Below, piece after piece: positions 1 to 64,000 of a DNA stretch of 64,000 nucleotides. Positions within the stretch are counted from its first letter, which is position 1; the number at the start of each line of letters is the position of its first letter. This DNA comes from Paragonimus westermani (taxonomy: Eukaryota; Platyhelminthes; Trematoda; Plagiorchiida; Troglotrematidae): assembly GCA_008508345.1 (NCBI GenBank), contig QNGE01003775.1, forward strand, positions 1 through 64,000, given 5' to 3'. The position numbers and the translations under genes are program-made. A model generated the notes under the pieces. That model searched no databases. It was given only the letters and a program-made list of their open reading frames with translations, and had not been told where the DNA came from.

Positions 1-663
1 CATGATGATGCGTGACCACCATAAGGTTTTACCCAACCGTTAGTGGTCACAGTACGCAATGCCCGAGACGGTAGACGATCAGCTGATATACGGAGTATGT
101 GGCCCAACCATCGCATGCTTTCGACGCGATTTGTTGACCTATTGATCGCGCACCTCGAGCGTTTCCGAGTAACCGCCGACAAACGGCGGTGTTGCTCGCT
201 CGATTAGGGCACTAAATGTGGACTAATTGGCTTGAACAACGATGGTCAAACATAGCAGTTCTGTTGACGTCTTAGTTGCGAACAGACCACGTCTCGAATC
301 ATAGGGTAACACAAAAGGGGACAGTCGAACGTCTGTTCGACGCCACGGATGATGCAGGCTGGCAAGGACAACTCGTGTTTTGCTATCCTCGCCGATAGCT
401 CATCAGCAATATCATATGCTGACGAGAAAGTGCTACCTAAAGGTGTGCCCGGGATCTGACAATAAAATGCATTCAGGATGTTCACATACTTCTCAGGCAC
501 ATCTTTCCTTGATAGACAGTTCCAGAGTGCAGCTCTGTCAACCGAGTAGAAGGTCCCTCTGATGTCCGGCAGGACAACGGTTGAACTTCCATATGAATGG
601 CGCAGTTCAAGCATTTCAGGGTTCAAAAATGTGACCAATACAACCACAGCCAGGGCGAACCCA
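1..663 (-). mobile_element. LINE (RTE-like) fragment with internal deletion, copy A
   Basis: The minus strand from about 647 reads as reverse transcriptase: a TVVLPDIRGTFYSVDRAALWNCLSRK block (catalytic motif A region), then YVNILNAFYCQIPG. It jumps directly to ADELSARIAKHELSLP, which normally lies some hundreds of bases further on, past the FADD box. The copy at 53.3-55.0 kb shows the intervening part. Bases 1 to about 290 are nearly identical to 35562-35855 and 53627-53922. The element runs off the left edge of the window. Confidence 0.75.
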
Positions 664-699
664 GCTTAATACTCACACACATACTCTGGAGTAACAAAG

Positions 700-1020
700 G
701 GAGTCAATACAAGTTATTCCGCACAACGAACACAAATATAAATCATGAGGAGAAACTTGCCGCAAACAAGCTTGTTTTCATCATCAGGCTGAATACAACA
801 CACTTATACAGGTCCGATGGGGATGATAGGTTAGAAATCGTCAGGGTGAGAGATGTCAGTCATTAGTGTCCGTCTGGTTTCAGTCATAAGACATAACCTT
901 GATCACGTGAGTTGTACAAGTATTGCGAGAGAGGCGCCACATCTACATAATCCTTCCATCCAGGGTTCGTACAAACGGCCACGGAAGGTTCAGTGTTTTG
1001 ACTGGCCATACCTGGGCGCA
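700..1020 (-). repeat. Dispersed repeat R1, minus-strand copy
   Basis: The reverse complement of this stretch aligns by eye along about 320 bp with 19245-19570. Shared landmarks include TGTGCGCCC, CATTGAACCTTCC/CACTGAACCTTCC, AACCCTGGATGG, ACTCACGTGATCAA and a terminal CTGATGATGAAA block followed by a palindromic AACAAGCTTGTT. No coding potential is apparent. It may be a terminal or untranslated part of a Penelope-like element, since the same terminal block also sits beside Penelope reverse transcriptase at 2050. Confidence 0.65.
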
Positions 1021-1281
1021 CAGTTAGGGTGGGTTTAGGCGAATTGCAACGGTCTCTGCAGTTGACAGTACATGACATTTGACATGCCTCGATTGTGTTC
1101 CACATATTCGACAGATTGGATAAAAAACCAATTGTTCAGATTGATGGGGTGGTCTGACTCCGTCAAATGCGCGGCGAACGCATACGGACAAGGCCTTGTC
1201 AATCCTCCCGAACGTGTTCGGGCAATCAACGTGTTGTGTGGCATATGTAGCCTGTTACACTAGAACAATCGGAAAGGTCGT

Positions 1282-2050
1282 TCAGCCCGAAGACGAAATG
1301 ATCACAAAATCGTTCATATTTATCAGATTTGTGACCAACGAAAAATATTTCTCAGGCAAAAGTGAAGACAAAAAACACCGAAGTCCCAATCGGAAAACGA
1401 ACGTGCAGGCGGATGCCGAAAATAGCAAAGAAAGGTCGAGAACGCTTGTGAAAGGCAAAGAACCACACATCTGTACCAACTTTGAAGGTTAGCTATAACA
1501 GTAGTGTTGGGTATTTTGAAAGGCAGAAAAACGATATTTTTGGATAAGTGGAGACTTTTCCGACATCTAACTTAATCCTTATTAACATACTTTTTAAAAA
1601 GAGTGCTCCGAATAACCATTTCCAAAGAGTGCATTAAATATAATCTGTCTCACCTCTTCACTGGCATCGCCAGGTCATCGTTTTGTGGCCCTGTCCATCA
1701 GACAACGGACTAGATCCCCCTTTGGTCTGAGTAGTATACAACTACTGAAGTTTGTATAGTGGCCCATCCAAGTTGCCCCACGATACACTTTCTGTTGTAC
1801 CGTGCCATCTTCACGACGAGACCTGAGCACGTCTAGGGACGTAATACCTGCTGGTGATCATGGATCTAGGGCAAAGTGAATACTTTCATGGATACGGTTG
1901 AAATGCGTCAGTATCTCACTTAGGCTTTTAGATTCGTCTGCCACACAGATGATATCGTTTACACAGCGATTGTAAAGGGTGACTGATTTTATTTGGTCAA
2001 CTAATGAATTACACTCTAACTGTGCCACAAAGATAACAGCCAACAATGTA
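1282..2050 (-). mobile_element. Penelope-like element reverse transcriptase fragment, copy 1
   Basis: Read on the minus strand from 2046, [10 protein letters not shown], then [16 protein letters not shown] and [16 protein letters not shown] match the Penelope reverse transcriptase core and its downstream helix. The catalytic YVDD box is CVND, so one catalytic Asp is lost. Frameshifted continuations carry the Penelope block after the palm ([26 protein letters not shown]) and a later LPF-K-like region. No GIY-YIG domain is attached. It lies in the 1.8 kb duplicated block, and its twin is at 32109-32815. Confidence 0.7.
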
Positions 2051-3180
2051 TTTTATTTCGCATGAAGAAGAAACACCGAAAACGAGCTTGTTCGTTACGC
2101 GTATCCTCATAAAGACTAGTCCCTCAATATTGAAGCAGGTGTCACCGTATTTCTGTTGACGTTCCCCATCAGGTGTAACACATATAGTTGAAGATCTGTT
2201 CTTGGCCGGGAATTCGTGATAAAACAACGTACCCCAACAAAATCAGTTCGTTTTCTGAATAAGGACAATAATCCACAGTCCAGTAAATCTCTAGATAGCT
2301 AATAACCCGAACTACAAAATGGTCAATAGCGAACGCGAGTGACCAGAGGTGTGCATGATTAATTACGCTGTTGGGCGAAAACGGGGCTACCCCGTACAAG
2401 CCAGGCATACCAGGTGGGTGACTTGAATTCTCTCCTCGCTGAAGATATAAGTACATTAATTATCCATTCGACGTTAGCAATCTGTGACCTCTTTGTTAGA
2501 TATTGCGTAAGCTTCGAATTTTCGGTGGTCGCAGTAGCGCAAATATCCCCGACGGCTTTCATTGGCAGGTAGCAATAGCTTGCATAACGCTGAACAAAAA
2601 TGACCAATCAACTGGTCGCAAAGTTGGATCGAAAATGGCCGCACCCTTCTTTGTTCACATGATGAAGGAACTGACTCACTGTCCACCGCAAACAGTGCGC
2701 CAACAGGCCACAACGTCCACAAACAGTGCGCATTGTCGCCTCATATACGCGACCCACACACTTCAGACAGACACTTCTCTGTAACATCAGGTGTGTTAGA
2801 TTAGCGAACACCACCCTGACTTCAGAGATACGCGCTCCCATTTCATTCCATACACATCCGACACCGCTCATGCAGCTACAAAACCACACAAACCAGTCAA
2901 CAACATCCATTACTGCATTAGCCAACATCAAATCTACGCAATCACAGTAGCCTCGCAAAAACACTTTGCACTGCAGAGGTTCCAAACCACATTCCGAAAC
3001 AGTTAGCAGGTTGCCGAATAACTCCTGGTACTGTCCGTACAGTTTGGAATTGGTCAAACAACGACTTGTCGTCAGCACAATCAACACCACTCAGTCTTCT
3101 ACCACGTAGAATGTCCATGTCGGCATCTTCCGAATACCACAGACAGTCGTCCATCAGTTTGTCTATCACAAAATTGAACA
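1379..3180. repeat. 1.8 kb duplicated composite block, copy 1
   Basis: This block reappears at 32145-33945 in the same orientation, at a constant offset of about 30766 with very few substitutions. It joins a Penelope reverse transcriptase fragment, about 560 bp of unassigned sequence, and the 3' part of a LINE reverse transcriptase, all on the minus strand. Differences cluster at the right end. Because the block contains pieces of several elements, it looks like a segmental or composite duplication, not two independent insertions. Confidence 0.9.
2051..2607. other. Unassigned sequence inside the 1.8 kb duplicated block
   Basis: The stretch lies between Penelope reverse transcriptase and LINE sequence. 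It begins with GAAGAAACACCGAAAACGAGC, which resembles the terminal block of repeat R1. The several overlapping short ORFs on the minus strand show no recognisable domain and are repeated exactly because the whole block is duplicated. Confidence 0.5.
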
Positions 3181-3520
3181 AAAGTGGTAGAAATGGAAAA
3201 CCCTGGCGTAAGCCGCTTCTGGTGCTGATACTCTCAGTTAGTTCGCCGTAATCCCTAATCGGAACTAATGTGTGGAATTCAAGCGTCGACAGTATGTTCA
3301 CATGTTTTCCATACGCCCACGGGTTCAAGCGACTTCACTAGTGTAGATCGATCCACTGAAAAAAAAATACCTTTGCAGTCGAAAAATACGGCAAGCGATT
3401 GCCGGCAGCACAAGTGAGGCTGCACAAGAATTTGCCAAAGAGTAAAAATTTCATCAACACACACCCGTCCAAGACGAAACACTACCTGTCCTTTCCTACA
3501 TTCTGCCGTCCTGACCAATA
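2608..3520 (-). mobile_element. LINE (RTE-like) reverse transcriptase, 3' part, copy 1
   Basis: The minus strand from 3518 reads FRLGRVCVDEIFTLWQILVQ, then VFFDCKGIFFSVDRSTLVKSLE (motif A region). After a frameshift it continues with GLRQGFPFLPLLFNFVIDKLMDDCL and [11 protein letters not shown], where the usual F/YADD box is CADD. It then passes through [23 protein letters not shown], the conserved region after the thumb. Several frame changes make it non-functional. The part below 3180 is shared with 33374-33945. Confidence 0.75.
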
Positions 3521-4232
3521 CTGCTACCTCGACGTGATAGTCGTGCCTGTCTGCTGTTTTGATCCTGCGTGCTATGCTGACTGCACCGTCGGTCCTTCCA
3601 CGTGCAACTTCGTCACACAGGCCAAAGGGGAGTAGTCAGAAAGAAAACAGTTGCACTCATGGAATTGTATTTCGCACCACTGATCGCATAGCGGTGTTTA
3701 CGTAGCGAAGCAAGATCATACGGGCACACAGTAGAAATATTTTTATGGTTACGGCACTGTTGTCTTCCGTATCAGAAAGAAGCGGGTTAGGAAAGGTACG
3801 CTCAAACAAAAAACACACCGACCGTGCAAAGGTGGATTGTGACCGCAGGCGCATCATCCAGTACAGTCGAAAATCACCCAGAAGACCGATGTAGCTTCGA
3901 GCACATCCACTGCACGCATCAGTGCTCAGAATCAGACACTAATGTCTTATTAATTGCACTCACGAGCTAGGCAAGCCACTTATCATTGCCAAATGTGTCA
4001 GACTCTGGAATCACTGGCATCGGGTAGGGTCTCCCAAGAAAGCCCTGTAACCTGTTGTCTAGCAGGTCAGACTTTCGAGTCACAGACTCGAGGTGGAGTC
4101 CCTCAAGTCTAACCACTTCAGTACCATAAACGACCGGGAAGAATCCGAAACCATCGTTCTCCTGACAGTATCATTATTCACCCATCACGAATTTCTCCTA
4201 CCATCCTACTCCCCAAATTTTCTGACTCCCAT
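3521..4232. other. No recognisable gene
   Basis: Short ORFs only. I see no domain, tRNA or clear repeat here. Confidence 0.4.
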
Positions 4233-4671
4233 ATGCATACGGACGATAATTGTTGTCCGCGACCAACACAACTCGTAAATATTCGCCGTTTCAATCGCCG
4301 CGAGCTGCTCTGGCAAGTACTCTCCCAAGTCTGCAGCGTGATGTGTGGTGCGTGTCGGAGAAAGGTGGTGACTGACATGGAGTATGCGGATAACATTGAC
4401 TTACTCAGCCCCTCTGCCGAAGACATACAGACCATGCTGAACAAGGTGAGTGATCAGGTTGGTTTGTATCGAATTTGCTTCACACCTTCAAAGTGCAAAC
4501 TTATGTTCCAATAACTTCAATGCAGACAATTCTCTTGAGGTTGTGGACAGTTTCACATATTTGGGTATCATTATCTCGTCAGTTTCCAACATTGCTGCTG
4601 CTGCCGCTCCTGATGATGATGATGATGATGATGATGACGGTGATGAATGTCTGCCCTCCGAGCTCCAGTGA
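4233..4671 (+). mobile_element. LINE reverse transcriptase fragment (catalytic box to thumb)
   Basis: The plus strand reads MEYADNIDLLSPSAEDIQTM, then NKVSDQVGLYRICFTPSKCKL, then, after a frameshift, SLEVVDSFTYLGIIISS. These are the palm and thumb of the common trematode LINE reverse transcriptase. YADD is changed to YADN. The fragment runs into a (TGA)n tract at 4611-4637. Confidence 0.75.
4611..4637. repeat. (TGA)n microsatellite
   Basis: Nine uninterrupted TGA triplets follow the LINE thumb fragment. Similar triplet tracts mark the 3' ends of related LINEs in this window. Confidence 0.9.
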
Positions 4672-5046
4672 ATCGACGAACCATGATGGGTGTCAGAACA
4701 TTAGGAATGACTGGGGTCAAGCTAATTCCTCGATGGTTTCTGCGAGAGCAACAGACTCCCTTCTTCAATATGTGTACTGTTATCAAGTGGCCCCGACAGA
4801 GAAAAAATGTTATCTCTCGTCCACACAGGTTAAAAGAACTGAATCAAAGCATCTACTAACCAACCCCTCACCTTCTCTGAAATTACCGCCATGACATTAT
4901 CTGAGGCAGCACCTCCATCACGTCTGACAGCCGAAATGCAAATACGGACGTCGATGTTAGTGAGTGGCTCTAAATCTTCCGGCAAGAGTGCTACATAACA
5001 CAATTGAGGCAGCAACAGTAGAAGTAACAGACCAGCTAAACTGAAC

Positions 5047-6540
5047 ATCAATCATCATCATCATCATAACAGCCATGAGCCTGACTAAAAGGTACTGTGG
5101 CTCGGGCCGCCGCTCATCTCAACAGTGACGTGGAATATCCTAGCAGGAAACGTTACTAAGAAGGTCAACAAATATTAAGGAAGACTAAGTGGAAGAACTA
5201 GAACTGGTACGGATACAGGTACGCCATTGACTACGACACATCGCCATCCCGGATAGCATATCTAACCGGCGGTTTGAGTGATCACGAGGACCCCATACAG
5301 GCAGGCGATACCTACCCACTTTGCTCAATGGAGCAGTCAAGCTCGTCATATTTCCTGACCATGTGGTTTTACCCAACTGTTGGTGGCCTCAGTATATAAT
5401 GCCCGGTACGGTAAACGCTCAGATGGCATACGGAGCGCATGACCCAACTATCGCAAGCTGTGCAACGTAATTAGTTGACCAATTGATCGCGCATCCCGAG
5501 CGTTCCGGAATACGCGCCGACGAACTGCCACATTGCTCACGCGATCAGCCCACTTAATGTGGGCCAACTGGCGGAGACAACGATGGTCAAACAAAAATTG
5601 AACATCAAAGTGTTCTGCCAAGCTCTCTAACCTTCTGGACCTATCATAAATGAGTGTACCATCTGCCCCACCGATAGCTTCACTCACAGAGAGTCACCAG
5701 GGACCAGTAGCACGGATAAGCTCGAACAGCCTACCGAGATTCTATGAAGCAAAAGTGGTTTGCAGTTCCTCAATTTTTTCCATTAGCCAAATCTCACGTT
5801 CAGCGATCAGCCTAGGATTCAACTTCTCACGAACATCTCTCCTAAACTTATCATACGGACTGCCAACAGGAATGTTCAGTCCAACAGCTATGAGGACCTT
5901 CGGAATGGGAACTGCTAAGGCCACCTTCTCGGCTAGTTTTGATGACTGCACATTCAGCCAGTAGCTGCTGTCCATAGAGTCGATGTCCAGCAAAAGTAAG
6001 AACGGAACAGTAACGCACCAACGCATGATCGTGAATCAAGTAGGCAGGAAAACAAGAACGACAGTCCTGAATACATCTCCACCACCCATAAATAACAGTC
6101 ATGTGGTCTAATCAGGACCAGGCCTGATTCGGAAATCGGGGCGCCAAGTATGACGATGGCACGCACAACGCCTAAACTAAGGCTGCCTAAAAGTAGCTTA
6201 GGCTCAGCGCACAGTTGCAACAGCCGACCACCATTATCTGAGCGATGTGACGCCATCCCAAGCCTATCGTTCAAACGATACTCCGTCTCATCAATGCAGC
6301 ACATCTGGGAGTTCATATCGCCCGCCAGAACGATTACTACATCACAATCATGGGTGAACCGAAGCAGAGTAACCAGAATTGAGTAAGAGGCGTCATTGAC
6401 ACACGTCACTATAGTCAATCGGAGCAGAAAAAGCAAAATGAAAGGATAATTAAAAGTTCTGCGTCTAGAGCTGGTATCAGTAGAACCTAACAACGGAAGG
6501 GTGCGAAGTTTACTGCTAACTGGAATACAATCTACCAATG
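5047..6540 (-). mobile_element. LINE (RTE-like) with endonuclease and 3' end but no reverse transcriptase core
   Basis: On the minus strand, from 6540 downward, frames contain VIVLAGDMNSQMCCI and GMASHRSDNGGRLLQLCAE, matching the apurinic endonuclease domain. Next comes PVGSPYDKFRRDVREKLN plus REIWLMEKIEELQTTFAS, the linker before the reverse transcriptase. The sequence then jumps to the C-terminal block (FDHRCLRQLAHIKW, RVSNVAVRRRVF, LSKVGRYRLPVWGPRDHSNR) and ends in an (ATC)n tract at 5047-5068. The reverse transcriptase palm is missing, so this copy is internally deleted. Confidence 0.75.
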
Positions 6541-7800
6541 TGGCTGCGGCCGTCGTGTTGACGACATTTCAACTCCGAAGTAGCATACTGAGTGTTCGCT
6601 AGGTGTCGCAGAAAGCAGTCCTAGTAGCGCGAGTCAACACTTATTTACGCTGAAATACTAACTGATTTACCGAGTCTCGCAGCGCACAAGCGGTTGTTCA
6701 CTGGGATCCAATCGAACAAACATCATGAGGAACCTCTGTGCAGCAGGCTTTTACAGATGTTGAGGTTCGTTCCCCGCGTTCGTTGGGTTCATTCACTTGA
6801 TGTGAACCGAGTAAACTGTTCACCAACGCCTCCTGGCAAGCGTTCTTCAGATTATCTTGGATCCCGGCTTGGCTTTTCGTTCCTCAACTCCAGACTTTGC
6901 CGATCTGTCAACACAACGTGAAGGTGAAAGAACCAACAACCTACGACCCACTATGTTTGCTATTGTAGGCCGTTTCAGATATCTAGTATCGTGGAATTCA
7001 GTCGGCTAAGTCACACTTGTCAGCCGTCCATGATGTTACCAAGGCAAGTTGTTGTGGCCAAGCCAGCGAGATTAGGTTAGGCCAGTTTCGAGTCACTTGA
7101 TTGATTGGCAGGGCAGTCTAGCACGGCAGAAACCGGACACATGATCTTGCACGTCCAGCGGAACAAAGTGCTCAACGAACCCGAAAGCAGAGCCGTGAAC
7201 ACTTTGAGGAATCTCATCATACCAAATTATGTTCGTCAAATTCCGCAAAAATGTGGCCAGAACGTTGAGCTCAACTGAAATGAGAATTTCTACACCGAAC
7301 TACTGGGAGAGATAAAGAAAATCATCCCAGTCGCCCCAAGTTGAAGAGCAGTCTTCATAAAATACAGTGTAACACTGGAGGATTTTCTTCCATTAAATCT
7401 TTCCACCGTACATGGATCAGAAATTAAATGAACTATCGATGGATTCCAGGGAATAACGAGTCTCCTAAGTGGCTTACTGGCTAGCCAATATAAGCCACGA
7501 ACAACTAACCAGTGGGCAGTACCTGACCGACACATCGACAGTTAAGGATTATCAGCTATTTCGCGGAACAAACCGTGTCCTGAATATCCCACCATACCTT
7601 CCATTACCTTCACGTGATTGTCACACACCGCAAAGATCCTTGCACAGATAATACGCATGGCTGAGCGGAAATTAGTCTACGACCACAATCCCACCCCACT
7701 CAAACTAGAACGCATCAATTAGCTTGAGCGTTAACACTGCAGCCAACCGTTCTGGAATACTTTCCAACAAAAAAACACTACGCCCTTCATATTAGACACA
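6541..7800. other. No recognisable gene
   Basis: About 1.2 kb with no domain, RNA gene or convincing repeat visible. Confidence 0.4.
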
Positions 7801-7819
7801 TCATTTCACAATGACATCC

Positions 7820-9890
7820 AAGGCCGTCACGGTCAGACAGGACCTTGACGTGGTGTGACGGCTTGCGCACCTCCATGACCTTCTGGGCTAAACTGGACAG
7901 AGTTACTCATACCACGCAGGCCAACAGGTAGAGGTCTGACAAACCATAGTCTCCTGGTCCTCCAGGTTGCGGGTTGGGAGATGGTTGGCATCTCTTCCTG
8001 AAAAACGTATCATTTCTGGTACACCGCCACCCATCCGCTGCCTTGCGGTACAGGCTTTTGAGCCAAAGGCTTTGGTTAAGAACCCTAATCGTTCTCCGGT
8101 TTAGGTCTGGGCGTCCTGGCAGTATCTCAGCCCACACACAACCATGAATCCTCATAACATAAACAATTCCACACTGCATCGGCCGGATCGCAGTATAAAC
8201 CGGGTCGCCTTATCTGCTGCATACAACGGGGTGGATAGGCGAAAACATGCTACTGCCGACCCATCCCCCACTGTCCTATCAAATTTACATCTCAGGACCC
8301 TCCCGACCCCCAATTCTAATAACTACTCTGCAGGTCACAGCAGATATGATTAATCATAGAAACACTGTGCCGATAAGTCCCAGCTCTCACCACTCAGTCT
8401 CAGACCTCCCTCGTCCTGTGCTTCGACCTAGTACGCAAATTAATATAGGTGCCTTCAACGTTCGTACTCTAAAACAAATAGGTCAACAGGCTGCTATCGC
8501 ATATTGATGTTTGCGGTATCTCGGAGACTAGAATGCACGACAGTAGTCAACGTATGAAATTAACAGCACTCGCATTTTTTACCCGATACTTGTCAAACAC
8601 TTCAGGTGACTCTCCGACCGCCGTTACCGGTCAAGCTGGAGTAGGTGTAGTTCTCAGTACGACGGCTGCAGCCGCATTGATAGATTGGATTCCTGGTAAT
8701 ATTAGACTTTGTGCCGTCCGCTTGGCAGGTTCTGCTGGGGTCAGTTCCAGACGCAAAACCGTCAGAAATCTTTTCGTTGTGTCTGCTTATGCTCCAACTG
8801 ACTGTAGTGACGTCGGCGTCAAGGACATCTTTTATTCGGATCTGACCGCTCTCCTCCGGTCGACACGTGGTTCTGATACAGTCGTTCTGGCCAGAGATAT
8901 GAACGCCCAGGTTGGCCGCCTTGGTGAGGCCGAATCCCGTCTACGTGGCATGTTTGGGATAGCATCACATCGCTCGGACAACGGCGGGCGATTATTGCAG
9001 CTGTGCGCCGAACATAGGCTGTTTTTAGGCAACACTAGTTTTAGGCATCGTGCGCGTCATTGCTTTACTTGGCGCCCTCCCTCTCTGAGTCAGACCTGAT
9101 CTCAGATAAACCACATAGCTGTCAGTTACAGGTGGGGGGGTTCCATTCAGGACTGTCGTTCTTCTTAGAGCACGTACCTAGATCCAGATCATGTGCTGGT
9201 ACGCTGTCGTTTCGTACTCACTTTTGCTGAGCAACGACCCCACCGCCAGGAACAATTGGTTGTTGGGAAACTGACTCTACCGTTGGTAAGGCATAAGTAT
9301 CAAACCAGCTTAGAAACCTGCCTCAGTAGTTCTCACTCCGATGAACCTGATCAGTCCTGGATCCAGATCACACAGACCATTCGTGAAGCGGGTACTGTGG
9401 CATGCGGCACGGGGGTACATGGAATGAACAAACATTGGATCTCGGAGAAATCCCTGGAGTTGTTAGAAGCCAGGCGGAATATCCCTCCTGGCAATTCATA
9501 TAACAAGTGTAGAAGAGAGGTCCGTAGGAAACTGAAACGTAGCCTAAAGGCTGATCGTGAGGCTTGGTTATTGGGAAAAGTTAAGGAGATGGAGACGGCT
9601 TTTGCTTCAGGAAACACGGGCAAACTGTTTAAGTCATTTCTAGGGTTCTAGCATCCAGTATACTTTGCCGACTCACTACAGCTCGGGAGGTAAACATTAG
9701 GGAAGAACAGGCAGAGTTTCGCCCGGGCGTGGATGTATAGATCACACTTTCACTCTTCGTCAAATTCTGGAGCAGCGTCATGTATATGGCCGGCCAACAA
9801 CTGCCGTATTTCTCGACTATAAAGATGCGTTCGATTCAGTGGATCGATCTACACTTTTAGAGTCGCTCAAAAGCAGAGGTGTGTGTGTCA
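7820..9890 (+). mobile_element. LINE (RTE-like) 5' part: leader, endonuclease, linker and start of reverse transcriptase
   Basis: The leader at about 7820-8140 is followed by NIGAFNVRTLKQIGQQAA, the start of the endonuclease domain. LFVVSAYAPTDCSDV and DMNAQVGRLGEAESRLRGMF continue it in the frame at 8533-9099, with RSDNGGRLLQLCAEHRLFLG and FTWRPPS near its end. The linker (9193-9651) includes NKHWISEKSLELLEARRNIP and REAWLLGKVKEMETAF. Reverse transcriptase starts around 9700 with EEQAEFRPG and, after a frameshift, FLDYKDAFDSVDRSTLLESL. It stops at about 9888, where a gypsy element begins, and resumes near 14800. Several stops make it inactive. Confidence 0.8.
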
Positions 9891-9933
9891 GAGGTGGGAA
9901 GAAGAAAACTGCAGTTGATAGAAGGAACACCAA

Positions 9934-10688
9934 GATGAACCCATTGACGATTGTTCCGCTCGAACCGCTGGATGTGAATAGCACGAAAAGACTTGCGGAC
10001 AACTGGTGTTTATGGAAACAGAAGTACGAAGACCTTTGATTGTTGGCTAATCTTACAGAGACCAGTAAAGAATATCAGCTGGCTATGTTTCGACATGCAA
10101 TCGGAGATGGGCGGAGACAAATTCTGGGAAATTTTGCCTTTAAGTACGGTGAGGAGAACAAGGAACCGGAGGTGATCATTAGAAAAATGGATGACTATTG
10201 TCTGGGACAAAAAAAACGAAACGTTTGAATGTTTTCAATTTTTTGAAAGGACTCGACAAGCCGGAGAAACGATGAATCAGTATGTTACCGTTTTGAAGAA
10301 ACTGGCGAAATCGTGCAATTTCTGCGAGTGCATAGGAGAAAGTCTCATCCAAGATAGAATGGTCATCGGTATTCAGAATTCCGTCATGATGAAGAGACTG
10401 TTGAACATCCCAAAGTTGACGCTAGCTCAGTGCATCGACATCTGCAATAGTGAAGAGGCAACGGAACAAAGAATGACATCTTTGAACGCAGACAACGGCC
10501 TGGTAGTAAACGCTAAGGACAGGGTGAAAGAACGATTCTTGATTATTTCTTGCCAGTTCTGCGGTGGAAGACATCTTCGTCAAAAAGAAGTGTCCAGCAT
10601 TTGGAAAGACTTGCATGAAGTGCCGGAAAAGGAACTATTTCGCCCGACAGTGAAGATCGCCTACGGTCAGTCCGATCGACGAAGATGA
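9934..10688 (+). pseudogene. Gypsy gag, frameshifted
   Basis: The reading starts with MNPLTIVPLEPLDVNS, hits a stop after KQKYEDL, continues with TSKEYQLAMFRHAIGDG, and shifts frame to CFQFFERTRQAGETMNQYVT. VLKKLAKSCNFCECI and LTLAQCIDICNSEEAT are typical of invertebrate gypsy gag. A residual zinc finger near the end (CQFCGGRHLRQKE) lacks its later Cys and His residues. At least two frame breaks separate the parts. Confidence 0.75.
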
Positions 10689-10695
10689 TAGCGAA

Positions 10696-11759
10696 GTGAT
10701 AAACCCGGTTAACGGATCAAGAGGACAGAAGGGGATCTACGCAGAATTGCTCATAGAAGATACAAGGAAGTGCCAGCTGGACTCCGGTGCATCAGTCAAT
10801 GTCATACCATCAGGCTGCATCAAGGAGGCCAACATACGCGAATCGAATGTACAACTGAAAATGCGGAATGGTGCAGCGACAAATGTTAACGGAGTTGCGA
10901 CACTGCCGGTCACGAATCCGAAGAATGGGAAGATTTATCTGCTTGATATTTTTGTGTCGATTAGGAGTCAACGCCCATTTTAGGTGTTGATGCCATTCAG
11001 TTGATGGGTTTTACCACCGTTAATCGCGATGAATTTCTGCATAAACTAGCCGATTTGGATGTTCTTGACCAGTATTCGTGTGTTTTTGATTCGACTCTCG
11101 GTCACATGCCAGGCGCTGTTAGTTTATCGGTGGTTAGCGATGCCGTCCCTGTTCCATTGCCGGTTCGAGGGATTCCGTTGGCTATACGATATAAGTGAGA
11201 AACGGAATTAGACCGTCTAGTTCGAATTAACGTGATTGCTCCGGTAGAGGAGGCGACCGATTGGGTCAGTCAGATCGCTGCAACGTTAAAAAAGTCAAGT
11301 GACATCCGGTTGTGTAACGATCCCAAGCCACTGAATAAGGTGCTGCGAAGACAATACTACCGTCTACCAACTATCAATGACATTTTACCATAATTGAGTC
11401 AAGCCCAATTTTTCACAGAGGTAGACCTATCCTCAGTTTTTTGGCTATTGGAACTGGAAGAGCAGTCCAGTTACTTTACCACATTTGGAACCCCCTTTGG
11501 ACGTTTTCGTTGGTTGCGTTTGCCTTTCGGATTGAAGGTTTCCAGCGAAATTTTTCAAAAACGTTTAATCCAGGTACTTGACAAACTGAAAGGAGTCACG
11601 TGTGTTGCAGATGACGTGCTAATTTTTAGGAAAACTTTGAAGGATCATGACAGAAACCTGGAGGAATTTCTGAAGCGCTCTATGAATCGAGGAATTCGCC
11701 TGTCGCGCAACAAAGTGGATTTACGGGAAAAAAAGTCACTTTTCACGGACACATGTTAA
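10696..11759 (+). pseudogene. Gypsy protease and reverse transcriptase, broken by stops
   Basis: The protease active site reads CQLDSGASVNVIPSG, with the DSG triad kept. Reverse transcriptase follows: IRLCNDPKPLNKVL with YYRLPTINDILP before a stop at about 11392, then FFTEVDLSSVFWLLELEE and FGRFRWLRLPFGLKVSSEIF. The catalytic box is VADD (in CVADDVLIF), where gypsy elements usually have Y[VIL]DD. Stops at 10981, 11197 and 11392 divide it. Confidence 0.8.
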
Positions 11760-12703
11760 CATCAAGCGGACTCAAGCTAGACCCTGAGAACACAAAGGCT
11801 ATAGTCACATTGCTGACTCCTGAAGATGTGAAAACAGTATCCCGACTGAATGGTATGGTTAATCTGAGTCGCTTCCTTCAAAACCTATTCGACATGATGC
11901 ATCCAATCCGCATTTTGACCCATAAAGGAGTGCCATGGAAATGGGAGGAGGGACAGCAGACAGCATTCGATAAAATCAAACGATTTATTACCGAGGCCCC
12001 TATATTGGGCTACTACGATCCAGCATTATCTATGGTCATTCAATGTGATACCAGTGAAACTGATCTGGGGGCGATATTGTTACAAAACGGAAGACCAGTG
12101 GACTACCGAAGCCGGAGTCTTTCGCCTGCTGAGCGAAACTATGCGCAAATCGAGAAGGAAATGCTAGCTGTGATATTCGCCCCAGAACGTTTCAGCACTT
12201 ATACGTTCGGTCGGAAGACAATAGTTCACCCCGACCACAAACCACTAGTTTCAATATTTAAGAAACCGTTATCTGCTGCACCGAGAAGGTTACAGAGAAT
12301 GTTAATCAGAATGCAAAAATATGACGTCGAACTGACCTATCAGCCTGGGACTCAGATACACACAGCTGACACTTCGTCTAGAGCTTGCGAAAAAGGTTCC
12401 TCCTGCGAAGAGCTTCATTTTGAAACTATTGCGGCTATGGATCACATTATGATGGAAACCGCACTAATCAGCGACCTAAAAGAAGCAACGACACAGGACG
12501 CCACGTTACAACGTCTGGCTGAAACAATTAGAAACGGGTGTCCATATGACAAGAGAAAGTTGCTCGAAGAATTAGCAGCCTTCTTTAGTGACCGCGATCA
12601 ATTTATCCAGGAAGATGGCTTAATATTCAAGGGGAAAAGAATCACAATTCCAGAGATATTCCAAAGGAATATATTAGAGCACGTTCACTTGGCACATACG
12701 TGA
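11753..12703 (+). pseudogene. Gypsy RNase H and start of integrase
   Basis: This 316-codon frame overlaps the end of the previous one. It carries LNGMVNLSRFLQNLFDMM, then RNase H blocks: IQCDTSETDLGAILLQNGRP, NYAQIEKEMLAVIFAPERF and a DHKPLVS block in which HTDHKP is HPDHKP. LTYQPGTQIHTADTSSRA is the usual end of RNase H, with Leu replaced in ADxLSR. It stops just inside the integrase zinc region (ILEHVHLAHT). Confidence 0.85.
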
Positions 12704-13370
12704 GTGAGTACCTGTATCGGGAGGGCAAAGAAACTTTTCTATTGGCGCCAGATGTCGAGTTACATAAGAGAATACATACAGAGCTGTAATGCATGTCGGG
12801 CTAATGACTCAAAGCGAACCAAGGAAACGATGTTGATGCGTCAAATCCTTTAAAGACCCTGGCAAATATTATCGGCGGACATCTTTGCAGTCAACAAGAA
12901 GCAATACTTGGTGATAATAGACCATTTCAGCGATTCCTACGATTTAGAATGGCCGAGTTCTACTACTTCCATCGCGGTCATTAACAAACTTCGAGCTCAA
13001 TTTGCGCGCTACGGCATGCCTGAGATCTTTTCCGACAACGGACCACAATTCATTGACGAGGATTTTAGGACGTTTGATAGAAAATTGCGGATTCGAGCAG
13101 CGTACAAGAAGTCCGTACTACAGTCAGTCAAATGGTAAAGCGGAAGCGGCGGCCAAAATGGCAAAGCGACTGCTGCAACTGGCCCAATTATCCGGAGGTG
13201 ATCCGTATTTAATGTTACTGAAGAAACGGAATACTCCTAACGAAACTATGTCCCACTGCTCGGCGCAGAGAATGTTGGGGAGAAGGACACGCACGCATTT
13301 GCCGATAATAGAACTACTAAAACCTCAATCGCCGAAGGTAACTGAAGTGCACGATGATTTGAGGAGATGA
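12704..13370 (+). pseudogene. Gypsy integrase, frameshifted
   Basis: The zinc-binding part continues as FYWRQMSSYIREYIQSCNAC. The catalytic core holds SADIFAVNKKQYLVIIDHFS (first Asp) and IFSDNGPQF (second Asp). After a frameshift, YYSQSNGKAEAAAKMAKRLL has the Glu of the DDE triad. Close relatives of the last part lie at 42319-42586. Confidence 0.75.
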
Positions 13371-13861
13371 ATGCTAACCCAAAAGCGATACCACGACAAA
13401 GGAGCCCGCGACCTACCGGTTCTGTAGGTAGGCGACAAGGTATGGGTACAGTGCGTTGCAAAAAACCCACGGTGATGGATAGAAGGAGTGGTGGTGAGGT
13501 ACTGCCGTTATCGGTCATACGAAATAGACTCCGAAGGGGTACTGAAGAGGAGGAATCGGGTGTATCTGAGAAAACGAGTAACACCGGGTTAAGAGCTCCT
13601 CCTCAAAGAGAAGAAAGTGTTATCACGAACCAGGAGTGGATTATGCTACGAAAAAGGGAGGATGTAAAGGGATTAGATTGGACAAACGCATCGATACGAA
13701 GTCAACCATTGATGCGCAGAAGTCTACGGCCAATCAGTGTCGAAAACACGAACAGACTTGTATGTCAGCGCGGGGACCAATCAGCACGGCACGGTGCTCC
13801 AGCACCGGATTTTGTTATAACGAGCACCGGGGTAAACCAAGTTAAGTGCGTCACGCGTTGA
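13367..13861 (+). pseudogene. Gypsy pol C-terminal tail
   Basis: A basic, Arg/Ser-rich reading frame follows the integrase and overlaps its last bases. The block KAIPRQRSPRPTGSVG reappears at about 42560-42600 (TPKAIPR), and RRSGGEVLPLSVIR matches the other copy near 42670. It is the post-integrase tail of this gypsy family. Confidence 0.6.
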
Positions 13862-14260
13862 AACAAACAAGCTGCAAGCGGAGTCGAGCCGACCAATGAG
13901 AAAGCGAAAGCGTCATCAACAATCGTAATTCTTCATTTTACCGATGCGTCTAATCTATACAATAACTAATAGAAATCCCATAAACTGAGGTTCGCTTTGT
14001 GCCACGAAGAATGACTTTTGCTTTCGTTCCGGAAGGTAGCGATCTTTTAACACGAAGTACGTGAACATACTGTCGGCACTCTATTCCCATATTTCAGCTC
14101 AGGTTGAGGTTTACGGTGAACTCATAATAATTCAATCTTACAAACAGCTGTTTTCGGTAATTCTCACCGTGCTTCTACAGTTACATGGGAATACGTGCGA
14201 GTTATATATGAATTTATGATGAGTTAAACAGGAACGTTAGGATTAGAGAAATGGTACAGA

Positions 14261-14760
14261 TCACAGTCTACTGGGGGAGGGTGGGGGTATTGCTGAATGT
14301 GTTCCGGTGTTATACGTGCCTGTCATGAAATATTTGTTCATGAATGTCAAGCGGTTCGCGCTTGTTCGAGTTTCGAGTGGATGTGGAATGATTGGCCAGG
14401 GGAGGTGGAGGGTTTGTGCGAATTGTTTTTGGGCACACAGGCAGGGGTTGTGCAGTCTGATAGCAATAGACTCGGAGATTGATAACAATCGCATTCTAAC
14501 GGTTCTGGAGCCGGCTTGACGAACCTTGTAGATGATTTGGAATGTTTCATCTGGATTTATTCGATAACCAGTGTCGATTAGGTGGGAACCGATTGCACCG
14601 GAAATGGGCGTTAGCGAACCGTTGCGAAGCCATTTTGGTAGGTGTTCACGAATCCTTTCCGATAGCAGCCTTGTGGTCCTCCCAACACGACCTGCCTGAC
14701 AACAGGTGAGAGAGTAGATACAGAAAGACGAAGAGAACTCTGGCAAACGATCATTCAGGC
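14261..14760 (-). mobile_element. Penelope-like GIY-YIG endonuclease fragment
   Basis: The minus strand reads CIYSLTCCQAGRVGRTTRLL followed by SERIREHLPKWL, the GIY-YIG nuclease start seen in Penelope-like elements, with YIG changed to RVG. ISGAIGSHLIDTGYRINPDE and TFQIIYKVR, then RLLSISESIAIRLHNPCLC, are the expected downstream blocks, including the Glu near the end of the domain. No reverse transcriptase is attached. It lies between the gypsy 3' end and the resumed LINE, on the opposite strand. Confidence 0.78.
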
Positions 14761-14780
14761 ATGGCATCAGTACCGAGCAG

Positions 14781-15918
14781 GTGTCGAACGACACGATAAG
14801 TTTCACTGCAGGTGAATTATTTGACAGTTTCAGCACTATGACCGGCGTACGTCAAGGCTGTCCGCTGTCACCATTTTTGTTTAATTTCGTCATAGACGAA
14901 ATAATGGAGGATTGTCTCCGGCACTCACAAGATGTCGGCGTGGACCTCCTACCTGGTGAAAGACTGACCGATCTTGATTATGCTGACGACAAGGTGTTGC
15001 TGTTTGACAACTTTCAATCGGCACAAGTAATGNNNNNNNNNNNNNNNNNNNNNNNNNNNNNNNNNNNNNNNNNNNNNNNNNNNNNNNNNNNNNNNNNNNN
15101 NNNNNNNNNNNNNNNNNNNNNNNNNNNNNNNNNNNNNNNNNNNNNNNNNNNNNNNNNNNNNNNNNNNNNNNNNNNNNNNNNNNNNNNNNNNNNNNNNNNN
15201 NNNNNNNNNNNNNNNNNNNNNNNNNNNNNNNNNNNNNNNNNNNNNNNNNNNNNNNNNNNNNNNNNNNNNNNNNNNNNNNNNNNNNNNNNNNNNNNNNNNN
15301 NNNNNNNNNNNNNNNNNNNNNNNNNNNNNNNNNNNNNNNNNNNNNNNNNNNNNNNNNNNNNNNNNNNNNNNNNNNNNNNNNNNNNNNNNNNNNNNNNNNN
15401 NNNNNNNNNNNNNNNNNNNNNNNNNNNNNNNNNNNNNNNNNNNNNNNNNNNNNNNNNNNNNNNNNNNNNNNNNNNNNNNNNNNNNNNNNNNNNNNNNNNN
15501 GTTCACGAAGGGGTTGGCCACCGTGGGTCGTGTTCGTCTCCCGGGCTGGGGTCCTCGCGACTCACAGAGTCGGTGGTTGGAGACACTAGGTGAGATGGCG
15601 GCTAATCGAGCTCAGTGACGTGAGTGTTGTTGTTTGGCCGAGTTGTCTGTGAAGTGAGTGCATTTAATGACGCGTGGTAGTGAAAGCCGTAAGGAATCTG
15701 TCTTGCTGATGTCGCCTTACTCTCACTTGCAGCTCGGTTGTTTGTTTGCAAGGCGTAGACATCTTGATGTTGAATGTTTGAGTTAGGGCCCTTCCCGTCC
15801 GCTTCTTTTTTCCTTTTCTCTCTTCCTATATAGGGTTTGCTGTTTCTTCATGGTTGTGTGGCAGTTAAGCGTTAGTGTGAATCACTGATGTGTTGCTGTC
15901 TATGATGATGATGATGAC
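14781..15918 (+). mobile_element. LINE (RTE-like), resumed reverse transcriptase and 3' end
   Basis: Reverse transcriptase resumes with FDSFSTMTGVRQGCPLSPFL and NFVIDEIMEDCLRHSQDVGV, then LDYADDKVLLFDNF, an intact YADD catalytic box, before the gap at 15033. After the gap, 15501-15620 encodes a frame-disturbed version of the conserved C-terminal [16 protein letters not shown] region. A 3' UTR follows, and the copy ends in (TGA)n at about 15902-15918. It is the continuation of the LINE at 7820-9890. Confidence 0.8.
15033..15500. other. Assembly gap (468 N)
   Basis: A run of N interrupts the LINE reverse transcriptase. ORFs that cross it are not meaningful. Confidence 1.
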
Positions 15919-16204
15919 ATCCAAGGAAATTTGCTCCCATCACATTCAAAACTTCCTTGGGTCCAACAATGCGGCGATTTTCGATTTCCGGCCTCCTGAT
16001 AGGGATCACATCATTGATGCTGCTTTAATCAACTAACAGTCGTGGTATTTTGGGATCGAAAAGCGACTTTTGATTCCGCTGTCTGAGGTGCTCTGATTGT
16101 AGGAAAGCCCCAACAAAGTACACCAATGTTTCGTCGTCGTTGTATTTCCGCTCTCAGCGCAGTATGCGTTCATAGGCAACTATCCTGAGCGTTCTCCACT
16201 TCAA

Positions 16205-16800
16205 GTGGTGTTCGGTGGGGATGCTCGATATCCCGCCTCCTATTCAGCATTTGGAGGTTCGGAGTATCCCTTAATGAAGGTTCTGCGAGGTAGTAAGCTG
16301 AACCATGTCGAGTATGCGGAAGACATCGCCCTCCTAAATTGCACTGCAGAGAACATACAATCTATGATGGGCCGTTTTATGCCAAGTGTAAATTGTTGTC
16401 ACAACGGTGGGCTAGCTCCGAGCCTCTGTATGCGGTTACATAGGCAGGTGGCCTCACCTACTTGAGCATTTTCATCTCGTTAACCTGTGATATTACCGAC
16501 TAAGTGTCTGCGAGGATAGCAAATGCATGTAACCTGCAGTCTACGCTACTGCCAACAGAGCATTTGGCGCAAACAAAACTGACTGTCGTCAGGCTGGAAG
16601 TTAACCGCAAGCTACCCAGGCAATGGGTCACAGGAGCCGAGACCCTTGGTTGCCTCATTGAACAATGTAGGCAGACGCTGCTGGCCTGGACGAAGTTATC
16701 ACGACCATGCACACCACTGATTGTAAACGCCTTCGAGCACTGGAGCGTACCAGTCAGTGACGAACGTATATTCGTGAGGTTGTTCGTCTTACTCTTTCAG
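16205..16800 (+). mobile_element. LINE reverse transcriptase scraps
   Basis: LNHVEYAEDIALLNCTAENI with QSMMGRF resembles a LINE YADD box and what follows it (YADD changed to YAED). After a frame change, MSARIANACNLQSTLL and VTGAETLGCLIEQC match the post-thumb region. This is a short decayed copy. Confidence 0.6.
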
Positions 16801-16899
16801 GAATTTCTATTGTTCTTTAGTAATTTTGCTTCACACATCCGGAATGAACCGCCAATATCTCAATCGTGGACCACTGGTTCGCAGAGCCATAGTATCTAG

Positions 16900-19240
16900 G
16901 TGTACGGTTTATAGGTAACAACGTTCATGATAGGATTGAGTAAAATTAAGTGTGAAACACGAAATTACCCATGAACAATCGTTAGGTGGTGAATTCAGCG
17001 ACAACATACAGGAGCATACGGAGACAGTTTCGCCGTAATTGTAAAACGACATATACACCAACTGAAAACAGGTATAGTATGTAAGTGATCGATTGTAGAA
17101 ATAGTCCTTCACACTGCCGGACTGGTAATGATTAGCCCACCACCAACACAAAATAACTCATCTTATACAAGACCAGACCGCTAGGCAGCAACCGCATTCT
17201 GCAACGTGTGTTTAAACTGCGCCATAGTCTCCCATCACGACAGTGCAAAATTACTACCGACTCTCACACCGAGATGTCTCGATTCCACATAGCATTGAGC
17301 AACATGCGCTGCCTCCCTGCCAAATCAATTTTTGTTTTCCCGTGTCACTCTATCAGAGAGATCACACTTATACGACGCCTGAAACGAATCCACATGCTAT
17401 TTAAGCTTGTTCACACTTCACACCACTCTGCCAGTATGTTAATGAGTTCATCCACAGAACGCTCTCGAGGGACAGTTGTCTCTTTCACTGGCGATAGGTT
17501 TAGGTTGGCTGCCCCCATGAGAATACTGCGAACGACCATACTGTTATGAACGTGTTATCCGCAGAAACAGTTGTCTTGTCAGCACTTAATGTCTCAACTG
17601 CCACCTGCACATCGTATGCTAACGGTTTCTAACATCGATGAGGCATGGTGGTCGACGTTGGTGGACAGAGTTGAAAGTTCACTGAAAATCAGACGTTTTC
17701 ATCTTCCTGTAAGCAAACTGTGTGGGGATGGTGAAGTACAACCGGACGTTAAACTATATGTCACTTTGACTAAATACCAACAGCAACCTCGGAAGTGGAT
17801 TACTTGTATCTGTTGCCTCGAGGAAATTCGAATACAGTACACTCCCATACGTGGACTGCCTTCCGCAAAACGGCGTACATTCTGTAGGACACATTCAACA
17901 CAGCTACCCTAGTAGATCTACCAGCATTCTAAGTTTCCACATGTTCACGATGTCTCAACTTGGCTTACTTCATCTTTATGAAGAATGAGGGTTACAGTAT
18001 CAACTGTATTAATCGTGTGAATGAGAGCAAACAGACGGTAATTAAGCCAAGGGTATGCGCAGAATAGTGGCGCACATACGCTGGGTAATCCAATGGGCCT
18101 ACTGGTCGTCGTTAATCCGGTTCGTGGGTCGGCCATATCCCAGACAATACTCGTAAGTTCAGGTCTTGAGTAGGCTTCGAGATAAGACTAAATGTTGTCA
18201 CCACACTATCTGGCCCATCCTGGAAAATGAAGGTCGAAGACAGCAATAACCTCAAGTATCGTTCCGTTATCTGTAAGTCAACCAGGTTTGTGACTGCAAG
18301 AATGCCACAACGAAATGTATCACGGAGCTCGGGAATGATTGCGAGGTCGACTGTGGTCGAATCACAAGACTTCAGATCTGTTCACAATCAAGTTGTGTCA
18401 TGTCGAACTAGCAGAAAGAGCGTGACACTGAAGAAAAGAGAGACTCCCGCTTAGGTAGAAATGGGAAGTCAGCAGGGCGCATGGTCAGCTGTTTGTAGAT
18501 CGATAAAGCAGAAGTAGTCAGTGGATAAAAGTAGAGGGCCACCTAAGTGGAAATAAAGTGAAAGAGGGAGCTTCAGCAGAAGGTTGCAGAGGTACTTTAA
18601 TCGGCGAGCAGACTGAGATTAGTCGGACTGAAAAGAGTGGTCAGCTTTCTGCGAAAGGTTACCGATCTCCAGTATGGTTTGGACATGTACAACTCGGGAG
18701 ACATCCGTGAAACGAAAGAAGCAAATTATGGCTGTGTAGTAGGAACGAACTAATGGTAATGAAATGCTTCACAACAAAATGGTTATAGAAGTAATCCGAC
18801 ATAGTTGGAGTATGGGCAAAAGTAATGCCTCACTCCTCACGGCGTTCAACCCTAGAAAGGATGGCTTTCATGTTCATTAAGAATGCTCTCTGTAAGGATT
18901 CTAATGGAAACACAAACACGGCCAGTATAACAACCAGCCAGTGGCAAAGATGTATCATTTCAAGCAGTGATGAACCATATGGTCTTTTATTCACAAGACG
19001 CCACCACATCTTGCACTATCCTCAACTGCCACCGATCCATACCGAAATAAGCTGTTATAATATAGCTTGTTAAAAAACTGTACGAAAATGTACCGACAAA
19101 TCATTATGAAAGTTGTCCCGTTTAGCGTACTATGGAACAGATCCTGTGAGCTCACCAAATTAGAAGATACTACCAATACCACCTAAGCGGATCAAGTGAC
19201 GGAAGAGTATTTAGGTTGAACATCTCTACAAATTTGTCTT
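16900..19240. other. No recognisable gene
   Basis: Several ORFs of 60 to 113 codons occur (for example 17208-17549 and 17571-17912), but none shows a domain or a splice context that I recognise. Confidence 0.4.
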
Positions 19241-19244
19241 GTCA

Positions 19245-19570
19245 ACCTCAAACACTTACATTTCTTGTGCGCCCCAAAACGGCTGGCCAACACATTGAAC
19301 CTTCCATGGCCGTGTACACAAACCCAGGATGGAGTGATCGCCCAGATGGTACGCTTTTCCAGTAGACTTCGTGCAACTCATGTGATCAATGTTATGTAAG
19401 TAAGCCTCATGACTCAAACCAGACAGAAACTATTGACTGGCATATCTCGCCTCGGCAATACGTTATGTACCACCCCATCGAAATCAATATAAACGTGTTT
19501 TGCTTAGCCTGACGATGAAACACCGAAAACGATCTCGTCTGTTATGCGTTTCTTCTCGTGACTAAATCGG
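19245..19570 (+). repeat. Dispersed repeat R1, plus-strand copy
   Basis: It aligns with the reverse complement of 700-1020 over about 320 bp. It ends with CCTGACGATGAAACACCGAA and a following AACGATCTCGTCTGTT hairpin. It lies about 400 bp beyond the ZDHHC17 stop codon, so it could fall in the 3' UTR or flank of that gene. Confidence 0.65.
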
Positions 19571-19960
19571 GCATATTCAAAGTACATTTCTTGCAGTTCA
19601 ACAAACAATTAATAACGATAGCCGATTGGGTAAAAGGTGTTGTATTCGAATTCAGTACATAACGTGAGGAAAAACAAAACTACTCATGTTAGTGATGAAG
19701 AAATATGCAAGACAATACGATAGAAAGTGAATACACAGCTGGTGCGAACAAATAGCACCTACTGCCACAAATGTCTTTACACGCTTGAGAGAGAGGTACT
19801 TGTGTGTCATTAAAATGCACATAACAGTTAACAAGCAGCGGTTAAATGAAAAACACTGATTCACAGCAACGATTTATGACAGCCGGAAGCTGAGAAACAG
19901 TTTGGAGAGATAACGAAAGTAAAAATTAAGCCACAACAGCTAAATGTCGATTACTGATCA

Positions 19961-20400
19961 CTAAACAGTTTCATCATATTTGTTTATATAATTCACTTTA
20001 TCAGTCTCTGAGCTGTTAACTAACTGTGAACCCAAAATTTGATCCAAACTGTAAATACGACGCCAATCGGTGTTCACTGAACCAGTGTAACCGGGGAGAC
20101 CGATCAGATCCAAGAGGTTACGCCAAACACCTCGGTCATACGGACTGACTCCACAGGACTTTACACTGTGAAAGTCTGCCTGATTAGACTTATTATTTCG
20201 AGAGAAGCTAAGCCCGCCAGAAAACTCCACGTAGCGATCAATGTTGATACGTTCATTTGTAGTTGTATTCAGCCAAACCATTTGGTAAAGTTGGGAGCAA
20301 AACAAAAGGAATGTCCAGAAGCTGTAAAACGCTGCGTTAGCAGTACAGAAGATAACCCACGGATCACATATGAGACAGACACCGATATTGTCAAGCCATC
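19961..20400 (-). CDS. ZDHHC17: ZDHHC17 last coding exon: final membrane segment, TTNE and C-terminal tail
   Basis: Two bases complete codon 561 (Arg), followed by 145 codons and a TAG at 19963-19961. The segment [19 protein letters not shown] is the last membrane helix. NTTTNERIN holds the TTxE motif of DHHC enzymes and matches human HIP14 GITTNERMN. Further on, [16 protein letters not shown] matches the human SPFNHGCVRNIIDFF stretch. The acceptor is TTTTTCTACTCAG before 20400. The intron between this exon and exon 4 is 8.7 kb and contains an RTE-like LINE in the same orientation as the gene. Confidence 0.92.
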
Positions 20401-23400
20401 CTGAGTAGAAAAACAAAAGAAAAATGAAACAGCGAAATCTAAGAGAGTTGAAGATCCGACGAGAGTTTCAGCAGCGAAAAACGGGGAGTTTTGGACGAAT
20501 GTACGTTACACTGAACCGTAATTGTGAAAACAGATTCCAGTGAGCCATATGAGTGTGAACATTAAAATCATGGAAGCGTATCGATGTCTGTTAAACGAAG
20601 TGGCAGCTAACGAAAACAATGTCGTACAAATGAATAAGCAAGTGATGGTGTACAAGTTCGATTGTGGCAAGCAGCTTTTTAAGTCAGTGAGCCAGAAATT
20701 GCACGTGTGTGGCTTTAGGTCGATGTGGAACACGAGATGTATGTGAAGATCTCTTGGTGGAAAGTCAAAGGAATCGACAGCGCATTGAGACTACGTCAGC
20801 AGCACACAATAAACAATTTTCTTACGTATGAGCTTGGCTACTTTACGAGAAGTTGAACTGATACCGGACAGAATAAGAAAACCATTAGTGAGTGGGTAGT
20901 TTTCCATGGAATGGCATGAAGTGAACACTTTCATGAAATTGTGTTCCCAATAAAAGACTACAAAGGGAGGATGTTGAGCATGTAGTGTCCAAAGGTGTAA
21001 ATATCGGACATTTATTACAGTTACATGGTCGTCAATTACTAAACCCCTGGATTAACAAGCCGATAGCAACAAGTTCTTTTTACAACAAATAAATCACATT
21101 TGAAAATCATGGATTAAATTTCAAGAAAGGCCAATGGTAAATTGTAAGCCTCCTCGCGTAATGACACTTCGATCGCAGCGCATCGGTTGCCTTGTGAAAC
21201 TACCATACACAATATGTAATGAACGACAAGTGACCAAAACAAAATCAGTCCGGTCATGTCTGAAACGATCGGCCAGATAAGTGGAAGCAGCATGATGAAA
21301 CTACAGCACATCCGGCGATAAAGAAGATGAAATTGATGCAACACCGTTGATTCCGAGCAGGTCAAGATGACATTATGTGAATCGTAACTCTGTTCTGTCA
21401 CATCGTTACAGCACTTTTAACCTATCGACTGGATATAGTATCGACGCAAAATTGTGGCAATTTGGAACAAAAATTCCTTAACAGTTGCTTCAAAGCAATA
21501 GTTAATTCGACCGACGTCTCTGGATAACTGCCAAGCCGATAAGCCATACAGACATTCTACAGGATTTGCATCAGGACCGAATCTCGGACGTTTTAATTAC
21601 TTTCGCGACACAGTGTATGGAGTTGGGGGTTCGTTTACCTGAAAATTACAACCCCTTGCTGAGTTGAAGAATGGAGCGTACCAGAAGACGATTCCGCGCC
21701 CAGATATGGGAGTCGGCACAGTGATTGATGCGCAGTGATGACTACCTGGTACGATCAGTTTACTCATCTTAAAAGCTGTAAATATCCCACCATTCAGTAT
21801 TCCGCCTCCTCATTATCATATGGTAATCATTTCTATCATCCGCCACAATGGTATCGAAAGTCAATGACCCTAAGAATGAACCGGATCGCCTGTATTTGGC
21901 ACAAGCAAAAGGTGAGGACCCCGTCTCACTTTACCAACACCGTTTATGAATAAGACCAACGCTGGTATCCATACTCAGCGCTAGGATGTGGAATAGTTTA
22001 GTACCCCGTATATGACAGCTGGAAGTCAAGCATCTACAAAAGATTGTCCTTCATGCCAGAAGTCGGACGCAACGGCTAAACTCAGTTCAGCACATGTACA
22101 GTCACTTGGATTTGTCTTGGAGCCGTCTTTGAGAGTTGTAATCGATGGGGTGAACCCGCGTGTTCCAGAATCTACTAGTAAAAGTGATACACTGTTAAAC
22201 AAAGCAACCTTTTCCCGTAACAAATTTGAACAGAGAAGTCAGAAGCAGTTTTGCAACAATGTATCTCTCGAACACTTCCCTGTATCTCATCAGACACATA
22301 CTACAGTCTGTGTGTTTATATATAGCAAAGTTCAATAGGCTTTGTGAAGCTAAACAACAAATTCAACAACCACGGTTGACGACATCCGATTCGGATTAGC
22401 CTGTCACAGTGACCGAAGCCAAAGGACGCCTGCGCTTAACCATCACTGCCGAACCACTTGCAGTTCCACCCGCACACCACATATCCGATGTAAATCCGAA
22501 GGAATAAGAGCGGGAGGTGTGCCAGTGGGGCTTTTGTGTCCAACCGGCTAATGCTGGTTAGCCACTTGATTGGCTAATAAGGAAAGGAAACTGTTATCTC
22601 TCGGAAACTAAACAGCGAGAGAGACTGCAATGTCGAGATCACAACTAAGAAGAAGGATTTGTGAAGTGTAATACAAGAAGCATTGCAGTATAGGAGTGCA
22701 GGTTAGTGCATCCCAAAGAAGGTAGGGATGAAAAGCGAAATTCTCATTGAACTATGAAGAAAAGAATGGATAGAAGAACACAGACACTCAAGTTTCCAAA
22801 AAGCAGAGCGGATTAATTGTCAACGACCATGTTGTTGGACGATGCAGTCGTTAACAGAAGTAGAATGGATACACTCATATGACCTACCTGAGCTTAACGT
22901 ACACGCCGGCTCTTCGCCGACGGTGTACCATGAGTACGTTGGTGGCCTACTAGCCCTAAACGGCCAACGCATTCGCGGCCGCACACATCACAACGCCATA
23001 TAGTCACGTCACCGCGACCTATGGCACCGGTGGTTCCTTTGCGTACTGCACGCTTCCGCTCGCGCCCGCGCAATCATTGCTCGTTGAACTTTCGGACGCC
23101 CGCCCGAACCGTATTCCTCTAGGCCGTCCGGTTCAACGCCAAATCTTCCCAACATCTAAAATCAATGTTACAACGTGAAAGACTTACCTGCACAACATCC
23201 TGGTACCTCCGCTTCTGACCACCGGGATTTCGCTTACCTGACTTCACTTGTCCGTACAGTAACTGCTTCGGGATACGGTCATCGCCCATCCGACGGACGT
23301 GACCGAGCCAACGGAGCTGGTTCAGCATCAACATGGCTTCCATCCCGTCCATGTCCGCTCGCCGCAGTACCTCAGTGTTCGGAATCATGTCCGACCACCG

Positions 23401-26400
23401 AATACCCAAGATGCGCCTCAGACACTCCACGCGGAAACGACTCAGATAGCCCACGTTCCGCTGATACAATGTCCACGTCTCACTGCCGCACAGCAGTATA
23501 GACAGCAACATTGAGCGGTAAACACACAGCTTGGTGGCCATCTTCAGGCTATGATTCTTCCAGGCACGCCTTTCAAGACGTCCGAAAGCAACATTGGCCC
23601 TAGCCACACGCGTTCGCAGCTCGCAGTCCACGGACAAATCTGTTGGCAAGTTGCTATCCACAGCTATCCACAGTGTCTCCAGCGATGCGAATTTGGGGTG
23701 GAGGTACACAAGCAGCACCTCCACCAGGAACAGGTTGAAAGAACGAAAACGTCTTACCTGTGATGATGTCCAATCCAAACTGTGATGCTGCCGAAGCGAA
23801 GGTTGTAGTCAGTCGTTGCAGTTCTTCTTGACTGTATACCAGCAATGCGCTGTCATCGGCGAACAGAAGCATGCGCATCCTTGAGGTCTATAGCTAGGCT
23901 GGGGAGCCGAAACGTCGGATATTCAACAACCGCCCGTTCGTCCGGCACTCGACCTCAACACCATCCTCTTCAGAGTTCTGAAAAGCAACTGTTACCATAG
24001 CAGTCATATATAACCTAAATAAAGCTGGGGCAAGAACACAACCCTGCTTCACACCAATGACGATGTCAAATTCATCAGAGGTCGATCCACACGATTGCAC
24101 CTTCGCCTTCATGCCCGCATGAAACAATCTAACCATATGGACAAACTTACTTGGACATCCAAACTTACCAAGCACCGTCCACAGCGCCTCACAGCTCACG
24201 GAATCGAACGCCTTGGTGAAGTCTACGAACAAGGCATACAGCGGCTGGTTCCGTTCGGGACACTTCTCCAGAAGCTGTCGAGCAACGAACACCAGGTCGA
24301 TAGTAGTCCGACACGCCCGGAATTCACACTGCTCCTCGTGAACATTCACCTCCAAACCGTTCGCATTCAAACGGTTCAGGAGGATTCTGGCAAGTACCTT
24401 GCCTGCACAGCTGAACAGGCTGATACCCCGGTAGCTATCGGCGCATTGCTTGCTACCCTTGCCTTTGAAAAAAGTTACGATAAGGGCGTTCTTGAAGTTT
24501 TGCGGCATCGCCTCGTGCTCCCAAATGGAGCGGACCAGCTGGAGCAGAGCGCGTTTCAACGCCGGCCCGCCATTCTTCAGGATCTCACCTGACAGCCCAT
24601 CCTCGCCTACAGTCTTCCCGTTGCGCAGTTGACCAATCGCCCTCTGCAGCTCCAGCAAATCTGGGGCGAGAGTAAGCGAAGGTTTGACTTTCTGTTGCGG
24701 AAGGCTGTTCACAACCACCCAATCAATTATAGCAGGGCGATTAAACAGGCTGCCGAAGAGTATAAACCACATTCTCATGATGTCCTCCGGCTGGCTGCAA
24801 GAATAGCCGGTGTCCACGTCTACCAGTGCTTTAGTAGACTGGATAGATGGACCAAAGGTCGCCTTAAGCGAATCGTAGAACTCCTTGTGGTGCCGACAAT
24901 CTGCGAAACTCTGCATGCGCTCGCCCTGTTTCCACCACCAGTTGTCCTTAATTCCGCGAACACGCTCGGCCAGTTGACGGCGGATACTCCGGAACCTAGC
25001 CTTCTTCGCTCCATAGACCGGGTCCAGTGTGGATGTGGCGAACACGGCATTCTTCTCTGGTAGCAACTTGCAGATAGCCACGTTGTTATCATCGAACTAG
25101 TCCGGGCGTTTCTTGCGCTCCACACCTATCGTCCCGGTGGCTGCTGCCATAATCTGTTCCTACAGATGTTGCCACATACTCTCGGCGGTAGTGGATACAG
25201 GAGCATTGTTCAGGCGTGCGACGACCACACGTTGGAAGGCAGTCTTCGTCTCCCAGTTCTCCAGCCGTCTGATATCCACCTTCTGCCGTTGTCCAAAAGA
25301 TCTACAGTAAACAGGCTTACATACATGAATGAACAATTTGGTCCTGACCAGCCTATGATCCGTGCTACATTCAGCGCCGCGCATCACCCGTGTGATGCGC
25401 ACCTCACGAATGTCGCGCTGCCCCACAATCACGTAGTCAAGCAAATGATGGTGACCGCTTCATGGATGAGTCCACGTCGTGATGTCGCTCGCATCCAGCT
25501 GGAATCGGGTGTTTGCGATAGCCAGCTCGTGAGTAGCACACAGGTGCAGCAGACGATCACCGTTCTCGTTGACTGAACCAATGTCATAGGGTCCGAGGAC
25601 TCCCGGTCAAGCTACCGAGTCGCACCCAACTCGAGCGTCCAAGTCGCCCAGAATAAACAGTCGGTCACTCACCGGCACCGACTGGATTATGGCGAACAGC
25701 TGATCATAGAACTGGTCCTTTGTATCATCAGTGTGACACGTAGTTGGACCATAAACACTAATAAATGTAGCACACTTACCTCAACCGAGTCGCAGGCGCA
25801 TCGACAGCATTCGAGGGCTGATGTTGTGCGGTTCGCCTATTATCAAAACATTAATGCGATCAGCGACTGCAAAACAGACACCATGCTCCCGAACACTGTC
25901 TGCCGGGTAACCTATCCAGTAGAAGGTGTACCCAGCACCTGCTTCCCTCAAATTACTTTGGTGTGCAAGCCTTGTCTCACTCAAGGCTGCTGTGTTGATT
26001 CCATACCGGCGCAGTTCCATCGCGATCAGGGCGCTGCGTCGTTGCGGTCGTTCTGTGGCGCTGCGTCGTTGCGGTCGTTCTGTGGCGCTGCATCGATCCA
26101 GCAGCGTGCGCACGTTCCACGTTGCGTAACATATCCGAAACGCTTCCTCAAGGTTCAATTGGGGTCGACAAGACAACAGGCGTCGTGCGATCGATGACAC
26201 TGAGTTGTCACATTGTGACTAGAGTCCGGCATTGTGGTATCTAAGTATGAGTGTGTTTGTTTAATTTGTTGTTTAGCTTCCCAATGCCTATTGAACTTTA
26301 CTATACATAGATCTACAAACTGCAGTATGTTCCTGATGAGATGCAGAGAAATGTGCTAGAGAGATACACTGTGCAAAAAACTATTTTTGAGTTCTTTGTT

Positions 26401-29400
26401 CACATACACCGGTAGCCACGTTACACTGAGTAGTCGGAGGTCTATTTATGCCATGATCTTACTATAAAATGCGACCTCCATTGGCTGAAACACCTCATTG
26501 CGTGAATCGGCATCCAGGGAGAGGTCATTACAAGCAATAAAATATAGTACATCTGTTAAGAATCCAAGCAATTTCTTCATCCGTACGATACAGAACATTC
26601 CCGTGGTACCTTAAAATCCGGCAGTAAACTGGTTGCCGGTTGAACTACTAGTTAACGTACTATTCAACCTAATTAAGTAGACGGGTGAAATGGAGGGATG
26701 TTGCATTTGACACAGTTTCTTCCTACAGAACCAGCCATCACGGAGTTAAAAGCAACAGCCCGAATAAGCTAATGTACGGAAAAGCATTATGTAAGAAGCA
26801 TAAAGTCGTCTACGTGTATAAACTAGAAGTTAGACTCATTCATATACTAAGCAGAAACCTGTTTTACAGATCGGCGCGTATTGGTCCACTTAAAACAACC
26901 CGATGTTCGCAAGGAGTAAACGGTTTTCAGAACCTACCAGCAGCGAACAGAGGGCGTGCTAGTGTAATACCTTTGCTCAAAGATGCCTGAAACCTCGTTA
27001 CAGTGCACCGGAGTTACGTGAGCCATACAACAAGCATTATACAGAGCACTGCCTTCCTTCATGATCGTTTCCAGAGGAAGGTGACACTGTGCCAATGTTC
27101 ACTAGATTTCTCACTTACTCTATCCCACAGTCGCACTGCGCACATGCTACACAACTACTCGGGTGCGCTGATTCACTCTTCCATGTCTGATGTTCGAGGT
27201 GCCCGAGCACTTTCGGTCCACTGACCAACATTCCCATACACATGCTGTGTCGATGCGATTCAACAAGAGTAACCATAAAATTCTGCAGCTTGACTTTAAG
27301 TTTTATTTTTGTATGATAGCACAACAACGATAAGTATCCGTTTCCAAGCAGCCTGCCGCGCTTCGACAGCTTGTCCTTTGAGGTAAACAAGGAAAAACCC
27401 TAGTATCAGAATGATACGGGTGGTTGGCTCCGTGCCATTCGGTGATTCTTCAGACGGATGAAGATGAACAATAGTGTTGCCGGAGTAATGGATCTACGCT
27501 TGATAGACTGTAAGCTATAAAGTGTTACGTAAGTTATTTGATAGTATTACGACCTGATGTACTCTGCCAAGTCACAAAGGGGTTTGAAATGTCCCACTAG
27601 AAGTACATGAACCCTTGGATAGCGTGCTTCCCGCAGAGCCTTCACAAGCCATAGATAAATCCCAGCGAAGACATACAAAACACTGGCTCCAACGCAAACG
27701 AACGATGCACTCGGCACCATGAATGACTGGATCGATTTAGTCACTGATCTCCGGCAAAAGGGTGTGTTCCAAAAACACCGTGTTTCGTGATGTTGCCCTC
27801 CAGACAAGACCTTTGCTCAAAGCCTCCGGGCGAGCTTTCTCAAGTCGACCTCATGCTTCGGACTGAACAACGGAATATTTATTTGGCCTACAATTAAACC
27901 GTATGAATTACTCTACGTGGGTAACATGAGCCGCAATGTTCACTGTTCAAATGCATGCCCTGTCTCACTGTCGAGTATTTCTGTGAGTGTTATGGTGCGA
28001 TCGCTCGCTCGCCCTCACTACATTGATAGTGGTGTTGGAAACTCTATATCCTTACGCACTTCGGAAGACTGGTTGGGTTTTGTCAACAGGAGGCAGTGCA
28101 TTGCGAGACAGTAAGCGTAGCGCTACTTTGTGGTTGAAAGATCCGGTGGTCCCGCGTCTGGTATGTTTGTACGGGGTTTTCCAGACTCGCTGATTACCGA
28201 GCATCGCCTGTGTAGACACCATCACGTGAACAATGCTGACACAGGGCAGCATGTACAGGGATCAGGTAATCTCTTTTTGTGTAAAGTCGTTTCATTAGAC
28301 TGATTCTGGACACGTCTTGCACAAGCCTACCAAGCACCCATAATCTAACCTCCTATTCATATACGATGGGTCTGACCGAGAAGTACAGAACAAAAGGTAC
28401 TCACAACGTGGGACAAGACAGGTTTGACCTCCATCAGCGGCATCCGGCTTAGCGGTTGAGTCCAAAAGATGCTGGGTGTTGTTGGCTGAACATTATAGCG
28501 AGCAGAAGTCAGTGGCGAGATAGTTGTTATGCTCACCGCAGTAGCTGCGTTTAAGTGTGGCTGGACATTTGAGAAAGAACATAATTAATCGTAACCAAAA
28601 TATAAAAACCGCGAAGAATGTAAAAACGATGACGAACACTTTTTTCAGTTTCCGCTGTATATTCTTCGTTACATCCTTTATGACAGTACAACAGTGATGT
28701 GGGATGGTCGTGTAACTTTGTGCCGACCATTTTTCGATGTTTGTCCAACTATTCGGCAAGTTAGCCTCAAATCCAAGTGTAATTCAACTGCTATGTCAAA
28801 GCAGATGTGTTGTCAAAACAAGTGATAACAAATAGCGTACTACTTATTGAGAAGATATTGCACCGAGTTAAAAGACCATCCTAAGGTGGGACTACACAAA
28901 GAGGAACAAAAAGCACGGTTCCTCGGTCAATAAACGGTGTATCGATCTCTTGGAATATTAAACGTGTAGCAAGCAATGGATTAGCATTCGGAAGATGTGG
29001 CTAAGCCAGCGAAAAATGAAATAATGTATTTTCAAAAGTGAGAATTCAATGTTAAAATGGCCCTATGGAGTGCAACAATGATTGAGCCAAGAACCGATAA
29101 ACTGCAAATGAGTTTAGTGGACTTACGTGCCAACATGAACTTCGCAGTTATAGGACTCGCCAAAGAACCAAGACAAGTTGGTTCTTCAAACCAATAATAA
29201 ACACCACCAAGTACGAACAGCGCACAAGAAACAGACGTGAAAACCAGGTAAAGCATAAAGTACATATGGTTATTCATCCCAACACAATTGTAAATCCACG
29301 GACAATGGTGATCGAACCGGGCGACACAACGATCACAACTAGCACAATGTTTTGATCTCAAGGGCTTCTGAACCAAACAGGTGGTACAAAAACGTTCCAA

Positions 29401-32400
29401 CGGTTGTGAAACTGGCTTTGATTGCTGTCCGTCATCGTCGTCCACTTGACTGATGGTTCTTTCTACAAGTCTAATGACGGTCAGCTGGCGATCCTCAATG
29501 TCTGAAGTGGGGATATAACCAGGATCAGTGGTGACACAACGGTAAAAGGCAATCCATAATCCGGTCACACATATTAAAAAAGAAAAGTGTAACACCCAAT
29601 GCTGGTTACTGTGTGGAACCAAGTAAAGAAAATAAGTTGCCGTCAGTAGAGCAGTGGTACTGATTGCCAGACTGAATAGTAGAATAATCTGAAGGGAAAA
29701 TAAAAAAAACAGAAAAAATCCCCCATTACGTTGATAACAAAAACATATAATGCAACACAAGATAAGTCAAAAAACAGCTATAACTGCATCGAGAATACTG
29801 CGAAGTTAATCGAAAACCCAGAGCGTTGTAACTTTGAAACAGGTCAAACCTTTGAACTCAGCAGGAAATCAGAAGCCTAAACTTGTTTTTAGTCAGGAAG
29901 AACAGTGACTGTCCTCGTCCGCCACCACCTAATTGTTGCCTTTGTGATATAGGCTATAACATCAGAAACTAGTTGAGAACTTTAGTCATTCTCCTGCCAA
30001 TGTTTACTAGTCGTGCTAGTGGCAATAATATTCGTGGATGTATGTAACGAAGAACTGAAGTGGTCGCCGGAAAATTGACGTGTTGGAGAACAACGTGGCA
30101 AAAATGGCAGATTCTAAGAACGAAGTTGCCAGTGGTGTCTACACTGCCCCAGAATTGTTACGGTATGCAAAATGGTACTTGCCCGATGTGTCGTTGAAGC
30201 ACGTACCACCCGTGTCCGTCCACTGAATAAACTACCCTCGTGCTAGTCACATTCTTTGCTCATAAAAGCAGTACCCAAGTCTACATACAACGAGAAATTC
30301 CTACAATAAGGACAATCCGATAGTGTGCCGGTCACCCCATACTATAAACTGAGTAGCTGCATCAAGTAGGGTGGTTAAGCAGTAAGTTTTGTTTACCCTC
30401 CCAAGGGTCAGTACCAACGTAATTCTTCACATTCGCTTGTGCTTTATTTCTAACAACCTTTCCCAACTGCCTGAAGAGACAGCCGATCGTAGAATCAACG
30501 TCTGTGTTCTAGTTGCAAGTTTCTACTATCCGCTGTTGAGATTTAGTGTGCGAGTTGATACAGGTGCTGACGAAATCTGCATTCTCAAACGGATGGACGG
30601 GCGGACCACTTTCACCTGGATTCTAAATTTATCGAACACCAAAATTAGACAGCGATCAAAGCATCTAACTGAAGGAACACGCATTGTATACTCCACACCT
30701 GTAACACACGTGAAGCGATACCGTCTTTTTTGCGTTTGGTCAGGCTGAAGTAGAATGGATCATTCAGCACGGTGGCCTGGTAAGATTGGTAAGGCAGATT
30801 CTTGTGTCGTTCTGGTGTTACAACTAGTTCTGGACGACGAACCCTCCGAAGTATATTAACTGTATCTGTTAAGGCTTCTACCAACACCAACGCTAATATC
30901 AATCAGGGGGCCTTTTGTTCGGACCCAGGTGCACGCACTAAACCCAATAAAACAATTATAATATAGTCATGTAAGTAAGCAATAGGTAATCCCGCACTAA
31001 CCAATTGAACGATGCCGAGTCTCGTCTAAGTCACGAACCTGTACTAGCCCCATAAAGCACAAATGATGTGAAGCGGTTGTTCCAAGTCTGCACTGAGAGG
31101 AACATTCGAAATAGCCCAGAAGAGGAGATTTTTCAAAAGAGATGAAAGCTGGTCAAAACAAGGTCATGCAAGCAAAACAAAAACGGTAGGAGTGCAGGTA
31201 CACATTGACTGCGGCATAGTATCACTTCAGGTGGCGTTTTTAACCAGTGATTTCAGTTACTAAGAAGACCCCAGCCGGGAACGCGAAATCTACACACCAC
31301 GTAATAGGAAAATCAGGGAAATTATATGCTGTGCGCACATCACTGCCTGACCACCGCGTGACACAAACAAATTGTTGGTGATCTCAGCGCATAGCACCCG
31401 GTATGGAAAAAGTCCAGCTGGCGTGCGCAGTACATGATCCAAGCATCGTGGGCCACGCAACCTGATTGGTTCACCAGTAGACAGCTTGTCCCCAGCAGTC
31501 CGAAATACGTGATAGCAACCGCCTATCACCATCAAAGACAGCAACATATCAGTGGTTCTGACAGAGACTTAACTACTACATAACCATCGAGAAAAAAACA
31601 AACCCTCGCGAGAGAGAAAAAGTACAAGAGGAGGGACAAGGGTGTAACTGCTAAAAATACGTCCATATTCACAAATTCAACAGCAAGGTGTCCACACCTT
31701 GCAAACAAACATCCGGGCTGCAAGTGAAAGTAGGGCGTCATCAGCAAGACAGCTTCCTTACAGCTTTCACTACCCCATGCCACTGGGTGCACTCAATTCA
31801 CGGACAACGACAACATTCATGTCACTGAGCCCGAGTAGCCGCCATTTCATCTGACGTCTCCAACCACCGACTCTGTGAATCGTCAGGTCCCCAACCCGGG
31901 AGGCAAACCCGACCTACAGTTGCCAACCCTCGGCGAACGATTTCATTTCCCTATGCCAGGTTATCATCTGTCCACCTAAAACTATGCACCAGCCGGCCGC
32001 AACGTCCAGTAAGAGTGTCCAGTGTGGCGGACGACCAGTTGGTAACACCAGTACATGAATTAGCTATCTAATTCTGTGTGGACAAAGGGATTCAACAAAA
32101 GAACTCGTTTAACAATCACTAAAAAATACCCGTTTCCTAACCTCGAAGTCCCAATCGGAAAACGAACGTGCAGGCGGATGCCGAAAATAGCAAAGAAAGG
32201 TCGAGAACGCTTGTGAAAGGCAAAGAACCGCACATCTGTACCAACTTTGAAGGGTACCTATAACAGTAGTGTTAGGTCTTTTGAGAGGCAAAAAAAACGA
32301 TATTTTTGGATAAGCGGAGACTTTTCCGACATCTAACTTAATCCTTATTAACATACTTTTTAAAAAGAGTGCTCCGAATAACCATTTCCAAAGAGTGCAT

Positions 32401-35400
32401 TAAATATAATCTGTCTCACCTCTTCACTGGCATCGCCAGGTCATCGTTTTGTGGCCCTGTCCATCAGACAACGGACTAGATCCCCCTTTGGTCTGAGTAG
32501 TATACAACTACTGAAGTTTGTATAGTGGCCCATCCAAGTTGCCCCACGATACACTTTCTGTTGTACCGTGCCATCTTCACGACGAGACCTGAGCACGTCT
32601 AGGGACGTAATACCTGCTGGTGATCATGGATCTAGGGCAAAGTGAATACTTTCATGGATACGGTTGAAATGCGTCAGTATCTCACTTAGGCTTTTAGATT
32701 CGTCTGCCACACAGATGATATCGTTTACACAGCGATTGTAAAGGGTGACTGATTTTATTTGGTCAACTAATGAATTACACTCTAACTGTGCCACAAAGAT
32801 AACAGCCAACAATGTATTTTATTTCGCATGAAGAAGAAACACCGAAAACGAGCTTGTTCGTTACGCGTATCCTCATAAAGACTAGTCCCTCAATATTGAA
32901 GCAGGTGTCACCGTATTTCTGTTGACGTTCCCCATCAGGTGTAACACATATAGTTGAAGATCTGTTCTTGGCCGGGAATTCGTGATAAAACAACGTACCC
33001 CAACAAAATCAGTTCGTTTTCTGAATAAGGACAATAATCCACAGTCCAGTAAATCTCTAGATAGCTAATAACCCGAACTACAAAATGGTCAATAGCGAAC
33101 GCGAGTGACCAGAGGTGTGCATGATTAATTACGCTGTTGGGCGAAAACGGGGCTACCCCGTACAAGCCAGACATACCAGGTGGGTGACTTGAATTCTCTC
33201 CTCGCTGAAGATATAAGTACATTAATTATCCATTCGACGTTAGCAATCTGTGACCTCTTTGTTAGATATTGCGTAAGCTTCGAATTTTCGGTGGTCGCAG
33301 TAGCGCAAATATCCCCGACGGCTTTCATTGGCAGGTAGCAATAGCTTGCATAACGCTGAACAAAAATGACCAATCAACTGGTCGCAAAGTTGGATCGAAA
33401 ATGGCCGCACCCTTCTTTGTTCACATGATGAAGGAACTGACTCACTGTCCACCGCAAACAGTGCGCCAACAGGCCACAACGTCCACAAACAGTGCGCATT
33501 GTCGCCTCATATACGCGACCCACACACTTCAGACAGACACTTCTCTGTAACATCAGGTGTGTTAGATTAGCGAACACCACCCTGACTTCAGAGATACGCG
33601 CTCCCATTTCATTCCATACACATCCGACACCGCTCATGCAGCTACAAAACCACACAAACCAGTCAACAACATCCATAACTGCATTAGCCAACATCAAATC
33701 TGCGCAATCACAGCAACCTTGCAAAAACACTTTGCACTGCAGAGGTTCCAAACCACATTCCGAAACATTTAGCAGGTTGCCGAATAACTCCTGGTACTGT
33801 CCGTACAGTTTGGAATTGGTCAAATAAAGACTTGTCGTCAGCACAATAAACACCACTCAGTCTTCTACCACGTAGAAGGTCCACGTCGGCATGTTCCGAA
33901 TACCACAGACAGTCGTCCATCAGTATGTTTATCACAAAATTAAACATGGATTCCGCATGACATTTAAGGCCAACATTTTCATATACGTGTCGTCAACCAA
34001 AGAGACTTCATGCAAAAACGCGAAATTAGTGGCGCAACCGCAAGCTGAAAGTATTCGCCAAAACTAGCATTCCTGAGAAGAGACAGAGCATGAAAAATGT
34101 CAATAACGGAAGAATCATATTTAGAGGAGGCGCTAGAAAGCTTTGAAATATGCGCACCAAACAGTGTACCACGATGAAGATAGAACGTTTTTTATTGTTA
34201 TAGCCAAGGCAATCGTTGATTCTAAAAATGCATAATTGGCCTGGAAAGCATATAGCTTTCTCATCAGCATATGGAAGCCAGTGACTTATGGCAGGAAGGG
34301 CGTACATGGAAAAGAAGAGAAGCTCCCGTATTCTCCGTGTCAATAAGCGTTAAACGCTGGAGGTATACCGAATTAAAAAAAGTTTAAAAAAACAAAATGA
34401 GTGGCAAACGTGGTTAAATGTAAGAACAAAAAGTAACACCTAAGATGAAGAGAGAAATGTAGAGGCACAAAGGAGAAAGAAGTTACAAAGATGCACACAG
34501 AAACTCGCAACACTAGCGCCATTGACTTCCATTCTTCGCCATATCAGAAAGCGTCTTCAACCAAGGGTGCCCATTGTCCCTCGAACTCCAAACAGGAAGC
34601 CGAGAGCGTCCGACTCAAGCAAGCTTCACAATAAAAGCCTTCAAATCACGAGACCAAGACATGTGCTAACTATAAGACCGCCACTTTCAGACTAGCCCAC
34701 AACTCACAAACAATGTACCATGTGACAGACAATGAGCTAGCATCCCTACGTCAACTTAGCCTGTGAGACGAGCTCAGTACGATCTCGGGTTGACAGTCTA
34801 TTCTGTCCGAAAACAAGTCGGCGGACTTCATCAGTGCTGACAAAATGCTCCAACGACACGCCGCTAATGCTTCGGAAAAATCGATAGTAGAAGACGGACA
34901 TTCCACAAATATACCCCGTGTGAATGGATCCGGTTTCACAACCGCACATTAAGACGGTCCCAACAGTGGCATTGTGCACCCAGCCTTTCATAGAGAGACT
35001 GAGGTCATACCGAAGCTACAAGTAGGGTAAGTTGGCAAACGCCACTTCAGCATTTGCTATGCGATCTTATGTGATCTTATCAGACATTCTATCAACGTTG
35101 ATACAACTCTAAACGTACATAGACTTCTCGACTTCTTCCAAATGCTCACCACCAAGCGTGAGAACAGGCGCCGGGTCATACCAACTTTGCAACAACACCA
35201 TGCACTTAGTGGGTTCAAAGGCCATACTAAAGCCACTGAAGCCTTTCATCATTATCATAACAGCTCTCAGCCTAACCCGAAGGTACTGTGGCTCGGGCCG
35301 CCGCTCACCTAAACAGTGACGCGAAATATCTCGAGGAAGCGTTACTGAAAATGTTACAATAAATAAGTAAACACGCAAAAGAGGACTAGGCGGAAGAACT

Positions 35401-38400
35401 AGAAACGACATGATTCCAGGTACACCACTGACTATAGCACACTGCCATCTCCGATAACGTTTATAACCAGCGATTTGGGTGATCACGAGGACCCCAGACA
35501 GACAGACGACACCTACCTACCTTGCTCAGTGAAACAGTCAGGGTCTTCATACTTTGTGACCATGATGATGCGTGACCACCATAAGGTTTTACCCAACCGT
35601 TAGTGGTCACAGTACGCAATGCCCGAGACGGTAGACGATCAGCTGATATACGGAGTATGTGGCCCAACCATCGCATGCTTTCGACGCGATTTGTTGACCT
35701 ATTGATCGCGCACCTCGAGCGTTTCCGAGTAACCGCCGACAAACGGCGGTGTTGCTCGCTCGATTAGGGCACTAAATGTGGACTAATTGGCTTGAACAAC
35801 GATGGTCAAACATAGTAATTCTGTTGACGTCTTAGATGCGAACAGTCCACGTCTCNNNNNNNNNNNNNNNNNNNNNNNNNNNNNNNNNNNNNNNNNNNNN
35901 NNNNNNNNNNNNNNNNNNNNNNNNNNNNNNNNNNNNNNNNNNNNNNNNNNNNNNNNNNNNNNNNNNNNNNNNNNNNNNNNNNNNNNNNNNNNNNNNNNNN
36001 NNNNNNNNNNNNNNNNNNNNNNNNNNNNNNNNNNNNNNNNNNNNNNNNNNNNNNNNNNNNNNNNNNNNNNNNNNNNNNNNNNNNNNNNNNNNNNNNNNNN
36101 NNNNNNNNNNNNNNNNNNNNNNNNNNNNNNNNNNNNNNNNNNNNNNNNNNNNNNNNNNNNNNNNNNNNNNNNNNNNNNNNNNNNNNNNNNNNNNNNNNNN
36201 NNNNNNNNNNNNNNNNNNNNNNNNNNNNNNNNNNNNNNNNNNNNNNNNNNNNNNNNNNNNNNNNNNNNNNNNNNNNNNNNNNNNNNNNNNNNNNNNNNNN
36301 NNNNNNNNNNNNNNNNNNNNNNNNNNNNNNNNNNNNNNNNNNNNNNNNNNNNNNNNNNNNNNNNNNNNNNNNNNNNNNNNNNNNNNNNNNNNNNNNNNNN
36401 NNNNNNNNNNNNNNNNNNNNNNNNNNNNNNNNNNNNNNNNNNNNNNNNNNNNNNNNNNNNNNNNNNNNNNNNNNNNNNNNNNNNNNNNNNNNNNNNNNNN
36501 NNNNNNNNNNNNNNNNNNNNNNNNNNNNNNNNNNNNNNNNNNNNNNNNNNNNNNNNNNNNNNNTGCGAAGGCTGCGATCAAATGCGAGTGATGGTCAACC
36601 TGAAAATAAACCAAATCTTCGACTACTCATCAGTAATCTAAAATATCGCCTTGCAGGTTTAATGAGATCAGTGATTTCGACCTGTCTTGGAAGTCCTAAT
36701 CGCGGGGTTATCGATTGGAGTTAACAGGCAGTAACTGTGTCTCCTCTCGGGACGATCGGGCAACCTGATCATTGCTCACAAACGAGAGTGGCTAAGCTTT
36801 CAGATTTGATAATTCGGTCGTGCCTAATGTGAGGTCAATGGCGCAGTGGTCAACACGGTTGCCTCATGACTGGAATGGCCGGAGTTCAAATCCCGGTCGT
36901 GGCAAGGATATGCACTACTGACGAGCTCTAATGAGAGCGAAGCTCGAGACCAGTGCTTCTTTTCGAAAGAGGCTGGCTGGAAAGTCTATCTCAATGCGAA
37001 GGCTGCGAACAAATGTGAGTGATGGTCAACTTGAAAATAAACCAAATTCCCGACTACTCATCAGTAATCTGAACTAAGATATATTCCGAAATCCGACCAT
37101 CGACGTCCGTGTTCGATCACGCACACTAAGATGTATCAACAGATAGGCAACATTGAAGTCTGGGTGGGGTGTTTTGTGACACGGGTCAAGAGGGGTCATT
37201 CGTCCGATCTCTAAGGATACACAGGCTAAGGGGTTTGGATCGTATACCCGAAATACCAGCTAAACGTTTCCCATATCGAGTGTTGTTTGTCGCAGTGCAA
37301 GGATGATCAACGACGGCTTGGCACAACGGAATGAAGAAAGTTAACAGCAGGTAAACCAAGGCAGGCTGAGATCGGGGCTATCAAGACTGACGGCGGTGGA
37401 AATTAAAGGACGTGGGGCTTAATCGAAACAAGTGGTGTGACTGTTGTCCCTGTGTGATTGAATTATTTGTTCACCTAGCGCAGCAGGCGTTGCGGCCGAG
37501 TTCCCCATTGTTGCAGATGAACGAAGAACTTTAATCCAACCATCTACCTACACTTGTTCACTACGCTAGCCGTTCGAAGCTTGAACACACTGTATCGATA
37601 GGTATCTGCTTTCTAACCGGCTAGTCACAGCTGCGGCTGGCATGTCACACTCGTTTTGGCCCCGTGTGCATCCTCTCGTTTCATATTGACTTCGATTATT
37701 CGGTTGAGGTGGATCAAATGGTGACGGTCTGCGGTAGATCAGTATCACCACACCGCTAGTAAGTCCAGAGGCTTCCAAAATAGCAGAAGGAATAATATAA
37801 AGACACTCAGTTCAAGATGTTTGAGATCGTGGCGCTGAAGATGGCAGTTTATCAGAGCTCAACAGCTTGCACCTTACAGACTACAACAAAATAATTAAAC
37901 AGCAGTATAATAGAAGCTACTTATCAAGTGGACGGCGTTTTAATCTTGGTTAGAGCCTCATAGGGATTAAACCTATGAGGGCGCAGCAGACGTGGATAAT
38001 GCAGCCTGAAGCCGATCACCTGATCCACCAGAACATGTTCAGTATTGTAACCATATTCTGCTGAAGACGTACATGAACACCAATTCTCAGACACTACAGT
38101 GTTTAACCCATATTTTCAGCGAACGCACTTCTCTGCTTAACACCCGTTTCAAATGCCTGCAATTCAGTAGCACGTTAAGAACTTCTCACAGTGTGGTTAA
38201 CCATGAGTGAGAGAAATTCAGATTACCAAAAGTTACCACGGATAAGTTTAAAACGTCAATTTTTGTGTGTGGACTTGAGTCAACATCAAATGTGGATATT
38301 CGTGAACGCATTATACTGTAGGCATGATGAGTGTGACCAATCAGTGCCGATGATTGTTAAATCTCACAAACGACACCATACCAACTTAAGAGCTTATTTC

Positions 38401-41400
38401 CAGTTTTGTTTTAAGGACCTCATCCTCGGTGTTCGATGTTTCTGGTTTGGTGTGCCTAATCACGGGCCACACGGCCGATTGATCAATAGATTGAACGCGA
38501 TTCCTTGAAAAGTTTATCAATCCCACGATGAGGTTCCCACACGTGGAATTCAACCGAGGGGCGGTTATCTATCGGCTGGTCATGACCAAAGTGCATAGGG
38601 AGAAGGTGAGACAGAATGAAAGGGTTAAGTTAGAGTCACGGGGAGGACAAATCGAGAATGCCTTAGTGAGACATGCTCGAAAAGGCTCGCTGAAAAATTG
38701 AGCAGTAGTATATTAAGGGAGGCGCCTGGTCTCCGAGGTAGACAAGGCGCAGTGATTGCCACGATGGACGTTGGTGGACCAGACATGTCTAGCATGATAT
38801 CTTGTTCATTTTTCCAGTGAGTTCCTGTTATGACAGTCAAATGGTATTCACCTAACGTTACGCGACACGTGGTGAAAGGCATACCGTTGTGGGTGTTCGG
38901 GGACAGTTCACTGACGATATGAAGACTGGGTGTGAATATGCAAATCACTTGGCCGATCATGGGCAGTTCAGGGACTTAACAACAGGCCTCTGTGGAATGG
39001 TGGTCCGCAGGATGGGGTCATTCAAAGTAACATGGTAATCACTAGAAATTCTACTGCCTTATCTTGCAGTGCTGGTGCTGCCTACGTAATTAGTAGGAAA
39101 GTTTTTGCTTCGATGTACATCTAAGGTTGATAGATCAACTATTCTTCGGTACACCGCATTACACAAATTTTAGCGGGTTTATTGACAAGCTTTTCAGTAG
39201 GTGCCAAATACACGAAGCTCACTGAAATTTGGCTGGCTGCCATAAATCTGCCTAAAACTGCGTGCGGCAGCTCGAAGTCTAACCCTAATTAACATAAGGG
39301 CAGAGTTCTTGATTATCGGTTTTAGCTAGGCACCAGTTATCACAGCGCAGAATCGGCACTTTCGATCAGCTGTAAACGATGGGATTGTACAAAGTGGACT
39401 AAATGTGATCTGTCATGAATACAAACCAGCTGGCAACTTCAGAGACTGGCAGCCCATCAATGACGGGCAATCGCCCAATGCACTAAACCGGAGCATGAAC
39501 TCCCTAACGGAACTGCGAAAAAACTGCAAAAAGGTACACACTGAATGAAAACGAGCGCAACGACACAGATGTCGATGTGTCGACAAGAACCGGGACGTAT
39601 TCAGATTGTCTTCTGGAGCAAAGTTCCCCAGTTCGTACTCACATGCCATAGATGCGGAGAACCTGGACACAAAGTGGTTTGTCACAGAAGTTCACTCCCG
39701 TCCACATGTTTGGGAGAATTCAGAGAGAAAAATCACCATGATTACCATTCCAACGTTGTCTCTATGTCATAGAAAGCACGTTAACATTTTACTGAATGAC
39801 ATAAAAGTACGCCTGCAAATGGGGACGGTCTTCGATAATCCACTCATATCAGAGGAAACGTGGGATTGCTTGCGCAAACCGGAATGTACACAAACCAACC
39901 ATGTGGCAAGAGACGCCTCATAACTTAAACTCCACTTTAGCAACTTACACTACTAGCGGTTTCTACATGGCAAAGAATCTAAAGTTGAACTCACTGAGTA
40001 TAGACTGGAGCGATAAATTGAATACAACCGATATGCCACTGGAATCAGTCTAGAGTTGAGTTCGTCCGGTTGTTAAACTAACGCACTCCTATAGGAAAAC
40101 GGGCCCAATGGTAGACGATAAACCGAAAGCAAAAGTGGTTTCAAAACCGCAATAAGGTTTTTAAGGATTCTCGGTCGGTGTGCGTAAGCAAAGGCTACCC
40201 TGTACATTCGGTTCATGTTCAAAACCAGTTTTCTGTCCCAAAAGACCGTTTTAATATGAAGTTGATGCTCCGCTAGAAGATGAAATGGGCCGAACGGAAC
40301 GAATTGGAATCATCGGTGCAGTAAATTATTCCATTTGGGCCACATCGATAAAAGTAAATAGAGGGGCGAATGATTCGCTACGATTATGCTGTGATTCTTC
40401 GATAGCACTGAATGAGGATTTACCAGTATCCGCTACCTGCTCCCGAGGACGTGTACACAAAGCTAGAGGGTGACAAGGCCTTCTCTAAGAATGATTTTTC
40501 AGAAGCCTACATAAAAGTAGAAGACGATAAGCACGGTAAAACAGTTTTTAAGAATAAACATCACGAAATGTGTCAATACAGCCGCCTGATATTCGATGTG
40601 AGGTATGCTTAGGCGATTTTCCAGTAAACCATGAACAGGATGCAAACTAGTTTAGCATGCACGACATTATTGTTGCTAGTACTACGGGTGAAGAGCAACA
40701 AATGCGTAGTGCATTGGCGTTTAAACGCATTGAAGAATATGGTTTCCACGTAAGCACTGACAAGTGTTCCTTGAGCACAAAAACCATTCACCATTTAGGT
40801 TTCATTAATGATCAAGAAGGTCACAGATCAGACAGGGAGGAAATAGGGGTCATAACGAAAATGCCCCACTAACGGATAAAACTTCCCTCAATAACTCTTA
40901 GGTCACGTGAACTATCACAATAACTTTATGACTCATATGCATAACGTTCACGTTCTACTGAATCGGCTACTCAAAAGATTCTCTACGGCTGTGGTCAGAG
41001 GCCTGTCAGTCGCCACTCACTCGTATCAAGCAAATTTTCAGTCCTAACTTGCTGTCATTCCACTATGACGGCATTCAAAATTCTGTTTGAGGAAGACGCG
41101 CTACAGTGGAGCAGTTATCCTACGTAAGCCTCTAAATGGTTCGAAAAAAACAGTCACGTACATGAAAGTACCCTGAAAAGAACTAAAGCTAAGTAAAAAA
41201 AAGGTCCCGGGACCACACTTGCAAACTGAAAAACTGCATGAAGTGTTGTACGGACAAGAGTTCGTGTTACGCAAAGAGCACAGTTTGTGGCAAAAAAGGT
41301 ACTCTTGTCCACTAGTCGGTTACAACGATGGGCAATGGTATTGCTAGGGCACAATTCCAAACACAGTTTAAGTAAACACAGCTTTGAGCAGGCATGCGAT

Positions 41401-44400
41401 TTACTTCATCTTACGGTAAAGAGGGTCACAAAGCTTGGTGAAAACTCAGCCGCTTCAACACCAGCGGATGGCAACGTCTGTAGAATCCTTTCAGACACAG
41501 TCCGTAGCTTACCAGTAACTATCAAAATGGTGGTAGTGGCGACAGAAAGAAATGTTTCAGTGCAGAAGGACATGCATTACCTCCAGACTGGTTGACCAAG
41601 TGCTGCGATAGAGAAAAAAACATTCCTCGCCCTAAAGATTTACTCAAGACTGACAAATGGCAGACCACGGTAAATCGTGTAATAAGGCTGTTATACTCAG
41701 GCCATCGTGGCATTAGTTGTATGAAGTCGGTGGCTTGCAGTTATGTTTGCTGATCAAGAGTCCACAGTCCAATTGAACAGCTGATTCGAATCTGCAGTAA
41801 CTGTACACAGTGGCGATAAAAATGTCCGTTAACTGGAAGCAATTCTCACGTCCCAAGGCTGGCAAACCACAGTCGCGGTTTCGCATTGACTTCGCAGGTC
41901 TGTCAAACGGACGCTTGTATTTACTAGCAGTCGGTGCACACTCGAAGTGGACAAACGTTCTCCTCAGGTAAATAACTACAAAATCTACAACCCCGTCCTA
42001 CCCCCGACGACTACCTTCTCAATTTGGTGCTCCAGAGGTTTACACGACTGGTAATAAACCACAGGTCAGTTCAGTGGAATTTCAAGAATCTTATCAACGG
42101 CGGCAATCGTGAAGTACTTATGCCTAACGCCCGCAATTTAACGGCCAGGTGAAGGAGATTGGTAGATACGTTTTAGAGGACTTTGTAGAAATTTGAATGC
42201 AACCGGGGGCAGAGGAAATGACCAACGTTTTCCTCAATATTCGGAACAACAGACACCAACTGGAGCATTTTGTGACGACGGTTGAAGATCCCGTTTGGTT
42301 CAGTAATTCCAAAGACAATTACAACAGTGAATAAGCGGCGGTCAAAACGGCAGATCGACTGTTGCAAATGGCACAATTATATGGAACTGATCCACATTTA
42401 AAGTTACTGGAGGAACGGAACACTCCTGACGAAAATGTCCCACAGTTCAGCTCGGAGAATGTTGAAGAGAAGAACATGCTCGAGTCTATCGAAAATAGAA
42501 CTGCTAAAACCTCATTCATCGAGGGAAACCGAAGTGTAAGACGATTTGAGACAGCGAATGCTACGCCGAAAGCCATACCACGATAGAGGAGCCCACCGGC
42601 TCTATGGGTGGGTGGCAAGGTATGGGTATAGTATGTTCCATAAAACACAGCTGCGGACCGAATGAATGGTGGTGAGGTACTGCTGTTATCGGTCATACGA
42701 AGCAGAATCCAGAGAAACGAAATGGAGGAATCGTGTGCATCTGAGAAAACGAGTAACGTCGGACGGAGAGCACCTCCCCATAGATGAGGAAGTGGTATCA
42801 CGAACCGGGAGTGTACTCTACTAGAAAAAAGGAGGGTGTAGAGGGATTGGATTGGATAAACGCATCAATACGAAGTCAATCGGGTATTTGCAGTACGTCA
42901 CGGCTAATCGGTGTCGAAAACGCGAACAAATTGGCACGTCACCACGGTGACCAATCCGGATGGCACGCTTTCGCAAAGACAAGTATCTCAAGTGCGTCAC
43001 GCGTTGAAACAGACCGAGCCGACCGATGGAAAAGCCAAGCAATTGGCATCAACTGTAATTCTTCATTTTACAGATGCATACTGTTTATAAAATAACCAAC
43101 AGAAACGCAGTAAAACTTATATTTGCTCGGTGCCAGGAGTGCTGCTTTTGATTTCCCCTCGGCAGGTAGTGATTTTTCAAGTCAACGTGGTAATCTTTAA
43201 CGAATAAACTGAACTTTTAGCTTTTACTTCTTACAACTAATTCAGTAAATGCAATAGAAGAATTAGTGAATGGAATGTGATTGTAACTGAAAAGCGCTTT
43301 ATGAAGCACTATTCGACCGTCCGAGACTAGCGAATAAAGAAACATTATCAGACAACACAAACAGCACCCAAAAAAAGATTTACTAGGATAGTACTTACCT
43401 GGGATTGATAATCCGAAATCCTCCATAAAATGCGTCGACAGCAAAAGCTAAGCGATATTAAAAGCAGCAACTTCAGCGAGTAACCAAACCATCTGCGCAC
43501 AGTTAATGAGGGACTAATGAAACCGGCAGTGAATCCAAAATCCAAACTTAGAATGATAACACAACTTAAAAGTATTGTTGGTGGAATGGCCATCGTTAGA
43601 CGGAATCGCCATTTTGGTGAATGAGGAATTTCAGAACATCGCAAGCGAGAAAAACGGTCAGTAGAAAGTTTGGACGAGTGAACTTGAATGCGAGCCATTG
43701 ACTGAACTCTATCAGAAAGCCAAGGGACGTTACGAACCTGCGACAAACGAGAAGATGGGAATTATGCCACCAAATCAAGACGGGTGTAGAGCAGAACAAA
43801 GCAAAACCAACAATGAATCACTAACCACTGACCTTTTATGTATACCAGATGAGCCTTGTGGCAGAAACAACATTTTACCACACCAATGAGGGCGCACGTA
43901 ACACGAAAAAACGAACAAATCTGAAAGGTTAATACAGAACTAGGTGCTCTGCCCTAATTCTGATGAACGAAGATGGCAACCATGAGTAAAACCTAAACTG
44001 AGGCACGATGGTCATTGCACTGGAGCTCAGCAAACAAACTATATTCAACTAAATCAGCAGCTGAACGTTCTTCAAATTCGATGCCAGCTCTCATATTCTA
44101 GTCAGCCACGGGTTGTTAAAATGGGCAAATGTTAAAAGTCCGAAACGGAATATAACCATACAAGATTTATCCACAAACCGAAATCTGTTCAGAATGTGCT
44201 CATCGACCAGACTAATCGGAAAATAGTTTGAAGTTAGAAGGATTACTGGAGTAAATTCAATATGAATAACACGATTCTGCAGCCGCAATTCTAACAGCTT
44301 TTACCAACAGTGAGATGTGAGTCAGTGTAAGATCCAGGTACACCCTCGCGCGCTCCTGAAGCATCGTTGTCATATGGACAGATATTTCTCGTGCAAATTT

Positions 44401-46491
44401 GCAAAACGGCTTAGTGGCTGAATGCACTGTTCCTCCAAAGCCTGTTTTGCCAGTTTTGGTGAGCATTTCTTATTCAGAGCGTGAGGGTGGTTGGAAGAGG
44501 TTTCAATTCTTATCTATTCGGGGTTACCCCTACCAGTAAGATCCGTTATGCAATAGGTCTTCCATTTTTTCACCAATGCATATTAATTTTATCGCAGCTT
44601 GATAAAGAAGTTCCCCGCGGTTTTTCCCTCTCGAGCATCCGGTTAAGAGTTCTAGAAATCGATTATCTAGAATCAAGGGTCTACAATTCGACAAAAACCT
44701 CCTCCCAGGAGAGTTGAAATGCGGTTGTGATTTGTCGGGGCAACGTACATTTGTTGCACTAGCGGACGGCAGTTAACAAGAGCTTGATCATTCACACGTC
44801 AACCCCGTCATACGTATATACTCACTGAATGGGGTTTGGCTTAATCGTCAGATAGTCCAAAAGGCATCAGTTTGTAAGGAAATCACATTACGAGTCTGAA
44901 AACTGTAAATAAGGCGTACAAACGAGTGCAATCGTTTAGAAAGTTTCACAAATGCCCGATAGCTTGCATGTGTAAGTTTAACTATATGACCTTAAAATTT
45001 ACGCTAGCGTAAAGATGTGAGTCACATTTACGGTCGTGCAAGCAGTATGTCTGCAGACATGTCCCGACGCTGCGCCCGATACCTTCATCCACGAAGCAAT
45101 CCCCTTTTTCCTTATAGTAATTTGAAATTTCCCACCGCTCTTGTATCAGTAATGTGGGCGTGGATGACGTGATTAAGTTGAAAACGCCAGCGAAAGAAAT
45201 CAACTTAACTGACAGCCGACCAGCGTATCCAACTGACGTGTCGGAGTCCGAAAGTATAGCTCCGTGAATAATGACACGACCTACATAACCTCCTGTATGG
45301 AGGAGGACTAATATGATGCCGAGTCAACTGAATTAGAAAAGCGAGTCCCTAAGTAGGATGCTTTAAATTTCTGTTGATATGCATGTGTTCTAACGCCCAC
45401 AAGAGCGTAACTTGAGTGACATAAACAGAGAAAAGGGATCCCGGTCTGTTTAACGAGAATTTGTTCTACATGTGTTGTGAACAGCACTTTAAGGACCTCA
45501 GCGACGAATAACTTTAGCTGGCTAGAAGCGGACATGATTCCCCGGCCTGCAAGGAGCGGCTCGTCACGGAGATTAAAGAAAAAATAAACGGCCAAACCTA
45601 ACAAACGATATACACGTAATTACCTCATATGGTGCTTTCCCTTCTGCATTCAATGAATTCCAGTCGGCGCCTGCCTTATTCAAAGCAATTACTGCGGGTA
45701 CGTTGCTGAAGTTCACCGCGTAATGGGCTGCAGAGTTACCGCGAGAGTCACTCAGAGTTAAGTCTGCACCCCACGCTATCAGCAGACGGAACACGTCGGA
45801 CGATCTTGTATGCATACAAGCAACCATCAGTGGCGTTATACCATTGGCGTCACGGCTGAAAAAGAAGGTTGCAAGTGTCAGAAATACACAAAACATTAGT
45901 GATGAATGATTGAGAACTAAGTGACAAACTAAATATAGCTTACCTGTCGACGTAAACACCGCTTGCAAGCAAATAAATGATAATCGGGACGCTTCCCATT
46001 TGAACAGCCACGTGAATGCAGGCCAAACCGGTATTATCTCGAACAGTTGGATCAGCGCCGTGTTGCAACAACAGATGAACCATATTTAGATGTGACTGGC
46101 GGATAGCCCAATGTAGTGGCGTGGCAGCCAAATTCCCTCCAATTCTATCAACAAGAGCACCTTTCGACAAGAGGTATCGAGCAATTGCAAGACGATTGTT
46201 GATAGCAGCCCAGTGTAGTAAAGAAACGCCTTCGTCATCTAAATTATCTACATCATAGGCGGGATAGTTTGCACCGACACTTTTAGGCTCCACCAATGCA
46301 ACAACTCGAGGGAATATACCATATTGTACTGCTTTGACGATCGGCCAAGTAGAGTAATCTTCTACGTGATCCGACTGGAAGCCTGTGGGATAAGGTGAAG
46401 CAGCCTGAGAGCCAAATAAAAGATTAAGTTTATTGGCAACACCGGGTGAACAACAAAAACATGGATGAGTAGCTAGAGAAACAACGTTCAT
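19961..46491 (-). CDS. ZDHHC17: ZDHHC17/HIP14-like ankyrin-repeat palmitoyltransferase, whole gene (5 exons)
   Basis: This gene encodes a multi-pass S-acyltransferase that attaches palmitate to cysteines of target proteins through a DHHC cysteine-rich domain; in animals the family acts mainly at the Golgi and on vesicle proteins. Coding exons are 46491-45944, 45855-45624, 43737-43399, 29688-29127 and 20400-19961. Every junction has GT at the donor and AG at the acceptor, and the phases agree (2/1, 0, 0, 1/2). The sum is 2121 bp, or 706 residues plus a stop. Domain order matches human HIP14: ankyrin repeats (about 88-250), membrane segments near 309-330 and 344-362, two more near 374-425, DPG motif, DHHC at 499-502, last membrane segment, then TTNE at 607-610. 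The introns are full of transposons. The true N-terminus is uncertain, because the first exon could be entered by splicing instead of starting at 46491. Confidence 0.9.
20417..22222. other. Intron 4 sequence without recognised features
   Basis: A hydrophobic minus-strand ORF at 21114-21401 was considered as an exon. It is not needed, because exons 4 and 5 join in phase without it. Confidence 0.4.
22223..22368 (-). repeat. Left arm of an inverted repeat pair
   Basis: The reverse complement of this segment matches 26259-26404 over about 146 bp. Shared blocks include AATTTGTTGTTTAGCTTC, GCCTATTGAACTTT, CTGATGAGAT and GAGAGATACA. Identity looks like roughly 75 to 80 percent by eye. The pair encloses 3.9 kb that includes the RTE-like LINE. 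Confidence 0.75.
23119..23878 (-). pseudogene. RTE-like LINE FADD box and C-terminal domain
   Basis: The frame at 23878-23654 carries the FADD box. The frame at 23778-23119 has [60 protein letters not shown] and [20 protein letters not shown], the conserved C-terminal region of RTE-like LINEs. The overlapping frames mark a second frameshift. Confidence 0.85.
23894..25081 (-). pseudogene. RTE-like LINE linker and reverse transcriptase
   Basis: The frame of 395 codons holds the linker and the first reverse transcriptase blocks: [60 protein letters not shown] with the first catalytic Asp, and [20 protein letters not shown]. It stops 5 codons past the RRF block. The next frame, 23878-23654, continues directly with [20 protein letters not shown], so only a small frameshift separates motif B from the FADD box. 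Confidence 0.88.
25160..26200 (-). pseudogene. RTE-like LINE endonuclease, broken
   Basis: The frame at 26200-25781 has [20 protein letters not shown], then [17 protein letters not shown], the first blocks of an apurinic endonuclease (Asn and Glu of the active site). [13 protein letters not shown] follows. The frame at 25444-25160 has [20 protein letters not shown] and [11 protein letters not shown], which includes the catalytic His near the domain end. The middle (25780-25445) is out of frame. Confidence 0.82.
26031..26084. repeat. 27 bp tandem duplication in the LINE endonuclease
   Basis: Two exact 27 bp units (26031-26057 and 26058-26084) are followed by a partial third. In the minus-strand reading frame they repeat a nine-residue unit (RSATERPQR), so the reading frame is kept. 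Confidence 0.95.
26259..26404 (+). repeat. Right arm of an inverted repeat pair
   Basis: This is the partner of 22223-22368 in opposite orientation. Similarity falls off just outside 26404 and just inside 26259, so the arms have clear ends. Confidence 0.75.
26685..26840 (+). mobile_element. Gypsy integrase C-terminal scrap
   Basis: [20 protein letters not shown] with YGKAL matches the YRT-x-H...SP-x-x-L-x-YG block near the end of the gypsy integrase core. Nothing else of the element is evident nearby. Confidence 0.5.
26841..29126. other. Intron 4 sequence without recognised features
   Basis: Hydrophobic minus-strand ORFs at 28493-28759 and 27547-27807 were considered as exons and not accepted. 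I see no domain or repeat that I can name. Confidence 0.4.
29127..29688 (-). CDS. ZDHHC17: ZDHHC17 coding exon 4: membrane pair and catalytic DHHC domain
   Basis: The exon has 187 codons plus one base (residues 374-560 and part of 561). Two hydrophobic segments come first, then TTDPGYIP, the DPG motif that follows the fourth membrane segment in DHHC enzymes. The cysteine-rich domain starts at [16 protein letters not shown] and runs through [14 protein letters not shown] to [11 protein letters not shown]. The catalytic DHHC codons are at 29313-29302. All expected zinc-binding Cys and His residues are visible. A fifth membrane segment follows ([20 protein letters not shown]). The acceptor is a strong poly-T tract ending CCCTTCAG before 29688; the donor is CAC|GTAAGT after 29127. 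Confidence 0.93.
29760..30388. other. Intron 3 sequence without recognised features
   Basis: Only short ORFs are present and nothing is assigned. Confidence 0.35.
30389..30748 (+). mobile_element. Retroelement aspartic protease scrap
   Basis: [20 protein letters not shown] resembles the active-site region (DTG-A/S-D) of gypsy proteases. The flanking residues of this 119-codon frame are not distinctive and no reverse transcriptase follows, so the call is tentative. Confidence 0.4.
30903..31811. other. No recognisable gene
   Basis: About 0.9 kb with no domain or repeat identified. Confidence 0.35.
31812..32050 (-). mobile_element. LINE 3' end fragment
   Basis: The minus strand matches 15501-15620, including GGTTGGCAACTG, CCTCCCGGGTTGGGG and CACAGAGTCGGTGGTTGGAG. 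This is the C-terminal [12 protein letters not shown] region of the plus-strand LINE at 7.8-15.9 kb. Confidence 0.7.
32109..32815 (-). mobile_element. Penelope-like reverse transcriptase fragment, copy 2
   Basis: It has the same content as 1282-2050, including the CVND box. The frame at 32354-32109 is longer here and reads [20 protein letters not shown], which resembles the Penelope region between reverse transcriptase and GIY-YIG domain. Confidence 0.7.
32145..33945. repeat. 1.8 kb duplicated composite block, copy 2
   Basis: Near-identical twin of 1379-3180 inside ZDHHC17 intron 3. It carries the same Penelope fragment, unassigned middle and LINE 3' part, in the same order and orientation. 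Small differences include G to A at about 33171 and several changes after 33670. Confidence 0.9.
33374..33947 (-). mobile_element. LINE (RTE-like) reverse transcriptase, 3' part, copy 2
   Basis: Reading from 33947: [36 protein letters not shown], then [20 protein letters not shown] in the next frame. It is truncated at 33947, where copy 1 continues upstream into the rest of the reverse transcriptase. Confidence 0.75.
34440..35855 (-). mobile_element. LINE pair, 3' ends, copy B (cut by gap)
   Basis: The segment matches 52505-53921 nearly base for base at an offset of 18065. It holds two minus-strand LINE pieces. One is 34746-35250, with [20 protein letters not shown] and the CGCETGSI block. 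The other is 35255-35855, with [20 protein letters not shown] and [20 protein letters not shown], ending at a CATCATTATCAT tract near 35247-35260. The right side is lost in the N run. About 300 bp at the left (34450-34745) is non-LINE sequence shared with the basic ORF at 52302-52760. Confidence 0.85.
35856..36563. other. Assembly gap (708 N)
   Basis: The gap falls between repeat copy B and a SINE tail. By comparison with copy C, the missing sequence should begin with more LINE reverse transcriptase. Confidence 1.
36564..36639 (+). repeat. SINE tail, partial copy
   Basis: These 76 bp match 36995-37070 with few differences (shared AATAAACCAAAT and GACTACTCATCAGTAATCT). The body of this copy is lost in the gap. 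Confidence 0.85.
36831..37070 (+). mobile_element. tRNA-derived SINE with hammerhead-like segment (Sm-alpha-like)
   Basis: The 5' part looks like a tRNA promoter: an A box (TGGCGCAGTGGT, 36839-36850) and a B box (AGTTCAAATCC, 36883-36893) about 33 bp apart. A hammerhead-ribozyme-like core follows directly, then a non-tRNA body and a 76 bp tail. The order A box, B box, hammerhead is that of the schistosome Sm-alpha SINE-like element. The tail is repeated at 36564-36639, which shows the family is multicopy here. It encodes no protein and would be moved by a LINE. Confidence 0.78.
36912..36956 (+). ncRNA. Degenerate type I hammerhead ribozyme core
   Basis: CTGACGA (36918-36924) fits the CUGANGA core. 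Stem II is a perfect five-pair helix, GCTCT/AGAGC, with an AATG loop (36925-36938). GAA follows, then G in place of the conserved A. A stem I can form between GCACT (36912-36916) and AGTGC (36952-36956). The GAAA Ala-like position (A15.1) and the U of the cleavage triplet both look changed (GAAG...GAC instead of GAAA...GTC), with a C-A mismatch next to the site, so this copy is probably inactive. Intact family members would be expected elsewhere. Confidence 0.62.
37071..39409. other. No recognisable gene
   Basis: About 2.3 kb within ZDHHC17 intron 3. ORFs such as 38191-38508 and 38625-38960 show no domain. Confidence 0.4.
40285..40900 (+). pseudogene. Mag-like gypsy reverse transcriptase, broken
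   Basis: [17 protein letters not shown], then [15 protein letters not shown], shifts frame to [20 protein letters not shown] and [20 protein letters not shown] (motif A, Asp changed to Asn in the usual KIDLSDAY). After another break, [15 protein letters not shown] and [20 protein letters not shown] with [11 protein letters not shown] are the blocks after the catalytic box, whose own Y-x-DD is degraded. Confidence 0.75.
41150..42240 (+). pseudogene. Mag-like gypsy RNase H and integrase, broken
   Basis: [18 protein letters not shown] and [20 protein letters not shown] match the RNase H end. Scattered frames then give [34 protein letters not shown] and [17 protein letters not shown], which are integrase blocks, with a shortened DDE core. 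None is continuous. Confidence 0.6.
42319..43200 (+). mobile_element. Gypsy fragment, same family as 9.9-14.2 kb (integrase end, tail, possible LTR)
   Basis: [20 protein letters not shown] followed by [13 protein letters not shown] matches AAAKMAKRLLQLAQLSGGDP with YLMLLKKRNTPNE at about 13140-13250. TPKAIPR and [15 protein letters not shown] blocks follow. The DNA at 43010-43200 aligns with 13880-14050 (shared AATTCTTCATTTTAC), so part of an LTR may be included. It is joined abruptly to the Mag-like element. Confidence 0.72.
43399..43737 (-). CDS. ZDHHC17: ZDHHC17 coding exon 3: linker and first membrane pair
   Basis: The exon has 113 codons (residues 261-373), phase 0 at both ends. The acceptor is GTCGCAG|GTT at 43737 and the donor is CCCAG|GTAAGT after 43399. 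It holds a basic linker, then a hydrophobic segment near residues 309-330 and a second near 344-362 ending in RRILWRIS. This matches the position of membrane segments 1 and 2 in HIP14, including the FLSKSFF-like end. Sequence similarity to human is weak, but length, order and splice phase all fit. The donor leads into a 13.7 kb intron that contains an assembly gap. Confidence 0.82.
43747..45623. other. Intron 2 sequence without recognised features
   Basis: About 1.9 kb with only short ORFs. I see no repeat that matches other parts of the window. Confidence 0.4.
45624..45855 (-). CDS. ZDHHC17: ZDHHC17 coding exon 2: later ankyrin repeats
   Basis: The exon completes codon 183 and encodes residues 184-260. 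[15 protein letters not shown] and [20 protein letters not shown] are typical ankyrin helices and align with human HIP14 DQNGMTPLMWAA and the repeat after it. The acceptor is TTTTTCAG|C at 45855 and the donor is GAG|GTAATT after 45624. The intron separating it from exon 1 is only 88 bp. The exon ends in phase 0, matching the next exon. Confidence 0.9.
45944..46491 (-). CDS. ZDHHC17: ZDHHC17 coding exon 1: N-terminus and first ankyrin repeats
   Basis: The exon encodes residues 1-182 plus two bases of codon 183. It contains [14 protein letters not shown], close to the human HIP14 segment just before its ankyrin repeats, followed by [10 protein letters not shown] and [11 protein letters not shown]. 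In human HIP14 the Asn and Trp of these two motifs are reported to contact substrate peptides; both are kept here (Asn99, Trp128). The donor is CAG|GTAAGC, with the last exon base at 45944. The ATG at 46489-46491 follows an in-frame TAG, so it is a possible start. A pyrimidine-rich CTCTCAG before residue 30 (near 46404) could instead be an acceptor, in which case an upstream exon lies beyond the LTR element. Residues 1-29 show no family similarity that I can recognise. Confidence 0.88.
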
Positions 46492-46650
46492 AACCGACTA
46501 TGAAAACCTGTCAATGTAAGAGCTAACTGTCAAACTGAATAAGTCCTGCCCAACACAGGTATAGTCATAATACCACAAGGAACAAACATGTGTAGGAGGA
46601 ATGACAGTAAAACACAAAAAATATGACTGAGCAGCACAAACACCAATAAG

Positions 46651-46940
46651 TAACGACTGAAATAAATAATATTTTGATAGTCGCATTCATCTGTACATTT
46701 TCGATGATTTTGTACCTGCTTTTGTTTTAGTCAAACTACCCATTTTGTAACATCCGGCCCGGGGCTAAAAACACAACTCGAGCCGTGCCTCGCTAGCTTC
46801 ACGTATTTCCTTGTACACTCTATTTCCCAGGGTCGGTTATAATACACGGGGTCAACCCGGTGAAATTTGGCTTTTCATTGTCGATTGATTGTCGATAGTG
46901 ATAACTGACAGGGTTTTATTTTGTTGGATCAGTTCCAACA
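46651..46940 (+). repeat. CsRn1-like 5' LTR
   Basis: It shares TGATAGTCGCATTC, GTACATTTTCGATGATTTTG, TACCTGCTTTTGTTTTAGTC and GGGTCGGTTATAATACACG with the 3' LTR. It ends in CAACA just before the primer site. The left end is set by loss of similarity, since no TG is seen at 46651. GGTTATAATACA may hold the promoter TATA box (about 46833-46845). Confidence 0.82.
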
Positions 46941-46942
46941 AT

Positions 46943-46954
46943 TGGTGAGCCCGA
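46943..46954 (+). promoter_or_regulatory. Primer binding site, tRNA-Trp-like
   Basis: TGGTGAGCCCGA lies two bases after the LTR end. It matches the complement of the eukaryotic tRNA-Trp 3' end (TGGTGACCCCGA) at 11 of 12 positions, and tRNA-Trp is the primer known for CsRn1-clade elements. Confidence 0.7.
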
Positions 46955-47126
46955 TATTAATTTGAGCACGTGATTACACTTTGCCGTTTTTCGGTGAGTC
47001 CGCTCCGTAACGTTATTTTGCCTTGTACCTTCGGAAGGATTTTTTTGTTCGTTATCTATTTCGTTTATATTATATATATATATAACATTATTATATACCA
47101 CTGTGTAGCCGTTACTTGTCATACCC

Positions 47127-47969
47127 ATGTCAGCTAGCGGTTCTAAGCCGCCCGAGTACCCTACAGTAGCCATATCATTGGTAGTCCCACCGTTCTTAGA
47201 GATGGACCCTATCATATGGTTCGTACACCTAGAGGCAGAATTCTACAATAACCGAGTCCCTTCTGACCGGGCTAAATTCAAACAGTTAGTAGCTCGTTTG
47301 CCGAAGGAGGTCACGACACAGCTCCGAGATGTGTTAGTGAACCAACCCACAGAGAATAGCTACGAAACCCTTAAGAAAGCTGTAATAAAGCGAGTCACTC
47401 CACCGGAAAAGACTCGTCTGCAACAGCTATTTAGCGAGCTAAAGCTGGACGACAAACGCCCCACGACCCTACTTCGGGAGATGCAACAATTACTAGGCAC
47501 GTCGCACATGGACGAATCTCTCCTGCGCGAACTATGGATACAGAGACTACCGGAGACGGCTCAGGCGATCATATCTATCGCGAGATCACAGCCTTTAGCG
47601 GAGGCAGCAGAGATAGCTGACCAGGTAGTGGAACGTTTTCAACCGCTCCTCAACCAGGTTAGCACCCCAACCCAGGCGCCAGGTCCGGTGAGAGACGTGC
47701 CGTCGCATAATGAAGGCTGCCCATCTACATCAGCACCGAACGTAGAAGCATTGTGGGCCGAAGTCGCAGCTTTGTGCCGCGATTTTAGTAGAACCTCTTT
47801 AGGTCGTCCAACACGCTGGCGACCTAACAGATCGCCCAGGCGCACAACGTCGCAATCAAACGACGGCTACTGTTGGCACCACCAACGTTTCGGCACGCGA
47901 TCCACCAGGTGTGTTAAACCGTGCACTTATCTGGCGACCAACCAGGGAAACTTCCACGCCGGCCCGTAA
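47127..47969 (+). CDS. CsRn1-like gag
   Basis: An intact frame of 280 codons starts 180 bp after the primer site. It encodes the gag capsid region (WFVHLEAEFYNNRVPSDRAK, FKQLVARLPKEVTTQLRDVL, TSHMDESLLRELWIQRLPE) and a C-terminal zinc finger, CWHHQRFGTRSTRCVKPC, spaced C-x2-H-x9-C-x3-C. This CHCC finger is the hallmark of the CsRn1 clade and differs from the usual CCHC knuckle. The protein would coat the element RNA in virus-like particles. The following protease overlaps it in another frame. Confidence 0.9.
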   Translation: MSASGSKPPEYPTVAISLVVPPFLEMDPIIWFVHLEAEFYNNRVPSDRAKFKQLVARLPKEVTTQLRDVLVNQPTENSYETLKKAVIKRVTPPEKTRLQQLFSELKLDDKRPTTLLREMQQLLGTSHMDESLLRELWIQRLPETAQAIISIARSQPLAEAAEIADQVVERFQPLLNQVSTPTQAPGPVRDVPSHNEGCPSTSAPNVEALWAEVAALCRDFSRTSLGRPTRWRPNRSPRRTTSQSNDGYCWHHQRFGTRSTRCVKPCTYLATNQGNFHAGP

Positions 47970-48652
47970 TGGCGACTAACGTTGTCGGCGTTGCACCTTG
48001 TCGCCTCATATTCGTGAAAGATGCAGATATGGAAAACACGTTCTTGGTTGACACAGGGGCGCAGGTTAGTGTATTTCCACGAGGTGCCACACCCTTGGAG
48101 CCCACAGCTCCGTGCGGCAAACGGCACCCCTATACCTACATATGGGCAGCGTTCCTTAACCATTAATGTTGGCCTCAGGCGGAAATTCCCCTGGGTGTTC
48201 ACAATTGCCGCGGTACCTTTCGCTATAATCGGCATCGATTTTCTCCGGCATTTTGACATTCTGGTTGATACGAGACGCCGTCTGTTATTCGATTCTAGCA
48301 ATAAACTAAGCATACCCGACACGCATGCAACAGTTGCTGCCATAACACCCATATATGCTCAACCCGCTGCCCCCAGACAACTTGCGGACCTCCTCACTGA
48401 GTTCCCAGAGCTCGTTCGCACATCGAACGATATTCCGCCTGTGACCTCAAGTGTCACGCACCACATCCACACCAAGGGACACCCCGTCTCTGCACGACCT
48501 CGACGGTTGGCTCCTGACAAACTGAAACTCGCCAGGGCAGAGTTCGAGCACATGCTTGAAGTCGGAATAAAACGCCCTTCCGTGAGTCTATGGGCCTCAC
48601 CGTTGCACATGGTCCCTGAGAAGTCAGGTGACTGGCGCCCATGAGGTGATTA
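47921..48652 (+). pseudogene. CsRn1-like protease and start of reverse transcriptase, frameshifted
   Basis: The first frame gives CRLIFVKDADMENTFLVDTG with AQVSVFPRGA (active-site DTG). It then shifts to the frame of 48021-48644, with AAVPFAIIGIDFLRHFDILV, the protease end (IIGxDFL), and SVSLWASPLHMVPEKSGDWR, the start of reverse transcriptase. A TGA at about 48642-48644 interrupts the expected RPCGDYRRLN. Confidence 0.85.
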
Positions 48653-49221
48653 CCGCAGGCTAAACAAAGCAACCGCCCCTGACAAGTATCCAATCCTACA
48701 CATGTAGGATTTAACGACTTGCTTACATGGGAAAACCATATTCAGCAAGATAGATTTAGTACGCGCATATCACCAGATCCCGGTAGCCAAAGAAGACATA
48801 CCCAAAACCGCAGTTATAACCCTCTTTGCCCTTTTCGAATTTCTTCGAATGCCATTTGGCTTGAGCAACGCAGCTCAAACTTCCCAACGCTTCATACATG
48901 AAGTGACACGCGGTTTGGACTTTGTCTACCCTTATCTGGATGATATTTTGGTAGCCAGTTCTTCACGGGAAGAACACGTCACTCATCTCCGCACCTTACT
49001 GGAACGTCTGACCCAACACGGTTAATCCTACTAAATGCGAATTAGGTTAAGTCACGATAGAACTTCTGGACCATAAGGTCTCAGAAAAAAGAATCGCCGC
49101 ACTCACGGATAATGTTACAGCTATTCGTGAATACCCTGAGCCAAGTTCCTTTAAGCAACTTCGTCGTTTTAGAGGTCTGGTCAACTACTACAGACGCTTC
49201 ATACCTTATTGTGCGTACATA
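48645..49221 (+). pseudogene. CsRn1-like reverse transcriptase core, with stops
   Basis: GDYRRLNKATAPDKYPI is followed by a stop at about 48706. [20 protein letters not shown] (first catalytic Asp) and [20 protein letters not shown] follow in another frame, then [17 protein letters not shown], an intact YLDD box. Further stops occur near 49023-49080, and FRGLVNYYRRFIPYCA marks the end of the domain. Confidence 0.82.
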
Positions 49222-49690
49222 ATGTGGCCAATGACCGATCTTCTCCGTGAAGGTGAACACAAATTCCGGTTCACCGAGGCCGCACGCACGGCGTTCGTTA
49301 AGCTCAAGGATGCGGTAGCCGAACTAGCTCTCCTTGTCCATTCTAATCCAAACGCACCATTGTCCATTGTGACCGATGCTTTGGACACAGCCGTTGGTGC
49401 TGTTTTACAACAGCTCGTTGAAAAACAGTGGCAACCGTTAGCTTTCTTCTCCAAACGCTTACAACCCGCGGTAGAGAATTGTTAGCTATCTATTTAGGCG
49501 TCCGCCATTTCCGCCATTCAGTGGAAGGCAGGACCTTTGCTGTTTACACCGACCATAAACCGTTAACCTACTTCTTAAACACTTCAGGCATTCCCCAACG
49601 GAAGTTAAGCACCTGAACTATATCGCTCAGTTCACGACTGATATACGACATGACTCAGGTGCCGAAAACACTGTCGCGGACGCTCTTTCA
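49222..49690 (+). pseudogene. CsRn1-like RNase H, frameshifted
   Basis: FTEAARTAFVKLKDAVAELA, then SIVTDALDTAVGAVLQQLVE and AFFSKRLQPAVENC, ends at a stop. The next frame continues with ELLAIYLGVRHFRHSVEGRT and VYTDHKPLTYFLNTSG. A third frame holds ADALSRVHNLSAA near 49680. Two frame breaks occur in about 450 bp. Confidence 0.82.
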
Positions 49691-49877
49691 CGCGTCCATA
49701 ACCTCAGCGCAGCTGCTAACCAGAGTATCGATTTGACAGCCATGGCTGCCGCACAAGACACTGACCCTGAGATCGAGCATCTTCGCCAAAAGAGCTCTCA
49801 CCATTCAGCCAGTACTTCTGACATCTTCAGAGGGAATAATCCTCTGCGACACTTCACAGGGCACACCTCGCCCCGTA

Positions 49878-50573
49878 GTGTCTGCATTTTTTCGCCGCGC
49901 AGTGTTTGACACATTGCACCCTGGCATACGCGCTTCAGTCAAACTTGTTACTGAACCATTCGTATGGCCCAAGATAAACCATGACGCCCGCAACTGGAGT
50001 CGTTCTTGCCTACGATGCCAACGTTCCAAAGTCCACCGTCACACAAAGAGCCCCCGTGGTACCTTCCCTTTGCCAGACGCACGTTTTCACCACGTGCACG
50101 TTGATCTGGTAGGCCCATTACCACCTTCAAATGGCTCTACTTATCCGTTGACGTGTGTCAACCGCTTCACCAGATGGCCTGCAGCCATACCGCTACCCAA
50201 CTGCTCATCAGAAACAGTAGTCAGCGCCTTTCTGGAACGTTGGGTGGCACAATTCGGTTGTCTAACAGCGATGACCACAGATCGCGGATCACACTTTGAA
50301 GTACACTTCGCAGCCCTCTTGAGTATGCTAGGGAGCAAGCACATCCGAACCACGGCCTACCACCCGGCAGCAAATGGAATGATCGAGCGTTTTCAACATC
50401 AGCTAAAAGCGGTCCTTAGCGCATATGCCAATCCCTCGTGGAAAGACGCACTACCGTTAGTTCTTTTAGGCTTGCGAAACACAGTGAAAGGGGACCTAAA
50501 CGCTACTGCAGCCGAATTAGTTTTTTATTGCACACTTAGATTACCAGGTGAACTCGTCTCACCTGCACCTTGA
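49878..50573 (+). CDS. CsRn1-like integrase
   Basis: An intact 231-codon frame. It has the second half of the zinc-binding region (SRSCLRCQRSKVHRH) and a complete DDE core: HVDLVGPLPPSNGS (Asp), MTTDRGSHFEVHF (Asp) and HPAANGMIERFQHQLKAVLS (Glu). LPLVLLGLRNTVKGDLNATA and ELVFYCTLRLPGELV are CsRn1-clade end blocks. The protein would insert element DNA into the host genome. The N-terminal His pair lies mostly in the preceding, disrupted frame. Confidence 0.87.
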   Translation: MSAFFRRAVFDTLHPGIRASVKLVTEPFVWPKINHDARNWSRSCLRCQRSKVHRHTKSPRGTFPLPDARFHHVHVDLVGPLPPSNGSTYPLTCVNRFTRWPAAIPLPNCSSETVVSAFLERWVAQFGCLTAMTTDRGSHFEVHFAALLSMLGSKHIRTTAYHPAANGMIERFQHQLKAVLSAYANPSWKDALPLVLLGLRNTVKGDLNATAAELVFYCTLRLPGELVSPAP

Positions 50574-51046
50574 GCACCGTAGGATTACGACAGCAACACA
50601 GCTCGTTTGGCGCACCAAGCTGCGTCCGGTGCAGCCTAGAGAGCACTCTTCAGTCGTGCACATGCACGCTAAGCTATCCTCTAGTACGCATGTCTTTCTA
50701 CGTACGGACGAATTACGGCGACCACTGCAACCCCCATACACCGGCCCCTATCGTGTCCTCGCAAGAGACACGAAACGACAAACGTGAAGTAGTCTCTGTC
50801 GACAGGCTGAAACCAGCATTTACGGAAGAACAATCAGCCACGCCTGCGTCGAAAACTAGCGTTCCTCGCCCGAAACCCCCCGTGGCAGCAGAAAACGTTC
50901 CGCTCCCGGAACCTCCTGCAGTCGCCAATACCCCCGCAACTCCGACCCCCGCTCCCACTACCTCTAGGCATAATCGTCTTGGTAGGGAGCCGCGCAAGCC
51001 CGTACGATTTGCAGAGTATGTTAACATTCCTTATTTTCGGAAATGA
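50570..51046 (+). pseudogene. CsRn1-like pol C-terminal tail
   Basis: After the integrase, two frames carry the tail: HVFLRTDELRRPLQPPYTGP with YRVLARDTKRQ (50548-50787), then VVSVDRLKPAFTE and a Pro/Ala-rich stretch ending GREPRKPVRFAEYVNIPYF at 51046. The PPYxGPYRVL and VSVDRLKPA motifs are normal for CsRn1-like elements. A frameshift separates them. Confidence 0.8.
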
Positions 51047-51865
51047 GCTTTTTCCAACATAAACGTGCCAACATTTCTACTCATCGTTTGATCCTCCTGC
51101 TCTTCTGAGCTATGGTATGCGTGGACTTAGCGATACCATTTCCGGCACACAAAATTCTCATTCGAAAGCTCTGCTCATTTGTGAATTTTTGGATATTTTT
51201 GTATGCAAAAATAATCGACGAACTCTTTTGATTCTTGCGCCTTTGCAGCTTTCAGATACACTGTCAGGTCTACAAACAAAATGGCATTGTTTGGAATCAG
51301 GTTTATTCGCCCACTAATCTTTGTCTGTTTTGAGTCTATCAACTGTAGACAGGATAACAAAGAAGAGAAAACGAAAGACAGTGACACGCAAAGTTGTAGT
51401 GTCTATGAAACATCGACTGTGAAAATATTTAGTCCACCGGACACGTTGACAATGGTGAGTTATCCTTTTCCGCCTGTCCTGCGGGTACTTCATCGTGTTT
51501 TCCCTCTCTTCCAGACGATCCGGACATGGTGCGTGGAGAGACAACTCCCATCTACCCATCGTACAGCACTGAACAAACCTACCCCCTTTTCTCTCAAGAG
51601 TTTTTAGGGTTGGGCAGCCCGCTGTGATAAACAAGAAACGCACCGAAGACTGGATAAAATAAATGAACCATCCCAGCAAAGCAACTATTTTGGACCGACC
51701 CCCATCCACCCTCGAACTTCGACATTCCCAATCACGTGCAATCATCCTTTGTGTGTATCACCCTGTAACTTCGATCAGTCTAGAAGAAGTGATGTGTGAT
51801 TTTTCCTCCCTCTGCAATAACCGAGGCCTGTGTAATACTTACTGGCCTTCCGGGGGAGAACTACG
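51047..51865. other. Region between CsRn1-like pol and 3' LTR
   Basis: About 0.8 kb with only short ORFs. This is longer than the usual gap between pol and the 3' LTR in the clade and may hold an insertion. I could not identify one. Confidence 0.4.
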
Positions 51866-52123
51866 TAGCGACTATAATAAATAGTTTGATAGTCGCATTC
51901 ATTTGTACATTTTCGATGATTTTGGTTTTGTACCTGCTTTTGTTTTAGTCAAGCTATCCATTTGGTAAAAAAATACTAGCTTGATGTATTTCTCTGTACA
52001 CTCTATTTTCCAGGGTCGGTTATAATACACGAGGTCAACGCGCTGACATTTGGCTTTCCAATGTCGATCGATTGCCGATAGTGATCATTGACAGAGTTTT
52101 ATTTTCTTGGATCAGTTAAAACA
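51866..52123 (+). repeat. CsRn1-like 3' LTR
   Basis: It matches the 5' LTR but lacks about 30 bp corresponding to 46755-46795. A purine run (CGGGGGAGAA, 51851-51860) directly upstream is a fitting polypurine tract. GCGACTAT at 51868-51875 and ATAGTCGC at 51889-51896 form an eight-pair perfect hairpin. Confidence 0.82.
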
Positions 52124-52301
52124 AATACCCCAAAGCAGAAAGTATAGTGAGGTTCCATAATCGAATCGCCACGCCGTTTGAGTCACACCCTGGTTGGAGC
52201 GTGCGTCCGCCAGCAGCACTGTTTTCCGCAACTGAGTTCCAGTTTCCGAACAGTGATAAAGTAGCAACAGTGAAACGCATCTCGCAATAAGGATAACAGG
52301 A

Positions 52302-52760
52302 ATGTCAGATACGAGGATGTACAGAAAACCGCCATTAAAGACCCAAGAATTGCGTGCCGTTGCTCAAGTGTTGATTGTCCAGCTTGCAAGAGATCACGCC
52401 AGAATCTCACCTACCAAACACCTAAACATAAACACATTTATTATGGTCAACGCGCTAAAAAACACAGAATGGCAGACATACCGAAATATTAAAAAAGAGA
52501 CGCGTAAGATGAGGAGACGAAGTGTAGAGGCACAAAGGAGAAAGAAGTTACAAAGATGCACACAGAAACTCGCAACACTAGCGCCATTGACTTCCATTCT
52601 TCGCCATATCAGAAAGCGTCTTCAACCAAGGGTGCCCATTGTCCCTCGAACTCCAAACAGGAAGCCGAGAGCGTCCGACTCAAGCAAGCTTCACAATAAA
52701 AGCCTTCAAATCACGAGACCAAGACATGTGCTAACTATAAGACCGCCACTTTCAGACTAG
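52302..52760 (+). CDS. Basic ORF of unknown function (152 codons), partly repeated
   Basis: It starts about 180 bp after the 3' LTR. The predicted protein is strongly basic ([19 protein letters not shown] and similar runs). I recognise no domain. From about 52505 on, the DNA is shared with 34440-34745, where the first part of the frame is absent, so this frame joins unique and repeated sequence. It may be a chance ORF in a repeat or the end of an unknown element protein. Confidence 0.3.
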   Translation: MSDTRMYRKPPLKTQELRAVAQVLIVQLARDHARISPTKHLNINTFIMVNALKNTEWQTYRNIKKETRKMRRRSVEAQRRKKLQRCTQKLATLAPLTSILRHIRKRLQPRVPIVPRTPNRKPRASDSSKLHNKSLQITRPRHVLTIRPPLSD

Positions 52761-53922
52761 CCCACAACTCACAAACAATGTACCATGTGACAGACAATGA
52801 GCTAGCATCCCTACGTCAACTTAGCCTGTGAGACGAGCTCAGTACGATCTCGGGTTGACAGTCTATTCTGTCCGAAAACAAGTCGGCGGACTTCATCAGT
52901 GCTGACAAAATGCTCCAACGACACGCCGCTAATGCTTCGGAAAAATCGATAGTAGAAGACGGACATTCCACAAATATACCCCGTGTGAATGGATCCGGTT
53001 TCACAACCGCACATTAAGACGGTCCCAACAGTGGCATTGTGCACCCAGCCTTTCATAGAGAGACTGAGGTCATACCGAAGCTACAAGTAGGGTAAGTTGG
53101 CAAACGCCACTTCAGCATTTGCTATGCGATCTTATGTGATCTTATCAGACATTCTATCAACGTTGATACAACTCTAAACGTACATAGACTTCTCGACTTC
53201 TTCCAAATGCTCACCACCAAGCGTGAGAACAGGCGCCGGGTCATACCAACTTTGCAACAACACCATGCACTTAGTGGGTTCAAAGGCCATACTAAAGCCA
53301 CTGAAGCCTTTCATCATTATCATAACAGCTCTCAGCCTAACCCGAAGGTACTGTGGCTCGGGCCGCCGCTCACCTAAACAGTGACGCGAAATATCTCGAG
53401 GAAGCGTTACTGAAAATGTTACAATAAATAAGTAAACACGCAAAAGAGGACTAGGCGGAAGAACTAGAAACGACATGATTCCAGGTACACCACTGACTAT
53501 AGCACACTGCCATCTCCGATAACGTTTATAACCAGCGATTTGGGTGATCACGAGGACCCCAGACAGACAGACGACACCTACCTACCTTGCTCAGTGAAAC
53601 AGTCAGGGTCTTCATACTTTGTGACCATGATGATGCGTGACCACCATAAGGTTTTACCCAACCGTTAGTGGTCACAGTACGCAATGCCCGAGACGGTAGA
53701 CGATCAGCTGATATACGGAGTATGTGGCCCAACCATCGCATGCTTTCGACGCGATTTGTTGACCTATTGATCGCGCACCTCGAGCGTTTCCGAGTAACCG
53801 CCGACAAACGGCGGTGTTGCTCGCTCGATTAGGGCACTAAATGTGGACTAATTGGCTTGAACAACGATGGTCAAACATAGTAATTCTGTTGACGTCTTAG
53901 ATGCGAACAGTCCACGTCTCCG
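52505..53922. repeat. 1.4 kb duplicated block, copy C
   Basis: It matches 34440-35855 nearly exactly, up to the point where that copy meets the gap. The part 53627-53922 also matches 1-290. So three copies of the right part and two of the left part exist in 54 kb. Confidence 0.92.
52815..53310 (-). mobile_element. LINE thumb and C-terminal fragment
   Basis: From 53310 down: [20 protein letters not shown] and [17 protein letters not shown] (thumb), then a jump to [20 protein letters not shown] and [20 protein letters not shown] (C-terminal region). It abuts the 3' end of the next LINE at a CATCATTATCAT tract. Confidence 0.72.
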
Positions 53923-55500
53923 AATCATAGAGTAAAACGGGACGCACACAGGCGTTACATTCCCTTTCGTTTCAGCGAAAACTGAACGCCCTTTCGACAC
54001 CACACATGATGTTTATTGGCAAAGAGAGCTTTTGCTTTGCTAACCTCGCTGATACTTCATCAGCAACGTTACAGGTTGACCATATAATGATACCCAAGTA
54101 TGTAAAACTGCCCACGACCTCAAGAGAATTGCCTGTAGTAAGGATGGTACAGGTGGGAACGTCCCACTTTCGAAACAGCAGTTTGCACTTCGAAGATGCG
54201 AGGCGGATTCCATAGAAACCGGCCTCTAGTCTATCTAAGATGTTCCAGTCTCCTTGTGAGCCCTCGATTACTAGGGCGATGTCGTCTGCACGCCCTATGC
54301 TTCAAAGTCGAGTGCCTGGGAGCAAACCCACACCATCATAATCGCAGTCTGTTAGATCTCACTGTAGCACCTCGTCTACTGCGAAGCTGAATAGAAGGGA
54401 GAAGGCTGAACAACATTGTAGCACCTCACTTAAAATACCAAAGGTAAGCGATACGCTGGTACGCGATACCCTGCCCGAGATCTGACAATAAACTCCATTC
54501 AGGATGTTCACATACATCTCAGGCACACCGTTCCTTGAGAGACAGTTCCAGAGTGCAGCTCTGTCAACCGAGTCGAAGGTCCTTCTGATGTCCGGCAGGA
54601 CAACTGTTGACCTTTCATATAAATGGCGGAGTCCAAGCACTTCAGGAGTGTAAAAATGCGACCAACACCGCCACGACCAGTGCGAAACCCAGCTTGCTCC
54701 CCACGGATATGTTCTTTGAGCGCTTCACTTAGTCTACGAAGTACAGCGGCTGAGAGCAAATTTGGCACAGTAGAGATCAAGCTAATTCCCTTGACTTGCA
54801 CAGAAAATGAAGACGCGGCTAACCAAACCCGTTATTTGGGACAACTTCAATGAACCAGTTTCTGGATCGGAGTCGTCAACTCTGTAATCAAGGCTGGGCC
54901 TGCACCTACAAAAAGGGTACGAGGGAGTTTATATGGGTCGGACGCCTTGTGACGTTTCATAACCTTGATCTCGAGTGAGAATTCTTTTTGCGAGGGGAAA
55001 GAAGCGTCAACAGTCCACTGAACACACATAGAACATAAAGGCGTAGTCAATAGCGCGGATCGTCAGTTGAACGGCTGTTGGAAGTGTTCATCACAACGTC
55101 CTAGGCGTTGTTGCAGGTTATGAATAAGCTCACCATGTGCATCGCAGAATAATTCGCTCAAACCTTACTTCCCACTACCAGTCGCTCCAATGAGACGGAA
55201 GAGTTTCTGGTAGCAACCGCTTGCTCCATCTCGATAACGCGGCCTGTCGAATAGGTCTCGCGACCTCCTTGTAATTGAGTCCGGAGTTCCAGGTGAGTAG
55301 CCTTGCGGGTGGAGTTACACTACTGCTGGATGGAATATTCCGGCGAGTACCAGGAAGTTCCAGTGATCGCACAGTGGTCCGCCGGAGCCCGGCGACACAT
55401 TTCCAGCCCAGTGGGCTATCTAAGCACATCAGCTTGAGATACACGAAAGTTATCTACAAGATGCTGAGGTTGGGTTTTGGTACTCGTGAATGTTGAGGCG
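53311..55500 (-). mobile_element. LINE (RTE-like), linker to 3' end, copy C
   Basis: Minus-strand order: linker remnants (55200-55450), KKL-type finger block (55050-54847), LISTVPNLLSAAVLRRLSEA and GEQAGFRTGRGGVGRIFTLL (54801-54640), VLPDIRRTFDSVDRAALWNC (motif A), RADDIALVIEGSQGDWNIL near 54290 (FADD changed to RADD), LEVVGSFTYLGIIIW, ADEVSARLAKQKLSLP, and finally [17 protein letters not shown] and [20 protein letters not shown]. It ends at the CATCATTATCAT tract near 53315. Frame shifts are frequent. Copy A at the window start is a deleted version. Confidence 0.8.
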
Positions 55501-55883
55501 ATTGGTGGCAACTTACAAACACCACCTGTAATTGGGTAGCAATTATTTCGACACCTTCAGCGTTGGGTTTATTCAAACCTTTTGAAGTGGCAATACTTAG
55601 TATGCCCAGCCTAGAGTTTGATATACTGCATAAATGGACATGAAATGCCCCGAGGTTTTTTTTCGAGCGAATCGTCAGGTCACTCTGGAAGACAGCGCAT
55701 TCACGCTCAACCGTTACGCTGCATTTATTGCGCACCGCACTGTAATGAAGACGAACCTGTTCGGCATAGGCTGCTTGAAAATGGCTCCGACTTACGTTTC
55801 AGGAGAACAAATTTGCCAGCACTCCGTGTCAACCATATTTAAAGTCTCTTAGATCATGATATCATAAGGGGCACATGCCACTT

Positions 55884-56850
55884 TCAACTTTTGACTGATG
55901 TCCAGTAGGCACGTATGGGTAAGGTGTGAGTAGGTTCGTGTGTTGTTCCACTTAGTAACTCCCTGATGGTGAGAAAGTTTGCTCGACGGAATGCGTACTG
56001 TGAGTTCAATGAATTTTCAAGCCAAGTGTTGTCACATATCAAATCAAACAAAATGACAAGACTACCTCGTCCCACAATGGTGATTTGAGCGACACCAAAT
56101 ATAATTGGCTCGATAGGTAGAACAAAATTTAATCGAGAGGACCAACTACTATGGCATGATCTGGTTGCGATGTGGCCACACCCGGCGAGGCCCAAGTGCA
56201 CAGTAGCGCTAAAAAACTTGCTGGTCACGGAACCTGTCGCCCCAAGGAGTTCAGAGATTCGAAATTGACCTGCGGAAGGCTGAAGTTCCTCCGAATGTGT
56301 ATATACGTAGTTTCCAGTTCGTGTGAACTCCAGAGGATGAGTGAGTCGATCAACACTTATTGGTGTCACAATTGGAGGACGGGATATGATTGCAGTCATA
56401 AGTAATGTCGATATCGGTTATGAAAGAACATCAGAAAGAATTCAACAGGCCCACAGGTGTGGTATTCAGCAAAACAGAAGCAGTAGAGCTCTCGGGTAGG
56501 TAGATAACAATTCCACCTTCACCATCGCTTTCATGATCACAACGTGGAAGTGAATTTGAATTAACAGTTCAGTGTTTATGTTTGAGAAGAGCCACGTCTC
56601 TGCGACCGTGATCAGCTGAGGCGAGCAGTCAGCGCATGCGTTAAGCAATTCTAGCAGCTTGTTGGGCAGACTTTGTGCACTCGTATGAGGGCACTTGAAA
56701 GGGTTCACTTTCAGACAAAGATACTGACTGGGCAACGGGACACGGCTGCTGACGAAGTCAGCGGTGCGTACAACAGTGGCTCGATCGTCGTTGTCGTTGT
56801 TATCTATGAGATCGGCCGCGGGTCGCTTTCTGTCAAGGTTAAGCACGATC
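55884..56850 (-). mobile_element. CR1-like LINE endonuclease fragment
   Basis: The frame at 56846-56466 has AQSLPNKLLELLNACADCSP with QLITVAETWLFSNINTE, the N-terminal endonuclease block (N-A-x-S-L...TETWL) of CR1/Jockey-type LINEs. The next frame (56399-55884) may hold the following part (EPIIFGVAQITIVG). No reverse transcriptase is visible downstream. Confidence 0.55.
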
Positions 56851-59639
56851 CACTCAGCTGTTTGAACGGGACTACAGCGCCGGCCTCGGGCGTTTTCAGC
56901 GGAGTTAATCCTCTTGCTGCCTGTCCGAGAGTCAGCGGTCGATCAGCATGGATTTGGATATCTGACGAAAAATCGATGTGATAGGAGTGTCTTTTCTTTA
57001 CTGATTGTAGGGGTATTGTTTCTGGGACAATAGGAACTTTCGGCAATCTCGAAATGGTTAGCAGTGACAGGTGAGTGTGTCGTGGTAACCTGGAAGATAG
57101 TGGCAATCAGTGCCAACTTTGTCGCGAATGAAGGCCTGCTGATTTAGGTTGCGGTCATCTACAGCAAAATTACGAAACCGGAATACCGTGCAACATCATG
57201 CTACGTTCTATGGTAGGGTATGAAAAGCTTCCGGTGAAGCAGATTTCGTCACACTGGTGACGTTCCGATCCCATTGGATCGGCACTGGTGTGTATTTTGC
57301 TCGCCAGTCTGACCGACGTGCAGGAAGTGGCCAGTGGGAAGTGCTCCCCAGTTGTAGTGGAATCTACCGTGACTTTGGTGAGTCCTGGCTATTTCTTGAA
57401 TTGAGCACTGTGACCACCCAACAATCTTCGAGGTTTATTATGTGGTCGTTCCACAGGCTGCGGTCGTGATCGTCTCTTTCAGCTAGGCTGGTGATTTCTG
57501 GTTCGCGTGAAAGGAACACAGTTACCCTTATGTTGCTGGGGAGTTCTTCAAGAGAAGAGGTAAGGATGTTGGTGATAATGTCTGAGTTTGTTTATGTGAG
57601 CTGACTAGGACAGCGGGGCGGGACTGTTTGCAGTTCACGTCATTAAAGTTAGCGCGATGGTCCTTAGTTGTTCAAAACTGCATAGGGAGTCTTTCTAGTT
57701 ATGGAAGTTGCTACGTGTTCAGGATGCTTGATTGATGAACGGTGTGAGACTGTTGCGACATGCAAGGTAAACGATGACAGAAGTCCAGTATTGCAGGATG
57801 CGTGGATTTACAACTTCGCTAACTGGTAACAAAACTACCAGTCAAATAGCAATTGACAATCAAGCGCCAAGCTAAAACTAGACAACAGACCAGCAAGCGA
57901 AACAAAAGGTTACATCACTACTGTGTCTGACGCATGTGGACCAACGAAAAGTTGCAATGAGAAACATAGAGGAACTACAAGAGTTTACAGTGTGCAACGC
58001 ACCGATCTTCGGGGGTTAACAAGACGGTTCTGGGAAGGTTGCAAGAGGAGCATCTCATTTTCCCTGAGTCAATTGATTCGAAAGGAATTTCGGAGTACTT
58101 CGTGAGTGCGGCAGCTAATAGGGTCACCAAAATAAGCTGAATTTCTTGAATTATTCTCGGAGTTAATTCTGTGATGATCAAGCGATTAACCGAAGATTTC
58201 AAACCACGGCGGAAACCAAGTGGCTCGAGCGAATCCACTCTGACGTAGCTTCCGACAGATTTTGTACTGCTGAAATAAATGGCGGGTTTCTTAATCCCTT
58301 CACTATAGTAGCAGCTGTTTACACAAGCGGTTTACGGTGAAATGTCTTTCCACCGTTAAATAACAAGAAACGAACCCACTAACGAGATTGAAGTGATCAG
58401 CGATCGTGTGGCTTCTCTAAGGATCCCGGCTGCAATAGTGTTGTATTGCTTGTCTGTTCTGTACGCATGATTCTGTGTACGCCTGCTATGGGAGAACTGA
58501 TATGAACTCAGTGCCACTTTCTTCAGCCGTGCAACTAATTGCACGCAGCGAATGTTTGCTACTCTCCTAACGACCCATCCATCCTTCCACTATTCAGGGT
58601 CGTTTGACCTGAACCTTTTCGAGCGTAGTTTAACGCACTCGAAGTTTCCACGCACTTCTTACTTGGCGCGCCTTTGATTGTCGCCGACTGGGCTGGAGCC
58701 CACCTCGCGCTTCTCTTCTCCCTTCTCTTGTTTGCTGCCGTTGCTCCCGGATTAGGCTAGAACTAACTCCTTATCATATTTCCTAACATTACTGGAAATT
58801 TACGGTTCATTTCCAAACCCTGATGCGTTCTTTTAGTTCGATGCCTGATGGACTACGTTTCGACTGCTCTTCAGGAAAGGCGTTTCGAAATGTTAGTGGA
58901 CAAAGGTCGAGCGCATCCCCACTTGTTCACTACAAGATGCGGCATACGCACCAATCACATGGTCCACGGTTGGGTTCATTGAGCGCTAAGTATGTTTACC
59001 GAGGCACCATGCACATTGTTTGGGACGGTTAGAAAAGAAGTGTTACTTCACATAAACTTCAATGGACCCTTTTATAGCGCAGAAAGTATGTGGGTAAATT
59101 GAAAAGCGCCGCAATGTAGGGAAGAAAACATCACAAAAGTGAACCACATCTAGAAATATATTTCCGTTCTAACGGACCACAAAGTTGAAGTGATGTAAGA
59201 CCAATTAAGCTGCTGTTGTGTACAAGTATTCATTCTAAGCCCGTGGCAATTTAAACGAATTCATGTGCTTTCAGCAATTTGCCCGACTACCACCACGTGG
59301 TAACACGCAGCGTGCTACATCGCAGCTGTTATGCACACGAGATCATTGACCGGTCACGAAGCCTACAATACATAAGCTCCGTCTATACCCAAAGCCTGCT
59401 TTACTGACATTGTCTCTTTTCGAACGAATTTTTCTCTGGCCTTCATATTACCGACTCCACCGGTGAGCCGCTATACGTTGAACTACTCCCTCTCTTGCAA
59501 GGTGTTTGTGGACACGTCTTGAAACCCAGCACCCGCAAATCGTTGGCAAAATGATCTAGTGAATCTTATACGTGGCTTTTTATTCCAAAGGGGGGTTTTT
59601 GACAGAAATATGGGAGGCAATGTGAAATGGGCATGTGTG
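56851..59639. other. No recognisable gene
   Basis: About 2.8 kb with short ORFs only. No domain, RNA gene or window-internal repeat was noticed. Confidence 0.35.
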
Positions 59640-59905
59640 CAGCGTTTTGCACAGCATTTTGTACTTTATAATTTTTGTTGTTCGCTCTTTTCGCCTTTCT
59701 TCAACTCACATGTACACTCCATGTTCAAACCAAGTTAGTCGACTGACCTGATAACCAATAATACAAAATTGACCACCGAGGTCGTGAGCTGTGCGTTTTC
59801 TCTGCGTTCCGTGTCGCCCGAATACAGGTTTTGAGAGAGTTAAATACTAACGGAAACGATAGTATACGATCAACGTAAATTACGAGGAGTAATCCTAACA
59901 CACAA
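59640..59905 (+). repeat. Diverged repeat R2, copy 1
   Basis: It aligns with 60765-61030 in direct orientation: CCTTTCTTCAACTCAC against CCTTCTTCAACCTCAC, a GAGGTCGTGAGCTGTGCGTT against GAGTTCGCGAGTTATGCTTT block, TTCTGCGTTC against GTTCGCGTTC, and GAGAGAGTTA against GGAAGAGTTA. Identity is perhaps 60 to 65 percent with small gaps. Confidence 0.5.
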
Positions 59906-60764
59906 CCAGTCACTCAACAGAACACCGAAACAATTGTTGCTCTTAAGAGCAAGGAGTCAGTCTCGTGGTACCAAACAGGAAAAGATTACAACCCTTTGTT
60001 CTATCCAATCTTGTCTACAAACTAATCGCAAGTGGGGGCTCGGCGACTTGCTGACCTCAAATGCAGCTCGATCGTGCGTCGCGTTGATCGTTGAAGTCCC
60101 CCGCCCGCTCATCTAAACGGAGAAATATAAGAATTAGCCAACCGCATGATTTCTTCAACCGTTCGCGCTGGAACCCACTATAGATACCGTTCAGTGTAGA
60201 AACTGCGTCACTAGACAGCAGTTTGGCAGATTTGATTATTTATATGCTTGCCGCGTATCGGGTATGCCGTTTCTGTCGCTGGCCCGCATCCAGCTGACGC
60301 CTTACATCACACAATCAAGTTTTGCCTAAATCATCAAACCTGCCAAACTACTCACTAGTAATTGGCCAATGAGTAACCACAGAACCACCGACCGGTGCCA
60401 TCACACTGTCGCCTACAACCTATCGGTACACCGAGAACACTTACGGAACGGTTGAGATAATTGCAGCTCCTAGACTACAAAACATATTATAATTTTTGTG
60501 ACGTGCTCCACGTCCAAAAATGGATCAGTTTTGTCTCAGAAAATTCTTTGTTTTAATAATTCGAGGGCGCAATACGTAACGCGCAACCGAAACCAGCGAG
60601 CGCACACGAATTGAATATGAGTTATGTGACGGGAAAGCCGGTTTCCTTTCGTAAAAACATTTCTGAAAAGTCAGCGAAATGGAAGTTATATCGAGTTTAC
60701 TTGGAGTGGTACAAATAATCTTCCAAAAATATGTAAAATACCACATATCATAGTTTCTCTCCCA

Positions 60765-61030
60765 CGTAGAGTTTTGTGCGCGATATTCTACTTCATATTT
60801 TTATCGTTATTCATGCCGTTGCACCTTCTTCAACCTCACTTTTTCACATGATGTTCAACGAGGTTAATCGATACACAGTGTAATCAGTGATTTAAAAATT
60901 ACACTTCCGAGTTCGCGAGTTATGCTTTCTGTTCGCGTTCTGGGTTGGTGGCGTACAAATCTTCGGAAGAGTTAGAATTTAGCAGAATCAACCGTTCAGT
61001 TCGGCAAATTCATTTAGTTATTCATCCGTC
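60765..61030 (+). repeat. Diverged repeat R2, copy 2
   Basis: Partner of 59640-59905. The pair encloses about 0.9 kb without coding signal, and the copies could be old LTRs or two insertions of one repeat. Confidence 0.5.
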
Positions 61031-61699
61031 GTTGGAATTATCTCGGTCGTGACATCGAGGCTATCTGAGGGACACACGACAGGTAGTATCCGTGAGAAAT
61101 CTTTATTTGGTGTAGTGGAACACTAAACCAGCGTACCTCCACGAACTATTGTGAGTTATTTGTTTTCTTTTTCATCAGATTTCGATTTCCTATCCACACC
61201 TGAGTTTCCATATACTGTTTAGATCTACTACACATTAGAGAACTTTCAGTTTTGGCATTTTGAACCAAGAGTAGTTGACACGGTTCTAGTACCTGAGAAA
61301 ACAAAGATGAGAAACGGAAACTAATCTTATGTCAACTAACAAATCCTAGGGCGACCTATCAGCGCTAGCGGAACAAAGCACAGCAGTCTGAAAATAGTGC
61401 AACAGTCCGCAGCAAATTAATCGGTCGTCACCTGACACTCACAATTTCGCACGGGGTGAATGGTTGTTGGGTTTTTTACTACATACTCGTCAGAATTGCG
61501 TAGATGATAGTAAATGGATGTGCAAAACACAACTTGATGTCGAACACACATTGCGGAGCGTCAGCCGCACAGATGGCAGACTGAACGTCCATTTTGCTAC
61601 ACCCTTCTGTCCTCCTGATGCTCGCTACCTGAAATCATGCCTGGTCAGTGAGCCTGGGGGAGTTTGCATGCCGTATTCCTTGATCTTCAGCGGGGGCGA

Positions 61700-63763
61700 A
61701 GGACATCAATATTGTAACCATCTCGTGGTACAGAACGATCGAGAGTCGCACGACCATAAGTAATGATGTTCGATTTTTTCGCCGAGAATCTCATCGGTCA
61801 TGCTCGACACTATGGTTGCCGTGATGTCAGGTCCCGTCGTATATTTTGTTGGTGGTCGGCGGTTTTGCTTGGTTGGCGAAATGTGTACATGGCTTCGATA
61901 TCCTCAGCAAACAGAAGGGGCCTGCCATCATTAATAACAATACATTTCACTCATGTGTATGAAGAAAAGCAAGGGTCTCAGAATGATTCGTTGGATCACC
62001 CCACCAGAGTTGAATGAGGTTCTCTTATTATCACAGTTCAGGCGTGAGCTACAAGGTGTGAAATAAGCCAGCTACACAAGTGGTCTTCTACGTTAAAGAA
62101 CGCTATCCTGACCAACAGGCGCTCATGAGGCACACGATCAAAAGCATTTTGCATGTCTAAGTGTATGATGAGTACCGCATTTCTTGCATCGAATGACATC
62201 GATGCATGGTTTGAAATTCCGGCTGGCATGCCATATGAAGGGATTCAATGAGGAAACCATACGGTGAAAGATTCGTAAGGTTCTGTGACTTTAAGAACTC
62301 ATTATGAGCACTTCTACTGTCTTTTCAAACATCCGTAAGAAGATCGATGTGTGGTTGATGGGACGATAGCTACTAACTTCCTGCCTTGCATCACTTTTAT
62401 GGTGGAGCACACTGGCTGAATTTTTATGAGGGGGGATGGTGCTGGATGAAAGTGATAGGGTGAACAAAATAAGTAAAATGATGGGTATGTCCTCACCTCC
62501 TTGCTTGATAACCACTGGTGGGAAACCATCTGGTCTATGACGAATTGGGTGTTCACTGATAGCCAACTGTGAGCGGATGCTTAGAGTATCAATCAGAACA
62601 TTGCTGGAAACTTTGTCTGCAACGGGTAATAAGTTGCTTCCTACACTAAACGAGGCAGCAAAATGTGATTTGAAGATTTCACATATTCCAGTGGGGTCAT
62701 CAGCAACCGCTTTGTATTCGAAAGTAATAACTTTCATAACGAGGTCCCTCTTGGAATTTATCCGTCCCAACAGTTGCACTGGATTCCTTTATCTCTGTTT
62801 ACTACACAATTCAAATTTCTCCTTTTTCACACGACTGGGTTGCGTCTGACGTTCTGTGCGTTCAGACATTATGCCCATTTGCTTCACCAGGGAGAGATCT
62901 AGTGCTCTTTGGCACCCCGTTCCAACTCTTTTAGTCTTTTTTCACTGTGAATTCTTCCTTGTACACAAGAGCGGATCCGTTTGGACTTTATGAGGGCTAG
63001 GACGTCCTCAAAAATGCCAGATTTTTGATCAATTCCCCGGCCGCCATGTTCGGGTTTGATTTGAGCAGGAGGTTTTTCCGAGTGAATGACTGAATTAGTC
63101 TGAAAAAGTCCTTTGATTCGATGAATATGATAGGACGGTAGAATACAGCCGCGGGTTCGGCAGTCATACTGAAGTCAAACAATGTGGTCGCTCCCTGATA
63201 ATTGGTGTGGAACAGATATCTCTACAGAAGGATATATATGGTGAATATAAGGTCCAAGACGTGCCCCTTTCTGGTGGGAGTCAGGACATGTTGCTTCCAA
63301 CCATTCAGTAGAAGGCGTGAAAGGAATTCTTCCTGTTTTGCTGGAGCAGAGACTGAGGTCCAGGAGAGAGTTAGCGAGTTAGATTCACCAACTTTTTGTT
63401 CGCCAGGCGTGTTGGACGAATGATTCATCACCTCTACAATTTCAGTCAAACCACTGCCTGCAGTATTAGCTGGTCTGTAGATGCATCCTATGAGTGGTTT
63501 ACGAGAACCAAGCGAGACCATTAGCCACGAAGAGTCTTTGATTATATGAAAACTAGACTCATCATTTGTGACTGCCGGGAAATGCATTCAACACCTCGTG
63601 CTGTGAAATCTTTACAAAACATGTGATATCCTACGATGTTCATCTGACTGTCTGGAGTGTCAAAGGAGCTCCCCATCTCATTCACGGGAATGATATGGAG
63701 ATGAGATAGAACGACGGAGGATATGAAACTGTGCATCTTACTAACCGGTGATCTTGCATTCAT
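61700..63763 (-). mobile_element. CR1-like LINE, endonuclease to reverse transcriptase
   Basis: Minus-strand order: NARSPVSKMHSFISSVVL with MNIVGYHMFCKDFTARG (endonuclease start, 63763-63542), then LIGCIYRPANTAGSG and HVLTPTRKGHVLDLIFT (endonuclease end, 63587-63222), a linker (63182-62800), IRHRPDGFPPVVIKQGGEDI and SYRPINHTSIFLRMFEKTVE (reverse transcriptase fingers, 62779-62291), LIIHLDMQNAFDRVPHERLL (motif A, 62229-62038) and a LLFAEDIEAMY block near 61900, where FADD is FAED. Frame breaks separate the parts. Confidence 0.78.
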
Positions 63764-64000
63764 GCCTCAATAACTTAACGGAATTTTTTGTCGGGCACGC
63801 CATTCAAACTTCTGAAGAAATTCATGACAAATGGGGAATTGGGCTGCAAAATATCATGTGGGAAGGTCTCATCTAAGGAATGTGCCAAACTTCCGGTCAT
63901 ATTCCAGTAGGTATTGCAGATGTTCGACTCCAAGATAAGAAGTTCTAGAAGAATGCTACTACGGAGAGACGACTGAATGGGAAATGGTGAGGAGGGCCAG

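Follow-up and report, generated by a model that had tools for sequence, protein, structure and literature searches.

The locus described here raises two questions: whether the hammerhead-like core behind its tRNA-like promoter is a genuine remnant of a ribozyme-bearing SINE, and how the members of such a family are inserted into the genome. It lies in a window of 64,000 nucleotides from the fluke Paragonimus westermani, by which we mean the whole stretch of DNA analysed. The initial annotation had placed a 240-bp SINE at 36831-37070. The element is real, but its extent had been underestimated: what is repeated is a unit of 431 bp, tandem in plan, and the element runs upstream past 36831 to 36646 and on into a run of Ns. 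Positions 36564-37076 comprise approximately 1.2 laps of this unit, each lap having the order linker, tRNA-like head, type I hammerhead, tail (Table 1). One lap occupies 36646-37076 and is preceded by the end of another, the start of which falls inside the N gap 35856-36563. The second tail, noticed earlier and taken for a separate copy, does exist, but it is the end of this preceding lap (90% identity) and thus part of the same insertion. In the window copy the predicted cut lies after position 36950 (unit 305). Two classes of 3' ends found among the insertions of the family (see below) map to approximately 37038 (unit 393) and 37067 (unit 422), and the window copy belongs to the long class.

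Table 1. Positions of the element, its parts and other coding features in the window.
Feature	Positions	Strand	Remarks
End of preceding lap, unit 350-431	36564..36645	+	82-nt repeat, 90% identical to 36995-37076
Linker, unit 1-185	36646..36830	+	Conserved among sibling loci
tRNA-like head	36831..36904	+	A box 36839-36849, B-box-like stretch 36883-36893
Type I hammerhead motif, degenerate here	36912..36956	+	Siblings match RF00163 across the same 45 positions
Tail	36957..37070	+	Based on end positions of sibling insertions
GIY-YIG-like ORF of a Penelope-like element	14264-14851	-	Recognised by eye; no Pfam hit
DHHC ORF	29032-29766	-	
Ankyrin ORFs	45573-46497	-	

The head contains a perfect A box (TGGCGCAGTGG) and a B-box-like stretch (AGTTCAAATCC), which has two mismatches to GGTTCGANTCC. 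Both boxes had been reported together with the CTGACGA that follows, for which we measured a distance of 24 nt past the B box. The window has two box pairs in which the A box is perfect, against an expectation of about 0.5, so that the boxes by themselves are weak evidence. ARAGORN did not call the head a tRNA in the window or at 29 loci of the families A to C described below, and the Rfam tRNA model gave no match to the window head.

The motif downstream is more specific. CTGACGA at 36918-36924, the five-pair stem II GCTCT/AGAGC, GAA at 36939-36941 and the closing arms GCACT/AGTGC are all present as the initial annotation had described them. A descriptor scan of both strands matched the window at this place only, and no match was obtained in 60 simulated 64-kb sequences, on which ground a chance origin of the core was rejected. 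At relaxed thresholds Rfam reported Hammerhead_HH9 at 36900-36973 with 25.7 bits (E 4e-4 for 587 bases; the gathering score is 52), while at gathering scores there was nothing in the window. The copy departs from the hammerhead at positions 15.1 (G) and 16.1 (A) and in the 1.1-2.1 pair, and at lowest energy 36900-36980 does not fold as a hammerhead. These three changes, together with the score below the gathering threshold, bear out the earlier suspicion that this copy is probably dead. The same score and fold are what one would also expect if the likeness to a hammerhead were a chance match. We consider this explanation practically negligible: besides the empty simulations, the consensus of sibling copies restores the core, siblings pass the Rfam model RF00163, and at least 35 places in the same genome exceed its cut-off compared to none in 14 control genomes.

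The siblings were found by searching the genome (823 Mb in 9,701 contigs). The element as query gave 2,904 first-look candidates; the 40 that were scored correspond to 40 near-full-length places with 94-100% identity, the window included, and two short matches were found in addition. A query including the upstream linker gave 2,403 candidates, of which 40 were scored, at 95-100%. We examined thirty loci with flanks (L001-L030), ten more, and then thirty from the upstream-linker query. The family, which we call family A, is thus multicopy as claimed, with at least 40 near-full-length places. In the six flanks examined the shared sequence stops at the 431-bp unit, and the masked loci have just a few unrelated repeats in common, which argues against a larger parent element. 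Beyond its own genome no copies were found: the tail and core patterns had no matches in viral contigs, and the tail had none in genome_contigs.

In the consensus of the siblings L002-L030 we found CUGACGA, GAAA and GUC with closed helices. The aligned sibling letters have A at 15.1 in 46/46 cases and U at 16.1 in 45/45. A core with CUGANGA, GAAA, NUH and all three helices is intact in 68 of 95 sibling laps; failures concern CUGANGA (13 laps), GAA (8), stem II (7), the 1.1-2.1 pair (4), the 15.1-16.1 pair (3) and H17 (2). Ten of 11 sibling loci, the exception being L011, exceed the cut-off of Hammerhead_1 (RF00163), with 34.7 versus 34 bits. The check proposed in the initial annotation (genome search, alignment of copies, Hammerhead_1) therefore gave further copies with a consensus containing CUGANGA...GAAA and NUH, the lack of either of which it had named as contrary evidence. 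Judged from its sequence, the window copy is a dead member of a fluke hammerhead SINE family with a tRNA-like promoter, whose relatives keep predicted intact ribozyme cores.

Family A is accompanied by others. The RF00163 search of the genome, in which 74 of 136,546 candidates were scored, gave at least 42 matches, those over the cut-off mentioned above among them. By eye, the best 20 places (L071-L090) comprise four diverged relatives of family A, 13 members of a family B with GTGGTGCTGATGAG and three of a family C with CTCCACCTGATGAG. Most of these 20 have a B-box-like stretch a short way upstream of their hammerhead. A stem III that is a palindrome occurs in several, chiefly in family B. 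The copies of this family are 73-83% alike to the query and hence older.

A palindromic stem III is also a property of family A, where it consists of the 8-nt sequence ACUCGAGU. For this reason two laps can pair into a double hammerhead: the lowest-energy fold of two strands consists of two hammerheads with a common 8-bp stem III, at -34.1 kcal/mol compared to -13.7 for a single strand. The window copy gave no such fold with two strands. In the single 45-mer the 15.1-16.1 pair has a probability of 0.00, and a 91-nt stretch of the consensus does not take up a hammerhead as its fold of lowest energy. In the full unit the probabilities are 0.94 for stem I and 0.95 for stem II. When the unit is folded as a circle, 63% of it is paired, the same as in shuffled sequences, and its energy is lower (z -2.15). 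The excerpted text of PMC7761336 describes dimeric forms of minimal hammerheads for amphibian and Penelope-like motifs, and that of PMC8490949 a very short stem III for related schistosome hammerheads.

The question of how the unit moves was approached through the structure of its insertions. We delimited 75 insertion clusters: inverted arms occur in 31, 21 consist of tandem laps only and 23 are single. Excluded were locus L041, segments with less than 85% identity and further records of an insertion already counted; short fragments and clusters beside N gaps were kept. Head-to-tail junctions are exact and insertions extend beyond one lap. A direct repeat of at least 8 bp was present at the ends of 28 out of 62 usable insertions (at least 200 bp and free of N gaps), compared to 0.6% for re-paired flanks, and target site duplications (TSDs) of this length are 73% A+T. 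Most outer 3' ends fall into two narrow peaks approximately 29 nt apart, at unit 390-400 (short) and 417-431 (long), with a minority elsewhere. If the ends are taken as starts of reverse transcription, these lie 88 and 117 nt past the predicted hammerhead cut, and the region around them (unit 391-424) has an A+C content of 73.5%, close to the highest within the unit.

The two kinds of ends are combined in a peculiar way. Among 30 two-ended, gap-free insertions 22 have one short and one long end, one has two long ends, none has two short ends and seven have another end, while by our own arithmetic the class frequencies predict approximately 11.5 short+long, 7.5 long+long and 4.4 short+short. 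Sixteen of the 22 carry a direct repeat of at least 8 bp in the listed flanks. Selection for long ends was inherent in the first query; in the loci from the second (L042-L070), which was free of selection at the 3' end, 9/12 insertions are short+long and 3/12 have another end. It could be argued that short and long ends mark two subfamilies, one of them without the last 29 nt, and single-ended insertions of either kind do occur (21 long, 11 short and 5 other; n=37). The presence of both kinds within one insertion in 22/30 cases and the lack of short+short insertions make this very improbable, and point to two start sites instead.

Which enzyme would start at two such sites? An ordinary LINE could move the element by target-primed reverse transcription, the inverted copies being products of twin priming. 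TSDs, 5' truncation and inversions are known with LINEs, too, and the window holds RVT_1 ORFs of non-LTR type. Twin priming on a single RNA leads to arms which do not overlap and to a variable second start, while here both arms start at nearly the same place of the RNA, at two fixed positions and with one of each in 22/30 insertions. Since the starts nearly coincide, both arms cover the same sequence. We therefore regard a LINE as an unlikely mover.

The signature does resemble that of Penelope-like elements (PLEs). According to the excerpted parts of PMC11167929, PLEs use two adjacent internal start sites with the tail between them, both target strands being cut and extended, and a one-sided 'tail' is called unique to them. 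Such a one-sided tail, lying between two internal start sites, is what the 22 short+long insertions have. In the PLE studied there, copying most commonly starts 111-118 bp inside the ORF, and the hammerhead cuts 26 bp inside it, which by our arithmetic places the start approximately 85-92 nt past the cut, within an AC-rich stem loop. The part of PMC3846280 used here describes TSDs of 8-10 bp and a pair of inverted pLTRs, one of which bears a 31-bp tail. From these two sources, PLEs and our unit have in common tandem and inverted truncated copies, a hammerhead, duplications of approximately 8-13 bp, a tail of approximately 30 bp at one end and a start approximately 88 nt past the cut. The near-strict rule of one short and one long end per insertion is left unexplained by the cited passages of PMC11167929, because the start site in vitro is the same there for top and bottom strands. 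Family B also has two 3'-end classes on opposite strands at neighbouring places, at approximately 219-233 and 316-350 of the query, a pattern noted at 10 places (ranges taken by eye, some possibly duplicates). These classes are approximately 100-120 nt apart, well above the 30-40 bp of a tail, which counts against the PLE reading, and at two places (C1772 and C2292) two long ends are paired.

The unit itself is not a PLE: it differs from PLEs by its tRNA-like head and has no RT-endonuclease ORF, since 431 bp with nothing common outside cannot hold an RT plus a GIY-YIG domain. Such an enzyme would have to act in trans. PLE-type ORFs are abundant in the genome: the GIY-YIG-like ORF of the window (Table 1) gave 21,390 first-look candidates as a query, and among the 150 scored, three PLE places have open frames of 860-886 aa with matches free of stops. 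We found no sequence common to the SINE unit and both ends of three PLE copies (L091-L093, L095-L097) beyond chance-level matches; a fourth PLE 5' locus (L094) is mostly N. Downstream of the GIY-YIG-like ORF, positions 14122-14333 (minus strand) are a 3' region in common with other PLE copies. By eye, this region holds a degenerate hammerhead-like stretch with ACAGCTGT, which is the stem III palindrome of family B.

The published retrozyme model offers a different template for the tandem laps, namely a monomeric, ribozyme-made RNA circle, here of 431 nt, which is copied round. The exact junctions and the insertions longer than one lap are in line with it. Laps copied from one circle should be alike, and we compared them at 12 polymorphic sites, without the loci L050 and L067: adjacent tandem laps agree in 52/70 comparisons, inverted arms in 34/51 and unrelated insertions in 60%. 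Neighbouring tandem laps thus differ in 18/70 and inverted arms in 17/51 comparisons. Laps of one insertion are just somewhat more alike than strangers, so that part of the differences must come from multimeric RNA, from a second RNA, from conversion after insertion or from errors in the assembly. Because neighbouring laps often carry different subfamily alleles, the usual template was probably not one monomeric circle. Moreover, hammerhead mutants of a PLE still insert in vitro, where cleavage is not needed, as stated in the cited part of PMC11167929. Altogether a monomeric circle seems an improbable usual template. Overall lap divergence (0.052 within and 0.056 between insertions) was dropped as a test of the circle, since decay alone yields similar values, and the subfamily sites alone were used. 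In L050 and L067 the arrays have approximately 4.5 laps; the inner laps are nearly identical and the outer ones 5-8% diverged, as if homogenised like a satellite.

Based on these observations we favour, with a probability of roughly 0.7, a hammerhead SINE of the Sm-alpha/retrozyme type that a Penelope-like reverse transcriptase mobilises in trans, with internal starts at two sites, usually without a monomeric circle as template. RNA polymerase III would start at the tRNA-like head and transcribe beyond one lap. Two laps, of one RNA or of two, could then pair into a double hammerhead, as the computed pairing allows, and this is proposed to cut. A Penelope-like RT-endonuclease, suggested by the insertion signature, would open both target strands, and copying of the RNA would begin internally at approximately 88 and 117 nt past the cut, usually once per target strand, the template probably being a multimeric or a second RNA in most cases. 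Such a course would yield the ends that we observed, with a tail of approximately 29 nt on just one side, as well as TSDs and truncated laps in inverted or tandem arrangement. In a wider sense, flukes may carry a class of SINEs with a Penelope-like helper instead of a LINE, in which a tRNA-like promoter is joined to a PLE-style module of hammerhead and RT start, priming is internal at two sites on two strands, the template is usually multimeric, and the hammerhead has another job than making circles; we give this generalisation even odds.

At its place in the window, the element may lie within a gene. Along 75% of its length, the ankyrin ORF at 45940-46497 (minus strand) is 81% identical to a partial Clonorchis sinensis ZDHHC17, and its tapeworm and monogenean matches are at 55-60%, which points to a digenean host. 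Probably the DHHC and ankyrin ORFs belong as exons to a single ZDHHC17-like gene, and the SINE sits between them in an intron, in antisense orientation. Domestication as an intronic ribozyme is unlikely, because the copy is broken and antisense to these exons. The window contains further repeats. A pair at 13412-13984 and 42592-43114, approximately 29.2 kb apart and 72-86% alike, resembles LTR-retrotransposon remnants when taken together with RNase H, integrase and DUF7041 ORFs at 11651-12703 and 47109-50573. A 295-nt repeat is present in three copies with 99-100% identity (1-295, 35561-35855 and 53626-53920). Two of them are 18,065 bases apart, as are the neighbouring repeats D2, D3, D5, D6 and D8, and this shared spacing suggests a recent longer duplication or a mobile element.

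In plan, the unit belongs with Sm-alpha and the retrozymes. The excerpted text of PMC2770079 describes Sm-alpha as a tRNA-Gln-related SINE with a hammerhead and gives approximately 38,500 hammerhead candidates in S. mansoni. As far as can be taken from that source and the part of PMC4918200 used here, Sm-alpha and Sj-alpha of Schistosoma are like our unit in being SINEs with a tRNA-related (in our unit tRNA-like) head and a type I hammerhead, in high copy number and in a fluke host, a likeness drawn from published descriptions. Our unit likewise has its hammerhead downstream of the head and a high copy number. In contrast to Sm-alpha, the host is not a schistosome, the closest named protein being from Clonorchis, and the Sm-alpha descriptions in these excerpts mention no Penelope-type end signature. 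Non-LTR retrozymes are characterised by tandem units of 150-450 bp, a type I hammerhead and TSDs, all of which we found here with a unit of 431 bp; it differs from the metazoan ones in that it has a tRNA-like head and that laps of one insertion often differ. Retrozyme-like repeats have been mentioned for platyhelminths in a general way. In the open-licence literature we found no report of a PLE tail on a hammerhead SINE, nor of hammerhead SINEs in a non-schistosome fluke. What looks new is the Penelope-type insertion signature on a hammerhead SINE, along with the evidence against a single monomeric circle as its usual template.

So far the mover of animal retrozymes and of Sm-alpha-like elements is a matter of conjecture: PLEs are called 'a strong candidate' in the cited part of PMC7229834, and 'LINEs or Penelope-like retroelements' are given in PMC11722881. 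The insertion ends described here point to PLEs. This fingerprint can be looked for wherever a genome contains hammerhead SINEs, and differing laps within one insertion provide a genomic test of ribozyme-made circles as the insertion template.
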